From NCBI GenBank assembly GCA_012728835.1, contig JAAYEJ010000031.1:1-64000 (forward strand): DNA of 64,000 bases, in the 5' to 3' direction. Both the position numbers and the translations under genes were made by a program. This document shows, piece after piece, positions 1 through 64,000 of the stretch. Source of the DNA: Candidatus Brocadiaceae bacterium. GTDB lineage: Bacteria > Planctomycetota > Brocadiia > SM23-32. A model generated the notes under the pieces. That model was not told the origin of the DNA, made no database searches, and saw nothing but the letters and a program-made list of their open reading frames with translations. How positions within the stretch are numbered: the first letter of the stretch is position 1; each line of letters starts with the position of its first letter.

Positions 1-1
1 C

Positions 2-390
2 ATGCCGAAGCGACGCAAGTTCATGCCGGAGTTCAAGGCCCGCGTGGCACTCGCCCTGCTGGCCGGGGAACACACGCAGGCCGAGGTCTGCAAGTCACAC
101 CACGTCCTGCCCCAGCAGGTCAAGCGCAGGCGAGAAGAGCTTGAGGCGAACGCCCACTTAGCCTTCGGCGGGGGCGAGGAGCAGGAGCAACTCAAGGGCC
201 GCATCGCCGAGTTGGAGCGCATGGTCGGCCGCCTGACCATGCAAGTGGAGATCCTGGGAAAAGCCTCGACGCTTCTGGATGCCCCCCCGGCCCGCCGAAG
301 GGAGGTGGCCGGCATGATGCGCCAAAGCTATCCCCTCGCCCCGATCTGCAAGGCCCTCGGCTTGAGCCGCTCGAGCTTCTACTACCAGCC
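2..390 (+). pseudogene. IS3-family transposase fragment (OrfA plus start of OrfB)
   Basis: The first ~95 codons look like an IS3 OrfA: a basic HTH region (KRRKFMPEFKARVALALL) followed by a leucine-zipper-like helix (LKGRIAELERMVGRLTMQVE). The same frame runs directly into an OrfB N-terminus (QSYPLAPICKALGLSRSSFYYQPK), the usual HTH before the DDE domain. No DDE core follows. Near 390 homology stops and the sequence continues, in another frame, as a recombinase tail. The ATG at position 2 matches the normal OrfA start, but the upstream IS end is outside the window. It cannot be an active transposase as seen here. Confidence 0.8.
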
Positions 391-582
391 GAAGCCCTGC
401 GCGAGAAATGGGATAGGGCGGATGTGGCCGAGAAACGGCAGATCCTCGAAATCCTCAGTTTGAACTGGACGCTGGACGGCGTAAGTCTGGTGCCAGAAAT
501 GAGAAAGCCCTTCGACGTGATAGCCGAAGGGCTTGTTGTCCAGACTGGTCGGGGCGGAGGGATTCGAACCCTCGACCTCTAG
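391..582 (+). pseudogene. C-terminal remnant of a serine site-specific recombinase ending inside tRNA-Pro
   Basis: Read from 391, the frame encodes about 63 residues beginning EALREKWDRADVAEKRQILE and including LVPEMRKPFDVIAEGL. I recognise this as the kind of C-terminus seen in large serine recombinases/resolvases that finish within tRNA genes. The last residues (GRGGGIRTLDL) are the antisense translation of the tRNA T-arm. No start codon or catalytic N-terminal domain is present; the IS3 fragment is joined directly upstream in a different frame. Most likely the scar of an integrated element whose attachment site was the tRNA 3' end. Family assignment is from memory of similar tails. Confidence 0.6.
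496..534 (-). terminator. Hairpin downstream of tRNA-Pro(GGG)
   Basis: Ten-base perfect arms (AAGCCCTTCG at 505-514, CGAAGGGCTT at 525-534) enclose a 10-nt loop. Reading leftward from the tRNA, the stem is followed by TCTCATTTC, a weak T-rich tail. Placed 11 nt past the tRNA CCA end, it suits a tRNA terminator. The same bases code for part of the recombinase remnant. Confidence 0.5.
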
Positions 583-623
583 CCCCCCATGCTAGCGCGC
601 TATCCAGGCTGCGCCACGCCCCG
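546..623 (-). tRNA. tRNA-Pro (anticodon GGG), CCA encoded
   Basis: The minus strand folds as a full cloverleaf. The acceptor CGGGGCG (5' end at 623) pairs with CGCCCCG. The D-arm has GCGC stems, the anticodon stem is CUAGC/GCUAG with loop AUGGGGG, and the T-arm carries GGUUCGAAUCC. The anticodon GGG reads proline CCC/CCU. Discriminator A and a templated CCA (546-548) complete it. The 3' half is overlapped by the end of a recombinase remnant, marking a used attachment site. Confidence 0.95.
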
Positions 624-694
624 ACTTGCCCAGCATCTTACCCGGCCCCCGGCGGCCGGTCAACGGCGGATGGCCGGGAATCCGGCCGAAGGGG

Positions 695-1111
695 TCATTC
701 GCCGACGATCTGCACGAATACCTCGCGCTCGCGCGCGCGCACGTCAAAGTCGAAGAAGACGATCTGCTGCCACGTGCCCAGCATGAGCCGCTTGTCGCGG
801 AACGGGATCGTGACCGACGGGCCGATCAGGCTCGCACGGACGTGGCTGTGCCCGTTCTTGTCGTGCCAGCGCTCCTCGTGGTGGTAGTAGTGCTCGCGGG
901 GGGCGATCTTCTCGAACATCTCCTCCATGTCCTTGACGAGCCCGGGCTCGAATTCCATGGTCGTGAGCGCCCCGGTCGATCCGGGCACGAACACCGTCAG
1001 GATGCCGTCCGAGACGGCGCTGCTGGTGAGGATGTCACTGACGTCGTTGGTGATGTCGACGACGTCCATCTCCGCTTCGGTGCTGAAGACGAATGTCCGA
1101 GTTTCGATCAT
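695..1111 (-). CDS. YjbQ/UPF0047 family protein
   Basis: 138 aa, matching the usual ~130-140 residues of the family. Typical blocks are visible: PGSTGALTTMEFEPGL, then RWHDKNGHSHVRASLIGPS, then LGTWQQIVFFDFD and a conserved C-terminal VFVQIVGE. The His/Asp/Asn cluster in the middle block is the family's presumed active site. Members have been reported to have weak thiamine-phosphate synthase activity, but the physiological role is unsettled. The start ATG at 1111 is chosen because homology begins there (MIETRTFVF). A promoter-like element lies about 55 nt upstream. It stands alone, divergent from pcm. Confidence 0.88.
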   Translation of the reverse strand: MIETRTFVFSTEAEMDVVDITNDVSDILTSSAVSDGILTVFVPGSTGALTTMEFEPGLVKDMEEMFEKIAPREHYYHHEERWHDKNGHSHVRASLIGPSVTIPFRDKRLMLGTWQQIVFFDFDVRAREREVFVQIVGE

Positions 1112-1166
1112 GGCCTTGGCTCCCGCACCGCGAAGTGCGTGGTATGAATTCGGGTCCGCCAGGGCT

Positions 1167-1196
1167 ATGATACCGTATCGGGCATGATGCTGGCAA
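1167..1196 (-). promoter_or_regulatory. Putative sigma70 promoter for yjbQ-like gene
   Basis: TTGCCA and TATCAT (each 5/6 to consensus) separated by 18 nt on the minus strand, about 55 nt upstream of the chosen start. Sequence match only. Confidence 0.5.
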
Positions 1197-1253
1197 AGCG
1201 AAAACACGTCGTCCGGTCCGGCCATGGGTGAGGGGTCAGCAGAGGCTGAGGCG

Positions 1254-1880
1254 ATGCGCCGGGAGATGGTACGGGCGCAGATCGCCGCGCGCGGGGTGCG
1301 CGAGCCGCGCGTCCTCGACGCCATGGCGCGGGTGCCGCGCGAGCTGTTCGTCCCCCCGGCGCAGCGCCGGCATGCCTGCAGCGATCGGGCGCTCGGCATC
1401 GGGTGCGGGCAGACGATCTCGCAGCCCTACATGGTGGCGTTGATGACCGAGGCGCTGCATCTGGGCGGCGCGGAGCGCGTGCTGGAGGTGGGCACGGGCT
1501 CGGGCTACCAGACGGCGGTGCTGGCGGAGCTGGCGGCCCATGTCTACACGGTCGAGCGGGTGGAGGACCTTGCGGAGCCGGCGGGGGCCCTGCTGGTCGA
1601 GGCGCTGGGCTACCGGAACATCTCGCTGCGGGTCGGCGACGGGACGCTCGGGTGGCCGGAGGAGGCGCCGTTCGACCGGATCATCGTCACGGCGGCCGCG
1701 CCGCATCGTCCCGACAGGCTTCTCACTCAACTGGCCCCGGGCGGGGAGGCCGTCGTGCCGGTGGGGGCGGGCCACTGGCAGGTGCTGACGCACTACGTGC
1801 GGTCGCCGGAGGGGAGGATCACGGGGCAGGCGCTCTGCGAGTGCGTGTTCGTGAAGCTGATCGGCGCGGACGGCTGGTAG
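1254..1880 (+). CDS. pcm: Protein-L-isoaspartate O-methyltransferase
   Basis: 208 aa SAM-dependent methyltransferase that repairs isoaspartyl residues in damaged proteins. Near the N-terminus it has MVRAQIAARGVREPRVLDAM, then the family block GCGQTISQPYMVALMTEAL, and the SAM-binding motif VLEVGTGSGYQTAVLAEL. YTVERVEDLAE and FDRIIVTAAAP follow. The ATG at 1254 is preferred over 1224: it has GAGG about 9 nt upstream and leaves the N-terminus flush with the family. Divergent from yjbQ and convergent with the glycosyltransferase that ends at 1887, only 6 nt away. Confidence 0.93.
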   Translation: MRREMVRAQIAARGVREPRVLDAMARVPRELFVPPAQRRHACSDRALGIGCGQTISQPYMVALMTEALHLGGAERVLEVGTGSGYQTAVLAELAAHVYTVERVEDLAEPAGALLVEALGYRNISLRVGDGTLGWPEEAPFDRIIVTAAAPHRPDRLLTQLAPGGEAVVPVGAGHWQVLTHYVRSPEGRITGQALCECVFVKLIGADGW

Positions 1881-1886
1881 GCGCCT

Positions 1887-3071
1887 TCAGGGCCGGCGGG
1901 CCAGAAGGTCGCGGTAGAGCGCCTCGGTGGCGTGGACCATTGTGTCGATCGAGAAGCGTCCGGCGAACCGCCGCCGGCCCTCGCGGGCCATGCGCAGCGC
2001 CTGCTCGGGATGCTCGACGGCCTCGAGCAGGGCGTCCGCGAGGCCCTGTACCGATTCCGGCTCCACGAGCCGGCCCGTGATTCCGTCCAGGATGACCTCG
2101 GGGGCGCCGTCCAGCGCGAAGGCGACCACGGGTTTCTCGCACAGCAGCCCCTGGACGAGCACGCGCGGCAGGCCTTCGCGCAAGGACGCGTGCACGAGCA
2201 CGTCCATGGCGCTGATCGTGGCGGGGACCTCTTCGGGCGACACGAGGCCGGCGAAACTGACGCGGTGGGCGACGCCGAGCTGCCCGGCCAGGCGCGCCAG
2301 CTCGATGCGCAGGGGGCCGTCGCCGACGAACAGGCAGCGTGCCTGGGGACAGCGTGCCAGCACGGCGGGCAGTGCGCGGATGACGAACTCATGGCCCTTC
2401 AGGTCGAACAGGCGCGCGACCTTGCCGATGACCACGTCCGCGGGCGCGATGCCGAGGCGCCGGCGGGCGGCGGCCCGCAAGGGGGCGGCCCGAAGGTGGG
2501 ACGCGACGTCGAGGCCGCTGTAGATGAGGGAGTAGCCGCCACGCGGTCGGATGCCGGCCCGGACGGCCTGGTCCTGCATGGCGCGGGCGACGCAGACGAT
2601 GTGGTCGGTCACGCGGGCGGCCTGGCGCTCGGCCCGGATGTAGGCGGCATTGAGCGCGCGGGGGGCGTAGCGGTGGAAGGGCAGGCCCTCGATGGTGTGG
2701 ACGATGACGGGCACGTTGGCAGCGCGGGCGGCGAAACGCCCGAGGATGCCGGCCTTGGAGCTGTGCGTCTGGACGATGGCGGGACCGAACCAGCGGAGCA
2801 GGCGGACCAGTTCGACGAAGGCGCGGGCGTCGCGCAGCGGGGCGATGGGGCGGCGCAGGGCGGGCACGACGGCGCAGGGGATGCCGAGGCGGCGGACCGT
2901 GCTGAGGAGTTCGCCCTCCGGGCCGATCGGCGGGCCGGTGATGAGGAGCACGTCCCAGCCGCGCTGCTGCAGTCCGTGGCAGGTGTGCAGGGTATTCTCC
3001 TGCGCTCCGCCCAGGATCATCCGCGTGATCACGTGGCAGACACGGACGGGCGGAGTTCCCATGGATGTCAT
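1887..3071 (-). CDS. Glycosyltransferase family 4 protein
   Basis: 394 aa with the two-domain GT-B layout. The N-terminal domain has VCHVITRMILGGAQENT and QTHSSKAGILGRFAAR. The C-terminal nucleotide-sugar domain has VARLFDLKGHEFVIRAL, LFVGDGPLR and the retaining GT4 signature REGLPRVLVQGLLCEKPVVAF with GAPEVI after it. It probably moves a sugar from an activated donor to an envelope polysaccharide or lipid; the acceptor cannot be read from sequence. It is the last gene of the fab operon, 19 nt after fabF. Start may be 3071 or an ATG at 3062; neither has a clear ribosome site. Confidence 0.88.
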   Translation of the reverse strand: MTSMGTPPVRVCHVITRMILGGAQENTLHTCHGLQQRGWDVLLITGPPIGPEGELLSTVRRLGIPCAVVPALRRPIAPLRDARAFVELVRLLRWFGPAIVQTHSSKAGILGRFAARAANVPVIVHTIEGLPFHRYAPRALNAAYIRAERQAARVTDHIVCVARAMQDQAVRAGIRPRGGYSLIYSGLDVASHLRAAPLRAAARRRLGIAPADVVIGKVARLFDLKGHEFVIRALPAVLARCPQARCLFVGDGPLRIELARLAGQLGVAHRVSFAGLVSPEEVPATISAMDVLVHASLREGLPRVLVQGLLCEKPVVAFALDGAPEVILDGITGRLVEPESVQGLADALLEAVEHPEQALRMAREGRRRFAGRFSIDTMVHATEALYRDLLARRP

Positions 3072-3090
3072 GGCCGGGGAGGGGCGGACA

Positions 3091-4338
3091 TCAGCCGTCG
3101 AACTTGCGGAACAGCAGCGAGGCGTTGTGTCCTCCGAAGCCGAAGGAGTTGTTCAGCACGACGCTGAGGGGCCGTTCCTGGGGCGTCTTGGGGACGAAGT
3201 TGAGCCCACAGCATTCCGGATCGGGATCGTCCAGGTTGATGGTGGGCGGACAGACGCCGTCCTGCATCGCCCAGATGCAGATGGCGCTCTCGAGGGCGCC
3301 GGAGGCGCCGAGCAGGTGTCCGACCACGCTCTTGGACGAGCTGACGGCCAGCTTGTAGGCATGGCTTCCGAACAGGGCACAGATGGCCTTGGCCTCGACG
3401 TCGTCTCCGGCGGGGGTGCTGGTGCCGTGGGCGTTGATGTAATCGACGTCCTCGGGGTGGAGGCCGGCGTCGGCGAGGGCGTTGCGCATGGCGCGCACGG
3501 CGCCGCGGCCCTCGGGATCGGGCAGGGTGACGTGGTAGGCGTCGGTGCTGGCACCGTAGCCGGAGAGTTCGGCGAGGATATGGGCGCCGCGTGCGCGGGC
3601 GTGTTCGAGGCTTTCGAGCACGAGGCAGGCGGCGCCTTCGGCCATGACGAAGCCGTCCCGGTTGACGTCGAAGGGGCGGCTGGCGGCCTGGGGGTCGTCG
3701 TTGCGGGTGGAGAGTGCCTTGGACTGCTGGAAGCCGCTGAGGCCCATCGGGGTGACGGCCGCCTCGGCCCCCCCGCTGATGACGACGTCGGCCCGGCCGT
3801 GGCGCACGCAGGACATGGCCTCGCCGATGGCGTGGGAGGCGGAGGCACAGGCGCTGGAGACGGACATGCTGGGTCCGTAGAGCCCCATGCGCATGGCCAC
3901 CTGGCCGGGGGCGGCGTTGGTCATCAGTTTGGGGATCATCAGGGGGCTGGTGCGGCCCGGTCCGCTCTTGAGGAGGCGGCCGTGCTGCTCCTCGATCTCG
4001 TGGAGCCCTCCGATGCCCGTTCCGAGCATGACGCCGACCCGTTCGTGATCGACCCGGTCGAGATCGAGCCCGGACTCGGCGACGGCGGTCTGGGCGGTGG
4101 CAACGGCAAACTGGACGAAGCGGTCAAGGCGGCCCAGTTCGCGCTTGGTGAAGTGGGCCAGCGGATCGAAATCCCTTACCTCGGCGGCGATGTGGACGTC
4201 GAACGCCGAGGTGTCGAACGAGGTGATCCGGCCGACCCCGCTGCGACCTTCGCGGATGGCGGGCCATGCCGCTTCTCTGCTGCTGCCCACGGGCGAGATC
4301 ACGCCCAGACCGGTGACGACGACGCGTCGGAGGTTCAT
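3091..4338 (-). CDS. fabF: 3-oxoacyl-ACP synthase II
   Basis: 415 aa, full length for KASII, which elongates acyl-ACP by condensation with malonyl-ACP. The catalytic triad is intact: Cys164 in SSACASASHAIGEA, His304 in NAHGTSTPAGD and His341 in KSVVGHLLGASG. The C-terminal NNSFGFGGHNASLLF block is present. Its ATG overlaps the acpP stop (ATGA), implying translational coupling. Part of the rightmost-to-left operon rpmF-plsX-fabH-fabD-fabG-acpP-fabF. Confidence 0.97.
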   Translation of the reverse strand: MNLRRVVVTGLGVISPVGSSREAAWPAIREGRSGVGRITSFDTSAFDVHIAAEVRDFDPLAHFTKRELGRLDRFVQFAVATAQTAVAESGLDLDRVDHERVGVMLGTGIGGLHEIEEQHGRLLKSGPGRTSPLMIPKLMTNAAPGQVAMRMGLYGPSMSVSSACASASHAIGEAMSCVRHGRADVVISGGAEAAVTPMGLSGFQQSKALSTRNDDPQAASRPFDVNRDGFVMAEGAACLVLESLEHARARGAHILAELSGYGASTDAYHVTLPDPEGRGAVRAMRNALADAGLHPEDVDYINAHGTSTPAGDDVEAKAICALFGSHAYKLAVSSSKSVVGHLLGASGALESAICIWAMQDGVCPPTINLDDPDPECCGLNFVPKTPQERPLSVVLNNSFGFGGHNASLLFRKFDG

Positions 4339-4580
4339 TGGCTGGACTGGCTCTTCTCGATGTACGCGATGGCCTGGCCGACGGTCTCGATGGCCTGGGC
4401 ATCTTCGTCGCTGATACTGAGGTCGAAGGCTTCCTCGAGGTCGATCACCAGCTCGGCCATGTCGAGGGAGTCGGACTGAAGGTCGTTGACGAAATGCGTC
4501 TCCGACGTAATCTGGTCCGGTTCGACACCCATCCTCTCAGCGACGAGGCTGACGACCTTCTCCTTAACGCTTTCGGACAC
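4335..4580 (-). CDS. acpP: Acyl carrier protein
   Basis: 81 aa acidic carrier that holds fatty acyl chains on a phosphopantetheine arm. The attachment serine is Ser38 in DLQSDSLDMAELV. Helices I-IV match the family (VKEKVVSLVAERMGV at the N-terminus, ISDEDAQAIETVGQAIAYI at the C-terminus). The GTG at 4580 is chosen because AGGAGG sits 7 nt upstream and it gives the canonical length; a longer in-frame ATG would add a non-conserved extension. A 7-bp GC hairpin (4616-4632) lies between fabG and acpP and may modulate acpP expression. Confidence 0.97.
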   Translation of the reverse strand: MSESVKEKVVSLVAERMGVEPDQITSETHFVNDLQSDSLDMAELVIDLEEAFDLSISDEDAQAIETVGQAIAYIEKSQSSQ

Positions 4581-4734
4581 TGCACGTCCTCCTGATTCTG
4601 ATGTTGTCCCGCCGAGCCCCGGAGGCCGGGGCAGACCAGAACACGGGGCGCGGGCATCCACCGTGCGTGGCATTGTAACCGCAGACTCACTGCTGCCGCA
4701 AGAGGCCCCGACGGGTGCTGCCGGGGCCGCGCCG

Positions 4735-5478
4735 CTACATGACCAGCCCGCCGTCGACGGGGATGACCTCGCCCGTCAGGTAGCCGGCGTCCGGCCCCGC
4801 CAGGAAGAACACGACGCCGGCGACGTCCTCGGGCTGCCCGAAGCGACCGAGCGGGACCCTCTGCAGGGACGCCTGCTGGGCCTCTTCGGTCATCTTGTCG
4901 GTCATGGGCGTGACGATGAACCCGGGGGCGACGGCGTTGACGGTGACGTTGCGGCGGGCGAGTTCCCGCGCGGCGGTCTTCGTCAGGCCGATGACGCCGG
5001 CCTTGCTGGCCGAGTAGTTCGCCTGGCCGGCGTTGCCGCTGATGCCCACGGTGCTGGCGATGTTGATGATCCGGCCGCTGCGTTGTTTCGACATGATGCG
5101 CGCGGCGGCCTTGATGCCGTTGAAGACGCCGGTCAGGTTGATGGCGATCACGCTGTCCCACTCCTCGGGCGGCATGCGCACGAGCAGGTTGTCGCGCGTG
5201 ATTCCCGCGTTGTTCACGAGGATGTCGACGGAGCCGAACGCCTCGGCGGCGGCGTTGACGGCGTCCTGGAACTGGTCGAGCTTCGAGACGTCGGCCTGGA
5301 GGGCTTTGAACTGCACGCCCTTCTCACGGATCAGCCGGCCGGTCTCCTCCAGGGAGTCCATGGCGACGTCGATGCCGGCGATGTTCGCTCCGCCGTCGGC
5401 CAGTCTGAGACAGATGGCGCGGCCGATGCCGCGCGACGCGCCGGTGACGACGGCGGTCTGCCCTTCGAGCGGTCTCAC
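4735..5478 (-). CDS. fabG: 3-oxoacyl-ACP reductase
   Basis: 247 aa short-chain dehydrogenase performing the NADPH-dependent ketoreduction step of fatty-acid elongation. It shows the Rossmann motif TGASRGIGRAICLRL, DILVNNAGITRDNLLVRM (typical of FabG), the catalytic Ser in INIASTVG, and Tyr/Lys in YSASKAG. The C-terminus is the usual TGEVIPVDGGLVM. The GTG at 5478 is chosen for its strong GGAGGAG ribosome site; an ATG five codons upstream overlaps that site. It follows fabD by 22 nt. Confidence 0.96.
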   Translation of the reverse strand: MRPLEGQTAVVTGASRGIGRAICLRLADGGANIAGIDVAMDSLEETGRLIREKGVQFKALQADVSKLDQFQDAVNAAAEAFGSVDILVNNAGITRDNLLVRMPPEEWDSVIAINLTGVFNGIKAAARIMSKQRSGRIINIASTVGISGNAGQANYSASKAGVIGLTKTAARELARRNVTVNAVAPGFIVTPMTDKMTEEAQQASLQRVPLGRFGQPEDVAGVVFFLAGPDAGYLTGEVIPVDGGLVM

Positions 5479-5500
5479 GGTGTCTCCTCCCATGCTTTCA

Positions 5501-6451
5501 TCAGGTGGATGCGGCCTGTGCGCAGGCCCGTACGTCTTCCAGTCCGTTGACGGTGCGGCAGACGGCCTCGGTCGAGGTCCTCTTGAGCAGTCCCTGCAGG
5601 ACGCGTCCCGGGCCGATCTCGTAGAAGTCTCGCATGCCCCTCTCGAGAAGCCAGTGCATGCAGGCGGTCCAGCGGACGGGGCTGGTGACCTGCCTCACGA
5701 GCAGGTCGCGGATCTCGTCCGGCCCGGCCACGGCCCGCGCCGTCACGTTGGCGACGACGGGCCAGCGGGGGGAGCGGATCTCCACCGTGTCCAGGTCGGC
5801 GGCCAGCCGGTCGGCGGCCGGCTGCATCATGGGCGTGTGGAAGGCGCCGGCGACCTGCAGTCGGATGGTGCGGCGGGCGCCCATGGCGGCGCAGGCGCGC
5901 GCGGCGGCCTCGGCGGCCGGCTCTTCGCCGCTGATCACGAGCTGGCCCGGGGAGTTGTAGTTGGCCGGCCAGACGCCCGCGCCGGTCTCCTCGCGCGCGC
6001 GTGCGCACGCCTGCTCCACCCGGGCGTCGTCCAGCCCGATGACCGAGTGCATGGCCCCTGGGCGGGCGTCGCAGGCCTCCTGCATGTAGCGGCCACGCCT
6101 CAGGACCAGGCGCACGGCGTCGGCGAAGGAGATGGCGTCGGCGGCGACCAGCGCGCTGTACTCGCCGAGGCTGAGCCCGCCGCCGGCGGCCGGATGCAGG
6201 GGCGCCCCGGCGGCCTCGGCCAGCGCGCGCAGGGCGGCGATGCTGACGGTCAGGATGGCCGGCTGGGCGACGTCGCTGCGCGAGAGCGTCTCGAGCGGGC
6301 CGTCGAAGCAGAGGGCGGCGATGTCGACCCCGGTCGCCCGTTCGGCTGCGTCGAAGACTTGCCGTGCGGCGGCGGATCCTTCGGCGAGGTCGCGGCCCAT
6401 GCCGACGACCTGGGCTCCCTGGCCCGGAAACAGCAGTCCCATGGCTTTCAT
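5501..6451 (-). CDS. fabD: Malonyl-CoA:ACP transacylase
   Basis: 316 aa enzyme that loads malonyl groups onto ACP. N-terminal FPGQGAQVVGMGRDL, nucleophile Ser94 in GLSLGEYSAL, Arg in RRGRYMQEA and active-site His205 in AGAFHTPMM are all present. The nucleophile elbow reads GLSLGE rather than the textbook GHSLGE, a variant I recall from other bacterial FabDs. Start ATG at 6451 has GGAGGG 8 nt upstream. It lies 38 nt after fabH in the same operon. Confidence 0.96.
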   Translation of the reverse strand: MKAMGLLFPGQGAQVVGMGRDLAEGSAAARQVFDAAERATGVDIAALCFDGPLETLSRSDVAQPAILTVSIAALRALAEAAGAPLHPAAGGGLSLGEYSALVAADAISFADAVRLVLRRGRYMQEACDARPGAMHSVIGLDDARVEQACARAREETGAGVWPANYNSPGQLVISGEEPAAEAAARACAAMGARRTIRLQVAGAFHTPMMQPAADRLAADLDTVEIRSPRWPVVANVTARAVAGPDEIRDLLVRQVTSPVRWTACMHWLLERGMRDFYEIGPGRVLQGLLKRTSTEAVCRTVNGLEDVRACAQAAST

Positions 6452-6489
6452 CGGCGTGCCCTCCGGCCCCTGGGTATCGGGATGGCGTC

Positions 6490-7485
6490 TCAGTAGCGCA
6501 GGAGCACGGACCCCCAGGTGATGCCGCCGCCGAAGGCGAGCAGCAGCACGAGATCGCCGCGTTCGATCTCGCCGGCGGCGGCCGCCTCGGCCATGGCCAG
6601 CGGGATGGAGGCGGCGGACGTGTTGCCCACTCGGTCGATGTTCATGTGGGCCTTGGACATGTCGATGCCGCTTCGCTCGAAGGCGCTCTTGACGATGCGC
6701 ACGTTGCTCTGATGCGGGATGACCAGTTTGACGTCGTCGAGGCCGATGCCTGTGGCCTCGGGGATGCGCTGGATGAGTTCGGCGAGCTTGCCGACGGCCA
6801 GGCGGAAGACGTCGCGGCCCTTGAGGAACATGTAGTGCTGGCGTGCGTCGACGGTTTCGTGCGATGCGGGCAGGCGCGAGCCGCCGGCGGGGACCATGAG
6901 TATCTCGGGCCAGGAGCCGTCGGCGCCCAGTTCCGCGTAGAGGATCTCGCTGCCCTGGGAGGACGGCTGCAGGATTGCCGCACCGGCTCCGTCGCCGAAC
7001 AGGATGCAGGAGCGGCGGTCTTCGTAGTCGGTGATGCGCGAGAGGGCCTCGGCGCCGATCACCAGGACGTTGCGCACCATGCCGGCCGTGAGGGCGGCGC
7101 CTCCCCAGGCGAGGGCGTAGAGGAAGCCGCTGCAGGCGGCCTCCAGGTCGCAGGCCATGGCATGCGTGGCGCCGATGGCGGCCTGGACCAGGCAGGCGGT
7201 GGCGGGGAAGAGGTGGTCGGGGGAGCAGGTCGCCACGAGGATGGCGTCCAGGTCGGCGGCGTTCATGCCCGCCTGCTGGAGTGCCTGTTCGGCGGCGACG
7301 ATGGCCAGGTCGCTGGTGGCCTGCTCCGGGGCGAGCAGGCGGCGTTCGCGGATGCCCGTGCGGGGGAAGATCCACTCGTCGGTGGTCTCGACCATCTCGC
7401 TCAGGTCGGCGTTGCTCAGGACGCGCTCGGGCAGACAGGCGCCCAGAGAGGTGATCTCAACGGGCAGAGGCTTGGGGGTCTGCAT
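6490..7485 (-). CDS. fabH: 3-oxoacyl-ACP synthase III
   Basis: 331 aa, initiates fatty-acid synthesis by condensing an acyl-CoA with malonyl-ACP. The triad is intact: Cys118 in DLEAACSGFLYAL, His258 in VIPHQSNVRI and Asn288 in VGNTSAASIP. The N-terminus carries TTDEWIFPRTGIRERR and the C-terminus LLLAFGGGITWGSVLLRY. Straight-chain versus branched primer preference cannot be judged. It sits between plsX and fabD, as in many bacteria. Confidence 0.97.
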   Translation of the reverse strand: MQTPKPLPVEITSLGACLPERVLSNADLSEMVETTDEWIFPRTGIRERRLLAPEQATSDLAIVAAEQALQQAGMNAADLDAILVATCSPDHLFPATACLVQAAIGATHAMACDLEAACSGFLYALAWGGAALTAGMVRNVLVIGAEALSRITDYEDRRSCILFGDGAGAAILQPSSQGSEILYAELGADGSWPEILMVPAGGSRLPASHETVDARQHYMFLKGRDVFRLAVGKLAELIQRIPEATGIGLDDVKLVIPHQSNVRIVKSAFERSGIDMSKAHMNIDRVGNTSAASIPLAMAEAAAAGEIERGDLVLLLAFGGGITWGSVLLRY

Positions 7486-7530
7486 TGTCTTTCACCGGGT
7501 CCGGGGGTCGCAAAGCGTTGGCGGTCCAGC

Positions 7531-8631
7531 TCAGGCACGCAGGCCACGGGCGGCTGCGTCCTTGCGGACGGCGCTCTCGATATGGTCGTTGACGCGGTGC
7601 TTGGCGAACAGCCGCGCTTCTCGGATGGCGTTCTGGATTGCGCGGGCGTCGGACGTGCCGTGCGTGACGATCGTGATGCCGTTGACGCCCAGCAGGGGGG
7701 CGCCGCCGTATTCGGTGTAGTCGGCACAGTGCCGCAGGTGAGAGAACAGGCCGCGGCACAACAGGAAGCCGAGCTTGTAGCGCAGGCTGTGCCCGACCTG
7801 CTCGCGGAGCCAGCCGATCACCTTCATGGTGAGGCTCTCGCCGAGCTTCAGCATGATGTTGCCGATGAAGCCGTCGCAGACGACGATGTCGCATTCGCCG
7901 GTGAACAGCCTGGCGGGTTCGGCGTGGCCGACGAAGTTCAGCTCGGCGCTGGCCAGAAGTTCGTACGCCTGCTTGACGAGTTCGTTGCCCTTGGTGCGTT
8001 CCTCGCCGACGTTCAGCAGGGCAACGCGCGGGCTGGGGATCCCGAGGACCTCGCGGGAGAACACGCTGGCCATGATGGCGTGCTGCAGCAGGTGCATGGG
8101 GCGCGAATCGACGTTGGCGCCGACGTCGATGGCCACCACCGTGCTGTCGATGACCTTCATGGCGGCGGCGATGCCTGGCCGTTGCACGCCGCGGAGCCGT
8201 CCCAGCTTCAGCAGGCTGGCGGCGGCGACGGCCCCGGTGTTGCCGGCGCTTACGAAGGCGTCGGCCTCGCCGCCGGCGACCATCTCGAGCCCGACGACGA
8301 TCGAGGACCTCTTCTTCTTGCGCAGGGCGCGCACGGGGGCATCGTTCATGTCGATCTGCTCGGGCGCGTCGACGCAGCGGAGGTTGGCGGGATGGCCGAT
8401 CCCGTCGAGATCCCGCTCCATCTCGTCCCGTGCGCCGCAGACGATCAGGTCGATGTCCGGGTACATGCGCGCAGCGTTGGCGGCGCCCGTCAGGCGTTCG
8501 TGCAGGGGCGCGTCACCGCCGAGGGCGTCCAGAACGATGCGGGCGCCGTCCGTTGACTCGGGCGGTTGTTCGCGCAGAGGCTCGGCGGCGCCCTCCGGGG
8601 ATGCGGTCCGGTCTTGGGCCGGCGCGTTCAT
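7531..8631 (-). CDS. plsX: Phosphate acyltransferase PlsX
   Basis: 366 aa enzyme making acyl-phosphate from acyl-ACP, the entry to phospholipid synthesis. Family blocks: IVLDALGGDAP, ADAFVSAGNTGAVAAASLLKLGRL, AIDVGANVDSRPMHLLQHAIM, LLNVGEERTKGNEL, FTGECDIVVCDGFIGNIMLKLGE (split in the family by a short loop) and YGGAPLLGVNG. The ATG at 8631 adds about 30 residues before the usual N-terminus and lacks a good ribosome site, so the start is uncertain. It follows rpmF by 17 nt, the common rpmF-plsX pairing. Confidence 0.95.
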   Translation of the reverse strand: MNAPAQDRTASPEGAAEPLREQPPESTDGARIVLDALGGDAPLHERLTGAANAARMYPDIDLIVCGARDEMERDLDGIGHPANLRCVDAPEQIDMNDAPVRALRKKKRSSIVVGLEMVAGGEADAFVSAGNTGAVAAASLLKLGRLRGVQRPGIAAAMKVIDSTVVAIDVGANVDSRPMHLLQHAIMASVFSREVLGIPSPRVALLNVGEERTKGNELVKQAYELLASAELNFVGHAEPARLFTGECDIVVCDGFIGNIMLKLGESLTMKVIGWLREQVGHSLRYKLGFLLCRGLFSHLRHCADYTEYGGAPLLGVNGITIVTHGTSDARAIQNAIREARLFAKHRVNDHIESAVRKDAAARGLRA

Positions 8632-8648
8632 GCGGGAGGCCACGTGGG

Positions 8649-8873
8649 CTATCGCTCCACCTCGACGAAGGGACGGCCGCGGTAGTAGCCGCAGTTCGGG
8701 CAGACCGCGTGCGGTGTCTTCGGTTGGTTGCAGTTGGTGCAGAAGAACCTCTTCGAACGGCTTCCTTCGGCGCGCGTCCTGGTCGCGCTGGGCAGGTTCG
8801 GGATGCTCAGTGCGTCGTGCGTGCGGCGCTTGCGCTTGCGTTCCTTGCTGGTGCGTCTCTTTGGTACGGCCAC
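8649..8873 (-). CDS. rpmF: 50S ribosomal protein L32
   Basis: 74 aa. N-terminus VAVPKRRTSKERKRKRRTHD is the L32 signature, and a zinc ribbon is formed by Cys45/Cys48 and Cys58/Cys61 (CTNCNQ...CPNCGYY). The GTG at 8873 gives the canonical start; GAGGAC lies upstream. First gene of the leftward fatty-acid operon, linking ribosome and membrane synthesis as in many bacteria. No YceD/DUF177 gene, often found before rpmF, is visible. Confidence 0.97.
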   Translation of the reverse strand: MAVPKRRTSKERKRKRRTHDALSIPNLPSATRTRAEGSRSKRFFCTNCNQPKTPHAVCPNCGYYRGRPFVEVER

Positions 8874-9008
8874 GCTTCGAGTCCTCTTCCAGAGGGAGTA
8901 CGGAAGGGCTGGCGTCCTGCCTACGGTCGGATGCCGCAGAAGCCCGCACCACCACAACCCAAGATGCGCAACTCGGCCGAAGTGCGGCACCGCCCTGCAG
9001 CGCTGGGG

Positions 9009-9038
9009 ATTGTACCCCGACCAGGCGCCACATGTCAA
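9009..9038 (-). promoter_or_regulatory. Sigma70 promoter for the rpmF-plsX-fab operon
   Basis: Perfect -35 TTGACA (9033-9038) and -10 TACAAT (5/6, 9009-9014) with 18-nt spacing, on the minus strand. It is among the best promoter matches in the window and would give a leader of about 130 nt before rpmF. Confidence 0.75.
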
Positions 9039-9147
9039 CCGGAAACGGCGGGCGCCGACCTGACCGGACGGGCGCACGGCCGGGCACGGCAGGCGCACAC
9101 GCCCGCGGCGGCCGGGGTGGTTGGGCAAAAAGTCCGGAGAGTTCTAC

Positions 9148-9177
9148 TTGACGCACTATGGCAGCTACAGATACCAT
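9148..9177 (+). promoter_or_regulatory. Putative promoter for the HNH-repeat gene
   Basis: TTGACG (5/6) and TACCAT (4/6) separated by 18 nt, about 105 nt upstream of the start codon. The same TACCAT -10 form recurs before trpS and before the gene starting at 25661. Confidence 0.45.
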
Positions 9178-9284
9178 GGATCGCATGGTGAGTGTCGGTG
9201 ACCCCACCGACTGAGGGGGATTGATGCCCGGTCGTTTCGTCCGGCCACTGTCCCTGGATTCCTAAGTGCCAGTAGGAAGATGCC

Positions 9285-10067
9285 ATGCCAGCGAAGGGGA
9301 CGGGCTCCGCATGGAGCAAGGAGAAGATTGTCGGCTGCATTCAGGAGTTGCGCAAGAAGGGGGCAGACCTCTCGTACAACTCGATGGCGCGTCGCGAGCA
9401 GGGGCTCCTGGCCGCCGCCAACTACCACTTCGGCAGTTGGGGCAAGGCCGTGGACGCCGCCGGGGTCGACTACGCCCGCGAGGTGCGACGGATCCCCAAA
9501 TGGTCCCAGGAGGCCATCATCGAGGCGATCCAGGCTGCGCATGCACAGGGCGCCGACCTGTGCTGGACCAGCGTGACGCGCGATAAGCGCTACTCCGCCC
9601 TGGCGTACGCGGCCATCCGCGAAAACCAGTTCGGGAGCTGGGATGCCGCCCTGGACGCCGCCGGGCTGGACGCCTCCCAGGTGCGTCGCTACAAGGCATG
9701 GAGCGAGGAGAGGATCGTCAAGGGGATCCGCGAGAGGCGGAAGAAGCGCCAGGCCCTCAACTCCAAGGCGATGCAGGAAGAGGACTCCAAGCTGTTCAAC
9801 GCGGCCCTGAACTACTTCGGGAGCTGGGACAAGGCCCTGATCGCGGCCGGCGTGGCCCCCAAGGACGTCTACCGGCGTCGGCGCTGGAGCCCCGAGATCA
9901 TCAAGGGGGAGATCCGCGGCCTCCAGCGCGAGGGCGAGGACCTGGCGGCGCCGAACATGCGCCGGAACCACTCGGCCCTCTACAGCGCGGCCTGCAAGTA
10001 CTTCGGCACGTGGACGGCCGCCCGGGAGGCGTGCGGCATCCGGAAGAACTACCACAGGAAGAAGTAA
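9285..10067 (+). CDS. Four-copy HNH-endonuclease-associated repeat protein
   Basis: 260 aa built almost entirely of four ~60-residue repeats, starting at Trp10, Trp73, Trp139 and Trp201. Each has the pattern W-S-x-E-x-I...I...GADL...A...FGSW..A..AAG. I recognise this as the repeat attached to HNH homing endonucleases (HNH_repeat, helical and presumed DNA-binding). No HNH nuclease motif or other catalytic domain is present, and the C-terminus is basic (IRKNYHRKK). A DNA-binding role is therefore inferred; the target is unknown. It has its own promoter-like element and sits alone between rpmF and the convergent mgtC-like gene. Confidence 0.75.
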   Translation: MPAKGTGSAWSKEKIVGCIQELRKKGADLSYNSMARREQGLLAAANYHFGSWGKAVDAAGVDYAREVRRIPKWSQEAIIEAIQAAHAQGADLCWTSVTRDKRYSALAYAAIRENQFGSWDAALDAAGLDASQVRRYKAWSEERIVKGIRERRKKRQALNSKAMQEEDSKLFNAALNYFGSWDKALIAAGVAPKDVYRRRRWSPEIIKGEIRGLQREGEDLAAPNMRRNHSALYSAACKYFGTWTAAREACGIRKNYHRKK

Positions 10068-10076
10068 CCCGGGGCC

Positions 10077-10805
10077 TCACCGCCACACGATGCGCGTCAG
10101 TGCCTCCGCCTGGAGGGCGTCGGTCAGCTCCCGGACGACCTGCTCGGCTTCGTCCGGGCGCGTGCGGCGCAGTTCCAGCGTGTAGGTGGTGCCCTGCGGC
10201 TTCCAGTCGAGGTCGTACTCCAGCAGCTCCCAGCCGCGCGTGTGCAGGACCTGCCGGATCCGTGCGATCTGGTCGCCGCTGTGCCCGAAGTGCAGCCGGA
10301 GCCGGGCGTAACGGTCCCGCACGACCATGCCGCGCTCCCAGGCCGCCAGAGTGCGTTGGGCGAACAGCGCCACCAGGAACGTGACGACGGCCCCGAAGAC
10401 GTAGCCGCACCCGAGCGAGAGCCCGATGGCGGCGGTCACCCAGATGGTGGCCGCCGTCGTCAGGCCGCGGATCCGGCGTCCCATCGTGATGATGGCCCCC
10501 GCCCCCAGGAAGCCGATGCCGCTGAGGACCTGTGCCGCCATGCGGCCGGGGTCCGCGCGCACGAGGCCCTCCGAGCCGTAGCCCGCCGCGAGACGGGGCA
10601 TCTGCAGCGACACCAGCATCGCCAGCGTGCAGCCGATGCAGAGCAGGAGGTGGGTGCGCAGGCCGGCCGCGCGGCCGTGCCGCTCCCTCTCCAGGCCGAT
10701 CAGACCGCCCAGGACGGCCGCCAGGAGTATCCGGAACACGGGGTCGAAACCTATGGGGCCCACCGTCTCGCGCAGAAACGGGGCGATCGACGCGATCCAG
10801 TCCAT
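10077..10805 (-). CDS. MgtC/SapB family membrane protein
   Basis: 242 aa. The N-terminal half is hydrophobic with the family signatures GLIGLERERHGRAAGLRTHLLL and SGIGFLGAGAII, followed by further membrane segments (IWVTAAIGLSLGCGYVFGAV). The C-terminal ~85 residues form a soluble domain resembling the ACT-like tail of some members. The family is linked to magnesium homeostasis and acid or low-Mg2+ survival, but transport itself is disputed. Start ATG at 10805 follows AGGAGG at ideal spacing, which rules out a longer in-frame ATG. Convergent with the HNH-repeat gene, 9 nt apart. Confidence 0.9.
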   Translation of the reverse strand: MDWIASIAPFLRETVGPIGFDPVFRILLAAVLGGLIGLERERHGRAAGLRTHLLLCIGCTLAMLVSLQMPRLAAGYGSEGLVRADPGRMAAQVLSGIGFLGAGAIITMGRRIRGLTTAATIWVTAAIGLSLGCGYVFGAVVTFLVALFAQRTLAAWERGMVVRDRYARLRLHFGHSGDQIARIRQVLHTRGWELLEYDLDWKPQGTTYTLELRRTRPDEAEQVVRELTDALQAEALTRIVWR

Positions 10806-10924
10806 GGCATGCCTCCTTATCGGGTGACCGGGCCGGCAGTGCCCTGTCGGGGGCACATCCTGCCATTATAGGGTGCCGGCCGCCTCACCCCGCAATGCCG
10901 GCCGCGCGGCCGTGCCGCCGTTCT

Positions 10925-10953
10925 TTGCCCCGGCCGGAGCCATCTGGTAGAAT
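10925..10953 (+). promoter_or_regulatory. Promoter for the 11022-20228 rightward gene run
   Basis: TTGCCC, 17 nt, then TAGAAT (5/6) with an upstream TGG giving an extended -10. Predicted start near 10960, about 60 nt before the first gene. Confidence 0.5.
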
Positions 10954-11021
10954 CCGCAATGGTCTGCGTGCCGGTGTGTGGAGCTTGCGTGGGCGTGTCT
11001 GCAGCCAAGGGATATTATGCC

Positions 11022-11729
11022 ATGAGGACCGCTCTCTGGGCCGTGGTGTTTTCCGCCGGCGTCGGCTTCGTTCTGGCCGTCTCCATGCGCGTCCCGCCCG
11101 CCCCCGGCGGGCCGGTCGAGCCGGCCCCTGCGGAGCGAGTGGAAGCCGATGCGGCCTCCGCCGAGGCGGAGGCCTCCGCCCAGGCGGAGGGCGCCGCCCA
11201 GGCGGAGGGCGCCGCGGGAGCGGCGGCTGCATGGACGCGGTTCGCCGCGCCGGCCCGGATCATGGTGAGGGCCGAGGACGTGGTGGAGCTGTGCGGACGG
11301 ATGGTGCTGGCGGGCGACGTCCCGAAGTACGTCTGGTGTGAGGACGAGGACGAGGACGAGGAAGAGGGCGCCTCGGAGCAGGCGTGCGATCTGGCGGCGT
11401 CGGCCCGGGACCTTGCCGTCTTCACGTTCGACGTGGAGGAAGCGGGCACATACTACCCGTGGGCGCGGGTCTGGTGGCAGGACTCGTGCGGGAACTCCGT
11501 CGTGATCGGCATCCAGCCGGAGGGCGGCGCTGCGGCCGAGTACGTCGTGCAGGAGGGCGCGAACCGCTGGTGGCTCTGGCTGCCGGTGGCGGGGGCGGAC
11601 GGGGTGCAGTTGCCGCGCGGCACGTGCCGATTGGTGGTGAAGAACCGAGAGGATGGGGCCCGGGTCAGCCGCGTGCTGTTCGCGGGGCGCCGCTACGAGG
11701 CCTACAAACCGGAGACGCCCGAGGGTTGA
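11022..11729 (+). CDS. Secreted protein with Ala/Glu-rich linker and a carbohydrate-binding-like domain
   Basis: 235 aa, no firm family. Residues 1-22 form a signal peptide or anchor (ALWAVVFSAGVGFVLAVSM). A ~45-residue low-complexity stretch of AEA/EGAA units follows, encoded by imperfect GC repeats (about 11155-11228). The rest has YYPWARVWWQDSCGNS, WWLWLPVAG and LVVKNREDGARVSRVLFAG, a pattern I associate with beta-sandwich modules of the CBM6/35 type. A CEDEDEDEEEGASEQAC acidic loop flanked by cysteines interrupts it. The ATG at 11022 is chosen because the promoter's predicted start lies at about 10960. Followed 9 nt later by an S41 protease. Confidence 0.6.
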   Translation: MRTALWAVVFSAGVGFVLAVSMRVPPAPGGPVEPAPAERVEADAASAEAEASAQAEGAAQAEGAAGAAAAWTRFAAPARIMVRAEDVVELCGRMVLAGDVPKYVWCEDEDEDEEEGASEQACDLAASARDLAVFTFDVEEAGTYYPWARVWWQDSCGNSVVIGIQPEGGAAAEYVVQEGANRWWLWLPVAGADGVQLPRGTCRLVVKNREDGARVSRVLFAGRRYEAYKPETPEG

Positions 11730-11738
11730 GCGCACGCG

Positions 11739-12995
11739 ATGAATGACTCGGCCGCGACCCGGCGCCCAGAGCAGACCAGCCAGGACCGCCACCTGCGCGT
11801 CCTTGCGTGGCTCCTGCTCCTGCTCGTGGCCGTTCACTTCGGCTCCTCGCTCCTGCTGCGACCGCCCCGCGCCGAGCGCCTGCGGCTGGCCGCTTTCCGC
11901 GACGCCATGGGGGCGATCGGCGACCTGTACGTGGAGGAGGTCGACCGGGACACCCTCTACCAGGGGGCGATGCGCGGGATGGTGGCCGCCCTGTCGGACC
12001 GATACAGCGCCTACCTGACGCCGGAGCAGAGGGCGCGCCTGAATGAGGACACGGAGGGGAAGTACGCCGGCATCGGCATCATGCTGTTCCCGGCCGACGG
12101 ACGCGCGATCGTCGAGGATGTGTTTCCGGACGGCCCGGCGGCGGCCGCGGGCCTCCAGGCCGGCGACTCGATCGTGCGGATCGACGGCCGGCCCGTGGCG
12201 GACCTGCGGCCGGACCAGATACTGGACATGATCCGCGGGCGGGTGGGCACGTCGGTGGAACTCACACTCGTGCGCCCGCCGCAGGACGAGCCGCTCGCCC
12301 TGACGCTGACCCGCGACAACATCGCCGTCCCCAGCGTGAAGTCTGAGGTGCTGGCGGACAACGTCGGCCTGCTGCGCATCACCTCCTTCAGCCAGAGCAG
12401 CGCCGCCGGCACCCGGGCCGCGCTGGAGGACCTGCAGAAACGCGGCATCGTGGGCCTGGTCCTGGACCTGCGCGGCAACGCCGGCGGGCTGGTGGGCCAG
12501 GCGACGGCCGTCTGCGACATGTTCGTCGAGAGCGGCCTGCTGTTGGCCCAGGAGGGCCGGGGCGGCCGGCGGGAGCCGAACGTCCTGGCGACCCCGGGCA
12601 CCGTTCTGCCCGGCGTCGTGCCCGTGGTCGTGCTCGTGGACGAGGGCACGGCCAGCGCGGCGGAGATCGTCGCGGGGGCGCTGCAGGCACACGGCCGGGC
12701 CACGGTGGTCGGCACCGGCACGGTCGGCAAGGGCGCCGTCAACACCGTGATCCGCCTGCCGGACGGTGCAGGCCTGGTGCTCACGGTGACGCGCTACATG
12801 CTGGCCGGCGGCCGCGCGGTCGACGGCGTGGGGATCACACCGGACGTCCTGGTGGGGGAGATGCCCGCGCTCCCGGAGGGTCTGGAGGCTGCGCAGGTGC
12901 GGGCGTGGGTGATCGAACACCGCAAGAGCGCGCGGGAGGCCCAGATGCGGAAGGCCCTGGAGGTCATCGGCGCGAAGGCGGCCGAGCAGAGGTAA
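11739..12995 (+). CDS. Carboxyl-terminal processing protease (S41)
   Basis: 418 aa membrane-anchored periplasmic protease. One N-terminal membrane segment (VLAWLLLLLVAVHF, about 21-40) is followed by a helical region, then a PDZ domain (about 105-185; GIGIML...GPAAAAGLQAGDSIVRIDG). The S41 catalytic core follows, with nucleophile Ser306 in DEGTASAAEIVAGAL and general-base Lys331 in GTVGKGAVN. Family members trim C-termini of envelope proteins. The gene lies 9 nt after the secreted protein and 3 nt before pyk, so it is probably cotranscribed. Confidence 0.92.
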   Translation: MNDSAATRRPEQTSQDRHLRVLAWLLLLLVAVHFGSSLLLRPPRAERLRLAAFRDAMGAIGDLYVEEVDRDTLYQGAMRGMVAALSDRYSAYLTPEQRARLNEDTEGKYAGIGIMLFPADGRAIVEDVFPDGPAAAAGLQAGDSIVRIDGRPVADLRPDQILDMIRGRVGTSVELTLVRPPQDEPLALTLTRDNIAVPSVKSEVLADNVGLLRITSFSQSSAAGTRAALEDLQKRGIVGLVLDLRGNAGGLVGQATAVCDMFVESGLLLAQEGRGGRREPNVLATPGTVLPGVVPVVVLVDEGTASAAEIVAGALQAHGRATVVGTGTVGKGAVNTVIRLPDGAGLVLTVTRYMLAGGRAVDGVGITPDVLVGEMPALPEGLEAAQVRAWVIEHRKSAREAQMRKALEVIGAKAAEQR

Positions 12996-12998
12996 GCC

Positions 12999-14423
12999 AT
13001 GCAGCCGACCCGCACGAAGATCGTCGCCACCGTCGGGCCGGCGTCGTCCTCGCCGGAGGCCATCGCCGCGCTGATCGCCGCGGGGGTGGACGTGTTCCGG
13101 CTGAACTTCTCGCACGGCACGCGCGAGACGCACGGCCGGGCCATCGAGGTGATCCGGACGGCCGCCGAGCGGGCCGGCCAGCCCGTCGGCATCCTGCAGG
13201 ACCTGCAGGGGCCGCGGATCCGCACGGGGCTCCTGCGGGGCCATGAGCCCGTCGAACTCCGCGCGGGCGATGAGGTCGTGCTCAGGCCGGGGGACTTCAA
13301 GGGCGACGCACGCACGATCGCCGTCAGTTACGAGGGGCTGGCCCGGGACCTGAACCCGGGCGACTCCGTGCTGCTGAGCGACGGCCTGCTGGAGCTTCGG
13401 GTCCTGGAGGCGGACGAGGTCCGGGCCCGCTGCAGGGTCGTCCTGGGCGGCCTGCTGGGTGAGCGCAAGGGCATCAACCTGCCGGGCGTGCGCCTGGGCA
13501 TCTCGGCGCCGACCGAGAAGGACCTGGAGGACCTGCGTTTCGGCCTGGAGCGGGGCGTCGACTACGTGGCGTTGAGCTTCGTGGAGAGCGGCGACGACGT
13601 GGCGCGGCTGAGGCGCGAGATGACGGCGTGCGGCGCGCCCGACGTCCCGGTCATCGCCAAGATCGAGCGCCCGCAGGGCGTCGAGAACCTGGAGGGCATC
13701 CTGGACGTGGCCGGCGGCGTCATGGTGGCCCGCGGCGACCTGGGCATCGAGATCCCCGCCGAAGCGGTGCCGGCCGTGCAGAAGCAGATCATCCGCGCGG
13801 CCAATCGGCGCGGCCGGCCGGTCATCACGGCCACGCAGATGCTCGAGTCCATGATCAGTGCGCCGCGCCCGACGAGGGCGGAGGCGTCCGACGTGGCCAA
13901 CGCCATCCTGGACGGCACCGACGCAGTGATGCTCAGCGGGGAGACGTCCATGGGGCGCTATCCGGTGGAGTCGGTGCGGATGATGGAGCGCATCGCGTGC
14001 CACACCGAGCGGCTTCGGCGCGAGCGGCCCGACGCCGCGCCGGACTTCATCACGACGAGGCATACGGAGTTCGCGCTGGCCGGGGCGGCCTGCCTGATCG
14101 CCGATCAACTCGGGGCGGCGGGCATCGTGCCCTTCACGACCTCCGGGGCCACGGCCTGCTTCGTGTCGCAGCGGCGTCCGGCGGCGCCGATCTACGCGTT
14201 GACTCCCGAACCGGCCGTCTACAACCGTATGACCCTCCTGTGGGGCGTGCGGCCGGTGATGCTGGAGCGGTTCGACAACACCGACGAGATGGTGCAGCGG
14301 GGCGAGGAGCGCCTGCGGGAACTCGGCCTGGTCAGCGCCGGCGAGAGGGTCGTCTACATCGCCGGGGCGCGCACGAACACCCCCGGCGGCACCGACATGC
14401 TGAAGATCCATCGTTTCGAGTAG
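12999..14423 (+). CDS. pyk: Pyruvate kinase
   Basis: 474 aa, standard bacterial length; transfers phosphate from phosphoenolpyruvate to ADP in the last glycolytic step. N-terminal TKIVATVGPASSSPEAIAALI and FRLNFSHGTRETH, active-site Lys221 in VIAKIERPQGVENLE, RGDLGIEIPAE, and the signature MLESMISAPRPTRAEASDVAN (seen across 13841-13903) are present. The C-terminal allosteric-type domain ends with a GGTDMLKIHRF strand. Starts 3 nt after the protease stop. Confidence 0.97.
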   Translation: MQPTRTKIVATVGPASSSPEAIAALIAAGVDVFRLNFSHGTRETHGRAIEVIRTAAERAGQPVGILQDLQGPRIRTGLLRGHEPVELRAGDEVVLRPGDFKGDARTIAVSYEGLARDLNPGDSVLLSDGLLELRVLEADEVRARCRVVLGGLLGERKGINLPGVRLGISAPTEKDLEDLRFGLERGVDYVALSFVESGDDVARLRREMTACGAPDVPVIAKIERPQGVENLEGILDVAGGVMVARGDLGIEIPAEAVPAVQKQIIRAANRRGRPVITATQMLESMISAPRPTRAEASDVANAILDGTDAVMLSGETSMGRYPVESVRMMERIACHTERLRRERPDAAPDFITTRHTEFALAGAACLIADQLGAAGIVPFTTSGATACFVSQRRPAAPIYALTPEPAVYNRMTLLWGVRPVMLERFDNTDEMVQRGEERLRELGLVSAGERVVYIAGARTNTPGGTDMLKIHRFE

Positions 14424-14441
14424 GTCCGGCGGAGGAACGCG

Positions 14442-16283
14442 ATGCGGCGGCGGACGGCCATGCGGGGGGCGGCGGTGCTCTGCGCGGGCGCGCTGCTGGC
14501 CCTATGGGCGTCGGCGTGCTCGAACAACCCCTACGAACGGCCCGGCCACAGGAAGGTCTGGTACACCGTCATCGGCGAGGACCCGCACGGCCTCGATCCC
14601 GTGCGCGCCGGCGACACCCTTTCCGGCGGCATCATCGCGCAGATCTACGACTGCCTGTATGAGTACCACTACCTGAAGCGCCCCTACGAACTCGTGCCCT
14701 GCCTGGCCGAGACGATGCCGCAGGTCTCCGAGGACGGTCTCGTCTACACCATCCCGCTGAAGCGGGGTGTCCGCTTCCACGACGATCCGTGCTTCCCGGG
14801 CGGCAAGGGGCGGGAGGTCGTCGCCGAGGACGTCGTCTACGCGATCAAACGGCTGGCGGACAAGAACAACCAGCCGCGGGGCTGGTGGCTGCTGGAGGGC
14901 AAGGTGGTGGGGCTGGACGCCTTCCACGAGGAGTCCCTGGAGGCGGACGAGCGGGCGATGGACTACGGCCGGCCGGTGGAGGGCCTGCGCGCGATCGACA
15001 GCCACTCCCTGGAGATCCGCCTGACCGAGCCCTACCCCCAGCTCAAGTACGCCCTGGGCATGACCTACACCGCTCCGGTCGCGCGGGAGGCGGTCGAGTT
15101 CTACGGCGAGGACTTCGTGAACCATCCCGTCGGCACCGGCGCCTTCCGGCTCAAGGAGTGGAGCAAGCGCTGGCGGCTGATCCTGGAGCGCAACCCGACC
15201 TATCGCCAGGACGACTACCCGCACGAGGGCGAGCCGGGCGACCGCGAGGCCGGCCTGCTGGATGCCGCCGGCACGCGACTGCCGATCGTCGACGAGGTCC
15301 ACTACACCATCGTGCGCGAGTCGCAGCCCATGTGGCTCTACTTCAAGCAGGGCTACCGCGACACCTCCGGGGTGAGCAAGGACAACTTCGCCGAGGCGGT
15401 CACGACGGCCCGCACGCTGACGCCGGGCTTCGTGCGCAAAGGGGTGCGGCTGATCAAGACCTCGGAGATGGACGTCTACTACGTCGGCTTCAACATGAAG
15501 GACCCCGTCGTCGGCGCCAACAAGGCGCTGCGGCAGGCCATGAGCCTGGCGTACGATACGGAGTGGCGCATCGAGCACATGATGAACGGGCGGGCCATCT
15601 CGGCGCAGAGCCCCATCCCGCCCGGCATGTTCGGCTACGACCCCGAGTTCCGGAATCCCTACAAGGGCCCCGACGCGGAGGCCGCTGCGCGGAAGCTGAC
15701 GGAGGCGGGCTTCCCGGGCGGGACCGGGCCGGACGGCCGCCCGCTGCAGGTCTCCTATGACATCGGCTCGGCAGACCCCGCGGCCCGACAGAACGCTCTG
15801 GCGTTCGCCGAGGACATGGCGAGGATCGGCATCAGGGTGGAGATCATCACCAACACCTGGAGCGAGTTCCTGGACAAGCTCCAGAACGGCCGCACGCAGG
15901 TCTTCAATGTCGGATGGGTCCTGGACTATCCCGATCCGGAGAACTTCCTGCAACTGCTCTACGGCCCCAACAAGGCGCCGGGGCCGAACGGAACCAGCTA
16001 CGACAACCCCGAGTTCAACGAGCTGTTCGACCGGATGAAGACCATGCATGACGGCCCCGAGCGGTACGCCCTGGTGCGCCGGATGGTCGAGATCGTCTGC
16101 GAGGACGCCCCCTGGGTTCCGAGCGTGCACGCCCTCAGCTACATCCTGGTGCACCAGTGGGTGCGCAACTACAAGCCGCACGGCATGACCGGGAGCTTCC
16201 TGAAGTACGTGGACGTCGACGTGAGCCTGCGCGATCGGCTGCGTCTGGAATGGAACCGGCCCGGGGCGGGGGAGGGCCTATGA
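14442..16283 (+). CDS. Peptide ABC transporter substrate-binding lipoprotein (SBP family 5)
   Basis: 613 aa. A lipoprotein signal is seen (LLALWASAC, acylated Cys26). The mature protein has the family 5 layout: VRAGDTLSGGIIAQIYDCLYEYH, GLVYTIPLKRGVRFHDDP, HPVGTGAFRLKEWSKRWRLI, ALRQAMSLAYDTEWRIEHM and FNVGWVLDYPDPENFLQLLYG. It captures oligopeptides or similar solutes outside the inner membrane and delivers them to the permeases encoded next. GGAGGAACGCG precedes the ATG. The stop overlaps the first permease start (ATGA). Confidence 0.93.
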   Translation: MRRRTAMRGAAVLCAGALLALWASACSNNPYERPGHRKVWYTVIGEDPHGLDPVRAGDTLSGGIIAQIYDCLYEYHYLKRPYELVPCLAETMPQVSEDGLVYTIPLKRGVRFHDDPCFPGGKGREVVAEDVVYAIKRLADKNNQPRGWWLLEGKVVGLDAFHEESLEADERAMDYGRPVEGLRAIDSHSLEIRLTEPYPQLKYALGMTYTAPVAREAVEFYGEDFVNHPVGTGAFRLKEWSKRWRLILERNPTYRQDDYPHEGEPGDREAGLLDAAGTRLPIVDEVHYTIVRESQPMWLYFKQGYRDTSGVSKDNFAEAVTTARTLTPGFVRKGVRLIKTSEMDVYYVGFNMKDPVVGANKALRQAMSLAYDTEWRIEHMMNGRAISAQSPIPPGMFGYDPEFRNPYKGPDAEAAARKLTEAGFPGGTGPDGRPLQVSYDIGSADPAARQNALAFAEDMARIGIRVEIITNTWSEFLDKLQNGRTQVFNVGWVLDYPDPENFLQLLYGPNKAPGPNGTSYDNPEFNELFDRMKTMHDGPERYALVRRMVEIVCEDAPWVPSVHALSYILVHQWVRNYKPHGMTGSFLKYVDVDVSLRDRLRLEWNRPGAGEGL

Positions 16284-17257
16284 CGGCCTACGTCATCCGG
16301 CGGCTGCTCTACACCATCCCGCTGGTGCTGGGGGTGTGCCTGTTCACGTTCGTCCTGTTCGAGTGGATCGTGCCGCCGGAGGTGCGCGCGGCGCAGGCGA
16401 TCGGCCGGCATGCCACCGCCGAGGCGATTCAGAAGGAGATCCGCAAGCGGGGATGGGACAAGGGGCTCGTCTGGAACGCCCGGGCCGAAGGGGTCCAGCG
16501 CCTGACCGACACGCGTTTCGCCCGCCACATGTCCCGACTGCTCCTGTTCCGCTTCGGGCGCACGGAGAAGACCCACGAGGACATCGGGCAGGCGATCCTG
16601 CGGGGGATGGTGCCGTCGCTGACGCTCACCCTGCCGATCTTCGTGCTCGGCCTGTTCACGGGCCTGTGCCTGTCGCTGGGCGTCGCCTACGTCCGGGGGA
16701 CGGTTCTGGACCTGGCGGGCGTGGTGGTCTGCGTGGCCTTCATGTCGGTCTCCATCCTGGTGTACATCATCGTCGGCCAGCTCCTCCTGGCGCAGTACTT
16801 GCGGTTCTTCCCGATCTACGGCTTCGCGCGCGGGTTCGGCGTGTTGCGTTTCCTGCTCCTGCCCGTGCTGATCGGCGTCGTGAAGGGCCTGGGCGACGAC
16901 GTGCGGTTCTACCGCACCATCCTGCTGGAGGAGATGACCCGCGACTACGTGCGCACCGCGCGCGCCAAGGGCCTGACGGAGACCGCCGTGCTGTTCCGGC
17001 ACGTGCTGAAGAACGCGATGATCCCGGTGCTCACCCGCACGGTGATCGCGATCCCGTTCCTGTTCCTGGGGTCGCTGCTGCTGGAGAGCTTCTTCGGAAT
17101 CCCGGGGCTGGGCAGCATGACCGTGGAGGCGGTGAACAACGGCGACACCGACGTGATGGCCGCCATGGTCTACATCGGCGCGCTGCTCTTCGCCTTCGGC
17201 AACCTGTTGACGGACATCAGCTACACGATCGCCGACCCTCGCATCCGACTGCAATGA
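16280..17257 (+). CDS. Peptide ABC transporter permease (OppB-like)
   Basis: 325 aa inner-membrane permease. The N-terminal anchor [22 protein letters not shown] is typical of OppB/DppB; a periplasmic insert spans about 35-110. The remaining membrane segments carry the EAA coupling loop [25 protein letters not shown] and [20 protein letters not shown] overlaps tie it to the binding protein upstream and to the second permease downstream. Confidence 0.93.
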
Positions 17258-18198
17258 GCACCGAGACCCGGAACGACGTCCCTGCGGCCCGCTCCCTCTA
17301 CGCCGAGGCGTGGAGGACGCTGCGGCGCAGGCGGGTGGCGATGATCTGCCTGGGCGTCATCGCCGCCTATGTGTTCATCGGCCTGCTGGACATGGTGCCG
17401 GTCAAGCGCGAGAGCGCGCCCGGCGGGCGGATGGTCAGCCTGGCCGAATGGGCGATGCACGCGGTGATCGGCCCGGCCGATCGGGACAGGAGCTACGTGC
17501 CGCCCCTGACGGGGCGCCACCTGCTGGGCACCGACATCATGGGGCGCGACGTCCTGTTCAAGGCCGTGCGCGGGGTGCGCACGGCGCTGATCCTCGGCGG
17601 GCTCACGGCCCTGATCGCCATCCCCCTCGGCCTGTTCTTCGGTGTGCTGGCGGGCTACTTCGGCAGGTGGGTGGACGACCTGATCGTCTACGTCTACTCC
17701 ACGCTGGCGTGCATCCCGGGCATCCTGCTGCTGATCGCGCTGATGCTGGTCATGGGCAAGGGGCTGGTGCAGCTCTGCATCGCCATGGGCGTGACGAGTT
17801 GGGTGGGGCTGTGCCGGCTCGTCCGAGGAGAGACGATGAAGCTGCGGGAGGCCGACTACGTGCTGGCCGCCCGGGCCGTGGGTGCGTCGGCTCCGCGCAT
17901 CATCGTGCGCCACATCGTGCCCAACGTGCTCCACATCGTGGTGATTACGTTCACCCTGGGGTTCAGCGGCATCGTCATGTCGGAGGCCGTGCTGAGCTAC
18001 ATCGGGATCGGTGTGGAGGCGACGACCGTGTCGTGGGGGACGATGATTGCGGAGGCACGGATGGAGGTCTCGCGCGAACCCAGCGTCTGGTGGCATCTGG
18101 CGGGCGGCGCCGGGGCGCTGTTCGTCCTGGTCCTGGCTCTGAACGTGTTCGGCGACGCCCTGCGCGACGCCCTGGATCCCAAGCTCAGGACGCAGTGA
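17254..18198 (+). CDS. Peptide ABC transporter permease (OppC-like)
   Basis: 314 aa second permease of the importer. N-terminal [23 protein letters not shown], then [24 protein letters not shown], the OppC hallmark, and the EAA loop [41 protein letters not shown] block near the end is also typical. Starts within the oppB-like stop (ATGA); the oppD-like gene starts one nucleotide after its stop. Confidence 0.93.
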
Positions 18199-18199
18199 G

Positions 18200-19244
18200 A
18201 TGAGCGCAACCGAGCGGCCGACAGTCCTGGAGGTGAGCGACCTGCGGACGGAGTTCCGCACCGAGAACGGCATCGCCAGGGCCGTCGATGGCGTCAGCTT
18301 CCGGATCGGCCGCGGCGAGACGTTCTGCCTGGTCGGCGAGAGCGGCTGCGGAAAGTCCGTCACCGCGCTGTCCATCCTGCGGCTTGTGCCGTCCCCGCCG
18401 GGCAGGATCACCTCGGGCCGGGTGCTCTTCGGCGGGCGCGATCTGCGCGGCCTGTCCGAGCGCCGGATGCGCCGCGTGCGCGGGGCGGGCATCGGCATGA
18501 TCTTCCAGGAGCCGATGACGGCGTTGAACCCCGTGTTCACCGTCGGCAACCAGGTCGCCGAGGCCGTGCGCGCCCATGCCGACGTGAGCCGCAGCGAGGC
18601 CCGCCGCCGCGCGCTGGACCTGATGGAGCGCGTCTACATCCGCGACGCGGCCCGCCGCTACGACGACTACCCCCACCAGATGTCCGGGGGGATGCTCCAG
18701 CGCGTGATGATCGCCATGGCGCTGGTGGGCAGGCCGGACCTGCTGATCGCCGACGAACCCACCACGGCGCTCGACGTGACCGTGCAGGCGCGCATCCTGG
18801 ACCTGCTGCGCGAACTGCGCGACGAGATGGGCATGGCCGTGCTGCTGATCACACACGACATGGGCGTGGTCGCGGAGGTTGCCGACACGGTGGCCGTCAT
18901 GTACGCCGGGCGGATTGTGGAGACGGCCGACGTCCGCAGCGTGTTCCGCACCCCCCGGCATCCCTACCTGGTGAGCCTGCTGCGTTCGCTGCCCCGGCGC
19001 GGAGGGCGCGGCGGACGGCTGGCCGTGATCCCGGGGCACGTGCCGGACCCGCGCCGGTTCCCGCCGGGGTGCCGCTTCCATCCGCGCTGTTTCATGGCGG
19101 CTCCCGCGTGCGCGGACAGCGAGCCGGAACTGCGCGGCGTCGGCAGGGGGCACCGGGCCGCCTGCCTGCGGCTGCCGGGCTACTGGGCCGACGGGGCACC
19201 GCCCGACCCCGCGCTGATCGCCACCGACGCCGAGAGGATGGGCC

Positions 19245-19252
<8 letters not shown>
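18200..19252 (+). CDS. Peptide ABC transporter ATPase (OppD-like)
   Basis: 350 aa. Walker [17 protein letters not shown]-loop [15 protein letters not shown], signature [15 protein letters not shown], Walker [13 protein letters not shown] and switch His in LITHDMGVV are intact. A C-terminal oligopeptide-transporter extension has Cys residues ([13 protein letters not shown]). Drives import with the OppF-like partner, whose start lies 8 nt inside this gene. Confidence 0.94.
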
Positions 19253-20228
<976 letters not shown>

Positions 20229-20338
20229 GCGCGGCCACGGGGGCGTGCCGTTCCGCCGGAAAGGGCGCATGGGACGCGCAACGGTGCGGGGGCCGGATCG
20301 TCAGGGGATCCGTGAACGGTTGCGTCGGCCGGGGCCTC

Positions 20339-21751
20339 TCAGCCGCCCGTGGCTTCCAGGGCGAGCCCGAGGCGCTGAACCTCCGTGAGCCAGCGGTCCA
20401 GCCGCGCCTGGCGCATGTCCAGCAGGCTGATGTTCTTCAGGGCGACCGGGATGCCGCTGATGCGCGAGAGGACCTCGCCCATGTCCCCGGCGACGGCGGG
20501 CGTCTCCTCGCGGTAGGCCCGGTCAAACAGGGGGCTCAGGAACATCATGCCGACCTCGCGGCCGGTGTCGTGGCGGATCTGCGCCTGGATGATGCGCAGT
20601 TGTGCGGTCTTGTCGAGGGGGGCCGTGACCTCGGCCAGGGTCGCCACCGCGTCCTGGATGATGCGTTTGCGCTCCAGCGGGTCGTTGAGCATCGTGCGCG
20701 CCTTCGGGGACACGGTGGCGGGCACGGCGTCGGGGTCGGAGAGCTGGCTCAGCAGGGCGGCACGGAAGAAGCGGACCGGCTCGGCCGCCTCGTCGGTGGG
20801 CGCCTCCACATAGTGCTGCAGGGCGCCTTCGAGGCCGCTGAGGGCGTAGTCGACGTGGCGCCGGTCCGTCTGGGTCGCCAGCCGCGCCAACCATTGCCAG
20901 CGCCACTGCTCAATCTGCGTCACGAGGTCGGCGTCGTCCGGCACGCCCCGGGGCGGGAACGGCACGCCGGAGAGGTCGGCCAGGAGGTTCCTGAGGTCGG
21001 GCGTCACGGTGGTGCCTGCGGCCATGGCTTCGAGGGTCGCGTCGATCGCGCCCAGGGGGCGCTGCTGCTGGAGGGCGCTGACGGCGGCCTCCCTGGCGGC
21101 CGCGTTCTGGCTGTGCAGCGCCATGTAGGCGTTCAACTGCCACGGGCGAACGCCGGGCGCCGGCAGGGCGTCGGGGTTGCGCGTGAACCAGTCGCTGATG
21201 CCGGCCCGCAGTTCGTCCACCGGCAGGCCGTGCGGGCGCGCCAGGGGGATCGTGTTGATCTGGACCAGCGCCACCCCGGGCATGTAGACGCCGACCTCGG
21301 GCAGCTCGGAGTGGAGCAGCGCGAGCAGGGCGGCGTTGACCTTCTGCACCTCCGGGGTGCCGGCGTTCGTGCCTTCCCATATCTGGCCCAGGCTTCGGGC
21401 GGCGGCCAACGCCATGGGCATGTTGCTCTCGCCCAGAACCTGCACGAGAGTGTCGGTCGCGCGGGCGTCCGCGATCTCGCCCAGCGCGATCACGCAGTTG
21501 AGCACGAAATTCGTGTCTTCGGCCGTCTCCCGCCCCGCCACGGCCGTGACGAGCGGGTCGAGCGCCAGCTCCCCGTGTTTGACCACGTCCGCGCGTGCGG
21601 CGGCCCGTTCGTACGCGGCCGTCGAGCGAAGGGTGGCAAGCGCCGCGTCCACGTCGGCCGTTGTCGTTGTCTGCTGGCCATACGCCGTCTCAATTGCCGC
21701 GCACAGAACAACGCCGAGCACACAGGACACGAGAGTTCCATGTGACCTCAT
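20339..21751 (-). CDS. Secreted HEAT-like repeat protein
   Basis: 470 aa, unknown function. An N-terminal signal peptide (VSCVLGVVLCAAIETAYG, cleavage near residue 25) is followed by helical pairs resembling HEAT/PBS-lyase repeats: VKHGELALDPLVTAVAG, VLNCVIALGEIADARATDTLVQVLGE and MALAAARSLGQIWEG. The C-terminal half is helical with no recognisable catalytic motif. It is probably a periplasmic scaffold or interaction protein. Monocistronic, with a good promoter 60-90 nt upstream. Confidence 0.6.
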   Translation of the reverse strand: MRSHGTLVSCVLGVVLCAAIETAYGQQTTTTADVDAALATLRSTAAYERAAARADVVKHGELALDPLVTAVAGRETAEDTNFVLNCVIALGEIADARATDTLVQVLGESNMPMALAAARSLGQIWEGTNAGTPEVQKVNAALLALLHSELPEVGVYMPGVALVQINTIPLARPHGLPVDELRAGISDWFTRNPDALPAPGVRPWQLNAYMALHSQNAAAREAAVSALQQQRPLGAIDATLEAMAAGTTVTPDLRNLLADLSGVPFPPRGVPDDADLVTQIEQWRWQWLARLATQTDRRHVDYALSGLEGALQHYVEAPTDEAAEPVRFFRAALLSQLSDPDAVPATVSPKARTMLNDPLERKRIIQDAVATLAEVTAPLDKTAQLRIIQAQIRHDTGREVGMMFLSPLFDRAYREETPAVAGDMGEVLSRISGIPVALKNISLLDMRQARLDRWLTEVQRLGLALEATGG

Positions 21752-21813
21752 GGGGGGTTCGCTCCAGTCAGAAACAACACGGTGATGTACCCGTACCGGA
21801 CATTGTCACAGGA

Positions 21814-21842
21814 GTTTTAACAGAGCGCATAACCGCAGTCAA
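21814..21842 (-). promoter_or_regulatory. Promoter for the HEAT-like gene
   Basis: TTGACT (5/6) and TAAAAC (4/6) with 17-nt spacing on the minus strand. Predicted leader of about 55 nt. The surrounding stretch is more AT-rich than the genes around it. Confidence 0.6.
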
Positions 21843-21886
21843 GCGTTTTCATCCGGAATTCGGCGTCCGGCAGGGGACCGTTGCGT

Positions 21887-22273
21887 TCAGCGCTCGCCGC
21901 CGCCGACGATACTGTCCGCCCTGTCCGGAACCTCCTCCAGTTCCTTGCCGTAGAATTCGCACCGGCCCCGGCTCCGCTCGCCGTCCTCCGGCGCGAAAAG
22001 CCTCCGGCGGAAATGGGGGCAGCCGTAGCAGTCGGGCAGGAACCGGCCGCAGCATCGCGCGGGGCGCCGCCTGGCGGCCGGAGGCGCCGCGTCCGGCCAG
22101 GGGGCGTCGTCCTGCACCGCGGCCCGGGCCGGCACCGCCAGACTGAGCAGGCAGCCCACTCCGGGCAGCAGCGCGCCCACGAACCACCAGGCGACGGGGC
22201 TGCGGCCCTTGCGCCCGGCCACGAACGCGCTGAAGAACCCGCACAGCGCGGAGGTGACGATCAGGTAGTCCAT
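21887..22273 (-). CDS. Small membrane protein with Cys-rich cytoplasmic tail
   Basis: 128 aa, no named family. Two hydrophobic segments (LIVTSALCGFFSAFVAG and WWFVGALLPGVGCLLSLAV) flank the GRKGRSPVAWW turn that recurs in many small uncharacterised bacterial membrane proteins. The C-terminal half has CCGRFLPDCYGCPHF and CEFYGKELEEV, so five cysteines that could bind a metal or cluster. GAGGGAAGG precedes the ATG. It appears monocistronic. Confidence 0.55.
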   Translation of the reverse strand: MDYLIVTSALCGFFSAFVAGRKGRSPVAWWFVGALLPGVGCLLSLAVPARAAVQDDAPWPDAAPPAARRRPARCCGRFLPDCYGCPHFRRRLFAPEDGERSRGRCEFYGKELEEVPDRADSIVGGGER

Positions 22274-22471
22274 GGTCGTCCGTCCTTCCCTCCATACCGG
22301 CGTCCATCATAGGGTGCGGCCCCCGCCTCATGCAACCTCCCCCCCCCCGGCGCCCCGGGCGCCCGGCCTGGAAAGCGGGACGGCGTTGGGGTATCTTCCC
22401 GGAGCCGCCTCCGTGGGCCGCCGGCGGGCGGCCCTGCGCGGTCTCAGACGGTCTTGCTGGAAGGGGACGAG

Positions 22472-23971
22472 GTGGGACTCGGAGACATCGCCGCCTGGCA
22501 ATGGGTGGGCGCCGTCGTTTCGGCCGTGCTGGTCGGGCTCTCGAAGGCGGGGTTCGGCACGGGAGCCGGCCTGCTGGCGGTGCCCCTCATGACGGTGGCT
22601 CTGGGGCCGGAGACGGCCCTGCCGGTCATGCTGCTCGTCCTGATCACCGGGGACGTCTTCTCGCTCCTGCACTATCGGGAGCAGCATGACGGGCGGGCGC
22701 TGGCCGGGCTCATCCCGGGGCTGGTCGTGGGGGTCGGGGGGGGATGGCTCGCGCTCGACTGGTTTCTGGCGCTTCCCGGCGGCGAGGTCTGGATGATGCG
22801 CGCCATCGGGTGCCTCTCGATCGCGTTCGTGGGCATCCAGTGCCTGCGGGGCCTTCAGGAGCGCCGGCTGGGCACCGAGGCGCCGGCCTACCGCCCCCGG
22901 CTGTGGCACGGCGTGGCCGTCGGCGCGGCGGCCGGGGTCTCCTCGACCGTGGCACACGCCGGAGGGCCGCTGATCGCGTTGTTCCTGCTGCCCCAGAAGC
23001 TGCCGAAGAAGGTGCTCGTCGGCACGATGATCAAGTACTTCTTCCTGGGCAATCTCGTCAAGCTCCTGCCCTACGCACAGAGCGGTCTGATGACCTCCCG
23101 CAACGGGGTGCTGGCGCTGATCCTGGTGCCCGCGGTGGTCGTCGGCACGGTGCTGGGCGTGGTGCTGCACGCCCGGTTCAGCGACCGTGCGTTCCGGGCG
23201 ATCGTCTACGTTCTGGCGCTGCTGGCCGGGCTGCTCCTGCTGGCCAGGTCGGGCCGTCCGACAGCCCCGCCGGCCCCGTCGGAGGCTCCCCCGGGGCAGG
23301 CGTCCGCCGTGGAGGTCGGCGACCCGTTCGACCGAGGCCTGGACGCCTACCGTCGCGCCGACTGGCCGGCGGCCGCAGAGGCGTTCCGGCAGGCGGCGCG
23401 CGCGGCCGGCGCACGCCGGGACCCGGCCCTGCTGAACCTGGGGCTGGCCCTCTATCGGGCGGGGCGCCTGGCGGCGGCCGAGGATGTCTTCGGCGGGCTG
23501 GGGCAGGCGCCGGACCCGCTGGTGGGCGCGGCCGCTCTGCTGAACGCCGGGAACTGCGCCTACCGCACGGCCCGCTGGGACGAGGCGATGGGCCGGTATG
23601 CCCGGGCGGTCGGCGTCTGTGCGGGCGTGTGCGCGCCCGGGCAGCAGCAGGCAGGGCTGCGCGAGGTGCGGGCCCGGGCGGAGCACAACCTGGCCCTCGC
23701 GCGCCGACGGGTCACCCATCCTCCTCTGCCCGGACCGGCGGGGGGGACCCCGCAGGCGCACACGGGCCGGGGGGAGGGGGCGGCGCTGCCGGGCGCGGAG
23801 GGGGGGCGCGACGTGCGGGACGTCCTGACGGGGTCCGCGGCGGGCTCGGAGCCGGACGGGGCGGAGGGGACGCGGGACCTGAGCGCCGTTCTGGCGGCCG
23901 TGGCGCGCCGCGACACGGGGCCGGTGCTGGCCCGCTCGCAGCCGCCGGCCGTGGGCGGCCGGCGCTGGTAG
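22472..23971 (+). CDS. TauE/SafE-family (TSUP) transporter fused to a TPR domain
   Basis: 499 aa in two parts. Residues ~8-265 are an eight-helix TSUP permease: SAVLVGLSKAGFGTGAGLLAVPLM, a second repeat with AAAGVSSTVAHAGGPLIALFLLP, and FFLGNLVKLLPY. TSUP proteins usually export sulfite, sulfoacetate or similar organosulfur anions. After a Pro-rich linker, residues ~285-410 form TPR pairs (NLGLALYRAGRLAAAEDVF, NAGNCAYRTARWDEAMGRYA), and the end is low-complexity. The GTG at 22472 is chosen for its GGAAGGGG ribosome site. TPR fusion is unusual for this ~250-residue family. Confidence 0.8.
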   Translation: MGLGDIAAWQWVGAVVSAVLVGLSKAGFGTGAGLLAVPLMTVALGPETALPVMLLVLITGDVFSLLHYREQHDGRALAGLIPGLVVGVGGGWLALDWFLALPGGEVWMMRAIGCLSIAFVGIQCLRGLQERRLGTEAPAYRPRLWHGVAVGAAAGVSSTVAHAGGPLIALFLLPQKLPKKVLVGTMIKYFFLGNLVKLLPYAQSGLMTSRNGVLALILVPAVVVGTVLGVVLHARFSDRAFRAIVYVLALLAGLLLLARSGRPTAPPAPSEAPPGQASAVEVGDPFDRGLDAYRRADWPAAAEAFRQAARAAGARRDPALLNLGLALYRAGRLAAAEDVFGGLGQAPDPLVGAAALLNAGNCAYRTARWDEAMGRYARAVGVCAGVCAPGQQQAGLREVRARAEHNLALARRRVTHPPLPGPAGGTPQAHTGRGEGAALPGAEGGRDVRDVLTGSAAGSEPDGAEGTRDLSAVLAAVARRDTGPVLARSQPPAVGGRRW

Positions 23972-23987
23972 CGCCGCCGGGCGCTCC

Positions 23988-24842
23988 TCAGCCTTCCAGT
24001 GTGCCCCGGGGGCCGGTTGCGAACTGGAACCCGGCGGCGGCCAGCAGCATGACGAGCAGCGCAAGGCCGAGCATGTCCGGATTCTCGGTGAGCCACCCGA
24101 AGAACGTGTGCAGGAAGGCGACCTCGTCGCTCAGCAGGTGCGAAAGCAGGCCGAGGACGGCCAGGAGGGCACAGGAGCCGAGCAGTGCGGTGGAGATGAT
24201 GGCCAGCGGCCGCACCTCGACCATGGCGGCGAATCCCATGAGGAACCCCACGGCGAACAGCACCAGCGCCAGGGTCTGATGCTGGGCGAAGACCTTATGG
24301 GTGAAGAAGATGGCCGAGAGCATGAGGAAGGGGGACATGACCACCAGGAAGGCGGCGATGGGCCGGGCGCGCAGGGCGGAGAAGAGGTAGGCGGCCACCC
24401 CCAGGCCGGCGCCCACGGCCAGTAGCGTCAGGCGGAACCACGCGGGCCGCGTCTCCCCGGCATACAGGGTCTCGATCAGGCAGAAGGCGATGACCACCCC
24501 CGTGGCGAGTCCGAGCACGGGCGCGAACGGGATCAGCAGGGACTTGACGAGCGTCCAGCCGAAGAACATGCACAGGAGGCCCAGAAACGCGCCGATCGCG
24601 ACCATCAGCCACGCCGTCGTGCGCCGTTCGGTGAACGCCTCCAGGCGGTCGTCGACCTGTGTGGCGAAGCTCCGGACCTTCGTCTCGGCCTTCTGGGCGA
24701 GCACCTCGGCCTTTGAGGGGGGGGCCTGTTCCGTCGGCTGGGCACCGGCCGGGCCGGGGTCCGCGCCTGCGGCCAGGGCCGGGCGAACGAACGCGAAGGC
24801 CGCCAGTGCGACCACGGCGGCGGCGACCAGGGGGTGTTTCAT
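23988..24842 (-). CDS. Multi-pass membrane protein (DUF4203-like)
   Basis: 284 aa. A signal peptide (AAAVVALAAFAFVRPALA) is followed by a short periplasmic helix (KAEVLAQKAETKVRSFATQVDDRL), then about seven membrane segments, including VAIGAFLGLLCMFFGWTLVK and a GLATGVVIAFCLIETLY helix. The layout recalls DUF4203/TMEM198-type proteins; function is unknown. The ATG at 24842 is chosen over one eight codons upstream because GAGG lies at suitable spacing and the signal peptide is then correctly placed. Probably cotranscribed with the coiled-coil gene 66 nt upstream. Confidence 0.55.
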   Translation of the reverse strand: MKHPLVAAAVVALAAFAFVRPALAAGADPGPAGAQPTEQAPPSKAEVLAQKAETKVRSFATQVDDRLEAFTERRTTAWLMVAIGAFLGLLCMFFGWTLVKSLLIPFAPVLGLATGVVIAFCLIETLYAGETRPAWFRLTLLAVGAGLGVAAYLFSALRARPIAAFLVVMSPFLMLSAIFFTHKVFAQHQTLALVLFAVGFLMGFAAMVEVRPLAIISTALLGSCALLAVLGLLSHLLSDEVAFLHTFFGWLTENPDMLGLALLVMLLAAAGFQFATGPRGTLEG

Positions 24843-24908
24843 GGCATAGGGCCTCTGGGAGGACACCGGGCTCCGGGGCGGCGCCGGGCGCTACGGCGGC
24901 GCCGGGCG

Positions 24909-25661
24909 CTACGGCGCCCCTTCCTTCTCAAGCTCTGCCCGCTTGCGCGCGATCAGTTCGTCCAGCGCCCTGGAGAAGTAGTCGTGTTCTTCGCCGACCT
25001 TCTTGCCGGCCCTCTGCTGGTAGGTCTTGCGCGCCCGTTCGAGGGGATCGCGCAGGAGTTCCTCGAAGGAGTCCTGCAGGATGCCCTCGCGCACGGCATC
25101 CGCGTGGTAGGCCTCGAGGTCCGCCACGAGCACGCGGGCGATCCGCCAGGCGTTCTGGTGGGCGGGGTCGGCGCTGACTTCGGGGGCGCCGTCCGTCTCG
25201 TCCAGACCCGCCCCGGCAGAAGCGGGCACCGTTGCGTCGTCATCCTCGTCCGGCGCTGCGGCCCGGGCCACGCCATCGGCGATCGCCCCTTCCACGAGGG
25301 CGTGCAGGCGATCGATACGGCGCCCGAGCGTCTCGACCACCTTGGCGATGTCCTTGGCCTGCTGGTTGAGCGCCGCGACGAGCCGCCCCTGCGTCTCCTG
25401 GATCTGGCCGAGGAACTCGCCGAGTCTGCGCAGGCGGTCCGCCGCCTCCCGCATCGAGCCCTCCAGGCCCTCGCTGCTGTCGACGTACTCGACCGTGAGC
25501 ACGGTGGCGGGCACGCGGGCGATGCCCTGTTCGGGGGGGAGGGGGGTCGAGTCGGTCTCGTCCTCCTTCCTAAGGAAGAGCTTCTTGACGAAACGGCCGG
25601 TTGCGGCGCCCGGCGGGGTCTGTTCGTCCACCGGTGTCGGCTGCACCTTGTTGTCGGCCAT
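24909..25661 (-). CDS. Cytoplasmic coiled-coil protein of unknown function
   Basis: 250 aa, no signal peptide. The N-terminal ~60 residues are Pro/charged. About 65-125 is a coiled coil (MREAADRLRRLGEFLGQ, QQAKDIAKVVETLGRRIDRL), followed by an acidic linker. The last ~80 residues contain AWRIARVLVADLEAYHADAV and LERARKTYQQRAGK. I recall a similar C-terminal helical block in uncharacterised proteobacterial and acidobacterial zinc-ribbon proteins. AGAGGG precedes the ATG. Function cannot be assigned; the coiled coil suggests a structural or dimeric protein. Confidence 0.55.
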   Translation of the reverse strand: MADNKVQPTPVDEQTPPGAATGRFVKKLFLRKEDETDSTPLPPEQGIARVPATVLTVEYVDSSEGLEGSMREAADRLRRLGEFLGQIQETQGRLVAALNQQAKDIAKVVETLGRRIDRLHALVEGAIADGVARAAAPDEDDDATVPASAGAGLDETDGAPEVSADPAHQNAWRIARVLVADLEAYHADAVREGILQDSFEELLRDPLERARKTYQQRAGKKVGEEHDYFSRALDELIARKRAELEKEGAP

Positions 25662-25721
25662 CGCTACCCTCTGTGCTCAAGCCCCGGTGTCACCAAAGAG
25701 GAGTAAAAGTGCCCGTGCGCC

Positions 25722-25750
25722 ATGGTACAGAACACCCGCTGAAAAGGCAA
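25722..25750 (-). promoter_or_regulatory. Putative promoter for the coiled-coil gene
   Basis: TTGCCT and TACCAT with 17-nt spacing on the minus strand, about 60 nt upstream of the ATG at 25661. Confidence 0.4.
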
Positions 25751-25950
25751 GCGGTTTTTGAAGATCGTTCGCCGGGGGCGAGGCGACCGGGGTCGCGGGG
25801 TCTGCGTCCCCCGGCAGCCGCCGGCCCGGCGGGAGGCCGGCGGGCGGCCCCCGGGCGGGCGACGGCGGCGGGGGTGGGCCGGCAGGGGTGCCGCAAGTCC
25901 TTCCCGCGTCGACACATGCGCAGACGGGCCTGCGGCTCGGTGCTCTGACC

Positions 25951-25979
25951 TTGACTTTTGGCGCCTGAGGCAGTATTTC
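25951..25979 (+). promoter_or_regulatory. Putative promoter for the ceramide-like operon
   Basis: TTGACT (5/6) followed after 17 nt by TATTTC, a poor -10. It sits about 45 nt before the ATG at 26025. The -35 is convincing, the -10 is not. Confidence 0.35.
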
Positions 25980-26024
25980 ATTGCGTGTGTATTGTCCGAT
26001 CCAACTGAAGCCGGAAGCGGGGGA

Positions 26025-27230
26025 ATGGCTCATTCAAGCAGCCTGAGTCTGCCGTTGCTGGAGAAGGCGCGTCAGTTCACCGATTCCGACGCGGTGAAAG
26101 AGGCCGGTCTGTACCCGTACTTCCGGCCCGTCTCGTCCGCGCAGGATACCGAGGTCGTGATGAACGGGCGCAAGGTCATCATGCTCGGGTCCAACAGCTA
26201 CCTGGGTCTGACGACGCATCCGGAGGTCAAGGCGGCGGCACAGAAGGCGATCGAGGTCTACGGCACCGGCTGCGCCGGGTCGCGTTTCCTGAACGGGACG
26301 CTCGACATCCACCTGGAGTTGGAGGAGACGCTGGCACGGCTGGTCGGCAAGGAGGCCGCGATCCTCTACTCCACGGGCTTCCAGGCGAATCTGGGCGCCA
26401 TCAGCACCCTGGTCGGCAAGGACGACTACGTCATCACCGACCGGGAGGACCACGCGAGCATCGTCGACGGATGCCGGCTGAGCTTCGGGACCTTCGTGCG
26501 GTTCAACCACAACGACATGGCCTCCCTGGAAGGGCGGCTGCAGGAGCTGCCGATCGAGGCCGGCAAGCTGATCGTTGTCGACGGCGTCTTCAGCATGACG
26601 GGCGACATCGCGGAGCTGACGTCGATCTGCGAGCTGGCCGAGCGCTACCAGGCCGGCGTCATGGTCGACGACGCACACGCCATGGGCGTTCTGGGGCCGC
26701 GGGGCGAGGGCACGGCGGCGCATTTCGGCCTGACCGACCGCGTGCAGATCATCATGGCCACGTTCAGCAAGTCCTTCGCCTCGCTGGGCGGGTTCATCGC
26801 CGCCGACCTGGAGACGATCGAGTACCTGAAGCACAAGTCGCGTCCGCTCATCTTCAGCGCCAGCATCTCCCCTCCGAATGCGGCGGCCACCCTGGCGGCC
26901 GTTCGCATCATGCTGCGCGAGCCGGAGCGCATCCGTCGCCTCTGGCGCAACACGCGCATGATGACCGAAGGGCTCCGCGCAGAGGGCTTCAACACGGGCA
27001 ACTGCCAGACGCCCATCGTGCCCGTGCACGTCGGCGACATGCACACCTGCTTCCGGATGTGCAAGCGCCTGGACGAGGAGGGGGTGTTCGTCAACCCGGT
27101 CGTCGCGCCCGCCGTCGGGCCCAACGAAGCCCTGCTCCGCATCAGCCTGATGGCCACCCACAGCGAAGAGCAGATCCAGTTTGCGCTGGATAAGGTCAAG
27201 TTGGTGGGGCAGGAGCTGGGAGTCATCTGA
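26025..27230 (+). CDS. Alpha-oxoamine synthase, probably serine palmitoyltransferase
   Basis: 401 aa PLP enzyme of the BioF/KBL/SPT family. The lysine that binds PLP is Lys249 in [13 protein letters not shown]; His143 in DREDHASI and Asp215 in [11 protein letters not shown] complete the cofactor pocket. The N-terminus ([10 protein letters not shown]...[15 protein letters not shown]) resembles bacterial serine palmitoyltransferases more than BioF or KBL. SPT joins serine and an acyl thioester into 3-ketosphinganine. The next two genes resemble ceramide synthase and ceramide reductase, which supports SPT over biotin or threonine metabolism. ATG at 26025 has a GGAAGCGGGGG ribosome site. Confidence 0.85.
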
Positions 27231-27265
27231 CCTCAACCCTCGCCTCCGGGATTGAGGGCCGGCCC

Positions 27266-28378
27266 ATGGGAACAGCCGTCTGTGCCGTTACGTCCCGCGC
27301 GGACATGGGCCGGTTCATCCGCTATCCCCTGGCCCTCTATGCGGACGCCCCCCTGTTCGTCCCCCATCTTCTGAGCGAACGCAAGCGGTTCTTCGGGCCG
27401 TCCAACCCCCTGTTCGCGTTCACCGAGGTCTGCTACCTGCTCGCGCGCGACGATTCGGGCCGCCTGGTCGGCCGCACGTCCGCCCACGTCAACCGCCGGC
27501 ATAACCAGTACTGGGACGACCGCACCGGGTTCTTCGGGTTCTTCGAGTGCGAGCGGGACGCCGGCGTCGCACGGGCGCTGCTGGCCGGGGCGGAGGACTG
27601 GCTGCGTGCCCGGGGCATGGACGCGGTACGGGGGCCCCTGAACTTCTCGACCAACGAGGAGTGCGGGTTCCTGGCAGAGGGTTTCGACCGGCCGCCGTCG
27701 TTCATGATGCCGTATACGAAGCCCTACTACCCGGACCTGATGGCCGAATGCGGCTATCGGGGGGCCATGGACCTGGTCGCCTACGAGTACGACCGCCAGG
27801 GGGCGATCCCCGAACGGGTGGCGCGCTACGCCGACCGGGCGGCCCGGGCCGGGGCCGTCGTCCGCCCCGTGGACATGCGTCGCTTCGAGGCCGACGTGCG
27901 GGCCGCCTTCACCGTCTACAACGACGCCTGGGCCCGCAACTGGGGCTTCGTGCCGATGTCGGAGCCGCAGTTCGCCCACATGGCCCGCGAGCTGAAGTCC
28001 ATCGTTGAGCCGTCGTTTGCGTTGATCGCGGAAGTGGACGGGCGGCCCGTCGGTTTTCTTCTGGCCCTGCCCGACTATAACACCGTGCTGAAGAGAATGA
28101 ACGGCCGTCTCTGGCCGCTCGGCATCTTTCGTTTTCTGCTGGCGCGCAGACGGATGCACCGGGTGCGCGTGCTGACGATGGGCGTTGTCCCCGAACTCCG
28201 CCGGCGCGGCATCGAGATGGCGCTCATATACCAGATGTTCAGGAACGGCTACGAGCGCGGCTACGACGAGGGCGAGTTCTCGTGGGTCCTCGAGGACAAC
28301 GTGCTGATGAGGCGCGTTCTGGAACGTTTCGGCGCCCGGGCCACCAAGACCTACCGCATCTTCGAGAAGGCCCTATGA
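27266..28378 (+). CDS. GNAT-like acyltransferase, candidate bacterial ceramide synthase (bCerS)
   Basis: 370 aa. The N-terminus FIRYPLALYADAPLFVPHL, the block GPLNFSTNEECGFLAEGF with PPSFMMPYTKPYY, and a C-terminal GNAT-type fold (VLTMGVVPELRRRGIEMALI, then EFSWVLEDNVLMRRVLERFG) match a family that includes the Caulobacter ceramide synthase, which N-acylates the SPT product. The substrate is inferred from the flanking spt- and reductase-like genes. It begins 35 nt after the spt-like gene and its stop overlaps the next start (ATGA). Identification is from memory of the family pattern. Confidence 0.7.
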   Translation: MGTAVCAVTSRADMGRFIRYPLALYADAPLFVPHLLSERKRFFGPSNPLFAFTEVCYLLARDDSGRLVGRTSAHVNRRHNQYWDDRTGFFGFFECERDAGVARALLAGAEDWLRARGMDAVRGPLNFSTNEECGFLAEGFDRPPSFMMPYTKPYYPDLMAECGYRGAMDLVAYEYDRQGAIPERVARYADRAARAGAVVRPVDMRRFEADVRAAFTVYNDAWARNWGFVPMSEPQFAHMARELKSIVEPSFALIAEVDGRPVGFLLALPDYNTVLKRMNGRLWPLGIFRFLLARRRMHRVRVLTMGVVPELRRRGIEMALIYQMFRNGYERGYDEGEFSWVLEDNVLMRRVLERFGARATKTYRIFEKAL

Positions 28379-29364
28379 AGGTCCTCCTGACCGGTGCGAA
28401 CGGCTTCGTCGGCAGTCACGTGCTCGACGGCCTTCTGGCGGCCGGGCACGACGCCCGCCTGCTGCTGCGAGAGACGTCGAACACACGGTTCATCGCCGAC
28501 CACCTGGCGCGCACGGAGGTTCGCTACGGGTCCCTGGACGCGCCGGAGCCCCTCCGAGGCGCCGTCGCCGGCGTCGACGCCGTGATCCACTGCGCGGGCG
28601 TGACGAAGGCCGCGCGTCGCGCCGCATACCACGCGGCCAACGCCGCCGGTGCGCTCCACGTGGCCGAGGCGTGCAACGCCTCCGAGGCGACCGTGCGGCG
28701 GCTCGTGCTCATCTCCAGCCTGGCCGCCACCGGGCCGGGCACGGTCGAGGCGCCCGCCCGCGCGGACGGCCCGGCCCGCCCCGTCTCCGAGTACGGACGA
28801 AGCAAGCTGGAGGGCGAGCGGCACGTGCGCGAACGCTGCCGCGTGCCGTGGACCATCCTGCGGCCCGCGGCCGTGTACGGGCCGAGGGATCGGGACTTCC
28901 TGCTGGTATTCCGCGGCGTCCGGGGTCGGTTGGTGCCGGTCTTCGGCGGTTCGAAGCCGCTCAGCCTCGTCTACGTGGAGGACCTGGCGGACTGCGTTCT
29001 GCGGGCACTCGACGCCGAGCACGGCGCCGGGGGCACGTATCACGTCGCGCACCCCGATCCCGTCACGCAGCGTGCGTTCATGCGGGCCATCGAGGCGGCC
29101 GTGGGCGCCCGTCCCGTGCACGTACGGGTGCCGGGCCTGGCCGTTACCGCCGCGTGCGCCGCCCGGGGGGCCTGGGCACGCCTGAGCGGCCGGCCGGGCA
29201 TACTGAGCATGGACAAGGCGGCGGAACTGCGCGCGCCCGGATGGGTCTGCGACACGGCGGACGCGGCGCGCGATCTGGGCTTTGAGGCGTCCACCCGGCT
29301 TGCGGACGGGTTGGGCCGCACGGCCGAATGGTACGCGGAGGCGGGCTGGCTGCGGCATGGATGA
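28375..29364 (+). CDS. NAD(P)-dependent epimerase/dehydratase-type enzyme, candidate ceramide reductase (CerR)
   Basis: 329 aa extended short-chain dehydrogenase. NAD(P) motif TGANGFVGSH (residues 6-15), catalytic Ser114/115 in LISSLAATG and Tyr140/Lys144 in YGRSK are present; LRPAAVYGPRDRDF and SLVYVEDLADCVLRAL are typical of the superfamily. In the described bacterial ceramide pathway an enzyme of this class reduces the 3-keto group of ceramide. The assignment rests on position between candidates for bCerS and a PAP2 protein. ATGA overlap with the upstream gene; its stop also overlaps the next gene. Confidence 0.7.
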   Translation: MKVLLTGANGFVGSHVLDGLLAAGHDARLLLRETSNTRFIADHLARTEVRYGSLDAPEPLRGAVAGVDAVIHCAGVTKAARRAAYHAANAAGALHVAEACNASEATVRRLVLISSLAATGPGTVEAPARADGPARPVSEYGRSKLEGERHVRERCRVPWTILRPAAVYGPRDRDFLLVFRGVRGRLVPVFGGSKPLSLVYVEDLADCVLRALDAEHGAGGTYHVAHPDPVTQRAFMRAIEAAVGARPVHVRVPGLAVTAACAARGAWARLSGRPGILSMDKAAELRAPGWVCDTADAARDLGFEASTRLADGLGRTAEWYAEAGWLRHG

Positions 29365-30343
29365 ACACAAGGGCGGGTACCGGCTTGTCGATTGGCTCAC
29401 GCAGGGCTACCTGGCGGTCGTGGCCGCGGGGATCGTGTTGTTCGGGCCCGGGCGGCTGGCGCACTGGCCGCTCTACCTCCTGGCACACGCCGTCGCCATG
29501 GCCCTGGTGCACGGCCTGATCCGCCGGGCGGAGGGGGACGGCCGGCCGGCCGTGCGGTTCGTGCGCGCCTTCTACCCGTTCCTGCTCTACTCCTTCTTTT
29601 ACTCCGAGACCCACCTGCTGGACGATCTGATCGTCACGCGGCATCTGGACGGGGCGTTCATCGACATGGACCAGCGGCTGTTCGGCCGCCAGCTCTGCCG
29701 GGCGATGATGGCGGCGCATCCGCAGGCGTGGGTGGCCGAACTGCTCTACTTCGCCTACTTCTCCTACTACGTCATGGTCTTCGGCGTCGGGCTGGCCCTC
29801 TACCGGCTCCGACCCCGCCGGCACTTCCGGCGGTATGTCACGGTGCTCAGCGTCGTGTTCTACGTCTGCTACCTCACCTACATCGTCCTTCCCGTGATGG
29901 GCCCGCACGGGACGCACGTCGGGGTGGTCTTCTCCGGCACGCTGGCGTCGGTCGGTCCGCTGACGGCTCCCCCGTCCGTCCGGTCGGCGGTGTTCTATCG
30001 GATCATGGTTCGCCTCTACGACCTGGTGGAGCCGGAGGGCGGCGCCGCCTTCCCGAGCAGCCACGTGGCCGTGGCGCTGACGACGCTCTGGTTCACCTGG
30101 ACCCACTTCCGGAAGGTGCGGCTCGCGCACCTGGTGCTCGTCATACTGCTGTGCATCTCGACCGTCTACTGCGGCTACCACTACGCCGTGGACGTCCTGG
30201 GCGGGATCGTCACGGCCGCCCTGTTGGCGCCGGCGGGGCTCTGGATGGTCCGCAGGGCGGAGGCGCGGCAGCGGGGCTCCGTACGCGAGGGCGTGCGCGT
30301 CCCGGCGGCGGCGGGGGCCGGCTGCGGCTCCTCGGACGCGTGA
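29357..30343 (+). CDS. PAP2-superfamily membrane protein (AUR1-like PAP2_3 type)
   Basis: 328 aa, about six membrane segments. Active-site motifs are FPSSHVAVAL (His236) and GYHYAVD (His275, Asp279), giving the His/His/Asp set of PAP2 enzymes. The third motif is the PAP2_3 form (GYHYAVD), shared with AUR1-type inositol phosphorylceramide synthases, rather than the SRxxxxxHxxxD form of simple phosphatases. Members cleave or transfer phosphorylated head groups on lipids. Fourth gene of the operon, so ceramide is a plausible substrate: it could add a head group, or remove phosphate. The actual reaction is not readable from sequence. Confidence 0.8.
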   Translation: MDEHKGGYRLVDWLTQGYLAVVAAGIVLFGPGRLAHWPLYLLAHAVAMALVHGLIRRAEGDGRPAVRFVRAFYPFLLYSFFYSETHLLDDLIVTRHLDGAFIDMDQRLFGRQLCRAMMAAHPQAWVAELLYFAYFSYYVMVFGVGLALYRLRPRRHFRRYVTVLSVVFYVCYLTYIVLPVMGPHGTHVGVVFSGTLASVGPLTAPPSVRSAVFYRIMVRLYDLVEPEGGAAFPSSHVAVALTTLWFTWTHFRKVRLAHLVLVILLCISTVYCGYHYAVDVLGGIVTAALLAPAGLWMVRRAEARQRGSVREGVRVPAAAGAGCGSSDA

Positions 30344-30358
30344 CGGGGCAAAGGCCGT

Positions 30359-31135
30359 TCAGCCGGCCGCTGCGGCGACGGCGCGCGCCATGCCGCGGAA
30401 GATCAGGTCCGATACGTGCCGGGTCCCCGGCTCCGGCAGGGCGCCCAGCAGGAGCGGGGCATCCGTGCCCGTGCAGACCAGCGGCGCACAGTCGCATCCC
30501 GGAAGGTCCCTGTACCGGGCCGCCAGGGCGGTGACGCCGCCGGCACACGCCCAGTAGACGCCGCTTGCGACGGCGCTGTCCGTGTCGGTGCCGACGGCCG
30601 TGGCGGGGACCCGGGGCGTCACGCGCGGCAGCAGGGCGGTGCTTGCGTGCAGCGCCCGGGCGCCCAGGGCGAGCCCCGGCGCGATGGCGCCGCCGGCGAA
30701 GCGGCCTTCGGGGTCCACCAGGTCCACTGTGATCGCCGTGCCGGCCGAGACGACGATGCATGGGGCGCCGGCCTCCTCCCGGGCCGCCAGGGCCAGCAGA
30801 AGGCGGTCGACGCCCACCCGGCCGGGATGGCGCACGAGCGCCGTCAGGGGCACGGCAAGGTCGCGTCCGAAGAACTCCGGACGTGCCCGCGGCTCCAGGG
30901 CCGCCGCGATTGCGCCGTCGGCGGCCGGGCAGACGGACGCAACGAGGCAGCGCAGGCCGCAGGGCAGGTCCGGGGAGGCGAGGGCGGTGCGAAGGCGGTC
31001 CGGCAAGTCCTCTACAGGCCGAGTGGGTACCCGCAGGACCGGCCGGATCGCGTCTCGGGTGATCCAGGCCCCCTTGACGGACGTATTGCCGACGTCCAGG
31101 GCCAGGAGGCATTGTGTTCGGGTCGTCGGGGCCAT
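30359..31135 (-). CDS. coaX: Type III pantothenate kinase
   Basis: 258 aa, first step of coenzyme A synthesis. Phosphate-binding LALDVGNTSVKGAWI at the N-terminus, PGRVGVDRLLLALAA and VSAGTAITVDLVDPEGRFAGGAIAPG are the CoaX signatures. The ATG at 31135 is preferred to a GTG three codons upstream because GAGG lies about 8 nt before it and overlaps the GTG. Divergent from leuS and convergent with the PAP2 gene, 15 nt apart. Confidence 0.93.
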   Translation of the reverse strand: MAPTTRTQCLLALDVGNTSVKGAWITRDAIRPVLRVPTRPVEDLPDRLRTALASPDLPCGLRCLVASVCPAADGAIAAALEPRARPEFFGRDLAVPLTALVRHPGRVGVDRLLLALAAREEAGAPCIVVSAGTAITVDLVDPEGRFAGGAIAPGLALGARALHASTALLPRVTPRVPATAVGTDTDSAVASGVYWACAGGVTALAARYRDLPGCDCAPLVCTGTDAPLLLGALPEPGTRHVSDLIFRGMARAVAAAAG

Positions 31136-31160
31136 GGCTGCCACCTCGGTGCAGGGGGTG

Positions 31161-31169
31161 AGTATACCA
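31161..31169 (-). promoter_or_regulatory. Extended -10 for coaX
   Basis: TGGTATACT on the minus strand (TATACT, 5/6, with the TGn extension), about 25 nt before the start codon. No good -35 is visible. Confidence 0.4.
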
Positions 31170-31270
31170 GACGCCGGGCGGGGGGGCGAGCCGTTTCGCG
31201 GACCGTCGGTGCCCGGGCGGGGAGGCCCGGTGCGGCCCGTTGGGGGGAGCGCGGCCGTGCTCGGCCGCTG

Positions 31271-31327
31271 TCCGTGTTTGTCCGTGTGCGTCCGTGTGCG
31301 TCCGTGTGCGTCCGTGTGTGTCCGTGC
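31271..31327 (+). repeat. Decamer tandem array (TCCGTGTGCG-type) upstream of leuS
   Basis: Six head-to-tail 10-bp units beginning at 31271, 31281, 31291, 31301, 31311 and 31321. All start with TCCGTG; the last four bases vary (TTTG, TGCG three times, TGTG, CCGG). The array ends about 18 nt upstream of the leuS -35. A related array with the same TCCGT core lies before trpS. Confidence 0.9.
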
Positions 31328-31345
31328 CGGGCCGCAGGGGGCGCT

Positions 31346-31373
31346 TTGAACCGGACTGGTCGGCTGCTATAAT
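31346..31373 (+). promoter_or_regulatory. Promoter for leuS-galK
   Basis: Perfect -10 TATAAT (31368-31373) with TTGAAC (4/6) 16 nt upstream. Transcription would begin near 31380, giving a leader of about 45 nt. The decamer array ends just upstream. Confidence 0.7.
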
Positions 31374-31424
31374 TGACGCCTCGGGGTCTCCGCAAGCATC
31401 CTCAGAGGCTGGAGCATCCAAGGG

Positions 31425-34064
31425 ATGGAACAAGACCGTTACGTGCCGGCGCACGTGGAGGCGCATTGGCGGGAGTACTGGGACGGCGTGAGGCTGTTCC
31501 ACTGCGATGACCGCAGTACGCGGCCGGGCTTCTACTGCCTGGTCATGTTTCCGTATCCCTCGGGGGCCCTGCACGTCGGGCACGGGCGGAACTACATCCT
31601 GGGCGACGTCGTGGCGCGCTACAAGCGGATGCGCGGGTTCAACGTGCTGCATCCGATGGGCTGGGACGCCTTCGGGCTGCCGGCGGAGAACGCGGCCATC
31701 AAGCGGGGGCTGCATCCGCGCATGTCGGTGGCCCGCAACGTGGAGATCATGAAGGCGCAGATTCGCGCGCTGGGCATCGGCTACGACTGGGACCGGGAGA
31801 TCAACACCAGCGAGCCGGGCTACTACCGGTGGACGCAGTGGGTGTTCCTGCAGCTCTGGCAGCAGGGGCTGGCGTATCGGCGCGACGCGCCGGTGAACTG
31901 GTGCCCGAGCTGCCAGACCGGCCTGGCCAACGAGGAGGTCGTCAACGGCCTCTGCGAGCGGTGCGACACCGAGGTGGTCGAGAAGGACCTGCCGCAGTGG
32001 TTCTTCAAGATCACGGACTACGCGGACCGCCTGCTGAAGGACCTGGACCTGCTCGGTGCGTGGCCGGAGCGCGTGCGCCTGATGCAGGCGAACTGGATCG
32101 GTCGCAGCGAGGGCGCGCTGGTCTTCTTCAAGGTGGCGCACACGGGCGAGCCGATGCCGTGCTTCACGACGCGGCCGGACACGCTCTGGGGCGTCACGTT
32201 CATGAGCCTGGCCCCGGAGCATCCGGCGATCCCCGGCCTGGTGGCCGGAACGGACTACGAGGAGCCGGTGATGAGCTTCGTCTCCGAGGCCATCGAGCAG
32301 AATCAGGTGGCCCGCTCCTCGGACACGGTGGAGAAGCAGGGCGTCTTCACCGGCCGTCACGTGATCAACCCCGTCAACGGCGAGCGGGTGCCGCTGTGGG
32401 TGGCCAACTACGCGCTGATGGAGTACGGCACGGGGGCCGTCATGGCCGTGCCGGCGCACGACCAGCGCGACTTCGAGTTCGCGGTCAAGTATGACCTGCC
32501 CATCGTGCCCGTCATCCGTCCTGAGGACGCGGAACCGGACGCCGGGGAGATGGCCGAGGCCTACGTGGGGCCGGGCGTCATGGTCAACAGCGGTCCGTTC
32601 GACGGCACGCGCGTGCCCGAGCAGATGCACCGCGTGGTCGAGTACCTCGAAGCCAACGCGATGGGCGAGGCCGACGTGAACTACCGCCTGCGCGACTGGC
32701 TCATCAGCCGGCAGCGCTACTGGGGCGCCCCCATCCCGGTGGTGCACTGCCCGCAGTGCGGCATCGTGCCCGTGCCCGAGGACCAGTTGCCCGTGCTCCT
32801 GCCGGACGAGGTGGACTTCACGCCGCGCGGCAAGAGCCCGCTGGATTTCGTGGAGGATTTCGTCAAGACAACGTGTCCCGCCTGCGGGCGCGAGGCGCGC
32901 CGCGAGACCGACACGATCGCGCAGTGGCTCTGCTCCTGCTGGTACTTCCTGCGGTTCGTGTCCCCGCACGACGAGACGAGGCCGTTCGATCGGGACCTGG
33001 CGGATTCCTGGCTGCCGGTGGACCTGTACATCGGGGGCGTGGAGCACGCCGTCCTGCACCTGCTCTACTCGCGTTTCATCGTCAAGGTGCTGCAGGACGC
33101 CGGGCACCTGGGGTTCGCGGAGCCGTTCCGGGCGCTTTTCACGCAGGGGATGATCTGCAAGCAGAGCCACGTCTGCCGGCGCTGCCTGCGGGTCGTGACG
33201 GACGACCCCAACGTGCGCGAGCCGTGCCGCTGCGACCTGGGCATGAGCCTGGAGCGTCGCCTGCGGGAGGGCGTCGAGGTGCTCTCCAGCGCCGAGAAGA
33301 TGAGCAAGTCCAAGGGGAACGTGGTCACACCGGACCACGTCATCCGCCAGTATGGGGCCGACACCCTGCGGCTCTACACGCTGGCGATCGGGCCGCCGGA
33401 GAAGGACGCCGAGTGGCAGGACAGCGGCATCGTGGGCTACCATCGGTTCCTGAACCGCCTGTGGGATTCGATCGTCGGGCACAGGACGGGATTCGAGGCG
33501 ATCCCCCGGCAACTGCCCGACGCGGGCGGGCTGGCGCCGGAGAGCCGACGCGTCTACCGGCAGGTGCATGCGACGATCAAGCGCGTGACCGAGGACATCG
33601 AGCAGCGGTGGCACTTCAACACGGCGATCGCCTCGGTCATCGCCCTGCTCAACGAGGTCCAGAAGCTTCCCGTGCTCGGAAGCTACGTGGGCACGGAGAC
33701 CGACGAGGAGCAGCGCGACTTCAACCTGTTCCGGTTCGCCCTGGAGAGCATCGTGCAACTGCTGGCGCCGTTTGTGCCGCACGTGGCCGAGGAGCTGTGG
33801 GGCCGCATGGGCAATCCGGCGAGCATCTTCGAGCAGGGATGGCCGGAGTTCGACCCCGAGGCGGCCCGCAGCGAGGAAGTGGAACTGCCCGTGCAGGTGA
33901 ACGGTCGGGTGCGCGAGCGGCTGGTGGTCGAGCGCGACGAAGACGAGGAACTCGTCCGGGAGAAGGCGCTGAGCCTGGAGAACGTGCGGCGCTACGTCGA
34001 AGGCAAGGAACTCGTGCAGTGCGTTGTGGTGCCCAACCGCATCGTGAGCATCGTGGTGCGATGA
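31425..34064 (+). CDS. leuS: Leucyl-tRNA synthetase
   Basis: 879 aa class I synthetase charging tRNA-Leu. HIGH motif is HVGH (50-53) in [15 protein letters not shown] and the KMSKS loop is at 625-629 ([12 protein letters not shown]). A zinc-binding segment ([13 protein letters not shown] with CERCDTE) and the editing domain ([28 protein letters not shown]) are present. The C-terminus carries an anticodon-binding domain and a short VNGRVRERL tail domain. Start ATG at 31425 follows AAGGG. Its stop overlaps galK (ATGA). Confidence 0.98.
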
Positions 34065-35251
34065 CGGCCGGGGCGGCGGAGTCCTTCGAACGGGTGTTCG
34101 GCGCGCGGCCGCCGGGGCTGCAGTGCGCCCGCGCTCCGGGCCGCGTGAACCTGCTCGGGGAGCATACGGACTACAACGGGGGGTTCGTCCTGCCCATCGC
34201 CGTCGACCGGGCCGTGCGGGTCTGCTTCCGGGCGGCCGCCGGGCCGGTGCGGCTCTGGTCGGAAGACGCCGGCTCCTGGGCGGCCTTCGAACTGGCGGAC
34301 CTCCGGCCGCCGCCCCCCGGCGGCGGTGCGCCGCCCGGCGACGGCGCGCCCGATTGGGGCGCCTACGCGCGGGGCGTGGCCTGGGCGCTGCAGGAGGCGG
34401 GCCACCGGCTGCGCGCGATCCAGGGGGTGGTGAGCGGCGACGTGCCCATGGGCTCGGGGCTCAGCTCGTCGGCCGCGCTCGAGGTGGCGGTGGGGACGGC
34501 GTTCTGCGCGGCGGCCGGGCTGCAGATCGACGGGCGGGCGCTGGCCCTGGCCTGCCAGCGGGCGGAACACGCGTTCACCGGCGTCCGCTGCGGCGTCATG
34601 GACCAGTTCGCCAGCATCCACGGCCGGTCGGGATGCGCGCTGCTGCTGGACTGCCGTTCGTTGGACTTCGAGGAGGTGCCGCTGGACGCGGCGGCCGTGC
34701 GCGTGGTGGTGTGCAACACCGGCGTGCGGCATGCGCTCGGGCAGTCGGCCTACAACGAGCGTCGGGCGAGCTGCGAGCGGGCGGTGGAGCGGCTGTCGCG
34801 GCGTCTGCAGGGCGTGCGGGAGCTTCGCGACGTCTCGCCGGCCGCCCTGCGTCGGGAGGCGGACGTTCTGGATGCGGTGACCCTCCGCCGCGCCCGGCAC
34901 GTGGTGGGCGAGATCGCGCGGACGGTCGAGGGCGCTGACGCGCTGAGGGTGTGCGATTATGTTCGATTCGGACACTTGATGTTCGAGTCGCACGCCAGCC
35001 TGCGCGACGATTACGAGGTAAGCTGCCGGGAGCTGGACCTCATGGTCGATCTGGCGCGGGGGCGGCCGGGCCTCTACGGCGCGCGCATGGTCGGGGCGGG
35101 GTTCGGCGGGTGCACCGTCAACCTGGTGAGCGCGGAGGCGGCGGGGGAGTTCGCGCGCGCGATGGCGTCCGATTACCGGGCGCGGACGGGCACGTCGCCG
35201 GAGGTCTACGAGTTCCGGGCCGGTGCGGGGGCCGAGGTGCGCGCATGCTGA
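34061..35251 (+). CDS. galK: Galactokinase
   Basis: 396 aa GHMP kinase phosphorylating galactose at C1 in the Leloir pathway. Signature [22 protein letters not shown]-binding [17 protein letters not shown], catalytic-region [12 protein letters not shown] and C-terminal [12 protein letters not shown] are intact. An extended Pro/Gly loop ([13 protein letters not shown]) interrupts the N-terminal domain. Translationally coupled to leuS by ATGA, an unusual partner; no other gal gene is in the window. Confidence 0.95.
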
Positions 35252-35260
35252 GGTGCGGCG

Positions 35261-36487
35261 CTATCGGCGCGCGACCTCGGCCAGGATGCGCACGATCTCG
35301 CCGAGCTGGTGTTCCTGGGTGTACTCCAGGGCGAGCGCGCGGGCGGCCCGGGAGCCGGCCTCGAGGGTCGGCGCGTCCATGTAGTGCTCCAGGAACCCGG
35401 CGAGCTGGGCCGAATCGGAGGGGTCGCGGAGGTAGAGGCCGCTCTGGCCGGGCGTGAGCAGCTCGTAGGCGCCGTTGTGGAGGCTCGTCAGGGCGGGCAG
35501 GCCGCATGCGAGCCCCTCCATGGTCACGTTTGCGCAGGGATCGTAGTAGCTGGGAAGCACCAGCAGGTCGGCGGCCGCGTAATAGGGGGCGGGCGCCACG
35601 GCCCCCACGAAGCGCATCCTGTCGGCCGCGCCGCAGCGATCGGCGAAGGCGCGCGCCGTGCGCTCACGCCCCCGCCCGACCACCAGGGCGTAGACCGGCT
35701 GCGGGGCGTCCTTGCGGGCCAGTATGCCGACGGCCTCGATGAACGTGAAGAGGCCCTTGCGCCGCCAGTCGTGGCCCACGAACACGCCCACCAGCGCGTC
35801 GGGCGGGAGGCGCAGCTCTGCGCGTACGCGCGGCCGGTGCTCCCGGCGAAGCGCCGGGTGGAGACGCGCGCAGTCCGCGCCGTTGTAGACCACCTGCACG
35901 CGCGCCGCCATGGCGGGGTAGTGGCGGGCGATCTCGCGGCGCACCATGTCGGAGTTGGCGATGATGCACCTCGGCCCGGGCGGTGCGTAGAGCCGGTCGT
36001 CGATATGGATGCGCAGCCGTTCGCGCACGCTGAGCGCGCGCGACAGCCGGTTGAACGCCCGTGCGGGCAGGCCGCGGTAGCTTCTCTGGCGCTGGCGCAC
36101 GTACTCGCGCTGAACGCCTCCGCCCGGCCGCACCACGTCGGCGCCCCAGCACTTCTGGTCGCTGAAGGTCACCTCGGCGTCCTCGCGGGCCAGGGCCGCC
36201 CGTGCGGCGCGGGCCAGGGCCAGGTCGCGGAACGCCCGCGGCACCCGGGGCAGCGCCAGCGGCACGATCTGCACGCCCTCGGCGCCCGCCGCCTCCGCGG
36301 CGCCCGCCGCCTCCGCGGCGGCCGGCGCCTCCGCGGCGGCCGGCGCCTCTGCGGCGGCCGCGCGCGCGTCCGGCGTGAGGATGCGCACCTGCACGCCCTC
36401 GGCACGCAGCCGGCGCACGAGGGAGGCCAGGAAGCTCTCGGCGCCGCCGCTGGGCGCGAACTGTTTGCAGGCGATGGATATGCGCAT
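35261..36487 (-). CDS. RfaG-like glycosyltransferase (GT4) with Ala-rich insertion
   Basis: 408 aa GT-B enzyme. N-terminal MRISIACKQFAPSGGAESFLASLV and FSDQKCWGADVVRPGGGVQREY, and C-terminal GHDWRRKGLFTFIEA and YYDPCANVTMEGLACGLPALTS resemble LPS-core glucosyltransferase I (WaaG/RfaG). Between the first beta-strands lies a run of AAAEAP/AAEAAGA units coded by imperfect 18-bp DNA repeats (36281-36360), absent from typical members. It probably adds a sugar to lipid-linked core oligosaccharide. Start is the ATG at 36487, where homology begins. Convergent with galK. Confidence 0.85.
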   Translation of the reverse strand: MRISIACKQFAPSGGAESFLASLVRRLRAEGVQVRILTPDARAAAAEAPAAAEAPAAAEAAGAAEAAGAEGVQIVPLALPRVPRAFRDLALARAARAALAREDAEVTFSDQKCWGADVVRPGGGVQREYVRQRQRSYRGLPARAFNRLSRALSVRERLRIHIDDRLYAPPGPRCIIANSDMVRREIARHYPAMAARVQVVYNGADCARLHPALRREHRPRVRAELRLPPDALVGVFVGHDWRRKGLFTFIEAVGILARKDAPQPVYALVVGRGRERTARAFADRCGAADRMRFVGAVAPAPYYAAADLLVLPSYYDPCANVTMEGLACGLPALTSLHNGAYELLTPGQSGLYLRDPSDSAQLAGFLEHYMDAPTLEAGSRAARALALEYTQEHQLGEIVRILAEVARR

Positions 36488-36545
36488 GGCCGTCCCGAGC
36501 CGGAGGGCACGGCACAGCAGTATCGCCCACGGCCGGGCGCCGTGC

Positions 36546-36655
36546 AAGGGGCGGCGCCCGCCCGTGCAAGGGGCGGCGCCCGCCCGTGTAAGGGGCGGCG
36601 CCCGCCCGCGCACGGGGCGGCGCCCGCCCGTGTAAGGGGCGGCGCGCCCGCGTCG
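36546..36655. repeat. 22-bp tandem repeat, five copies
   Basis: Unit AAGGGGCGGCGCCCGCCC plus GTGC/GTGT. Copies begin at 36546, 36568, 36590, 36612 and 36634; one copy reads CACGGGGCGG instead of the AAGGGG start. Each unit carries a GGCGCC palindrome. It fills the ~250-nt gap between the RfaG-like gene and the dehydrogenase, which are divergent, so it sits in their shared regulatory region. Not CRISPR: no spacers. Confidence 0.9.
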
Positions 36656-36738
36656 CAACTTGACACAACCCCGTCTATGGCGTACGCTTGCGTTTTGTTT
36701 CGCCAACGGTCCGTCTCGTGCGGTTCCGGGAGGCCCCG

Positions 36739-37791
36739 ATGAAGGCCATCGTCTTGAGCGCGCCGCGCGTGCTGTCCGTGCAGGACGCCGAACGACCGTC
36801 GCCCGGGCCCGGGGAGGCCCTGGTGCGCGTGCATCAGGCGGGCATCTGCGGCTCGGACATGCACCTGTACCGGCACGGCCGCATCGGCGCGATCGTTCTG
36901 GACGAGCCCCTGGTGATGGGCCACGAATGCATGGGGCACGTGGAGGCGGTCGGGCCGGGCGTGGACGACTCGCTGGTGGGCGCGCGCGTGGCCGTGGAGC
37001 CGGCCATCCCGTGCGGGCGCTGCCGGTGGTGCACCGGCGGGCTCTACAACGTCTGCCCCGGGCTGCCGTTCCTTGGGCTGCCCGGCCGGCCGGGGGGCTT
37101 TCAGGAGTACCTCGGCCATCCCGCCCACCTGCTGGAGGTGCTTCCGGACGGCGTGTCCGACGAGGCGGGCGTCGTGCTGGAGCCCCTGGCCATCGCCATG
37201 CACGCGGTGAACCTGTCGAAGGTCCGTCCCGGGCAGCGGGTGGCCATCCTCGGCACCGGCGTGATGGGCACGTGCGTGCTGATGGTGCTGGGGCTCTACC
37301 GGGGGCTGCACGTCGTCTGTGCGGACCTGCGCCCGGACCGCCTGGCGCGCGCCGAGGCGATGGGCGCGGCGCAGACGGTGCCGGTGCGTGCGGCCGAGCC
37401 CGATGCGGCCCCCGCCGAACGGCTCCGGGAGGCGCTCGGCGGCCATGGGGCCGACATCGTCTTCGAGTGCGCGGGGGCGCACCAGACGATCTGGAACGCC
37501 TGCGAGATCGCCGCTCCGGGCGGGCACGTGATGTTCATCGGGAGCAGCGAGGACGATCGCGTGATCTACTCCTCCGGCACGGCCCGGCGCTGTGGCCTGA
37601 CCCTGCGGGCGGTGCGGCGCAGCCTGAACACGCTGCGCCCCTGCCTCGATCTGTGCGCGGAGGGGATGATGGACCCGGGCGCTCTGGTCACGCACACGTT
37701 CGCCGCCCGCGATGCGGCCGGCGCCTTCGAGGCCGTGGAGCGCGCGGAGGACGGCCTGCTGAAGGCCGTCGTGGATCTGAGGCAGTGGTAG
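36739..37791 (+). CDS. Zinc-dependent medium-chain dehydrogenase
   Basis: 350 aa, sorbitol/threonine-dehydrogenase class. Catalytic zinc ligands Cys37 (GICGSDMHLY) and His62-Glu63 (GHECMGHVEAVG), structural zinc cysteines 92, 95, 98 and 106 (CGRCRWCTGGLYNVC), then the Rossmann motif ILGTGVMGTCVLMVLG. It oxidises a polyol or sugar alcohol with NAD(P); the substrate is unknown. GGGAGG lies 5 nt before the ATG at 36739. Runs toward the CvpA-like gene. Confidence 0.9.
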   Translation: MKAIVLSAPRVLSVQDAERPSPGPGEALVRVHQAGICGSDMHLYRHGRIGAIVLDEPLVMGHECMGHVEAVGPGVDDSLVGARVAVEPAIPCGRCRWCTGGLYNVCPGLPFLGLPGRPGGFQEYLGHPAHLLEVLPDGVSDEAGVVLEPLAIAMHAVNLSKVRPGQRVAILGTGVMGTCVLMVLGLYRGLHVVCADLRPDRLARAEAMGAAQTVPVRAAEPDAAPAERLREALGGHGADIVFECAGAHQTIWNACEIAAPGGHVMFIGSSEDDRVIYSSGTARRCGLTLRAVRRSLNTLRPCLDLCAEGMMDPGALVTHTFAARDAAGAFEAVERAEDGLLKAVVDLRQW

Positions 37792-37857
37792 GGGCCGCAA
37801 GCACGCGGGTCTGCCGTCCGCCGTGTGGAGATGCCTTCTGTGTTGGGGGGGGGAACG

Positions 37858-38637
37858 ATGGCCGTCGACCTCATTGTGGTGCTGGTCGTCGTGTTGCTGG
37901 CGCTTCGCGGCTACTCGCGCGGGGCGATCTTCAGCCTGCTGGGGCTGGTCGCGCTGGCGGCCGCCTGGGTGCTCAGCGGCCTGCTCGGCGGCCCGGTGGC
38001 CGCCGCCGTGGGCGGGTGGCTCGCATGGTCGCCGGGGGTGGCCTACCTGGCGTCCCGGCTGGTGCTGTGCGTGATGATCTACCTGCCGCTGGCGCTGCTG
38101 GCGCTGGCGGTGGACCGCCGGCTGCGCGCGGCCGAGAGCGAGACCCTGCACGCATTCAACCGCGGCGTGGGGGCGGCCTGCGGCCTGGCCTGGGGCCTGG
38201 TGACGGCGTTCGTCCTGCTGGCGGTGGCCGACGTCTGGGTCAAGGCCCTGCCGGATGCCGGGGGGTTCTTCGCACAGTCGGCGCGGAAGTCGGCGCTCCG
38301 CAAGGCGGTGGGCCGGGCGAATCCCGCCGACCGCTTCTTCGTGACCGACGCCCTGAAGCTCCTGCGGGCCGCCCGGCGGGACCCCGAGGTGCTCAAGCGG
38401 CTCTCGGCCGACCCGCGCGTGCGCCCGCTGCTGGAGCATCCCGACCTGCAGACCGTGGTGGAGGACGACGAGCTGGCCGCCCGGATCCGGGAGGACCCGT
38501 TCGCGGCGATCACTCAGGACGAGAGGATCGGGCGGCTGTTGGGCAACCGGGAACTGCGACGGCTGATCCTGTCGGCCGAGACGCTCGCGGCCGTGCGCCA
38601 GGCGAGCGAAGGGGGCGCGGAGCCTGAGAGCCCGTGA
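37858..38637 (+). CDS. CvpA-family membrane protein with helical C-terminal extension
   Basis: 259 aa. The first ~165 residues match CvpA: four membrane segments including VDLIVVLVVVLLALRGYSRGAIFSLLG, an LYASRL-like SRLVLCVMIYLP helix, and the RGVGAACGLAWGL turn. CvpA proteins support envelope integrity and purine-linked colicin V production. The last ~95 residues (FFVTDALKLLRAARRDPEVLKRL, then repeated short helical units such as DPRVRPLLEHPDL) are an extra soluble domain. ATG at 37858 is preferred over an upstream in-frame GTG. Possibly cotranscribed with the dehydrogenase. Confidence 0.75.
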   Translation: MAVDLIVVLVVVLLALRGYSRGAIFSLLGLVALAAAWVLSGLLGGPVAAAVGGWLAWSPGVAYLASRLVLCVMIYLPLALLALAVDRRLRAAESETLHAFNRGVGAACGLAWGLVTAFVLLAVADVWVKALPDAGGFFAQSARKSALRKAVGRANPADRFFVTDALKLLRAARRDPEVLKRLSADPRVRPLLEHPDLQTVVEDDELAARIREDPFAAITQDERIGRLLGNRELRRLILSAETLAAVRQASEGGAEPESP

Positions 38638-38661
38638 CGGCCTCCGGCCCGTGCGCGGCGC

Positions 38662-39678
38662 CTACGCCAGCCCCACGGCCGCGCGCACCTGGTCGAGGGT
38701 CGCCCGGGCCGTCCGTCGCGCCGTCTGCGCGCCGGCGTCCATCAGCTCGCGCACGAGGTCCGGGCGGGCGCTCAGTTCCTCATACTTCTGCCGTATGGGG
38801 TCGAGTTCGGCGGACATGTTCCCCCTGAGGCGCCGCTTGCACTCGATGCAGCCGATGCCGGCGCTGCGGCAGCCCTCGGCCGCCCATTCGCAGTCGTCCG
38901 CGGGCGAGAAGGCCCTGTGCATCGTAAAGATGTTGCAGATCCCCGGCGTGCCGGGGTCCTGGCGCCGCACGCGGGCGGGGTCCGTGGCGGCCGTCCGCAG
39001 CTTCTCCCAGACCTCGTCCGGGCCGTCCAGCAGGGAGATGTAGTTGTTCAGGCTCTTGCTCATCTTGTCCTTGCCCTGCAGGCCCAGCAGGCGCGGCACC
39101 TCGCTGTAGAGCGGGGCCGGCTCGGCGAAGACCTCCCCGAAGCGGCCGGTGAAGACGCGGACCACCTCGCGCGTGAACTCCAGGTGCTGCGTCTGGTCGT
39201 CGCCCACCGGCACGACCTCGGCACGGTAGAGGAGGATGTCGGCCGCCATCAGGACCGGGTAGGTGAACAGGCCCGCGTTGACCTGGTCCTTGATCCTCTC
39301 GCTCTTCTCCTTGAACTGCGTCATGCGGCCGAGTTCGCCCATGCCGGCGCAGGTCATCAGGATCCAGCACAGCTCGGTGACTTCGGGCACGTGGCTCTGC
39401 ACGAACAGACAGCACCGTTCGGGATCGAGTCCGGCCGCTATGTTGATGACGAACATGTCGGTGATCCGCCGGCGCATCTCGGCCGGCTCGTAGGGGATCG
39501 TCATGGCATGCAGGTCGGCGACGCAGAAGGTGCAGTCATACCGGTCGAGCATGCGCGCCCAGTTGCGCAGCGCGCCCGCATAGTTGCCGACGTGCACGAC
39601 TCCGCTGGGCTGGATGCCGCTGAAGACCTTGCGCAGGCGTCCGCCGGCTGCATTCGGCTGTGTCTGGCCCATCGTCAT
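38662..39678 (-). CDS. trpS: Tryptophanyl-tRNA synthetase
   Basis: 338 aa class Ic synthetase charging tRNA-Trp. SGIQPSGVVHVGNYAGA holds the HIGH-like HVGN motif (29-32). GDDQTQHLEFTREVV and KDKMSKSLNNYISL (KMSKS loop) are intact. C-terminal CKRRLRGNMSAELDPIRQKYEEL is typical. A cysteine-rich insertion (CEWAAEGCRSAGIGCIECK) sits before it, as in several bacterial TrpRS. ATG at 39678, or the next-but-one codon, may start. Has its own promoter with a decamer array just upstream. Confidence 0.97.
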   Translation of the reverse strand: MTMGQTQPNAAGGRLRKVFSGIQPSGVVHVGNYAGALRNWARMLDRYDCTFCVADLHAMTIPYEPAEMRRRITDMFVINIAAGLDPERCCLFVQSHVPEVTELCWILMTCAGMGELGRMTQFKEKSERIKDQVNAGLFTYPVLMAADILLYRAEVVPVGDDQTQHLEFTREVVRVFTGRFGEVFAEPAPLYSEVPRLLGLQGKDKMSKSLNNYISLLDGPDEVWEKLRTAATDPARVRRQDPGTPGICNIFTMHRAFSPADDCEWAAEGCRSAGIGCIECKRRLRGNMSAELDPIRQKYEELSARPDLVRELMDAGAQTARRTARATLDQVRAAVGLA

Positions 39679-39740
39679 TGATGCTCCGGCAAGAGGCAGG
39701 GGGCTTCCCGGCCGTCCACACGGCGGAACGCCGGCACGCC

Positions 39741-39769
39741 ATGGTATCGCGCGGGGCGGCCGAAGTCAA
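39741..39769 (-). promoter_or_regulatory. Promoter for trpS
   Basis: TTGACT (5/6, 39764-39769) and TACCAT (4/6, 39741-39746) with 17-nt spacing on the minus strand. The leader would be about 55 nt. The decamer array begins 12 nt upstream of the -35. Confidence 0.6.
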
Positions 39770-39780
39770 AACGCGCGGGC

Positions 39781-39820
39781 TCGGACCGACACGGACCGAC
39801 ACGGACTTGCACGGACTTGC
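39781..39820 (-). repeat. Decamer array (TCCGT core) upstream of trpS
   Basis: On the minus strand, which is the trpS coding strand, four 10-bp units read GCAAGTCCGT twice and GTCGGTCCGT/GTCGGTCCGA. The TCCGT core keeps a 10-bp period. The core and its orientation relative to the gene match the six-unit array before leuS. Confidence 0.85.
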
Positions 39821-39851
39821 GTGGCGGCCGGCCACGCGCCTGCCGGGGGTG

Positions 39852-40328
39852 CTACAGCTCGCGCATGAAGAACACCTGGCGTCCGACTTCCTTGAACCCG
39901 AAGGAGGGGTACAGCTTGCAGCCCCGGGCGTTGCTCTCCAGCGTCTCGATGCGCGCATAGCGCATGCCGCAGTCGCGCAGGTGCGCGAGGGCGGCCGAGA
40001 TGAGCATCTTCCCTATGCCCTGTCCCTGATGTGCGAGGGCGACGGCCAGGTTGGCGATGTGGCCGATCCTCTGGTCGCGGTAGACGCGGTTGCAGATGTA
40101 GCCGACGACCTGTTCGTCCCTCTCGGCGACGAGGGTGTGCTCGGGGTTGCAGCGGAGGTCGTAGTCGATGCCGCCGGCCTTGCGCTGCTGCCAGGTCATC
40201 TGCGCGATCGGGCCGAAGTGCTCCTCCACTCGGGCTTCCATGCAGAACCCGCCAAAGCTCTCCTCCGTGATGTCCAGGACCGGCTGGCGATCCGACCGAC
40301 GGTAGCGGCGGATGATGACTTCCGACAT
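39852..40328 (-). CDS. GNAT-family N-acetyltransferase
   Basis: 158 aa single-domain GNAT. Acetyl-CoA pyrophosphate loop VALAHQGQGIGKMLISAAL, preceded by VVGYICNRVYRDQRIGHIANL and followed by GMRYARIETLESNARGCKLYPSFGFKEVG. Resembles RimI-like enzymes that acetylate protein N-termini or small amines; the substrate is unknown. GGAGG lies 7 nt before the ATG. Upstream of trpS on the same strand, separated by about 170 nt that hold the trpS promoter and decamer array. Confidence 0.85.
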   Translation of the reverse strand: MSEVIIRRYRRSDRQPVLDITEESFGGFCMEARVEEHFGPIAQMTWQQRKAGGIDYDLRCNPEHTLVAERDEQVVGYICNRVYRDQRIGHIANLAVALAHQGQGIGKMLISAALAHLRDCGMRYARIETLESNARGCKLYPSFGFKEVGRQVFFMREL

Positions 40329-40472
40329 CCGCTTTCCTCCCGAAGAGGGATGGGGTCCGGGCCGGAGACAAGCTTAGTGGATGCACTGTGCGGGCGTCAA
40401 TCGTCAAGGCATCGAGCCGGAGATGGACGTGCGCGCCCGGCGGTGCGTGCCCATCCCCCCCCCCCCGGTGGG

Positions 40473-40512
40473 GCAAAAGAGAGCGGGCACCTCGTGCGCA
40501 GAGGTGCCCGCT
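40473..40512 (-). terminator. Intrinsic terminator after the corrinoid protein gene
   Basis: Perfect 12-bp stem AGCGGGCACCTC/GAGGTGCCCGCT (40482-40493 and 40501-40512), 7-nt loop, then CTCTTTTG on the minus strand. It lies 20 nt after the corrinoid gene stop. A run of about 12 C on the plus strand follows at 40456-40466. Confidence 0.8.
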
Positions 40513-40533
40513 TCATCGCTCACAAAGCGTCGA

Positions 40534-41160
40534 TCAGGCGATCAGGCTGCGGGCCAGGTCGACGGCCGACGCCGCGTCGGCCGCGTACCCGTCGGCGCCG
40601 ATCTCCTCGGCGTATTCCTGGGTGATGGGCGCGCCGCCCACCATGATCCTGGCGCTGAGTCCGGCCTCCCTGGCGGCCTCGATCACGGCTCCCATCTGGG
40701 TCATTGTGGTGGTCAGCAGGGCGGACAGGCCGATGATGTCCGCGTTGTTCTGCCGGGCGAGTTCCACGAAGCGCTCAGCGGGCACGTCGATGCCGGCGTC
40801 GATGACCTTGAACCCGCCGCCCTTGAGCATCATGCCGACCAGGTTCTTGCCGATGTCGTGCAGGTCGCCCTTGACGGTGCCCAGCACGATGATGCCGGCG
40901 CTCTTGACTCCGCTCTGGGCGAGCCCCGGGGCGAGCAGTTCCATGCCGGCGTTCATCGCGCGCGCGGCGATGAGCACCTCGGGCACGTAGAACTCGTTGG
41001 CCTTGAACTTGCGTCCCACCACGTCCATGCCGGCGACCAGTCCCTCGTTGAGGATCTGATCGGCGCCGACGCCTTCGTCCAGGGCCTGCTGGACGAGGCT
41101 GCACACGGTGTTGCGATCGCCTTTGATCAGGGCTTCTGCGACTGCGGCGAGGTCCGCCAT
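40534..41160 (-). CDS. Corrinoid (B12-binding) methyltransferase component
   Basis: 208 aa, the MtmC/MttC/MtaC type of methyl carrier. N-terminal helical cap (AEALIKGDRNTVCSLVQQALDEGV, FYVPEVLIAARAMNAGME) then a cobalamin-binding Rossmann domain whose GDLHDIGKNLVGMML supplies the DxHxxG histidine that ligates cobalt; ALLTTTMTQMG and MVGGAPITQEYAEEIGADGYA follow. It shuttles a methyl group between a substrate methyltransferase and an acceptor. No such methyltransferase, nor a RamA-type activase, is in the window. ATG at 41160 has AAGGAGAG upstream. Ends in an intrinsic terminator. Confidence 0.92.
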   Translation of the reverse strand: MADLAAVAEALIKGDRNTVCSLVQQALDEGVGADQILNEGLVAGMDVVGRKFKANEFYVPEVLIAARAMNAGMELLAPGLAQSGVKSAGIIVLGTVKGDLHDIGKNLVGMMLKGGGFKVIDAGIDVPAERFVELARQNNADIIGLSALLTTTMTQMGAVIEAAREAGLSARIMVGGAPITQEYAEEIGADGYAADAASAVDLARSLIA

Positions 41161-41264
41161 GGGACTCTCCTTAGCGTCAGGTATGCGTGGTGTCCGAGAT
41201 TCCGGGTCCAAGCCGGGCGGCCAGTCTACAGGTGGTCCCGAAGGTGTGTCAAACGAATCCGTCG

Positions 41265-42032
41265 TCAGGGCGCGGCCGGCGTGTCGCCCGGCACGGCGAG
41301 CGGCGCGGGGGCCTCCGGCGCCGGGGACGGCGCGGCCGGATGGGGCGGCGGCGGCAGCAGCGCGCCGCGGTCCAGGGCCGCCAGGCGGGCGGCGGCCAGG
41401 CCCTCGAGGGTCTTCTCGAGGTCCTCCCGGAGCGCGCGTTCATACGCCGCCCGGGCCTTCTCCGGTTCGCCGGCCAGTTCCCGGCAGCGTCCCGCGTCGA
41501 TCCAGCACGCCGGCAGCCCGGGGGCCAGGCGTTCGCACACGGCGGCGGCCTCGGCATACCCGCCGGCTTCTTCCAGGACCACGGCCGTGGCCGAGTCGGC
41601 CAGCAGGGCGGACTCGGGGTGCCTCTTCTTCACCTGCTCGTAGGCGGCCAGGGCCTCGTCGCGGCGGCCGTTGGCCGCCAGAAGGGCGCCCTGCGTGAGC
41701 AGCAGCCAGGGGCGGGCGCGGGAGTCGCCGGGCCGGTCCAGTGCCTCGGAGAGCATGGCGAGTTCCTCGTTGCGCACCGCCTCGGCGTCGGCGGCCGGAC
41801 GGAAAAGCAGGTCGACGGGGTCATGCAGGCCGCCCAGAAGCTCCCAGGAGTCGTAGGCGCGGGCCTTCTGGCGCAGCAGGTGCGTCCGGTAGAGGAGGAC
41901 GACGACCGTCACCGCCAGGACCACCAGGAGGATGTGCAGGCCGTTCTTCTGCAGGACGGCCTTCGCGCGTTCCAGGAAGCGCAGGATGATGTCGTGTTCC
42001 GACGGTTCGGGACGTTCGGGCGCCTTGGCCAT
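41265..42032 (-). CDS. Membrane-anchored TPR protein (YfgM-like layout)
   Basis: 255 aa. A cytoplasmic N-terminus of ~30 residues precedes one membrane segment (LHILLVVLAVTVVVLLY), then a periplasmic helical domain with TPR-like pairs (LLLTQGALLAANGRRDEALAAY, DAGRCRELAGEPEKARAAYER). The C-terminus is Pro/Ala-rich. The layout recalls YfgM-type chaperone partners of the translocon, but sequence similarity is not strong enough to name it. Weak ribosome site. About 100 nt separate it from the corrinoid gene downstream. Confidence 0.6.
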   Translation of the reverse strand: MAKAPERPEPSEHDIILRFLERAKAVLQKNGLHILLVVLAVTVVVLLYRTHLLRQKARAYDSWELLGGLHDPVDLLFRPAADAEAVRNEELAMLSEALDRPGDSRARPWLLLTQGALLAANGRRDEALAAYEQVKKRHPESALLADSATAVVLEEAGGYAEAAAVCERLAPGLPACWIDAGRCRELAGEPEKARAAYERALREDLEKTLEGLAAARLAALDRGALLPPPPHPAAPSPAPEAPAPLAVPGDTPAAP

Positions 42033-42352
42033 GGTCGTCGTGCCTGATCAGAGGAAGCCTGGATTATATGCCAGGCAGCCGGCGGCTGCAACACGACGCG
42101 CGGCCCGCGGCACGGATCGTTCTCGGGCACAACGTACGAACGAAAGGAACCGCAGAGGACGCCGAGGACGCAGAGAACGGCCAAGAACGGCAAAGCACCA
42201 CGATAACGGCCAGGCACGGCACGACGAAAACGGCCAAGGAAGGCGAAAGACGGCCAAGGAAGGCAGAGGACGCGGAGAACGGCCAAAAACGGCCAGGGAC
42301 GGCCACGAACGGCCAAGACGGCCGAGGACGGCCGAGCGGGCGCGCTTGCCGG
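42033..42352. repeat. 320-nt gene-free stretch of degenerate ACGGCCAA repeats
   Basis: Between two leftward genes, about 42140-42335 is built of imperfect short units related to ACGGCCAA (at least nine copies, for example AACGGCCAAG and GACGGCCAAG), mixed with GAGGACGC/GCAGAGGACGC motifs. One strand is strongly purine-rich and CG-skewed. No coding frame is supported. It resembles simple-sequence expansion rather than a mobile element. Confidence 0.7.
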
Positions 42353-43132
42353 TCAGTCCGCCGCCTGCCGCTCGCCGAAGGCAGGCTCTTCCGACAGAAG
42401 CTCCTGCAGCGGCCGATAGGGCCGGTCGGTCGGCAATTCCTGCGTCAGGACCTTGCCCTTGTGCCGGAAGAGTCTCTGGGCTCCGGCCCCCTCGGCGCAT
42501 GTGAGGACGCGGTACGTATCGCCGCGTACTTCGACGGCCGCGTAGTCCCGGCACCCGATGGCCACTCCGCCGTGCCGCGCGACCATCCGGGCGATTGCCT
42601 CCCGGCGCCTGTCGTCCCCGTAGTGCGGACAGAACAGCGCGGAAACGAGCCCCAGCCCCCTCACGCGGATGAGGCTCCGCTCCTCGCTGCCTGCGGACGA
42701 GCGCCGGCCGCCCTGGCCGTATGCGAACCAGCAGTTTGCGCCGGCGCTGACACCGGCGGCCACGATGCCCCGCGAGACCGCCTTCCGGAGCACCGCGTCG
42801 AGCCCCAACCGGCGCCAGATGCACATCATGCGGTAGGTGTTCCCGCCGCTGACGTAGATCAGGTCGGACTCCAGGATCAGCGAGGACGCCCGCCGGCGGC
42901 TCACCGGGTTGCGCACGAGCGCCAGCGTGCGCGGCCGGCAGTTCAGCCTGCCGCCGTAGACCTCCTCGAAGGCGGCGATGGTATCCTCGGGGTCCCCGCC
43001 CGCCGTGGGGATGATCAGGGCTCGGGCCCTTCGCTTCCCCGTGAGCCGCACGACGTGGCGGTGGATCGGCAGGGTCTGCGATTCCTCCAGCTTCCCGCCG
43101 GCCAGCGCCACAATCCGCATTGTGTCTGACAC
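42353..43132 (-). CDS. Peptidase S51 family (peptidase E/cyanophycinase-like)
   Basis: 259 aa. Nucleophile elbow GVSAGANCWF (Ser129), with YVSGGNTYRMM before it and His170 in FCPHYGDDRRREA after it as likely catalytic partner. The family hydrolyses Asp-X dipeptides (PepE) or cyanophycin; which applies is unclear, though length suits PepE-like enzymes. GTG at 43132 is chosen because GAGG lies 8 nt upstream; an ATG four codons later is the alternative. Upstream lies the repeat-rich island. Confidence 0.82.
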   Translation of the reverse strand: MSDTMRIVALAGGKLEESQTLPIHRHVVRLTGKRRARALIIPTAGGDPEDTIAAFEEVYGGRLNCRPRTLALVRNPVSRRRASSLILESDLIYVSGGNTYRMMCIWRRLGLDAVLRKAVSRGIVAAGVSAGANCWFAYGQGGRRSSAGSEERSLIRVRGLGLVSALFCPHYGDDRRREAIARMVARHGGVAIGCRDYAAVEVRGDTYRVLTCAEGAGAQRLFRHKGKVLTQELPTDRPYRPLQELLSEEPAFGERQAAD

Positions 43133-43745
43133 CGTTTCGTCCTCGTCTGCCGGGAACTGTCACGGGCCGCCCGCTCACACCGCAGCGGCCGCGGTCGCTC
43201 TTGTACACAAACACGGCCGTCTCATGCAAAGGCGCAGAGACGCAACGGAACAGCAAGACAGGGAGCCACAGATGGACGCGGATGCACACAGATGCGGCGA
43301 ACGGCATGCCGGCGACTGTCGCCGTCCGGGAGGTCGAGGTGCCCGTCTGGTGCGCCTTTCGGCGTGGCCCGCCTCACGAGCTTCAGCACAGGGCTCAACG
43401 ATGACGGCTGCCTTTTGAACCTTCCCAGATACCTCTCGCACCCATCATGGCCCCGTACCTCAGGACTCCAGAGGCGCATATCCTCACCGTGGACCGCCTC
43501 GTGCGCCGCTCGGCGTAGTCGAGCCAGCGCTGTCAAGAGCGGGCTCACCGGGCTCATTGCCAGGCTGACGAGGCTCACGGCCAGACGCACGCAGGCTCAT
43601 TGCCAGACAGACGCGCTGGCGCATGGTCAAGGCTCATCGGGCGCATTCTCAGGCTCACGAGGCTGGCGCACCACTCGCCCATGCAGGCTGACCCCGACAA
43701 CAGGACCGACGCAAACACACCCGCCCCCTTGCCTACATTCCTTGG
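43133..43745. other. 613-nt gene-free, repeat-bearing region
   Basis: No supported gene. About 43200-43290 has AGGCGCAGAGACGCAACGG and GAGCCACAGATGGACGCGG, which resemble dispersed intergenic sequences seen in many genomes. About 43540-43690 holds several imperfect copies of GGCTCATTGCCAG and AGGCTCACGAGGCT. GC content is lower than in the neighbouring genes. Possibly decayed mobile DNA. Confidence 0.55.
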
Positions 43746-44240
43746 TCAGGGTTCCCCGTTGTCCTCTTGCTTCTTCCACAATCTCGCGATGTCGGCGAAG
43801 TCGAGCCCATCAAGACGCTTCTGCTGGCAGAAGCCCTGCCACGCGGTAAGTTTCTTCTCCGTTCTGGTACCCGCAGCAACCTGCTCAGCATGACCGGCCA
43901 ACGTTGAAAGCTCGATAATGTCGATTCTCTCGGGACAAGAGGGCCAATTGTGCTTCCAGCACACGATCACATCAACACCGTCCGCGTCGTGGCCGTGTGC
44001 CACGAACGACCGACTGTCGTATTCGAACTCAATGCGTACCTCTTCCCATCGGTTCGGCCCGATCTTCCGGCGCGCAATGCAGTCCGGGAAAGCAGCCTGA
44101 ATGGACTCGATCTTGAAGCCGAAGGTTTCGTGCAGAACACCGAAAAGGTACACGACGCCGAGTTCATTCACTGGTGCACATGAAAGGGACTTGAACTGGA
44201 CCTTGTCGCCGAAAATCCGTTTCCGGTTGGGGTTCGTCAT
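43746..44240 (-). CDS. Putative PD-(D/E)XK-type nuclease-like protein
   Basis: 164 aa, no assigned name. Residues about 40-115 contain FPDCIARRKIGPNRWEEVRIEFEYDSRSF followed, after HGHDADGVD, by VIVCWKHNW and ERIDIIEL. The Asp followed by E-x-(E/K)-like strands is the arrangement of PD-(D/E)XK nucleases, and I recall uncharacterised proteins with the IEFEY...HGHD...IVCW pattern. Base composition is clearly lower in GC than the genes around it, suggesting transfer. It sits between repeat-rich DNA and tRNA-Pro(TGG). The catalytic claim is tentative. Confidence 0.5.
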   Translation of the reverse strand: MTNPNRKRIFGDKVQFKSLSCAPVNELGVVYLFGVLHETFGFKIESIQAAFPDCIARRKIGPNRWEEVRIEFEYDSRSFVAHGHDADGVDVIVCWKHNWPSCPERIDIIELSTLAGHAEQVAAGTRTEKKLTAWQGFCQQKRLDGLDFADIARLWKKQEDNGEP

Positions 44241-44251
44241 CGTCTCTCGTT

Positions 44252-44346
44252 AGAAAGTAGAGAGTAGAAAGGGGACCGCAGGAGAGTGCCGGAGGCCGAG
44301 GACCGCTGTTCGGCCGTTGCGTGCCATTGGCCGTTCTCTACTTTCT
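44252..44346. repeat. Inverted repeat pair, small element-like stretch
   Basis: AGAAAGTAGAGA at 44252-44263 is mirrored exactly by TCTCTACTTTCT at 44335-44346, enclosing ~70 nt without a frame. It lies between the nuclease-like gene and tRNA-Pro(TGG). Possibly a miniature element or remnant. Confidence 0.55.
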
Positions 44347-44370
44347 CCTTACCACTGCTCTCCTGCTCTA

Positions 44371-44398
44371 CCAGCCTTTCGCTGGCGCGAAAGGCTGG
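44371..44398 (-). terminator. Perfect hairpin at the 3' end of tRNA-Pro(TGG)
   Basis: Eleven-base arms CCAGCCTTTCG/CGAAAGGCTGG around 6 nt. The right arm includes the tRNA CCA (44396-44398). No T-run follows on the minus strand, so it may be a processing or attachment-site structure rather than a true terminator. Confidence 0.4.
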
Positions 44399-44473
44399 TC
44401 GGGGCGGCCGGATTCGAACCGGCGACCTCGTGCTCCCAAGGCACGCGCGCTATCCAGACTGCGCCACGCCCCG
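44396..44473 (-). tRNA. tRNA-Pro (anticodon TGG), CCA encoded
   Basis: Cloverleaf on the minus strand: acceptor CGGGGCG/CGCCCCG, D-arm with GCGC stems, anticodon stem CGUGC/GCACG with loop CUUGGGA, T-arm with GGUUCGAAUCC. Anticodon UGG reads proline CCA/CCG. Templated CCA. Its acceptor and D-arm match the tRNA-Pro(GGG) at 546-623. Confidence 0.95.
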
Positions 44474-44645
44474 ACGCCGATGCGGCATTATATCAGACGG
44501 CACGACTGCCCGACAGGTCAGGTTGCCCGAGCGGCCCCGTCGCCGCGACTGGCGGCCGGCCGGGGCTTCGGGTATCCTGCCCGATGCGGACGTGCTGGAT
44601 GGCTTTGGGGCTCGGGAAACGCTCTTCGTTCAGAGGAGGACGGAC

Positions 44646-45842
44646 ATGGCCAGCCGACTGAGAATGGGGTTCATCGTCGGTGCTTCGCTCTGGCCGGCGC
44701 TGCTTACCGGCTGCGCGGGCGTGCAAGAGGGCATGGCGCCCGCGCCGGCCCGGACGAGGCCGGCCATGATGCGCGGCGCCCCTGCGGCCGACATGGCGCG
44801 CGCCATGTTGGAGTCCGCTGCGGCGGAACAGCTCGGGCAACCGGCGCTCGATCCGGCGCGCGAGCGCCGCCTCCTCGTCTACAACGCGGAGCTCCACCTC
44901 GTCGTCGGCGACATCCGGGCCACGCTGGACGCCGTCCAGCGCCTGGCCGAGTCTCTGGGCGGCCATCTCCATACGATGGAGGCGCAGAGCATCGTGGTGA
45001 AGGTGCCCGCCGACCGCTTCCACGAGGCCATGGACGCAGTAGCCGAGATGGGCGAACTCGGGCGTCGCGCGATCCGAGGCGCCGACGTCACCGACCAGGT
45101 GCAGGACCTGCGGCTGCGCCTGAAGAACGCTGAGCAGATGCGGGACCGCCTGGCCGCCCTGGCCGAGCGCGCCGACGACATGAAGGCCGTCCTCGACATC
45201 GAGCGCGAACTGGGGCGCGTTACCGAGACCGTTGAAACCCTCAAGGGCAAGCTTCAGGCGCTTGAGCACAGCGTGGCGTTCTCGACCATCACGGTCCATC
45301 TGAACTCGCCCATCCCGCAGGCGGAATGGACCGTGGAGATTCCCTTCCGCTGGGTCTACACGCTCGGGCAGGGCCTGATCGCGCGGCCCGACGCTCAGGA
45401 GCCGCACGTGCCCTCCCTGCGGCGGCGGATCGTGTTCAAGGCGCCGGCCGGGTTCGTGAAGTACTACGAGGCCGACTACACCAGCCGGCTGATGTCTGCG
45501 GACGGGCTCCGCGTGTACGTGCGCAGGCACAGGAACTACGACAACGGAAGCCTCGAGTTCTGGTCGGGGCTGGCCCGCCGGGCGCTGGTGGAGAAGGGCG
45601 GGATCGCGCTCGGTGAACCCGAGGCATCCGAGTTGACGAACGGCCGCACGGCGCACATAATGCAGGGCCGGCGCCGGATGGGCCGCGAGGACGTCGCCTA
45701 CCTGCTCGCGATATGGTCGGACAAGGGGCACGTGTACACATGGGAGACCTGGGGCCCGGCCGAGGAGATGGAGAAGGCCCTCCCGGCCCTGAGGAACGCG
45801 ATCCGGACGATGCACGCGCCCTGGTATGACTTCTTGTTCTGA
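44646..45842 (+). CDS. DUF4349-type lipoprotein
   Basis: 398 aa. Lipobox ALLTGC (acylated Cys23) follows a short signal. Residues ~75-220 match the DUF4349 pattern: LLVYNAELHLVVGDIRATLDAVQRL, VVKVPADRFHEAMDAV, GADVTDQVQDLRLRLKNAEQMRDRL and LEHSVAFSTITVHL. The middle includes a predicted coiled coil. The C-terminal ~160 residues form a separate domain with no family I know. Envelope-located; function unknown. AGAGGAGG precedes the ATG at 44646. It lies upstream of pgpA by about 140 nt. Confidence 0.75.
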   Translation: MASRLRMGFIVGASLWPALLTGCAGVQEGMAPAPARTRPAMMRGAPAADMARAMLESAAAEQLGQPALDPARERRLLVYNAELHLVVGDIRATLDAVQRLAESLGGHLHTMEAQSIVVKVPADRFHEAMDAVAEMGELGRRAIRGADVTDQVQDLRLRLKNAEQMRDRLAALAERADDMKAVLDIERELGRVTETVETLKGKLQALEHSVAFSTITVHLNSPIPQAEWTVEIPFRWVYTLGQGLIARPDAQEPHVPSLRRRIVFKAPAGFVKYYEADYTSRLMSADGLRVYVRRHRNYDNGSLEFWSGLARRALVEKGGIALGEPEASELTNGRTAHIMQGRRRMGREDVAYLLAIWSDKGHVYTWETWGPAEEMEKALPALRNAIRTMHAPWYDFLF

Positions 45843-45981
45843 GCGCGGCGGCCGGGACGGCCGTCACGCCGCAGCCGCGCACACGGCCGGCACGACGCGG
45901 AGCGCTGGAACGTCTCCGCCGCACGCCGGCCGTGCGGCCTTGCGGGATGCCTCGCCGGGTCTGTGGACTGAAGGACGCGGT

Positions 45982-46485
45982 ATGGGACGTCGATTCGACG
46001 GGGTGAGGGCCGCGTTGGCTTCCTCGTTCGGCCTCGGGTATGCCCCGTTTGCGCCCGGGACCTTCGGCACGCTGCCTGCGGTGGCGCTGTACGTGGCCAT
46101 TGCGCTGGCGGCGCCGGCGGCCCGGCACGGTGCGTTCCTCGGCGGCGCGCTGGCGCTCGTCTGCCTGCTGGCCGTGCCGCTGGCGGGCTGGGCCGAGCGG
46201 CATTGGGGGCGCAAAGACCCCCAGCGGTTCGTGCTGGACGAGGTGGCGGGCTTCCTGCTGACGGTCACCTTCTTCCGCGTGGACAGCGTCGTCGCGACGG
46301 CCGTCTGGGCGTTCTGCGTGACGCGCGTCTTTGATGTCGTGAAGCCGCCGCCGGTCCGGCAGTTGGAGAAGCTGCCGGGCGGGTGGGGCGTCCTGCTCGA
46401 TGACCTGTGCGCCTCCGTGTACGCGGTGCTCGTCCTGCACCTTGCGGCGCATCTGTGGCCCGCTGCGTTCGGCGTGCGCGCCTGA
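45982..46485 (+). CDS. pgpA: Phosphatidylglycerophosphatase A
   Basis: 167 aa membrane enzyme removing phosphate from phosphatidylglycerol-phosphate. Family blocks: GLGYAPFAPGTFGTLPAVALY, FVLDEVAGFLLTV (acidic residues bind the metal) and RVFDVVKPPPVRQLEKLPGGWGVLLDDLCA. Four membrane segments are visible. ATG at 45982 has AAGGA upstream. Closely followed (41 nt) by an anion-transporter-like gene. Confidence 0.93.
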   Translation: MGRRFDGVRAALASSFGLGYAPFAPGTFGTLPAVALYVAIALAAPAARHGAFLGGALALVCLLAVPLAGWAERHWGRKDPQRFVLDEVAGFLLTVTFFRVDSVVATAVWAFCVTRVFDVVKPPPVRQLEKLPGGWGVLLDDLCASVYAVLVLHLAAHLWPAAFGVRA

Positions 46486-46526
46486 CGAGACGGCCGCCCC
46501 GGCCCGGGGCGGGAAAGGAGCGTGGA

Positions 46527-47825
46527 GTGCTTCGCTGGATTGTCCTGCTGGTCTTCTTTGCGACGTATGCCTTCGTGGCCGCCTTTGCGCGCCATCGCGC
46601 CAAGGGGGTCTGGATCGGCGTCGGGGCGCTGGTGCTGGCCCGGCTGCTGCTGCCGGGACAGGACGCGGAGGGCGTGCTGAGCCCCCGGGGGATCGTCTTC
46701 GACGCCATCAACTGGAACGTGCTCGGCCTGCTGGCCGGGGCGATGCTGATCGCGGACCTGTTTGCGGACTCGCGCGTGCCGAGCATGCTGGCCAACTGGG
46801 CGACCCACTACTTCCGCAGCACGCGCCTGGTGATGCTGGCCATCTGCGGGCTGGCCGGCTTCATCTCGATCTTCATGGACAACGTGACGACCGTGCTGAT
46901 CGTGGCCCCTGTCGCGCTGGCCGTGGCCCGGAATGCCGGCGTATCGCCGGTGCCGCTGATGGTCGGGATCGCCATCTGTGCGAATTTGCAGGGCGCCGCC
47001 ACGCTCATCGGCGACCCGCCCAGCATGCTGCTGGCAGCGAGCTTCCGGATGACGTTCAACGACTTCTTCGTCCACCAAGGGCGCCCCTCCCTGTTCTTTG
47101 CGATGCAGGTGGGTGCCGTGGCGGGCGGGCTGGTGCTCCTGTTCGTGTTTCGGCGTGCGAAGTCCGCGCCGCCGCGCATGCCGGCCGAGCCGGTGACCAC
47201 GTGGACGCCGACGGTGTTCCTGTCTGTGATGGTTGCGTTCCTGGCCTCGGCGTCGTGGATCGATCCGGACTTCCGGTGGCTGGCCGGGACGGGCACGCTG
47301 ACCCTGGGCCTGATCGCGCTCCTGTGGGGCGTCTGGCGGCATCGGCCGGGCATCTGGAAGCTCCTGACGCGATACGATCTGCCCACGATCCTGTTCCTGG
47401 CGGGAGTGTTCGTGATGGCCTACGCCATGCAGGGCTTCGGGTGGGTGGACGCCACGGCGCGCGGCGTCATCGGGCTGGTCGGAGGCAGCCGCGTCGGCGC
47501 ATTCCTCACGCTGGTCTTCGCGTCGCTCGTCCTCTCGGCCTTCATCGACAACGTCGCCTACGTCGCCGTCATGCTGCCGGCGGCGAAGGCGATCGCCGAT
47601 GCTACGGGCGGGGGAGCCTTTCTGTATGCGGCAGGGCTGCTGATCGGGGCCTGCCTCGGCGGCAATATGACGCCGATCGGGGCCGCCTGCTGCGTCGTCT
47701 CGGTGGGCACCCTGCGCCGGGAGGGGCACCACGTGTCCTTCTGGCAGTTCGCGCGGATCGGCATCCCGTTCAGCATCGCGGCGACGGCCGCGGGTTCGCT
47801 GTTCGTGCTCGCCTTCTGGCGATGA
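46527..47825 (+). CDS. ArsB/NhaD-type ion transporter
   Basis: 432 aa, about 11 membrane segments of the IT superfamily. Each half has the expected re-entrant motif: SIFMDNVTTVLIVAPVALAVA with GDPPSMLLA in the first, and SAFIDNVAYVAVMLPAAKAI with GGNMTPIGAACC in the second. Related proteins export arsenite, exchange Na+/H+ or carry anions; the ion cannot be told from sequence. Start GTG at 46527 follows GGAAAGGAG. Convergent with the heparinase-like gene, 10 nt apart. Confidence 0.83.
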   Translation: MLRWIVLLVFFATYAFVAAFARHRAKGVWIGVGALVLARLLLPGQDAEGVLSPRGIVFDAINWNVLGLLAGAMLIADLFADSRVPSMLANWATHYFRSTRLVMLAICGLAGFISIFMDNVTTVLIVAPVALAVARNAGVSPVPLMVGIAICANLQGAATLIGDPPSMLLAASFRMTFNDFFVHQGRPSLFFAMQVGAVAGGLVLLFVFRRAKSAPPRMPAEPVTTWTPTVFLSVMVAFLASASWIDPDFRWLAGTGTLTLGLIALLWGVWRHRPGIWKLLTRYDLPTILFLAGVFVMAYAMQGFGWVDATARGVIGLVGGSRVGAFLTLVFASLVLSAFIDNVAYVAVMLPAAKAIADATGGGAFLYAAGLLIGACLGGNMTPIGAACCVVSVGTLRREGHHVSFWQFARIGIPFSIAATAAGSLFVLAFWR

Positions 47826-47835
47826 CGGCGGGGCG

Positions 47836-49686
47836 TCAGGACCGCGCGCGGCGGAGCGTGGGCGTGAGCCGGATCTCCCGTTCGCCGACCGTCAGGCGGA
47901 TCTGGCCGCGCTGTCCCGTCTCCAGTTCCAGCCTTGCGCGGCCCGCGCTCGGAGACAGGAGCGTTGCCAGTGTCATGTCCGTATGCGTGCTGGCCACCGT
48001 GCACCAGCGGAGCGCATGGCCGGCCGGGGCGGTCGGGGTCGTCGGGGCCGGCACGCTGAGCGTCAGCATCGCGGGCACGTCGGCCGCGTAGGCGACGCGC
48101 AGGCGCTCCTTCCTGCCGTGCAGGACGGCCCCGCGCTTGCCGGCCTTGACGTCCGCGTAGGTGTGCAGGCGCGTCTCCATCCGGCCGGCGTGGGGGAGCA
48201 CCGCCCGGTCGATGATGAGGAGCTGACTGCCGTCGAGCAGCAGCACGAGCCGGGCGCAGAACTCGACCGCCGATCCGTCCCGCATGGCGCCCAGCGCCTC
48301 GGTGGCCACCAGGCGGAATCCCACGGCGCCGGGGAGCGAGACGCGTTCGGTCCGGTCCAGCGCCGACCCGGCCGTGATGCCCACGCCGTTGATGAGGACC
48401 GTGTTCTTGGAGGCCGGGGTGATGCCGAAGATCTCATCGCGGCGCACCGAGAACGTCGTGTCGAGGTACTCCGCCGGCTTGATATCCGTCACCAGGAGTT
48501 CGCGTCCCACGACGCAATGGAAGCTGAGCAGGTCGCGGTGGCTGTGCGGGACGTTTGTGGTGCCGCCGCGGACGGCCGCGTAGAACGTGGAGTCCGGCAT
48601 GCGGTCGGCGAGGACACCCCAGTCCATCCCCCGATAGAGCCTGGCGACCGGACCGCGCGCCGGCTTCCTTTCGGCCTGCGCCGTCCGGCCCGGGTGCAGC
48701 AGGAGCCATTCGGCCGTGTCCGGCCAGGTGCCGGACCGCACGCCCTGCGCCTCCAGGCGGTCGTCCAGCGCGGCGGCGATGTCCGTCCGCCCCAGGCGCC
48801 GGGCGGCGGCGTAGTGGAAGGGCAGGGGGTTCCAGTGGTTGACGTCGCCGAAGCTGCAGGATTGCCCGTGGGGGCAGAAGTCCAGCGGGAACTCCAGGGT
48901 CTTGCGCACGCCCTTGTGCCGGAACAGCGGGTGCTTGCGGCCCGTCGCGCGCTCGTGGCTCAGCAGGTAGAGGAAGGCATAGCGCATGCCGTAGTTCCAG
49001 TAGCCGATGCCCTCCGGCCAGGCGCCGTCGGTCTCGTCCAGGAACAGGAAGTAGGGGGCCACCGACTCCTCGACCAGCGGTAGCAGCTCACGCGCTTCGT
49101 CCGCGTCCTCGTACATGGCCAGCGCCAGCATGCCGAGGCCGCCCGCGCAGACGGTGTTCCAGTTCGAGTCCGTGCGTCCGAACCACCAGGTCGCGCCGGG
49201 CCGGGCGTGCTTCATGCCGGCCGCGAACGGCCACTTCCGCGCGGTCTCGAGGAACAGCGCGCGCTCCTCGTCCGACAGCGTGTCGTGCAGCCAGTCGTAG
49301 GCCAGGGCCAGCGTCGCGCTGTTCTCGCCGTAGCTCAGATCGAACAGGGCGTCGGGGGCCGAATCGCCGGAGCGCCAGGCGATCCAGGACCAGTACTCCC
49401 AGTCGCGCATCTGCCGGACGCACTGCAGCGCCGCCCGCCGGAAGCGCTCCTGGCCCGTCTGGAACCAGCGCACCAGCAGCGTCACGACGCGCGTCTGCAT
49501 GCGGCGGGCGCGGATCAGGTGGCCGTTGTGGCTGTGGGGCGTCCATTGCAGGTCGGGCAGCCTCGCGCCGCGTTGGGCGTCCGCGGCGACCTGCCGGGCC
49601 GCGTCCCGAAGCCAGGGGATTGAGGGCTCCCTGCGCGCCCGTTCGATCGCTTCCGAATCGACATACAGCCGGGGATGGGGCTCCAT
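47836..49686 (-). CDS. Heparinase II/III-like lyase
   Basis: 616 aa. The N-terminal ~300 residues form an alpha/alpha toroid (NSATLALAYDWLHDTLSDEERALFLETARKW; GTYCAGGL-like NTVCAGGLGMLALAMYED), followed by a beta-sandwich with the conserved NVPHSHRDLLSFHCVVGRELLVTD block. The family depolymerises uronic-acid polysaccharides by beta-elimination. No signal peptide is evident, so it may act in the cytoplasm on imported oligosaccharides, or export may use another route. Short gap, convergent with the transporter gene; divergent from the amidohydrolase gene. Confidence 0.82.
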   Translation of the reverse strand: MEPHPRLYVDSEAIERARREPSIPWLRDAARQVAADAQRGARLPDLQWTPHSHNGHLIRARRMQTRVVTLLVRWFQTGQERFRRAALQCVRQMRDWEYWSWIAWRSGDSAPDALFDLSYGENSATLALAYDWLHDTLSDEERALFLETARKWPFAAGMKHARPGATWWFGRTDSNWNTVCAGGLGMLALAMYEDADEARELLPLVEESVAPYFLFLDETDGAWPEGIGYWNYGMRYAFLYLLSHERATGRKHPLFRHKGVRKTLEFPLDFCPHGQSCSFGDVNHWNPLPFHYAAARRLGRTDIAAALDDRLEAQGVRSGTWPDTAEWLLLHPGRTAQAERKPARGPVARLYRGMDWGVLADRMPDSTFYAAVRGGTTNVPHSHRDLLSFHCVVGRELLVTDIKPAEYLDTTFSVRRDEIFGITPASKNTVLINGVGITAGSALDRTERVSLPGAVGFRLVATEALGAMRDGSAVEFCARLVLLLDGSQLLIIDRAVLPHAGRMETRLHTYADVKAGKRGAVLHGRKERLRVAYAADVPAMLTLSVPAPTTPTAPAGHALRWCTVASTHTDMTLATLLSPSAGRARLELETGQRGQIRLTVGEREIRLTPTLRRARS

Positions 49687-49773
49687 GGTGCTCTCCAGGC
49701 GAACGGGCCGGGCGGCGTGCCGGCCGGGTGGGTCGCATCATACCGACTCTCCGGGCGGCTTGCCGGGAATCCG

Positions 49774-49859
49774 CTCCGTTCGGTAGACTCTGCACCGTTC
49801 GCACGGGGCCGCAGCGGACGAACGGAGTTCCAGACGCCCTCCGACAGGAGACCGAACGG
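49774..49859. promoter_or_regulatory. Cluster of CCGTTCG half-sites before the amidohydrolase gene
   Basis: Four heptamers: CCGTTCG at 49776 and 49795, CGAACGG (inverted) at 49819 and 49853, the last touching the GTG start. The outer part of the first pair extends to CTCCGTTCG/CGAACGGAG (9 bp, exact). The arrangement could be a regulator-binding region or an mRNA fold; no regulator gene is adjacent. Confidence 0.4.
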
Positions 49860-51454
49860 TGACATTCGATCTGCTCTTTCGAGACGCACTGGTGGTGGAC
49901 GGGACGGGCGGGGTGCCGTTTCCGGGCGACGTCGGCGTGGCGGGCGGCCTCATTCGGGCGGTCGGACGGCTCGGGCGCGTGCAGGCCGTGCGCACGATCG
50001 ACGCGCGCGGGCTGATCGTGGCCCCGGGCTTCGTGGACATGCACACGCACTCGGACCTGCGCCTGCTGGCCGAACCGCGCGCCGAGGCCAAGGTCATGCA
50101 GGGCGTCACGACGGAGGTCATCGGGCAGGACGGCCTGTCCTTCGCACCGGTCAACGACGAGACGATGGCGCTGATCCGCCAACAGACGGCGTCCTGGAAC
50201 GGCGACGCCCCGGGCTGCGACTGGGCCTGGGCGAGCATGGGCGACTACCTGCGCCGGTTCGACCGGCGGACGTCCGTGAACGTGGCCTGCCTGGTGCCGC
50301 ACGGGAACGTGCGCCTGCTGGCCATGGGCTACGACGACCGGCGGCCGACTCCGGACGAGCTGGCCGAGATGCGCCGGCTGATCGGGCAGGGCATGGAGGA
50401 GGGCGCGGTCGGGCTGTCCACCGGGTTGTCGTATCCGCCGGCCATGTATGCCGATACGGATGAGATGGCCGAACTCTGCCGCGAGGTGGCGGCGCGCGGC
50501 GGCTTCTTCTGCACGCACCATCGCAGCTATGGGAAGGGGGCGATGGAGGCCTACCGGGAGATGTTCGAGGTCGCACGGCGCTCGGGCGTGCCCGTCCACC
50601 TGACCCACTGCGCCATGAACTTCCCGGGAAACGAGGGCCGGGGCGCGGGCCTGGCGGCGGAGATCGAGGCGCTGAACCCGCGCGAGGTCGAGGTCACCGT
50701 CGACAGCTACCCCTACCTGGCCGCCTCGACCTACCTGGCCTCGCTGCTGCCGCCGTGGGTCAGCGTGCGGGGGCCGGACGGCGTGCTGGCCGCCCTGGCC
50801 GACGACGGGCAGGCGGCGCGCATCCGGCGCGAGATGGAGGTGGACGGCACGCCGGGCTACCACGGGATGCCGATCGACTGGCGTGCGGTCGAGGTCAACT
50901 CCGTCCGCACCGAGGCCGGCGCGCGCTGGGTGGGGCGGACGGTCTTCGAGATCGGCGCCGAGTCCGGCGTGGCGCCCTTCGAGGCCGCCCGGCGGCTTCT
51001 GCTCGACGAGCGGTTGGACGTGAACATCCTGATGCACGTGGGGCACGAGGAGAACGTGCGCGCGATCATGCGCCTGCGGTGTCACATGGCCGGCAGCGAC
51101 GGCCTGATGGCCGGACAGAAGCCGCATCCGCGCGCGTGGGGCACGTTCGCGCGGTATCTGGGTCACTACGCCCGCGACGAAGGTATGTTCACGTGGGAGC
51201 AGATGGCCGTGAAGATGTCGTCGATGCCGTGCCGGCGGCTGGGCCAGTGGGACCGCGGCCTGCTCCGCCCCGGCATGGCGGCGGACCTGGTGGCCTTCGA
51301 TCCGGAGACGGTCCGCGACACGGCGACCTACGAGGACCCGCGGCGGTACCCGGAGGGCATCCCGTACGTGGCCGTCAACGGCGTGCTGGTCAAGGACGAA
51401 GGCCGTCACACCGGCGCGCTCCCCGGCCGCGTCCTCACGCTCGGCCGCCGCTGA
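49859..51454 (+). CDS. N-acyl-D-amino-acid deacylase family amidohydrolase
   Basis: 531 aa metal-dependent amidohydrolase. Metal ligands HTH (62-64) in VDMHTHSDLRLL, HHRSYGKGAMEAYREMFEVA, HLTHCAMNFPGNEG and HVGHEENVRAIMR are present, then SDGLMAGQKPHPRAWGTF and the C-terminal GRLGQWDRGLLRPGMAADLVAFD. Close to D-aminoacylases and related imidases. The family's metal-bridging Cys (GNCG in well-studied D-aminoacylases) is replaced: the region reads VIGQDGLS. GTG start at 49859 has ACAGGAGAC upstream. Convergent with the Fe-S protein gene. Confidence 0.87.
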   Translation: MTFDLLFRDALVVDGTGGVPFPGDVGVAGGLIRAVGRLGRVQAVRTIDARGLIVAPGFVDMHTHSDLRLLAEPRAEAKVMQGVTTEVIGQDGLSFAPVNDETMALIRQQTASWNGDAPGCDWAWASMGDYLRRFDRRTSVNVACLVPHGNVRLLAMGYDDRRPTPDELAEMRRLIGQGMEEGAVGLSTGLSYPPAMYADTDEMAELCREVAARGGFFCTHHRSYGKGAMEAYREMFEVARRSGVPVHLTHCAMNFPGNEGRGAGLAAEIEALNPREVEVTVDSYPYLAASTYLASLLPPWVSVRGPDGVLAALADDGQAARIRREMEVDGTPGYHGMPIDWRAVEVNSVRTEAGARWVGRTVFEIGAESGVAPFEAARRLLLDERLDVNILMHVGHEENVRAIMRLRCHMAGSDGLMAGQKPHPRAWGTFARYLGHYARDEGMFTWEQMAVKMSSMPCRRLGQWDRGLLRPGMAADLVAFDPETVRDTATYEDPRRYPEGIPYVAVNGVLVKDEGRHTGALPGRVLTLGRR

Positions 51455-51528
51455 CGGGGGCAACGGGGCTCACGCCAGGGCGCCGGCTGCTCGGTGCGTC
51501 TTTGGGGCTCTGTTTGAGCCACCGCCGT

Positions 51529-52191
51529 TCAGCCGATCCAGAGACCCTCGATGCGAACGCGCATGCCGTCTTTGCCGCGCGCCATCGAGTTCATCAGGCC
51601 GCAGTGACGCCACTGCAGCATGCAGTAGCGAGGCTGGAAGTAGTAGCGCCGCCCGATCTCCAGTTCCACGCGCGTGTGGCGTACCAGTCCCTCGTAGGCC
51701 GTCGTGTTGTAGTAGCCGATGTTGATGCCGTTTTCGCGGGCGGCGAGGGGCCCGACGACGCACCAGACGACCGTTCCGTTGAAGTAGTCGGGGTCCTCCA
51801 TGATGCGTCCCACGTGTGTCACGGGGCAGCCGCAGGAGATCCATGCCGGCCGCCCGAAGATGACGTCGCCCTTCTTCAGCCCGAGGGCCTCCACTTTCGT
51901 GGGGTTGAACAGGATGATCGTCTCGCGCGGCCCCGGCTCCCCGGGGAACTTGTCCAGCAGGAAGTCGTATTCCCTCCCCAGATGGTCCTGCCAGGTGCCT
52001 TCGGCGAGGAACTGCTCGGACGCACAGGGCGCGCCCGGCGGGCAGGAATGGTCCCGGGCCGCCAGGGGTACGCATCGCTGGATCATCATCGGATCCTCGG
52101 CTGCGGCGCGGGCCAGTTCTGCGCAGGACTTGAACCCGCACAGGCCGCAGTCCTTCCCCGGCAACGTCTGCAGGATGTCGTCTGCATCCAT
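51529..52191 (-). CDS. Fe-S protein of the ABC/GTPase/Fe-S operon
   Basis: 220 aa, unnamed. The N-terminus has a 4Fe-4S domain with Cys15, 18, 23 and 40 (C-x2-C-x4-C-x16-C), the spacing of PF04060 domains in AcsC/CdhE corrinoid Fe-S proteins and RnfB. The remainder (LGLKKGDVIFGRPAWISCGCPVTHVG; YYFQPRYCMLQWRHCGLMNSMARG) is unfamiliar and has four more cysteines. ATG at 52191 is chosen over the overlapping GTG because GGGGAGA then falls at correct spacing. Last gene of the trio. Could deliver electrons or a metal to a partner enzyme; this is inference. Confidence 0.65.
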   Translation of the reverse strand: MDADDILQTLPGKDCGLCGFKSCAELARAAAEDPMMIQRCVPLAARDHSCPPGAPCASEQFLAEGTWQDHLGREYDFLLDKFPGEPGPRETIILFNPTKVEALGLKKGDVIFGRPAWISCGCPVTHVGRIMEDPDYFNGTVVWCVVGPLAARENGINIGYYNTTAYEGLVRHTRVELEIGRRYYFQPRYCMLQWRHCGLMNSMARGKDGMRVRIEGLWIG

Positions 52192-52193
52192 CG

Positions 52194-52892
52194 TCACTCT
52201 CCCCTGTAGAAGATGTCCGTGTCGAGCGCACGGAGCACGCCGAAGTGCGCCTGCCTGCCGATCTCCTTCTTGCCCACGCAGATGGTGCAGGTTCCCAGCG
52301 GAGGATTGCCGCGCAGTTGCAGGGGCTCACGCGTCTCCTCCATGGCCGCTATGCGCCGCACGACGTGGTGCACGTTGATGCCGTGCAGGGCGTTGGTGTC
52401 GACGACCGGCACGTCGGCGGCGGCCTTGATGTTGGCGCGGAAGACCTCGCGCTCGGCCTGGGAGACCAGGTCGATCTTGGTCACGATCGCCATGTCGGCC
52501 AGCGACAGCATGGGGCCGATCTTCCGTGGGAGGTTCATGCCGCTGGTGGCCTGCACGACAACGATCCCCAGGGCGGTCTCCACGTACGGAGAGCAGCGCA
52601 GGCACAGCCCGGCCGTCTCCACCAGGAACACGTCGGCCCCCTCCTGCAGGGCCCAGGCAAAGGCATCGCCCAGCACCACGACGTTGCAGTGGTCGGGGCA
52701 GAGGTCGCCGGAGTATATCTTGCGCGAGGGGATGCCCAGCTCGTCGCGGAACATCTCGTCCTCGTTCGCGAACTGCACGTCGATCTTGAGGTAGGCGAGG
52801 GCCTGGCCGCCGGCGATGAGCGTGCGGGCGACCTGTTTGAGGAGGGTGGTCTTGCCGGCGGTCGGCGGGCCGGCGCAGATGACGAGTTTCAT
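52194..52892 (-). CDS. SIMIBI-class GTPase (UreG/HypB/CooC-like)
   Basis: 232 aa. P-loop GPPTAGKTTLLKQ, switch region VETAGLCLRC, and G4-like TKIDLV are present, so nucleotide binding is expected. A cysteine pair in ETAGLCLRCS and another in CTICVGKKEIG near the C-terminus suggest metal binding, as in nickel-handling relatives. The class matures metalloenzymes. Its stop overlaps the Fe-S gene's GTG (GTGA) and its start is 16 nt after the ABC gene. The target enzyme is unknown; none is adjacent. Confidence 0.75.
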   Translation of the reverse strand: MKLVICAGPPTAGKTTLLKQVARTLIAGGQALAYLKIDVQFANEDEMFRDELGIPSRKIYSGDLCPDHCNVVVLGDAFAWALQEGADVFLVETAGLCLRCSPYVETALGIVVVQATSGMNLPRKIGPMLSLADMAIVTKIDLVSQAEREVFRANIKAAADVPVVDTNALHGINVHHVVRRIAAMEETREPLQLRGNPPLGTCTICVGKKEIGRQAHFGVLRALDTDIFYRGE

Positions 52893-52908
52893 ACCGCTCT
52901 TCCTCCTG

Positions 52909-53712
52909 TCAGGCGATGTAGCCGAGGGAACGCAGCCGTTCGTCCAGTTGCCGTGTGCTGAGCCGTTCGCCGGCCCGGATCGAGGCCCGAAGGCCCAGCA
53001 TCAGGTCGTCGAGCTTCTTGATCTCCTCGCCCACGCGCTTCTCGTCCGACTCCGTGACGATCAGCTTCCGCATGGCGCCTCCGCGCATGACCAGGCGGAA
53101 GTCCGACAGCAGGGCGATCCGCGGGTCGTGCGTGACGAAGATGAATATCTTCTCGTAGTCCTTGAGCAGTTCGACCGCCCGAGTCCGATGAATCCCCGCG
53201 TTCTCGATCTCGTCCAGCAGGATGATCGGCGAGTTCCCGATGACGACCGCGTCGGCGATCAGCAGGGCGCGCGTCTGGCCTCCGGACAGCTCGGTCATTG
53301 CACTGGTCGGGATGATGGGCTCGCCGGTCAACTGGTTGGCGAACTCCAGCGTCGCGCCGACCGCCGAGGCGGCGTTCCCGCTGTCACGCACGCGCGCATG
53401 GGTGGTGAGGAACGCCTCCACCGGGAGATCGGAGAGGAAGTTCGTGTGCTGGGTGATCATCGCGACGGGATTGGCGTCGGGCGAGTTGACCACGTCCTCC
53501 GGAGGCGCGGCGCCGTTGATCAGAATCCGGCGGCCCGACGGCGTGTTGGCGTCGGCCAGCAACTCGACGTCGTTGATCAGCGCGGTCTTGCCGGAGCCCG
53601 TGGGCCCGACGACGCTGATGACGTTGCCCATCTCCAGAGTCACCTCCGCGACGGGCTCCGGTTCCCCGTCCTTGCCGCGCCCGCCGAGGACCGTCAGCGC
53701 TTCGATTCTCAT
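52909..53712 (-). CDS. ABC-type ATPase without permease partner
   Basis: 267 aa soluble ABC ATPase. Walker A GPTGSGKTALINDVE, signature LSGGQTRALLIADA, Walker B IILLDEIENAG (Glu after the Asp) and switch His in FVTHDPRIALL. No membrane domain or permease gene is near, as in the non-transport ABC ATPases that act with metalloproteins (for example the A2 component of methyl-CoM reductase activation, named only as an analogy). First gene of the operon. ATG at 53712 has AAAGGAGC upstream. A 24-bp palindrome lies between promoter and start. Confidence 0.75.
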   Translation of the reverse strand: MRIEALTVLGGRGKDGEPEPVAEVTLEMGNVISVVGPTGSGKTALINDVELLADANTPSGRRILINGAAPPEDVVNSPDANPVAMITQHTNFLSDLPVEAFLTTHARVRDSGNAASAVGATLEFANQLTGEPIIPTSAMTELSGGQTRALLIADAVVIGNSPIILLDEIENAGIHRTRAVELLKDYEKIFIFVTHDPRIALLSDFRLVMRGGAMRKLIVTESDEKRVGEEIKKLDDLMLGLRASIRAGERLSTRQLDERLRSLGYIA

Positions 53713-53730
53713 GCACTGCTCCTTTCGGTC

Positions 53731-53754
53731 GCGACACTCCGGACGGAGTGTCGC
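53731..53754. promoter_or_regulatory. 24-bp palindrome in the ABC operon leader
   Basis: Eleven-base exact arms GCGACACTCCG/CGGAGTGTCGC around GA, 19 nt upstream of the ABC start codon. It could be a dimeric repressor operator or an RNA hairpin. No regulator is encoded next to it. Confidence 0.65.
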
Positions 53755-53835
53755 GCAGAAGACGCCAAAGGCTCCTGTATTGCCCTGTATGAACGCGCCG
53801 GTTCCCGGCACACTCCCATAGCACTCCGGCCGCGG

Positions 53836-53865
53836 AGGTTAGTGCATCGGGGGGGCGCCTGTCAA
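53836..53865 (-). promoter_or_regulatory. Putative promoter for the ABC/GTPase/Fe-S operon
   Basis: Perfect TTGACA with TAACCT (3/6) after 18 nt on the minus strand. The -10 is weak. Leader about 120 nt. Confidence 0.35.
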
Positions 53866-54158
53866 GGGGATGCCGGCTTTTCCGGTGCCGCGCACGTCGG
53901 CGCGCGGCCGTGCGGACGGGAGACCCGCGCGAGGACGGGACCGAACATGCGGATGGCGTGTCACATGCGGCAGAGACGGAGAACGCGCCGCCGGTGCCCC
54001 CGGGGGGGGGGCCGGTTCCGGACAACGCGGCACTGCGCACGGCCCGGCAGGGCGGGTTCGCACACGGTGACGGCGGACGAATGCGAACGCGGCGCCTGGA
54101 TGGCAGGCGGGGACCCGGACGCACGGCAACGTCAACGGCAACGCGGGATGAGGCGCTT

Positions 54159-56873
54159 TCAGTGGCCGGCGGTTGTGCGGGCGACCTCGGCGGCGAGGGC
54201 GTAGAGCCGGGCGTCGCGGTCGCGGTAGCCGGTGCTCTGGTACCAGGCATGGCCGGCCTCGCCCGTCTGGAAGATCCACGTCCAGGGCGCCGAGTAGTTG
54301 TGCGGCGCCGCCACGTAGTTGGCGACGCCCCGCAGCGAGTAGAGGATGCGTGCGTCCAGCTCCGCCTGGCAGCGCGCGGCCAGATCCTCGCCCATGGCCC
54401 GGCGCTTCGCCTCGTCGAGCAGGGCCTGTTCGATGAAGATGCGGGCCTCGCAGGCCTGCACGCCCTCGCGAAGCTGTTCGAAGCGCGCCGTCGGCAGCGC
54501 GCCATCGGGTCCGGGCATGAAGAGCTGACAACAGAGTTGCAGGTTGCCCCAGTTGCTCCACGGGTAGCGGTCGTAGGCGCGGGCCACGCGACGCCCTCGC
54601 CTGTCCTTCACCACGTACCACGTGTCGCCGCCGAGGCGGCCGAAGCCGCGTTGCCCGCCGGCCATGGTGATCTCGGTCATGGAGTGCCACATGGCCCCGG
54701 GGAGCCGGTCCATCTCGCCGCGCCAGCCGGGGCGCAGCAGTTGCTGAGCATGGATCACGGGCTTCGGCTGCCATCCGTAGACCCGCTTCACGGCCGGATC
54801 GGGCGGGAACTGCGTGTCGTGGATGCTCGTGTTATAGCCGGCCCGGAGGCCCAGGTCCTTCCCGCGCATGAAGCGGGCGAGCGTGTAGTGGGAGTGTGAG
54901 ACCCAGGGCAGGTCACCCGTGACCTGGCCCCAGAACTCGACCTCCTCCTTCTGTGCGCGCACGTCGGTGAACCAGCCGAGCATCATCGTGTCGGCGAGCC
55001 CGCGCTGTTCCAGTCGCGCGCGCAGTTCCTGGAACAGTTTCGTCCAGTGTGCCTTGCACGCCGGGTCGTTGTAGTAGCCGGGGAAGGAGACGCGGCCGAC
55101 CTGGCCGGTTGCCGGATCGACCGTCGTCACGAACGGCGCGCGCATGCGTCCCTCGACGCGGCTGATCTGGCCCGGGATGTTGCCGTGACTGCCGCCCAGC
55201 GAGTCCGACGCCTTCTCGAGCAGGAAGACCTCCCAGACGATGAAGCAGACGATCTTCGGCCTGCCCAGGTTCTCCTGGACGACGTCCAGGTACTTGTCCA
55301 GGACCGTGAAATCGAAGTCGTATCCGCCGTCCGCCGTCTTGACCCACCGCACCATCGACTCCTCATTGCCGTAGTAGGTGCAGCAGATGAGGGGCAGATA
55401 GACGACGCTGCTGCCGACCTCGCGCATCAGGCGGAATGAGCGCGCGATCAGCTTGAAGTGCTCGTCCGACCAGGCGGGCACGTCGTATTCGAGCTGCAGG
55501 GTATCCGGCGATTGGATGACCTCTGTCCACGTCCTGAAGTCGTCCGGGTGGGGAAGCGCCCAGTCCGCAACGGTCAGGTCGACAGGCACCTCCAGCGCCG
55601 GCTGGCCCTCACAGGTCAACGTCAGGCGGCCCTGGTAGCGGCCGGCTGTGGCGTCGGCCGGCACGTGGACCGTGACCCACACGGGCGCCACGGCGCCTCG
55701 GGGGCCTGCGTATTCCGCCGGCGGCTCGTCCGCCAGGATGCTGAGCGCCTTGGCGCGCGCGGGACTGCGCGCGTCCGGCGACCCGAGGCCGTAGGTGTAC
55801 TCGTAGACGCCGAACTCCTCGCCGCCCGGCGTGCCGTAGCGCACCCGCACCGCCGAGGCGGCGATCGTGCCGCCAGGACCGGTCAGCTCGCTCGGCTCCG
55901 CCTTGAGGCTTCGGATGGGATCCGGGGAACCGACCACGACCTTGCCCGAGAAGATGCCGTTGCGCGTGGCCGTGAGCGTGATCGGCCGGAGGGGCTCGCA
56001 GGGGTCCGCGGAATCGAGTTCGAAGTCCGTGCGCAGCAGCGAACCGTTCCATGCCTGCAGCCCGGCGGCGGGGGCCGGAAGGGGCTCTGCCGACGTCAGG
56101 CGCACGTCGCGCAGTTCGCACGTGTTCCACTGCAGGTTGTAGAGCGGCTCCTTGTCCCAGCGGAACGTCTTCTGCTCGTCGACGGCGCTGTGATAGGGGG
56201 CGCGGACGACCTCGACGGCCAGGACGTTCACGCCCGGGCGCACCAGGGCGGCGGGCAGCTCGGTCGTCAGTGTGCGGGTCCGCAGGGCGACGCGCCGGAG
56301 CGCCTCCTCGTCCGGCTTGGGCGCCCGCACGACCTTGCCGTCGACGTTCACCATGGCGCCCTCGGGCACCAGGAGGACTCCGTCGGGGGTCAGGAAGGCC
56401 TCGGGTGCGTACTGCGCGGCCAGTTCCGCGCCGGGTTCGATGAACGCTCGGGCCACCTCCTGCCCGTTCAGATACACGAGGGCCGCCCCGTGGAAGCTCA
56501 GCGTGAGCGTGAGCGGGCCGGCCGCCGCGGGGTCCGCAACCCGGAACTTGCCGCGCAGGCAGGCCCTCTGCAGGAACGACGCCCGCACGCCCATGCCCAC
56601 CGGCCCGCGCAGCCAATCCACGTCGTCGAACTCCGGGCCCTGCCACCCGTCGGGCGGGGGCGGCGTGGAGCCGTTCAGCCAGTAGTGCTCCCGATACGCG
56701 AACGTCGCCGGCCGCACGCCGTCGTCGAACGCGAATTCGGGCGCCTTGAGCACGTGGAACATGCGCCAGGAGCCGAACGCATCGAGCAGGACGTTGTCCG
56801 GGGCGGCGTCCGCCCGGCCGGCGGCGAGGAGAAGGGCCAGGAGCGTTGCCAGCAGCGTCGAGACGGAGCGCAT
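54159..56873 (-). CDS. Large secreted DUF4091-like protein
   Basis: 904 aa. Signal peptide (LLATLLALLLAAGRADA). Residues ~60-250 form an atypical galactose-binding-like domain (FHGAALVYLNGQEVARAFIEPG). A beta region includes VWVTVHVPADATAGRYQGRLTLTCEG, then a barrel-like region with YLPLICCTYYGNEESM, FTVLDKYLDVVQENLG and PGAMWHSMTEITMAG. The layout resembles DUF4091-type secreted putative glycosidases that are abundant in Planctomycetota and Lentisphaerota. No catalytic pair can be assigned by eye. Single gene, upstream of the tetR gene in the opposite direction. Confidence 0.7.
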   Translation of the reverse strand: MRSVSTLLATLLALLLAAGRADAAPDNVLLDAFGSWRMFHVLKAPEFAFDDGVRPATFAYREHYWLNGSTPPPPDGWQGPEFDDVDWLRGPVGMGVRASFLQRACLRGKFRVADPAAAGPLTLTLSFHGAALVYLNGQEVARAFIEPGAELAAQYAPEAFLTPDGVLLVPEGAMVNVDGKVVRAPKPDEEALRRVALRTRTLTTELPAALVRPGVNVLAVEVVRAPYHSAVDEQKTFRWDKEPLYNLQWNTCELRDVRLTSAEPLPAPAAGLQAWNGSLLRTDFELDSADPCEPLRPITLTATRNGIFSGKVVVGSPDPIRSLKAEPSELTGPGGTIAASAVRVRYGTPGGEEFGVYEYTYGLGSPDARSPARAKALSILADEPPAEYAGPRGAVAPVWVTVHVPADATAGRYQGRLTLTCEGQPALEVPVDLTVADWALPHPDDFRTWTEVIQSPDTLQLEYDVPAWSDEHFKLIARSFRLMREVGSSVVYLPLICCTYYGNEESMVRWVKTADGGYDFDFTVLDKYLDVVQENLGRPKIVCFIVWEVFLLEKASDSLGGSHGNIPGQISRVEGRMRAPFVTTVDPATGQVGRVSFPGYYNDPACKAHWTKLFQELRARLEQRGLADTMMLGWFTDVRAQKEEVEFWGQVTGDLPWVSHSHYTLARFMRGKDLGLRAGYNTSIHDTQFPPDPAVKRVYGWQPKPVIHAQQLLRPGWRGEMDRLPGAMWHSMTEITMAGGQRGFGRLGGDTWYVVKDRRGRRVARAYDRYPWSNWGNLQLCCQLFMPGPDGALPTARFEQLREGVQACEARIFIEQALLDEAKRRAMGEDLAARCQAELDARILYSLRGVANYVAAPHNYSAPWTWIFQTGEAGHAWYQSTGYRDRDARLYALAAEVARTTAGH

Positions 56874-57036
56874 GGAGCATCCCTCTGTCGGTCCGCGGGG
56901 CCGGCCGGAGGCGCCGCCCGCGCGGGAGGATCAGAACGTGCCGGGAGCGCCCGGCACCTCTGGGGGATGATACCGGGGCGCACGGACGTCCACAAGCGGC
57001 GGGGGCGGTCGGCTGTCGGGGACGTCGGCGATTCAC

Positions 57037-57065
57037 TTGCGTCTATACCGTCCGGACGGTATAGT
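57037..57065 (+). promoter_or_regulatory. tetR promoter overlapped by a perfect 22-bp operator
   Basis: Palindrome CTATACCGTCC/GGACGGTATAG (57043-57064), exact over 22 bp. Flanked and overlapped by TTGCGT and TATAGT (5/6) with 17-nt spacing. The palindrome fills the spacer and most of the -10, the usual placement for TetR-family autorepression. Confidence 0.8.
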
Positions 57066-57118
57066 AAGACTCAGGTGCGCGCCGGCGGGAACGGCGACCG
57101 GTCCGAGAGGAGGCGATG

Positions 57119-57697
57119 ATGCACCCGAAGGAGAGCCGACGGGACGCGATTCTGAAGGCCGCGGCGCATCTGGTTCGCGAGAAGGGGCCCGCCCATCTGA
57201 CCATGGACGCCGTCAGCGAGCGGGCGCGCATCAGCAAGGGCGGTCTGCTGTACCACTTCCAGACGAAGGAGTCGCTGGTTGCGGGCATGGTGGAACGCCT
57301 GACGGAGGCGATGGAGGCGGTTCAGGAGGAGGAGGTCGCCAAGCTGCCGCCCAGCCCCGCACGCGAACTCAAGGCGCTTGCGCGGTCGCTGCAGGCCCTC
57401 CGGCACGGGGAGCTGAAGGGCGTCGCGACGGCCCTTCTGGCCGCCGGCGTCCATGACCCCGGGCTGCTGGAGGGGATCAGAAGCGAGCAACGCGAGATGT
57501 TCCAGGAGATGGAGGCCGAGGGCCTCCGCCCGGCATTCGTCCGCGTGATCTTCCTTGCCGCCAAAGGGCTTCTGTTGAGTGAGATGCTGCATTCACTCGC
57601 GCTGAGCGACGCGGAGCGGCAGGCGATTTTCGACGAGCTTCTTCGGCTGATCGGCGAAGAGGAAGCCCGCATGGAGGCCGCCGAGGGTGCTCCATAG
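57119..57697 (+). CDS. TetR-family transcriptional regulator
   Basis: 192 aa. N-terminal HTH domain: RRDAILKAAAHLVREKGPAHLTM, then AVSERARISKGGLLYHFQTKESL, with the conserved Tyr/His of the recognition helix. The C-terminal helical domain should bind a ligand and dimerise. ATG at 57119 places AGGAGG 5 nt upstream; an ATG one codon earlier is the alternative. Its promoter carries a perfect palindrome, so autorepression is likely, and the RND pump 125 nt downstream is the presumed target. Confidence 0.9.
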   Translation: MHPKESRRDAILKAAAHLVREKGPAHLTMDAVSERARISKGGLLYHFQTKESLVAGMVERLTEAMEAVQEEEVAKLPPSPARELKALARSLQALRHGELKGVATALLAAGVHDPGLLEGIRSEQREMFQEMEAEGLRPAFVRVIFLAAKGLLLSEMLHSLALSDAERQAIFDELLRLIGEEEARMEAAEGAP

Positions 57698-57822
57698 GGG
57701 CGGGGCTTTGCTGACGGGCAGCGGAGGAGTGGAGAATACGGGCCGCTTCGTCCGCCGCAGACTCGGGGGCCGGCGGTTCTCAGACCCACGTCAGGTCGTG
57801 CATCGGTGAATCGAGGGACGCT

Positions 57823-59400
57823 ATGGCGATGTCCGAGGCGGACAGAGCATTCGGAATGCTGAGATCGAGAGCGCTGTCCATGAGCAGGGCGTGGAGCAGG
57901 CTGTTGGCGTTCCGGCGGATTCGGGCCGTCGGATGGTGCGCGCTGTGTCTGCTGGCGGTCTGGCCGGCCGGGTGCGCATACCGGGGCGAGATGCGGGGCA
58001 GCCTGCACTCGCGCCGCAGCGAGGCGTATCGCCGGTGGCAGAGCGTGCGCAACGGCGAGGAGGAATCGAAGCCGCACCTGACGGGGGCGCTCAGCCTGCA
58101 AGACGCCCTGAAGGTGGCGATCGCCTACAACAAGTCCCTCCAGGTCACCGTGCAGGAGCGCCTGGTGGCCGCGGGCATGGTCACCGAGGCGTATGCGGGC
58201 GCCATGCCGACGCTGTCGGCCACGGCGGCCTACGTCCGCCTGGAGGAGGTGCCGGCTCCCGGGCAGGTGAACAACTACTCGACGGGGCTCGAGATCCGCC
58301 AGCCGCTCTTCCGGGGCGGCGCCGTGCTGGCGGGCATCCGCACGGCGCAGTGGAACGCGTTGCTGGCCGACGAGCAGGTGCGCGGCGCCGTCCAGTCGGT
58401 GATCTACGACGCGGCGAAGGCCTACTGCGATGTGCTGCTGGCCCAGCATCTCTACGAGGTGAACCGCGACGCCGTCGAGTCGGCCAGGGCCCATCTGCGC
58501 GACGTGGAGATCAAGCGCCAGCAGGGCGTCGTGTCGGACTTCGGCGTGCTGCGCGCCCAGGTGGACGTATCGAACTTCGAGGCGGCCATGATCCAGCAGC
58601 GCAACCGCGTGCACGTGGCCCGGACGGAGCTTCTGCGCAGCATGGGCGCCTCGCAGCAGAGCGAGGTGACCCTCTCGGACGTGCTGACCTACACCCGGTT
58701 GAAGCCCGTCGCGGAGGAGGCCGTGCGCCTGGCCTACCGGAACCGCCCGGACCTGTATCAGGCCGAGTTGGGCATCCTGATGCAGCAGGAGGCCGTGCGG
58801 ATCGCACAGGGCCGGTACTGGCCCATGGTGGACGCCTGGTTCCGCCAGGAATGGGCGCGTCCCGACCCGGTCGTGCCCGCGCGCGACCGCTGGGGCGGCC
58901 TCTGGACGGCGGGGCTCTCGGCGAGCTGGACGCTCTTCGACGGGTTCGGGCGCGAGGGGCGCATCGCCCAGGAGCAAGCCCGGCTGCGGCAGCGGGAGCT
59001 GCAACTGGCCGACGCCGAAGAGCGGGTGCTGGAGCAGTTGCAGCAGGCCGTTCTCAGCGTGCAGGACGCCGAGGAGTTTGTCGAGTCCCAGCGCATGAAC
59101 CTGAGCCGCGCGAGCGAGGCCGTGCGCCTGGCCGAGGTGGAATACCGCCAGGGCATCGCCGAGGCGGTGACCGTCACCGAGGCCCGGGCGGCGCTGACCC
59201 GCGCGCAGGGCTATTACTACGAGGCCGTCTACAGCCACACACTGGCGCGGCTGAACCTGCAGCGCGCCATGGGCATACTGGGTCCGCGTTCGGACGATTC
59301 GACGGCGCCGGAGGACACGGAGTTCCGCCCGGGCCGGATCGCGGAGTTCTCACCGGATGACGCGTCTGCCGCCGACGAGGTTCAAGAGGTTTCGCAATGA
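57823..59400 (+). CDS. TolC-family outer-membrane factor
   Basis: 525 aa outer-membrane channel of a tripartite efflux pump. A lipobox-like LAVWPAGC (Cys51) follows a hydrophobic stretch, so it is probably a lipoprotein; the signal is unusually long and an internal ATG at 57880 could be the true start. The two OMF repeats are visible (LSLQDALKVAIAYNKSLQVT; later LAYRNRPDLYQAELGILMQQ), with ALTRAQGYYYEAVYSH in the second. GAGGGACGC precedes the first ATG. The stop overlaps the adaptor start (ATGA). Confidence 0.88.
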   Translation: MAMSEADRAFGMLRSRALSMSRAWSRLLAFRRIRAVGWCALCLLAVWPAGCAYRGEMRGSLHSRRSEAYRRWQSVRNGEEESKPHLTGALSLQDALKVAIAYNKSLQVTVQERLVAAGMVTEAYAGAMPTLSATAAYVRLEEVPAPGQVNNYSTGLEIRQPLFRGGAVLAGIRTAQWNALLADEQVRGAVQSVIYDAAKAYCDVLLAQHLYEVNRDAVESARAHLRDVEIKRQQGVVSDFGVLRAQVDVSNFEAAMIQQRNRVHVARTELLRSMGASQQSEVTLSDVLTYTRLKPVAEEAVRLAYRNRPDLYQAELGILMQQEAVRIAQGRYWPMVDAWFRQEWARPDPVVPARDRWGGLWTAGLSASWTLFDGFGREGRIAQEQARLRQRELQLADAEERVLEQLQQAVLSVQDAEEFVESQRMNLSRASEAVRLAEVEYRQGIAEAVTVTEARAALTRAQGYYYEAVYSHTLARLNLQRAMGILGPRSDDSTAPEDTEFRPGRIAEFSPDDASAADEVQEVSQ

Positions 59401-60590
59401 AGAAGATACTGAAGGTCGTTGGATGGGTTGTCGCACTGGCCGTCATCCTGTTCGGCGGATGGAAGGGCATGCGCCTTGTCGGGGAGCGGGAGGCGGCCGC
59501 GAAGGAGGCGCCGGCGGCGGCCGGGGAGACCGGCCCGCCGCAGGTGGCCGTCCGGACCGTGTCGCTCGGATCGGTCTCCGTGAGCGTCTGGGTCACGGGC
59601 GAGGTCGGCGCTCTGCAGAGCGTGGAGATCGTGCCGAAGGTCGCCGGTCGGCTGGAGCGTCTGAGGCGTTCGGACGGCGCGCCGATCGAGGAGGGCGTCG
59701 AGGTGGGGCCGGGGGAGACGGTGGCGGTCATCGAGCATGAGCACCTCGCAGCGGCGGTGCGGACGGCCGAGGCGGCGCTGGAGGTGGCCCGGGCGGTACA
59801 CGAGGCCGCCCGCGTGAACGCCGCCGACGCCCTGCGCGAGAAGGCGCGCTGGGAGGAACTGCGCCGGGGCGGGTCAGGAACGCAGCAGCAGCTTGACCAG
59901 GCCGTGACCGCGTATGCGCGAGCCGAGGCGCAGGTCAGGCAGGCGGAGGCGCAGATCGTCCAGGCGCAGGCGGTGCTGGAGCAGGCCCGGGTGGCGGTGG
60001 CCGACGCGACCGTTGCGGCCCCCTTCGCCGGGGTGGTCCTTCGCAAGCACGTGGACGAAGGCGCGTTCGTCGGCCCCGGGACGCCGCTGTTCCGTCTGGC
60101 GGACATCTCCGAGGTGGAGATCACCGGCGGGGTTGCCGGCCGCCATTACGCCGGACTGCGCACCGGCGAGACGCGCGCCGTTGTCGAGGTTGACGCCTAT
60201 CCGGGCGAGGTGTTCGAGGGCACGGTCAGCCGGCTGCGTCCGGAACTGGACTCCGTCACGCGCACGGTCGCGGTGACCATCCGGGTGCCGAATGCCGAAC
60301 GCAAGCTCAAGCCCGGCATGTACGCCCGCACGCGATTGGCGCTGGACGAACGCGTGGCCGTGCCCGTCCTGCCCGACACCGCCATCGTGACCCACGGCGA
60401 CCGGCGCGAGGTCTTCGTAGTCAACGACGGCGAGGTCCACGTGCGTGAGGTGGAGACGGGCCTGCAGGAGGGCCCCCTCAGCGAGGTCGTGCGCGGCGTG
60501 CGCGCGGGCGATCGCGTCGTGGTGCGCGGGCAGCAGTTGCTCAGGGACGGCATGACCGTGGTGCCGGTCGAGGTGGAGGACGGTCGATGA
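59397..60590 (+). CDS. RND efflux periplasmic adaptor (MacA/AcrA-like)
   Basis: 397 aa membrane-fusion protein. N-terminal anchor KVVGWVVALAVILFGG, then a lipoyl-like half with SVSVWVTGEVGALQSVEIVPKVAGRLER, an alpha-helical hairpin (about 110-190), the second half-lipoyl motif ATVAAPFAGVVLRKHVDEGAFVG and a beta-barrel with ADISEVEITGGV. It bridges the pump and the outer-membrane factor. ATGA overlaps join it to both neighbours. Confidence 0.92.
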   Translation: MKKILKVVGWVVALAVILFGGWKGMRLVGEREAAAKEAPAAAGETGPPQVAVRTVSLGSVSVSVWVTGEVGALQSVEIVPKVAGRLERLRRSDGAPIEEGVEVGPGETVAVIEHEHLAAAVRTAEAALEVARAVHEAARVNAADALREKARWEELRRGGSGTQQQLDQAVTAYARAEAQVRQAEAQIVQAQAVLEQARVAVADATVAAPFAGVVLRKHVDEGAFVGPGTPLFRLADISEVEITGGVAGRHYAGLRTGETRAVVEVDAYPGEVFEGTVSRLRPELDSVTRTVAVTIRVPNAERKLKPGMYARTRLALDERVAVPVLPDTAIVTHGDRREVFVVNDGEVHVREVETGLQEGPLSEVVRGVRAGDRVVVRGQQLLRDGMTVVPVEVEDGR

Positions 60591-63500
60591 ACCTGCCCGA
60601 AGTCTCCGTGCGCAACCCCGTGACGACGCTGATGGTGTTTCTCGGCGTGATCCTGGTGGGGGCCTTCTGTCTGCTCCAGATGCCCCTGGATCTCTTTCCC
60701 GAGATGGAGATCCCCATACTGACCATCATGACGCCCTATGAGGGCGCGGGGCCGGAGGAGATCGAGGAGAAGATCACCCGTCCGCTCGAACGGGTGCTCT
60801 CCACGGTGGAGGACCTCAAGAACAGCTTCTCCACGTCGAAGGAGGGAAGTTCGCAGATCAGCCTGGAGTTCGACTGGGGCACGGACCTGGAGGCCCGAGC
60901 CAACGACGTGCGCGACGCGGTGGACATGACCCTGCGCCTCATGCCGGAGGAGGCGGAGCGCCCGCGCATCTTCAAGCTGGACATGAACCAGTTCCCCGTG
61001 ATGGTCTACGGCGTCTACGCGGACGAGTCCTACGCGGAACTGGAGGACATCCTGGAGAACGAGGTGGCCAACCCCCTTGAGGGGGCGCCCGGCGTGGCGG
61101 CGGTCACCGTCATCACGCCCCTGCAGCGGCAGGTGAACGTGGACCTGGACCGCGAACTCCTGGCCGCCCATCGCCTGACGCCCTCCGACGTGGCGGGGGC
61201 CCTGGCTCGCGAGAACTACCAGGCGGCGGCCGGCAGCATCAAGATGGGCGACACCGACTACCTGCCCCGCGTTCCCGGCGAGTTCGAGACGGTCGAGCCG
61301 ATGAACGAGATCGTCGTGCGGGCGCGCGACGGAGCGATCGTGCGCCTGAAGGACGTCGGGCGCGCGACGTTCGGATTCCGCGACATGGACCTGGACGTGC
61401 GCATCAACGGCCTGCCCGGCGGGATATTCTTCGTGCAGAAGCAGTCGGGCGCCAACACCGTCTCCACGGCCAGGGAAGTGCGCCGACGCCTCGACGCCAT
61501 CCTGGCCGGCGGGCGTTTGCCGGCCGACGTGACCGTCGTGAACGTGATGGACGGGTCGGACGACATCCAGCGGATGGTCGATGACCTGGTGGCGACGCTC
61601 CTGATCGGCGGCGCCCTGGCGATGGTCGTGGTGCTGGTATTCCTGCGCCAGGTGCGCGGCACCCTCATCATCGGGCTGGCCATCCCGTTCTCCCTGATCG
61701 CGGCCGGGGTGGTCATGTACATGCTGGATTACTCGATCAACATGCTCACGCTGTTCGCACTGATCGTGGCGATCGGCATGGTGGTCGACAACGCGATCGT
61801 GGTGCTGGAGAACATCGCCAGCCACCGCGAGCAGGGGGAGAGCGCCGGCGAGGGCGCCATCTTCGGGGCGACCGAGGTCGGGATGGCGGTCGTGGCGTCC
61901 ACCCTGACGACGCTGTGCATCTTCTTCCCGCTGCTGTTCGTCCAGGGCATCGCGCGGATCGTCTTCGCCCCGTTCGCGGTGGTGGCGGCCGCCGTTCTGC
62001 TCGCCTCGTTGTTCACCGCCCTTACCATGACGCCCATGATGGCCTCGCGGCTGCTCACACGCGGATACGGCGACGGCCGCCGCGAGAGCTGGTTCTTCCG
62101 GATGAGCGAGGCCGGGTTCGATGGGCTGGCCAACGCCTACTCGAGCGTCCTGGGCTGGTCCCTGCGCCACCGGGGCATCGTCATCCTGGCCGTGCTGGCC
62201 CTGTTGATGAGCAGCCTGGCGCTCGTGCCGGCCATCGGCTTCGAGCTGATGCCGGAGGAGGACCGGGCCATGATCCAGGGGTCCATCAAGCTGCCCGTCG
62301 GCACCCGCGTCGAGCGCACGGCGGAAGCCCTCGAGGCCGTCTATGCGGAGATCCTCGAGGAGATTCCGGAGGAGCACATGCTGGCCATCTTCACCCGGTG
62401 CGGCACGTCCGCAGAGGGTTCCCCGATGTCCGGCGACGCGGGGAGCCACGTCGGCAGCTTCGGCATGCGGCTGGTGCCCCGGGAGGACCGCGGCTGGCAC
62501 GTGGCGCAGGTCGGCGACGCCCTGCGCAAGCGGATCCAACGCCTCGCTCCGCAGTATGGAATCGTCGACTACCGCATCGACATGCAGGACGCCATGTCGG
62601 GGCTGGCCAGCGGAGGCGGGCGGGCCCTGGCGGTGGAGATCCGGGGCGATGACCTGGAGGCGGTCGACCGCTTCGCGGCCTGGCTCCTGCCCAGGATGGC
62701 GGCCGTGCCCGGGGCCATGGATGTGGGCGTCTCCCGCGAGGATCCCACGCCGGAGGCGTGGGTGCGGGTCGATCGCGACAAGGCCTCGTCGCTGGGCCTG
62801 AACGTCTCGGATGTCGCCGACGCCGTCCGAATCGCCGTCTACGGCCGCACGGCCAGCTACTACCGCGTCGGCGGCGACGAGTACGACATCTTCGTGCGCC
62901 TGCAGGAGTCCGACCGCGATCGCCTGGACGGCCTGGGCCACCTGGCCGTGCGCCTTCCGAGCGGAGAACTGGTCCGTATCGAGAACGTTGCGGAGGTCAC
63001 CAGGGAACTGGGGCCGCTGGAGATCGAGCGCAAGAACCAGCGCCGCATCGTCCGGGTCGACGCCAACGTGCACGGCCGATCCCTGGGCGAAGTGGCCGCC
63101 GACGTCCAGGCGATCGTGGCCGAGGCGGACATCCCGCAGGGGCTGGAAGTGAGCATGGGAGGGCAGGTTCAGGAGATGCGCGAGACCTTCTTCTGGCTCA
63201 CCCTCGCGCTGGTGATCGCCGTCATCCTCGTCTACATGGTCATGGCCTCGCAGTTCGAATCGCTCATGCACCCGTTCGTGGTCATGTTCTCCATCCCCTT
63301 CGCCTTCATCGGCGTCCTCTGGGTGCTTTTCCTCGGGGGCTATGCCCTGAGCATGGTCGTGTTCCTGGGGGCGCTGCTCCTGATCGGAGTGGTGGTGAAC
63401 AACGCCATCGTGCTGGTGGACTACATCAACATCCTCCGCGCGCGCGGGCTGGACATGATGGAGGCCGTTCAGGAAGCCGGGCGCTCGCGCCTGCGGCCCG

Positions 63501-63697
63501 TGCTCATGACGGCGACCACCACGATCGTCGCCCTGGCGCCCATGGCCTTCAAGTCCGGGCAGGGCTCCGAGACGTGGAACCCCCTGGGGGCCACGATCAT
63601 GGGAGGGCTGCTGGTCTCGACCGTGGTCACCCTGGTGCTCGTGCCGACGATCTACAGCATCTTCGAGAGCCGCGCCCGCCCCGCCAACCATCGATAG
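60587..63697 (+). CDS. RND efflux transporter (HAE1-like)
   Basis: 1036 aa, about 12 membrane segments and two large periplasmic loops. N-terminal VSVRNPVTTLMVFLGVILVG; transmembrane helix 4 reads IGMVVDNAIVVLENI, so one of the paired Asp residues of AcrB (D407/D408) is Asn here, a common HAE1-like variant. The second half has VYMVMASQFESLMHPFVVMFSIPFAFIGV. It extrudes drugs, lipids or metals by proton exchange; substrate unknown. Coupled by ATGA to the adaptor; a PII-like gene follows after 10 nt. Confidence 0.93.
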   Translation: MNLPEVSVRNPVTTLMVFLGVILVGAFCLLQMPLDLFPEMEIPILTIMTPYEGAGPEEIEEKITRPLERVLSTVEDLKNSFSTSKEGSSQISLEFDWGTDLEARANDVRDAVDMTLRLMPEEAERPRIFKLDMNQFPVMVYGVYADESYAELEDILENEVANPLEGAPGVAAVTVITPLQRQVNVDLDRELLAAHRLTPSDVAGALARENYQAAAGSIKMGDTDYLPRVPGEFETVEPMNEIVVRARDGAIVRLKDVGRATFGFRDMDLDVRINGLPGGIFFVQKQSGANTVSTAREVRRRLDAILAGGRLPADVTVVNVMDGSDDIQRMVDDLVATLLIGGALAMVVVLVFLRQVRGTLIIGLAIPFSLIAAGVVMYMLDYSINMLTLFALIVAIGMVVDNAIVVLENIASHREQGESAGEGAIFGATEVGMAVVASTLTTLCIFFPLLFVQGIARIVFAPFAVVAAAVLLASLFTALTMTPMMASRLLTRGYGDGRRESWFFRMSEAGFDGLANAYSSVLGWSLRHRGIVILAVLALLMSSLALVPAIGFELMPEEDRAMIQGSIKLPVGTRVERTAEALEAVYAEILEEIPEEHMLAIFTRCGTSAEGSPMSGDAGSHVGSFGMRLVPREDRGWHVAQVGDALRKRIQRLAPQYGIVDYRIDMQDAMSGLASGGGRALAVEIRGDDLEAVDRFAAWLLPRMAAVPGAMDVGVSREDPTPEAWVRVDRDKASSLGLNVSDVADAVRIAVYGRTASYYRVGGDEYDIFVRLQESDRDRLDGLGHLAVRLPSGELVRIENVAEVTRELGPLEIERKNQRRIVRVDANVHGRSLGEVAADVQAIVAEADIPQGLEVSMGGQVQEMRETFFWLTLALVIAVILVYMVMASQFESLMHPFVVMFSIPFAFIGVLWVLFLGGYALSMVVFLGALLLIGVVVNNAIVLVDYINILRARGLDMMEAVQEAGRSRLRPVLMTATTTIVALAPMAFKSGQGSETWNPLGATIMGGLLVSTVVTLVLVPTIYSIFESRARPANHR

Positions 63698-63707
63698 GGA
63701 GCCGCAC

Positions 63708-63998
63708 ATGAAGCTGGTGCTCATCGCCTACAACGAGGCCCTGGACGACGAGGTGGGCAAGGTCCTTGCGGCCGCCGGGGCGGAGGGCTGGACCAAGTGG
63801 GCGCGCGTCTACGGCAAGGGCCGGTCCAGCGGGCCGCACCTGGGCACGCACGTCTGGCCCAAGGCCAACGACGTCCTGGCCGTCGTCACCGACGAGGACA
63901 CGGCGCGCAAGGTCCTCGACGGCATTCGCGAGCTGCGCACGAGGCTCGCCAGGGAAGGAGTCAAGGCCTTTCTGCTGCCCTGCGAGGAGGTCACCTGA
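63708..63998 (+). CDS. Small PII-like protein after the RND pump
   Basis: 96 aa. MKLVLIAYNEALDDEVGKVLAAAGAEGWTKWARVYGKGRSSG has the pattern of the ferredoxin-like PII/CutA fold, with the loop residues after TKWARVYGKG in the T-loop position; the C-terminal half (LAVVTDEDTARKVLDGIRELRTRL) gives the second beta-alpha-beta unit. I recall such small proteins beside RND transporters in other phyla. It may sense a ligand and regulate the pump; this is inference. GGGAGC precedes the ATG. The gene ends near the window edge, so any further operon member is outside. Confidence 0.6.
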   Translation: MKLVLIAYNEALDDEVGKVLAAAGAEGWTKWARVYGKGRSSGPHLGTHVWPKANDVLAVVTDEDTARKVLDGIRELRTRLAREGVKAFLLPCEEVT

Positions 63999-64000
63999 GC

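Follow-up and report, generated by a model that had tools for sequence, protein, structure and literature searches.

A compact Planctomycetota operon combining putative ceramide genes with a gene for an AUR1-like PAP2 protein

Operon layout and conservation

The window, a stretch of 64,000 nt from a Planctomycetota metagenome-assembled genome (MAG), carries four genes on the forward strand at 26025-30343, which encode a serine palmitoyltransferase (SPT)-like enzyme, a tandem-GNAT protein, an epimerase-type reductase and a PAP2_3 protein (Table 1). A gap of 35 nt separates the SPT-like and GNAT genes, the GNAT and reductase genes overlap by 4 nt (ATGA) and the reductase and PAP2 genes by 8 nt; the ATGA overlaps described in a sequence-only reading of this DNA are therefore confined to the GNAT/reductase junction. 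Domain search matched all four of the domain calls made in that reading (Aminotran_1_2/SPT, GNAT, NAD-epimerase and PAP2_3), and the PSSH and GYHYAVD motifs that it had pointed out were both found in the fourth protein. An Rfam search returned two tRNAs and nothing else.

Table 1. Genes and motifs of the operon
Feature	Position	Strand	Basis
Serine palmitoyltransferase-like PLP enzyme, 401 aa	26025..27230	+	NF047600 score, best PDB match SPT 8guh/3a2b, tree
Predicted PLP-binding lysine codon, K249 in TFSK	26769..26771	+	Motif position
Tandem-GNAT N-acyltransferase, bCerS-like, 370 aa	27266..28378	+	Acetyltransf_1 + Acetyltransf_6, predicted fold, SPT linkage
Epimerase-type NAD(P) reductase, CerR-like, 329 aa	28375..29364	+	Epimerase PF01370, NDUFA9-type PDB matches, GANGFVG + YGRSK motifs
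PAP2_3 membrane enzyme, AUR1-like, putative ceramide phospho-head-group transferase, 328 aa	29357..30343	+	PF14378, AUR1 profile match, predicted fold
FPSSH motif, putative catalytic His236	30050..30064	+	Conservation, alignment with FPSLH of AUR1
HYAVD motif, His275 + Asp279	30179..30193	+	Conservation, alignment with HYFVD of AUR1

The order SPT-GNAT-reductase-PAP2 is kept in all five cluster-bearing genomes that could be assessed, the host included, and six other genomes show the same gene order as far as their contigs extend (identities of 66-76% for SPT, 56-62% for GNAT, 48-57% for the reductase and about 45-57% for PAP2). Because gene order is conserved in these six genomes, a chance arrangement is excluded; the neighbourhood survey that the sequence-only reading had proposed thus confirms the one-strand, four-gene operon as real.

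Beside the 80 best relatives of the GNAT protein, in a count that includes clusters close to a contig end, an SPT gene lies at 69/80 loci, a reductase gene at 59/80 and all three genes together at 56/80, which speaks against the earlier caveat that its closest homologues might act on non-lipid substrates. The commonest neighbour after these is a PAP2 gene (17/80), once antisense frames over the SPT/GNAT region, which form two still larger families (62 and 30 loci), are set aside and a partial PAP2 gene at a contig end (locus L091) is excluded. At one locus (L052) the three ceramide genes are followed by 7 kb of sequence with no PAP2 gene, which counts against a four-gene pathway. The other recurrent families (ketoacyl synthase, ResB, Cytochrom_C_asm, M48, RodZ-like, NfeD, a sigma-54 regulator, EamA and a redox protein) offer no clear candidate for a second head-group gene. 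Lipid-related functions are conceivable for the ketoacyl synthase, at 14 loci, and the EamA transporter, at 6.

Eight plasmid regions with more distant GNAT relatives were opened, with an SPT-like gene in five and none in three, and the GNAT-SPT-reductase linkage is also found on Rubrobacter and Streptomyces plasmid records. The absence of SPT from the 15 kb examined around GNAT homologues on Roseomonas, Diaphorobacter and Chloroflexota plasmids counts against a fixed tie to ceramide synthesis. A single gene separates the GNAT homologue from LptF/LptG-type genes just upstream of it on the Roseomonas and Diaphorobacter plasmids, and in Caulobacter cerS (CC_1154) is by its numbering next to lptG2 (CC_1155) (PMC11087976; PMC11324152), a resemblance in gene position. 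The yghO literature showed no sphingolipid link among the matches listed.

The putative ceramide genes

The first protein scores 597.7 bits with NF047600, the NCBI SPT equivalog model of the CFB group, against 407 bits with the KBL model and 387 with the BioF model; as the NF047600 cut-off of 640 is missed, we term it SPT-like only. Its best PDB match is SPT (8guh/3a2b, 465.6 bits), and its identity is 54% to 3a2b and 41% to E. coli KBL. In a tree of 56 of the 106 collected rows, from which SPT fragments <280 aa were left out, a branch with 100% SH-aLRT support separates it and two SPTs of known structure, 3a2b and 2x8u, from E. coli KBL, BioF and a KBL-type paralogue (L002) of the host. K249, presumably the PLP-binding lysine by analogy with the alpha-oxoamine synthase family, and the C-terminal RISLMATH stretch are as in 3a2b, and this R-SLMATH stretch differs from that of KBL and BioF.

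The sequence-only reading had named a grouping with BioF/KBL, or a conserved biotin locus, as evidence that would overturn it. The tree gives no such grouping, and the operon is flanked by an unassigned protein and a type III pantothenate kinase, with no biotin genes among the adjoining genes. There is thus scarcely any probability that the first gene encodes KBL or BioF in a chance neighbourhood: the PLP superfamily is shared and both models give substantial scores, but the tree, the relative model scores and the separate paralogue L002 contradict that identity, and the operon is conserved in relatives. We predict that the SPT-like enzyme condenses serine with a long acyl thioester.

It is less easily discounted, though still very unlikely, that the product of the first three genes is an N-acyl amino-ketone or amino-alcohol lipid other than ceramide, built for instance on alanine, cysteate or glycine. 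Alpha-oxoamine synthases differ in the amino acid used, cysteate-fatty acyltransferase (28eh, 242 bits) is among the PDB matches of the first protein, and Black Sea work has reported 1-deoxyceramides and lysine-ceramides (Ding 2024, PMC11334938). However, the SPT references score far higher, the R-SLMATH stretch is that of 3a2b, and a 1-deoxy product would offer an AUR1-like enzyme no 1-hydroxyl.

The AlphaFold2 (AF2) model of the second protein (pLDDT 91.8) places tandem GNATs at the top of a fold comparison, with N-myristoyltransferases near Z 16; a sequence search of the PDB gave short or weak matches only. The spt-bcerS-cerR ceramide pathway of Caulobacter, reportedly described by Stankeviciute et al., has a GNAT-type N-acyltransferase, bCerS. 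Having both the GNAT fold and the spt/cerR linkage by which a bCerS is recognized, the second protein is a putative enzyme of this kind. The third carries the NAD-binding GxxGxxG and YxxxK pattern, with a Rossmann glycine motif that begins at residue 7 and leaves no space for a classical signal peptide, which bears on the periplasmic location by which a CerR is recognized; NDUFA9-type chains are among its PDB matches, and CerR of Caulobacter (CC_1164) is reported to be NDUFA9-like (PMC11087976; PMC11324152).

The PAP2_3 protein

The fourth protein matches PF14378 with 74.3 bits (gathering score 27). In a profile search against the PDB, only the match to AUR1 (E=1e-8) extended over most of the protein, at 216 profile positions; all others were confined to the catalytic part. 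With the AF2 model (pLDDT 89.4), Foldseek gave just two matches below E 0.001, both AUR1, and VIA fold comparison ranked AUR1 first (Z 19.3/19.2 over 262/261 residues; 9ivc, 19.3), followed by LpxE (Z 15.2 over 163 residues). F232, P233, S234 and H236 are invariant in 19/19 PAP2 sequences, the HYAVD motif is at least 90% conserved among the 19, and the His-His-Asp triad is kept. The likeness to AUR1, seen earlier from motifs only, hence extends to the whole fold.

Many members of the PAP2 superfamily are phosphatases, and after AUR1 the model is closest in fold to LpxE, G6PC and PgpB-type phosphatases (Z 13-15), as would be expected if ceramide were made and the PAP2 protein were a lipid phosphatase or recycling enzyme acting on, for example, ceramide-phosphate, phosphatidate or isoprenoid phosphate. 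We consider this unlikely. The phosphatase motifs C1 (KxxxxxxRP) and C3 (the SR part of SRxxxxxHxxxD) are absent from the operon protein, and C1 or C3-SR occurs in 0/24 PAP2 ORFs scoring at least 200 bits (repeats of the same gene counted). By contrast, 11/13 ORFs below 100 bits have a C1 or C3 motif, the exceptions being L091, a fragment of a linked gene, and L145; L077 (69 bits) and L103 (45 bits), with canonical C1, were not counted as AUR1-like. A canonical PAP2 phosphatase was down-weighted on the missing C1/C3-SR and the fold nearest AUR1, and it is a ceramide transferase that gives the best match, in fold and in profile, across most of the protein. By fold, triad and missing C1 the fourth protein appears AUR1-like, with a putative role in head-group transfer to ceramide.

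Among 392 genomes of the phylum, an AUR1-like PAP2 gene occurs in 75/119 GNAT-positive genomes and 18/273 GNAT-negative ones (Fisher p 6e-32, a value that overstates independence because the genomes are related). Several observations count against a strict functional tie: 44 of the 119 GNAT-positive genomes show no AUR1-like PAP2, 18 PAP2-positive genomes show no GNAT, the two genes are not near each other in the assembly in 57/75 genomes with both, and one genome without a strong SPT homologue (G009) has a motif-poor AUR1-like PAP2 (L140, 127 bits).

Predicted product and known systems

Taken as a whole, the operon probably holds all the genes of a short pathway to a phosphosphingolipid. The SPT-like enzyme would join serine (or a related amino acid) and a fatty acyl thioester to a 3-keto long-chain base, which the tandem-GNAT enzyme would N-acylate; the CerR-like reductase would then reduce the 3-keto group to give dihydroceramide, and the AUR1-like enzyme would transfer a phospho-head group from a glycerophospholipid donor to the ceramide 1-OH with release of diacylglycerol. 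Homology and conserved clustering argue for the first three steps, and fold, residues and co-occurrence suggest the fourth. The earlier proposal of a ceramide pathway with an AUR1-like head-group step is supported, with substrates that are putative.

As a first guess, the head-group donor in this genome would be phosphatidylethanolamine (PE), with phosphatidylinositol (PI) as the main alternative. The host has PS decarboxylase (PSD), and PssA and PgsA score over cut-off. Inositol-phosphate synthase (PF01658), which would supply inositol to an inositol phosphorylceramide (IPC) synthase in the strict sense, had no match in the host genome (G000, 96.9% complete) or in the cluster-bearing genomes G003, G005, G006 and G010 (67-94% complete). 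The PI-dihydroceramide synthase model NF052609 gives the operon protein 28.4 bits, far under its cut-off of 480. That the fourth protein is an IPC synthase making phosphoinositol-dihydroceramide is rather doubtful on these grounds, yet AUR1 itself is an IPC synthase, PF01658 occurs in 62/75 genomes with GNAT and PAP2 against 99/255 with neither, and G001 and G004, of the host's family, carry it. The same NCBI model weakly matches 3/5 window-type PAP2 proteins (28-35 bits, E 1e-6 to 1e-8), and one host CDP-alcohol transferase scores, below cut-off, with archaetidylinositol- and PI-phosphate-synthase models. Within GNAT-positive genomes, however, the PAP2-PF01658 link is weak (62/75 against 29/44, p 0.046). 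We dropped the host's missing PF01658 as evidence against inositol head groups in general, since the phylum survey pointed the opposite way.

To our knowledge, the bacterial enzymes identified so far that add head groups to ceramides are those of Caulobacter CPG lipids, Bacteroides phosphoinositol lipids and some glycolipids. In three Bacteroidales (B. finegoldii, Phocaeicola massiliensis and Prevotella F0039), a PAP2 homologue either overlaps a CerR-like gene or comes immediately after it, and that of B. finegoldii (CerR-PAP2 pair at L229:4706-6669) has no match to the PI-dihydroceramide synthase model at E<=0.001. In B. thetaiotaomicron, homology search with the Drosophila enzyme gave no ethanolamine-phosphoceramide (EPC) synthase (Sartorio 2022, PMC8791184), and BT_1522 deletion left PE-dihydroceramide unaltered (Heaver 2022, PMC9246714). 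The Bacteroidales homologue is a candidate EPC synthase. More tentatively, the PAP2 gene beside cerR might define a bacterial EPC/PE-dihydroceramide synthase family common to Planctomycetota, Gemmatimonadota, Nitrospirota, Deltaproteobacteria, Actinomycetota and Bacteroidales, a possibility made slightly less likely by the weak match of the PI-dihydroceramide synthase model to the operon protein. An AUR1-like gene travelling with ceramide genes in several phyla could help to find missing head-group enzymes, and the conserved operon predicts phosphosphingolipids in many uncultured Planctomycetota.

The ceramide part is another member of a known pathway, and the fourth gene is the new part. The sequence-only reading knew of no description in this lineage; the main text of Ding 2024 (PMC11334938) does report Spt/bCerS/CerR clusters in Black Sea MAGs of 38 phyla, including 138 Planctomycetota MAGs, alike in phylum and first three genes, but mentions no PAP2/AUR1, and the head-group gene is an addition here. 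Literature on a bacterial PAP2-type SMS/CPE synthase, or on an AUR1-like gene in ceramide clusters, was absent among the matches listed, which mostly lack subscription journals and are no proof of absence.

Compared by description rather than sequence, the Caulobacter spt-bcerS-cerR system (PMC11087976; PMC11324152) shares the three enzyme kinds and the NDUFA9-like reductase. The present genes instead form a single compact operon, without the ACP or acyl-AMP ligase gene of Caulobacter and E. coli-type clusters, a lack that counts against a complete route, and with an AUR1-like enzyme where Caulobacter has ceramide kinase and CPG genes. Human SMSr (8ijq), the one SMS-type structure among the 50 VIA matches listed (the absence of others carries no meaning), has a similar PAP2-type ceramide phospho-head-group transferase fold (Z 11.5 over 203) and is more distant than AUR1. 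Yeast AUR1, the IPC synthase (9vj3/9vj4/9ivc), shares the overall fold and the FPSxH...HYxxD residues at 16% identity. Bacteroides BT_1522 (Heaver 2022, PMC9246714; Sartorio 2022, PMC8791184) is likewise an AUR1-like enzyme on bacterial dihydroceramide, but it lies in an inositol-lipid operon, whereas the present protein, at 28 bits with NCBI's phosphoinositol dihydroceramide synthase model, lies in a ceramide operon.

The operon and its conservation

The four-gene operon lies in a 3.07-Mb host genome of 82 contigs that is 96.9% complete. A gap of 35 nt separates genes 1 and 2, whilst genes 2 and 3 overlap by 4 nt and genes 3 and 4 by 8 nt. One of the short tandem arrays of the window sits between the pantothenate kinase gene and a divergent gene at 31425, which we take from its motifs to be leucyl-tRNA synthetase.

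Coordinates of the operon, its flanking genes and other features of the window
Feature	Position	Strand	Remarks
PLP enzyme, SPT-like (gene 1)	26025-27230	+	401 aa
GNAT protein (gene 2)	27266-28378	+	370 aa
Epimerase-type reductase (gene 3)	28375-29364	+	329 aa
PAP2_3 membrane protein (gene 4)	29357-30343	+	328 aa; Pfam PAP2_3, 74.3 bits
Upstream flanking gene	24909-25661	-	without Pfam match
Downstream flanking gene, type III pantothenate kinase	30359-31144	-	
TauE/SafE permease domain fused to TPR-like repeats	22454-23971		single open frame
Tandem array	31270-31326		10-bp x5.7
Tandem array	36280-36361		18-bp x4.6
Tandem array	36540-36645		22-bp x4.8
Tandem array	42174-42333		10-bp x15.9, imperfect

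Seven of 58 genomes, the host being counted in both numbers, have a GNAT homologue that is at least 56% identical. In all seven, an SPT homologue adjoins the GNAT gene (66-76% identity in the six non-host genomes) and the reductase gene comes next after it, some copies being truncated where a contig ends. PAP2 is next in all five genomes in which the sequence continues (the host G000, G001, G004, G006 and G010); G003 and G005, with contigs that stop inside the reductase gene, fall outside this count. The PAP2 gene of G006 is cut by a contig end, and that of G004 lies on a separate contig, where the final 50 residues of the reductase precede it. Synteny in G001 (stretch L049) extends to the flanks, including TauE, both minus-strand genes and CoaX. 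The stretch from G010 (L051), related at class level, shares nothing beyond the four genes, and the operon itself is therefore the conserved unit. L049 also holds a second, diverged set of reductase-like and PAP2 genes downstream of the operon and CoaX (10519-13268).

Genes 1-3 and a very probable ceramide backbone

As the sequence-only reading proposed, genes 1-3 very probably make the ceramide backbone. The gene 1 protein scores 597.7 bits against the CFB-group SPT model NF047600 (below its cut-off of 640), 407 against the KBL model and 387 against the BioF model. Its top PDB match is an SPT (8guh/3a2b, 465.6 bits; the KBL entry 1fc4 scores 285.7), and its identity is 54% with 3a2b and 42% with 2x8u among the SPTs, 41% with the KBL and 33% with the BioF of E. 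coli. In a 56-row tree, made by a quick method with SH-aLRT and without bootstrap and having a very long branch for E. coli BioF, a branch of SH-aLRT 100 parts both solved SPTs and every cluster SPT in the tree from KBL, BioF, the host's own KBL-type paralogue (L002) and nine class relatives. The SPT of L050 (DAOVBC010000052.1), titled Deltaproteobacteria, groups with planctomycete and PVC sequences on this tree, and is either from a mislabelled bin or the product of a transfer.

PDB searches by sequence found no close solved relative of the GNAT protein. Its AF2 model (41 sequences, pLDDT 91.8) is a tandem GNAT, with MAB_4324 (Z 25.3), glucosamine N-acetyltransferase, mycothiol synthase and Eis as top fold matches; N-myristoyltransferases match near Z 16. 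A scan of genome contigs gave at least 355 relatives, of which we studied the best 80 loci, with record titles spanning Nitrospirota, Zixibacteria, Gemmatimonadota, Deltaproteobacteria, Planctomycetota and Latescibacterota. Of these 80 loci, 69 contain SPT, 59 the reductase and 56 both. Three loci (L058, L108 and L112) have two neighbouring GNAT genes within one cluster, and a second GNAT in G006 (L017, 31% identical) has no partner gene within its 4 kb.

In a plasmid collection, 45 records had GNAT matches, and an SPT-like gene lies within 15 kb of the GNAT homologue in five of the eight regions inspected. SPT, GNAT and reductase genes are consecutive in the Rubrobacter and Streptomyces records; in the E. 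coli (gene yghO) and Rahnella regions the SPT-like gene is accompanied by genes for ACP, reductase and fatty acyl-AMP ligase; and the fifth is a Sphingomonas region. No SPT-like gene occurs within 15 kb in the Roseomonas, Diaphorobacter and Chloroflexota regions. The E. coli YghO is 34% identical to the bCerS-like GNAT, and its gene adjoins the four partner genes next to lptFG (L128, NZ_MG591698.1, 2510-8107), likely a ceramide cluster in some E. coli. In the Rubrobacter plasmid (L130, 5704-11296), a gene of the LTA-synthase family comes after the three and is perhaps an alternative head-group (phosphoglycerol) module replacing PAP2. The Diaphorobacter IncP plasmid pDCB2 (L133), typed conjugative, carries a Caulobacter-like phosphosphingolipid region with CDP-alcohol transferases, LptF/LptG, GNAT, P450 and acyl-AMP ligase, and no SPT in the 15 kb examined; it is a possible route of horizontal spread. 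GNAT lies a short way behind the LptF/LptG genes in both the Roseomonas and Diaphorobacter plasmids, as Caulobacter cerS (CC_1154) is numbered beside lptG2 (CC_1155) (PMC11324152), a likeness of neighbourhood.

The gene 3 protein is an extended SDR with the motifs GANGFVG and YGRSK, and complex I subunits of the NDUFA9 type are among its matches in the PDB. CerR has been described as NDUFA9-like and placed in the periplasm (PMC11087976); the window reductase starts with the Rossmann motif, so that it may or may not be periplasmic.

An AUR1-like PAP2 protein beside probable ceramide genes

Gene 4 probably encodes an AUR1-like phospho-head-group transferase. Searched against the PDB, a profile of 19 sequences (the window protein and 18 homologues from cluster loci) found AUR1 first (E 1e-8, 216 profile positions aligned), and PgpB-type entries align in the catalytic part only. 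The AF2 model (pLDDT 89.4) has two Foldseek matches with E<0.001, both AUR1. VIA-align gave Z 19.3 (rmsd 5.7, 262 residues) and Z 19.2 (rmsd 4.1, 261) for AUR1, as against Z 15.2 over 163 for LpxE and Z 11.5 over 203 for SMSr. Neither phosphatase motif, C1 (KxxxxxxRP) or C3 (SRxxxxxHxxxD), occurs in any of 24 PAP2 ORFs scoring at least 200 bits, a set that includes repeats of the same gene; all 24 have FPSxH and 22 have HYxxD, and the remaining two are truncated where the contig stops. Below 100 bits, C1 or C3 is found in 11 of 13 ORFs, the exceptions being L145 and L091, a fragment of a cluster-linked PAP2 gene. A PAP2 protein of 127 bits from the comparison genome G009 (L140) also lacks both motifs, and the top SPT hit in G009 reaches no more than E 7e-5.

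After SPT and reductase, PAP2 is the commonest neighbour family in the best 80 GNAT loci (17 loci, 18 members), followed by ketoacyl synthase and ResB (14 loci each), two families of antisense frames having been left out of the ranking. With flanks examined up to 8 kb on each side, 16 of these 18 are no more than 1.3 kb away from GNAT. Mapped on the SPT tree, the linkage requires at least five changes among 33 scored rows, 15 of them with PAP2. A survey of 392 phylum genomes, among them the host, found GNAT (E<=1e-30) in 119 and AUR1-like PAP2 (E<=1e-12) in 93. The two occur together in 75 genomes, GNAT occurs alone in 44 and PAP2 alone in 18, and 255 have neither (Fisher p 6e-32, computed ignoring the relatedness of genomes). 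The 75 genomes are spread over 32 families; the two genes are on one contig within 2.2 kb in 18 of them and not so in 57.

The same four genes are clustered in Nonomuraea, in differing orientations. The SPT-like gene of the N. gerenzanensis cluster (L228, 9300-10723) spans two frames, and may be frameshifted or misassembled. In three Bacteroidales, a CerR-like gene stands immediately before a PAP2 homologue: with a 10-nt overlap in B. finegoldii, as a pair apparently divided between two records in Phocaeicola massiliensis, and directly adjacent in Prevotella F0039. The 7-kb stretch from Parabacteroides distasonis contains the reductase but no PAP2.

Possible head-group donors and known enzymes

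The host genome encodes PS decarboxylase, with PssA and PgsA above cut-off; it has no PI-phosphate synthase above cut-off and no match to PF01658 (inositol-phosphate synthase), and no route of inositol synthesis is visible in it. Our first guess for the head-group donor in the host is PE, on which PS decarboxylase is barely informative because it is present in 335 of the 392 phylum genomes. The PssA match (L157, 1264-3057; host contig C31 near 112.9 kb) covers residues 373-536 of an unusually long open frame of 597 aa. Among the six cluster-bearing relatives (67-94% complete for those lacking it), PF01658 is present in G001 and G004 and absent from G003, G005, G006 and G010. Across the phylum, it occurs in 62 of the 75 genomes that have both GNAT and PAP2, in 29 of the 44 that have GNAT alone, in 13 of the 18 that have PAP2 alone and in 99 of the 255 that lack both. 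An inositol head group is plausible for many phylum members, and the donor may differ between lineages.

The ceramide part of the operon was already known, since Ding 2024 (PMC11334938) describes Spt-like proteins from 138 MAGs of Planctomycetota and marks co-localised bCerS and CerR in the Spt tree; the words PAP2 and AUR1 are absent from its main text. The PI-dihydroceramide synthase of B. thetaiotaomicron is BT_1522, and PE-dihydroceramide is unaltered in cells that have lost it (Heaver 2022, PMC9246714). Sartorio 2022 (PMC8791184) found no match for an ethanolamine-phosphoceramide (EPC) synthase in that species, and its authors invoke an unknown second enzyme for the traces of inositol phosphorylceramide kept by the BT_1522 mutant. 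In B. finegoldii, the PAP2 protein encoded next to the CerR-like gene matches none of the NCBIfam models at E<=0.001, including the one for PI-dihydroceramide synthase, which makes it a candidate for the EPC synthase or for the second enzyme. At 28% identity, the window PAP2 protein would be a distant relative of this candidate. However, the PI-dihydroceramide synthase model gives weak matches (28-35 bits) to the PAP2 protein of the window and, among four further PAP2 proteins of its type, to two, which speaks against a special tie between the window and B. finegoldii proteins. We offer only tentatively, and as a rather unlikely reading, that the PAP2 family beside cerR, with its window and Bacteroidales members, is the bacterial EPC/PE-dihydroceramide synthase.

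Follow-up and report, generated by a model that had tools for sequence, protein, structure and literature searches.

A conserved three-gene operon encoding an ABC ATPase, a HypB/UreG-type GTPase, and an Fe-S protein, with a probable role in sulfur acquisition

Introduction

The closest described counterparts of the operon analyzed here, which encodes a permease-less ABC ATPase, a GTPase, and an Fe-S protein (hereafter, the trio), each resemble it in part. HypB and UreG share with the trio GTPase the SIMIBI fold and a Cys/His motif at the nucleotide site, but are ~19% to 22% identical to it and lack its extra Cys pairs, CLRC and CTIC; the GTPase scores far under the cut-offs of both families (HypB, 37.1 versus 121.2 bits; UreG, 29.6 versus 204.2 bits), and no hydrogenase or urease genes were seen near the trio in the loci read. 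The AcsC N-terminus and RnfB carry the same PF04060 four-Cys [4Fe-4S] motif as the trio Fe-S protein, which, however, lacks a corrinoid/TIM-barrel domain and possesses an unrelated C-terminal domain with invariant Cys and His residues of its own. The SUF system (SufBCD-S) likewise includes a permease-less ABC ATPase, and a cysteine desulfurase is encoded in some trio loci (5/21), but SufB/D are missing from the trio operon, whereas SUF has no counterpart of the GTPase or the PF04060 protein. Siroheme sulfite reductases (CysI, AsrC, Dsr, and Fsr) are similar in the reaction proposed below and in genomic niche, whereas the trio consists of 3 unrelated proteins, with no siroheme protein and neither a PF01077 (NIR_SIR) nor a PF01507 (CysH) domain. 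Finally, in the MCR activation complex (component A2 ATPase and FeS subunits), ATP drives action on or through Fe-S centers (PMC12176620), as proposed for the trio, but the FeS proteins of the trio differ, its context is not that of methanogens, and no likeness in sequence is evident. As a system, the trio reaches no family cut-off in Pfam or NCBIfam and is not described in the open-access literature searched, which also contained nothing relevant on DUF1858 or siroheme-free sulfite reductases.

Results

The window, a stretch of 64,000 nucleotides from contig JAAYEJ010000031.1 of a Candidatus Brocadiaceae bacterium, carries the 3 genes on its minus strand as a tight operon (53712 to 51529) without a permease gene (Table 1). 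All 3 open reading frames (ORFs) were found where an earlier note on this DNA had placed them. The close packing described there is correct for the 16-nt gap between the ABC ATPase and GTPase genes, whereas the stop/start overlap of the GTPase and Fe-S genes hangs on a GTG start at 52197. The Fe-S gene probably begins at ATG 52191, which has a better-spaced Shine-Dalgarno sequence (AGGGGAG, 5 nt) and agrees with the starts of homologues; a 2-nt gap between the 2 genes is therefore more likely than an overlap. The 3 proteins contain no convincing membrane segment (maximum 19-residue Kyte-Doolittle score, 1.77). In line with the earlier note, we found no gene for a transporter or a metallo-client close to the trio in the window, and no sulfur gene is near it either. 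Approximately 450 bp 5′ of the operon and on the same strand is a gene for a 904-aa protein with a GH123-like catalytic domain (54159 to 56873), and positions 57116 to 63697, encoding a TetR regulator, followed by an outer-membrane efflux protein, a HlyD-type fusion protein, and a 1036-aa ORF, are likely an RND-type efflux operon.

Table 1. Features of the trio operon and its upstream region in the window.
Feature	Position	Strand	Basis
ABC ATPase, permease-less, single-NBD, 267 aa	52909..53712	-	ORF and motifs
G3E/SIMIBI GTPase, HypB/UreG-like fold, 232 aa	52194..52892	-	ORF, motifs, and model
Fe-S protein, 220 aa from ATG 52191 (GTG 52197 possible)	51529..52191	-	ORF and PF04060
Candidate operator or leader hairpin; perfect 12-bp inverted repeat	53730..53755		Function predicted
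Possible sigma-70-like promoter, TTGACA-18-TAACCT, 5′ of the operon	53836..53865	-	By eye, weak

Comparison with Pfam assigned the ABC protein to ABC_tran (7.6e-13), the GTPase to cobW/HypB/UreG (PF02492; 2.9e-11), and residues 12 to 44 of the Fe-S protein to PF04060 (2.3e-8), with no Pfam family matching the latter protein outside these residues. The ABC protein displays the hallmarks of ABC-transporter nucleotide-binding domains (Walker A/B, signature, and H-loop), and its motifs (Walker A GPTGSGKT, Q-loop Q88, LSGGQ, LLDE, and H195) are invariant across homologues. The GTPase, credited by the earlier note with 2 Cys pairs, contains 3, within the motifs CPDHC, CLRC, and CTIC (C65/H68(/C69), C97/C100, and C202/C205); C65, H68, C97, C100, C202, and C205 are invariant in 20 GTPases, including a Fusobacterium homologue (34%). 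A structural model of the GTPase (pLDDT 68, pTM 0.74) was matched best by Foldseek to HypB (2hf8; E 2.4e-9) and also to UreG (5xkt). In the Fe-S protein (residues numbered from the GTG), the PF04060 cluster ligands C17, C20, C25, and C42 are invariant in 21 sequences, and the AcsC-like cluster spacing pointed out earlier is borne out by a profile match to the N-terminus of the CFeSP large subunit (4djd; 3.3e-5), which covers only positions 5 to 53 of solved AcsC. The profile search of the C-terminus proposed in the earlier note returned no known family; there, C122, C124, C192, and H128 are invariant and C146 is nearly so in the same 21 sequences. The invariant Cys and His residues suggest that the GTPase binds a metal or cluster and that the Fe-S protein has, beyond the PF04060 cluster, another metal or Fe-S site. 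An AlphaFold2 model of the Fe-S protein, built with 10 close homologues, was too poor for use (pLDDT 47.5).

The gene order ABC-GTPase-FeS is kept in all 20 complete loci, which derive from 10 genomes of several phyla (one an archaeal bin) and from 11 other Omnitrophota, whose loci form a diverged clade. A scan of genome contigs with the Fe-S protein yielded 9 loci with this order, all in metagenome-assembled genomes (labeled Euryarchaeota, Omnitrophota, Spirochaetes [two], Thermoanaerobaculaceae, Oligoflexia, Sedimentisphaerales, and 2 further bacteria), with proteins 60% to 74% identical to those of the window. Within the Omnitrophota, the Fe-S protein is encoded in 12 of 315 genomes, 11 of them in the diverged clade, whose flanks show the same order; in 5 Omnitrophota loci (one cut by a contig end), a NifS-type cysteine desulfurase gene comes before the FeS gene. 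With further counts of 2/296 genomes in Spirochaetes and 1/392 in the phylum of the window, the trio is rare and patchy, but it is a true unit far beyond chance, given the conservation of gene order and sequence between phyla. The 2 findings that the earlier note held would speak against it were looked for and not found: the genes are conserved together across genomes, and homologues are not always accompanied by an ordinary ABC permease, a permease gene being part of the operon in 0 of ~21 loci. Given the combination of high identity and patchy presence, the trio has probably spread horizontally. Distances between the 3 proteins correlate positively but modestly (r 0.47 to 0.53; Mantel p 0.007 to 0.03), so the case for co-inheritance rests on gene order.

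A scan of viral contigs detected no GTPase homologue, and a scan of plasmids only the Fusobacterium protein (34%) and a UreG. The former belongs to a distant GTPase and ABC pair (34% and 40%; L063:10823-13807) in Fusobacterium vincentii, on a replicon filed as a plasmid (NZ_CP084075.1) that, at 2.1 Mb, looks like a chromosome. A DUF1858-SBP_bac_6 protein with no evident signal peptide takes the place of the Fe-S protein, and genes for a zinc-type ABC transporter adjoin. Here the NTPase pair exists in a second version with different equipment, and the genus is culturable.

The recurring neighbors, regulator, and operator of the trio are those of sulfur acquisition. In L011 (L011/L029), the trio has as neighbors cysD-cysN-cysQ, a gene for an Rrf2 protein, and a Pst-like operon in divergent orientation; L007 has the order TauE/SafE, trio, Rrf2, mnmA, Rrf2, cysD, cysNC; TauE/SafE is also found by the trio in L012; and in L013, genes for an Rrf2 protein and a PstS-like substrate-binding protein (SBP) are located 27 bp upstream. 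NifS, CBS-CysK, CGS, or MetX genes occur near the trio in the Omnitrophota loci L064-L066, L069, L072, and L074, and CysK/CBS, CGS, MetX, MetW, MetY, and MetNIQ are encoded nearby in L065, L066, L069, and L074. Approximately half of the loci, including that in the window, have no sulfur neighbor, some of them on short contigs. The mnmA-like tRNA thiolase gene beside the trio in L007 (5381-7487) is flanked by 2 differing Rrf2 genes, one product having 3 Cys and the other being of the Cys-poor cysD/trio type.

Nine of the 10 trio-linked Rrf2 regulators have 0 to 2 cysteines and the common motif DGxLAPxxSxSxxF. These 9 group with the Rrf2 encoded directly 5′ of cysD (L007) and with that divergent from cysC-cysD (G083), and this Cys-poor subgroup splits from 5 Fe-S-type Rrf2 of the same genomes (support 0.988); the Rrf2 of L006 is trio-linked yet of the Fe-S type. 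In G081, a 30-base element 5′ of the trio has a 29/30 copy 5′ of a Pst-like operon on another contig, compared to 21/30 for the best shuffle. G084 and G086 have in common the palindrome TTGTCTAYN7ATAGACAA 5′ of the trio, and AACACTCCGATTAGAGTATAA is a candidate operator for Rrf2. An operator shared by trio and Pst-like loci is weak in G082 (22 versus 20), and in neither G083 nor G084 do the trio and cysD loci share one that exceeds shuffles. Directly 5′ of the ABC start in the window is the inverted repeat CGCGACACTCCG-GA-CGGAGTGTCGCG, which has the core ACACTCCG in common with the G081 operator; it is a single hit at 0 mismatches, but when 3 mismatches are allowed, hits arise in 34 of 100 shuffles as well, so that its role is only suggested.

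The SBP of the Pst-like importer has CGA at the position of the phosphate-binding SGT of phosphate PstS, and G082, G083, and G084 encode a separate canonical-type PstS besides it, so that phosphate would be an unlikely substrate. Genes for dedicated permeases and an ATPase accompany those of a family of such PstS-like SBPs, with CGA(A) for SGT and GGAGKGM in the first loop (L011:7368-8315, L013:4194-5153, L015, and L017-L019); the substrate of this family is probably a sulfur oxyanion.

PF01077 (NIR_SIR) is absent from 8 of 10 main-clade genomes, including that of the window, and the PF01507 matches in G000, G079, G083, G084, and G086 are CysD, not CysH; CysD is absent from the incomplete bins G081, G082, and G085. 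Among 80 Omnitrophota genomes, CysD is present in 9 of 12 with the trio versus 18 of 68 without it (p = 0.002), and among those with CysD, sulfite reductase (SiR) is present in 2/9 with versus 15/18 without the trio (p = 0.004); no significant difference in SiR is seen when all 80 genomes are compared (p = 0.21), and these p values ignore shared ancestry. All 7 trio-bearing Omnitrophota with CysD and without SiR have a single PF01507 match and no CysH, whereas a second PF01507 match (CysH) is present in all 15 with CysD and SiR that lack the trio. Trio and SiR co-occur in 3 Omnitrophota (G495, G510, and G688). In the genome of the window and most trio-bearing Omnitrophota, cysDN is located among polysaccharide, sulfotransferase, or phosphodiesterase genes, corresponding to route 1c (sulfation) of a published scheme (PMC10322725). 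CysDN may thus serve sulfation in the genome of the window and several others, confounding the co-occurrence test, and because many cysDN loci have such contexts, we downgraded the CysD association. Short-form CysD and CysN genes in L104:745-4314 (G000 contig C75), L108, L110, and L111 adjoin genes for an alkaline-phosphatase-superfamily phosphodiesterase and polysaccharide export, in what looks like a sulfation cassette of unrelated phyla.

Discussion

The trio probably belongs to sulfur acquisition. More tentatively, and with somewhat less than even confidence, we propose that it reduces a sulfur oxyanion to sulfide, driven by NTP and independently of siroheme, with sulfite as the likeliest substrate, because import of an unusual oxyanion, TauE/SafE, and enzymes that use sulfide are recurring features, whereas CysH and siroheme SiR are for the most part absent. 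The trio would be a horizontally spread cytosolic machine in the sulfur-limitation regulon of anaerobes, its genes lying under or beside CymR-like Rrf2 regulators and sulfur genes. NTP hydrolysis by the ABC ATPase and by a GTPase dimer that carries its Cys pairs at the nucleotide site would gate electron transfer to, or build, the clusters of the Fe-S protein, whose second site (3 Cys and a His) would reduce the imported oxyanion. Sulfite could be imported as such or set free from a sulfur compound, and the sulfide would feed cysteine and methionine synthesis, with the trio standing in where siroheme SiR is absent. In its most specific form, a sulfite or activated-sulfate reductase without siroheme in which the ABC protein and an Fe-S/metal-binding GTPase drive a new-fold, two-cluster Fe-S protein, the proposal is rather doubtful. 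We know of no catalytic precedent for the C-terminal domain of the Fe-S protein and no solved relative, and ATP is thermodynamically unneeded for sulfite reduction. Also counting against sulfite reduction are the 3 Omnitrophota with both trio and SiR, the lack of sulfur genes near the trio in the window, the NifS gene inside 5 loci, which it does not account for, and the Fusobacterium pair, which lacks the Fe-S protein and lies near zinc-type transporters.

The main alternative, itself somewhat unlikely, is that the trio is a machine for Fe-S cluster assembly or sulfur trafficking induced by sulfur limitation, with a SufC-like ABC protein, a GTPase that inserts metal, the PF04060 protein as scaffold or carrier, and NifS supplying sulfur where present. 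The position of the desulfurase gene between the GTPase and FeS genes in the 5 Omnitrophota loci and the pairing of a permease-less ABC protein with a metal-type GTPase agree with it, but the ABC protein is no near relative of SufC, the Cys-poor Rrf2 subgroup has no Fe-S cysteines and includes the regulators beside cysD and cysC, and the Pst-like, TauE, and cysDN links are left unexplained. The SufB/D core domain cuts both ways: it is missing from 9 of 21 trio genomes, but present in the other 12, always on contigs other than that of the trio and in none of the trio loci, so that the trio is not simply a SUF replacement.

Another sulfur source or step, such as PAPS/APS reduction, thiosulfate, or sulfonate C-S cleavage by a C-P-lyase-like ATPase/Fe-S assembly, is unlikely. 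Trio genomes with CysD also lack CysH, CysQ adjoins the trio cluster in L011, and an NMT1/Tau-type SBP is encoded upstream in L064; CysD is, however, missing from the 3 incomplete bins, the proteins have no radical-SAM motif, and the sulfonate transporter is confined to one lineage.

The earlier note read the trio as a metallocenter maturation or reductive-activation machine for a corrinoid, nickel, or CO dehydrogenase (CODH) enzyme. A conserved ATP/GTP/Fe-S machine stands, and metallocenter maturation in the broad sense remains a rival, whereas the client is improbable. The AcsC-like N-terminus of the Fe-S protein, the HypB/UreG fold of the GTPase, and the resemblance of CPDHC to the nickel sites of UreG and HypB would fit, but the neighborhood survey found such a client in the trio cluster at 0 of ~21 loci, the regulator and operator link the trio to a sulfur regulon, and the corrinoid protein of the window is unlinked, 10 kb away. 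The latter (40534 to 41211) is a genuine B12-binding protein not adjacent to the trio, as had been noted; it is stand-alone, surrounded by tRNA synthetase and TPR genes, with no methyltransferase call among the neighbors tested. Very improbable is that the ABC protein and GTPase are cytosolic ATPase subunits of an ordinary importer and the Fe-S gene is incidental, as co-regulation in G081 and adjacency in G084 and G086 with Pst-like transporters might suggest: subunit identity was dropped because the Pst-like transporters of G081, G082, G083, G084, and G078 come with a PstB-type ATPase of their own, several trio genomes have no Pst-like match, and every trio includes the FeS gene.

We file the trio as a new variant among NTP-driven Fe-S/metal machines, in which known folds come together in a three-part combination that is apparently new; it would be categorically new only if reductase activity were proven. 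Many anaerobes represented by metagenomes only have no recognizable genes for producing sulfide from oxidized sulfur, and the compact, transferable trio is a testable candidate for the supply of their cysteine and Fe-S synthesis. If this is true, it would be a new NTP-driven Fe-S machine and, should it act as a reductase, would provide a third route for oxidized sulfur beside the CysIJ- and Dsr/Fsr-type enzymes.
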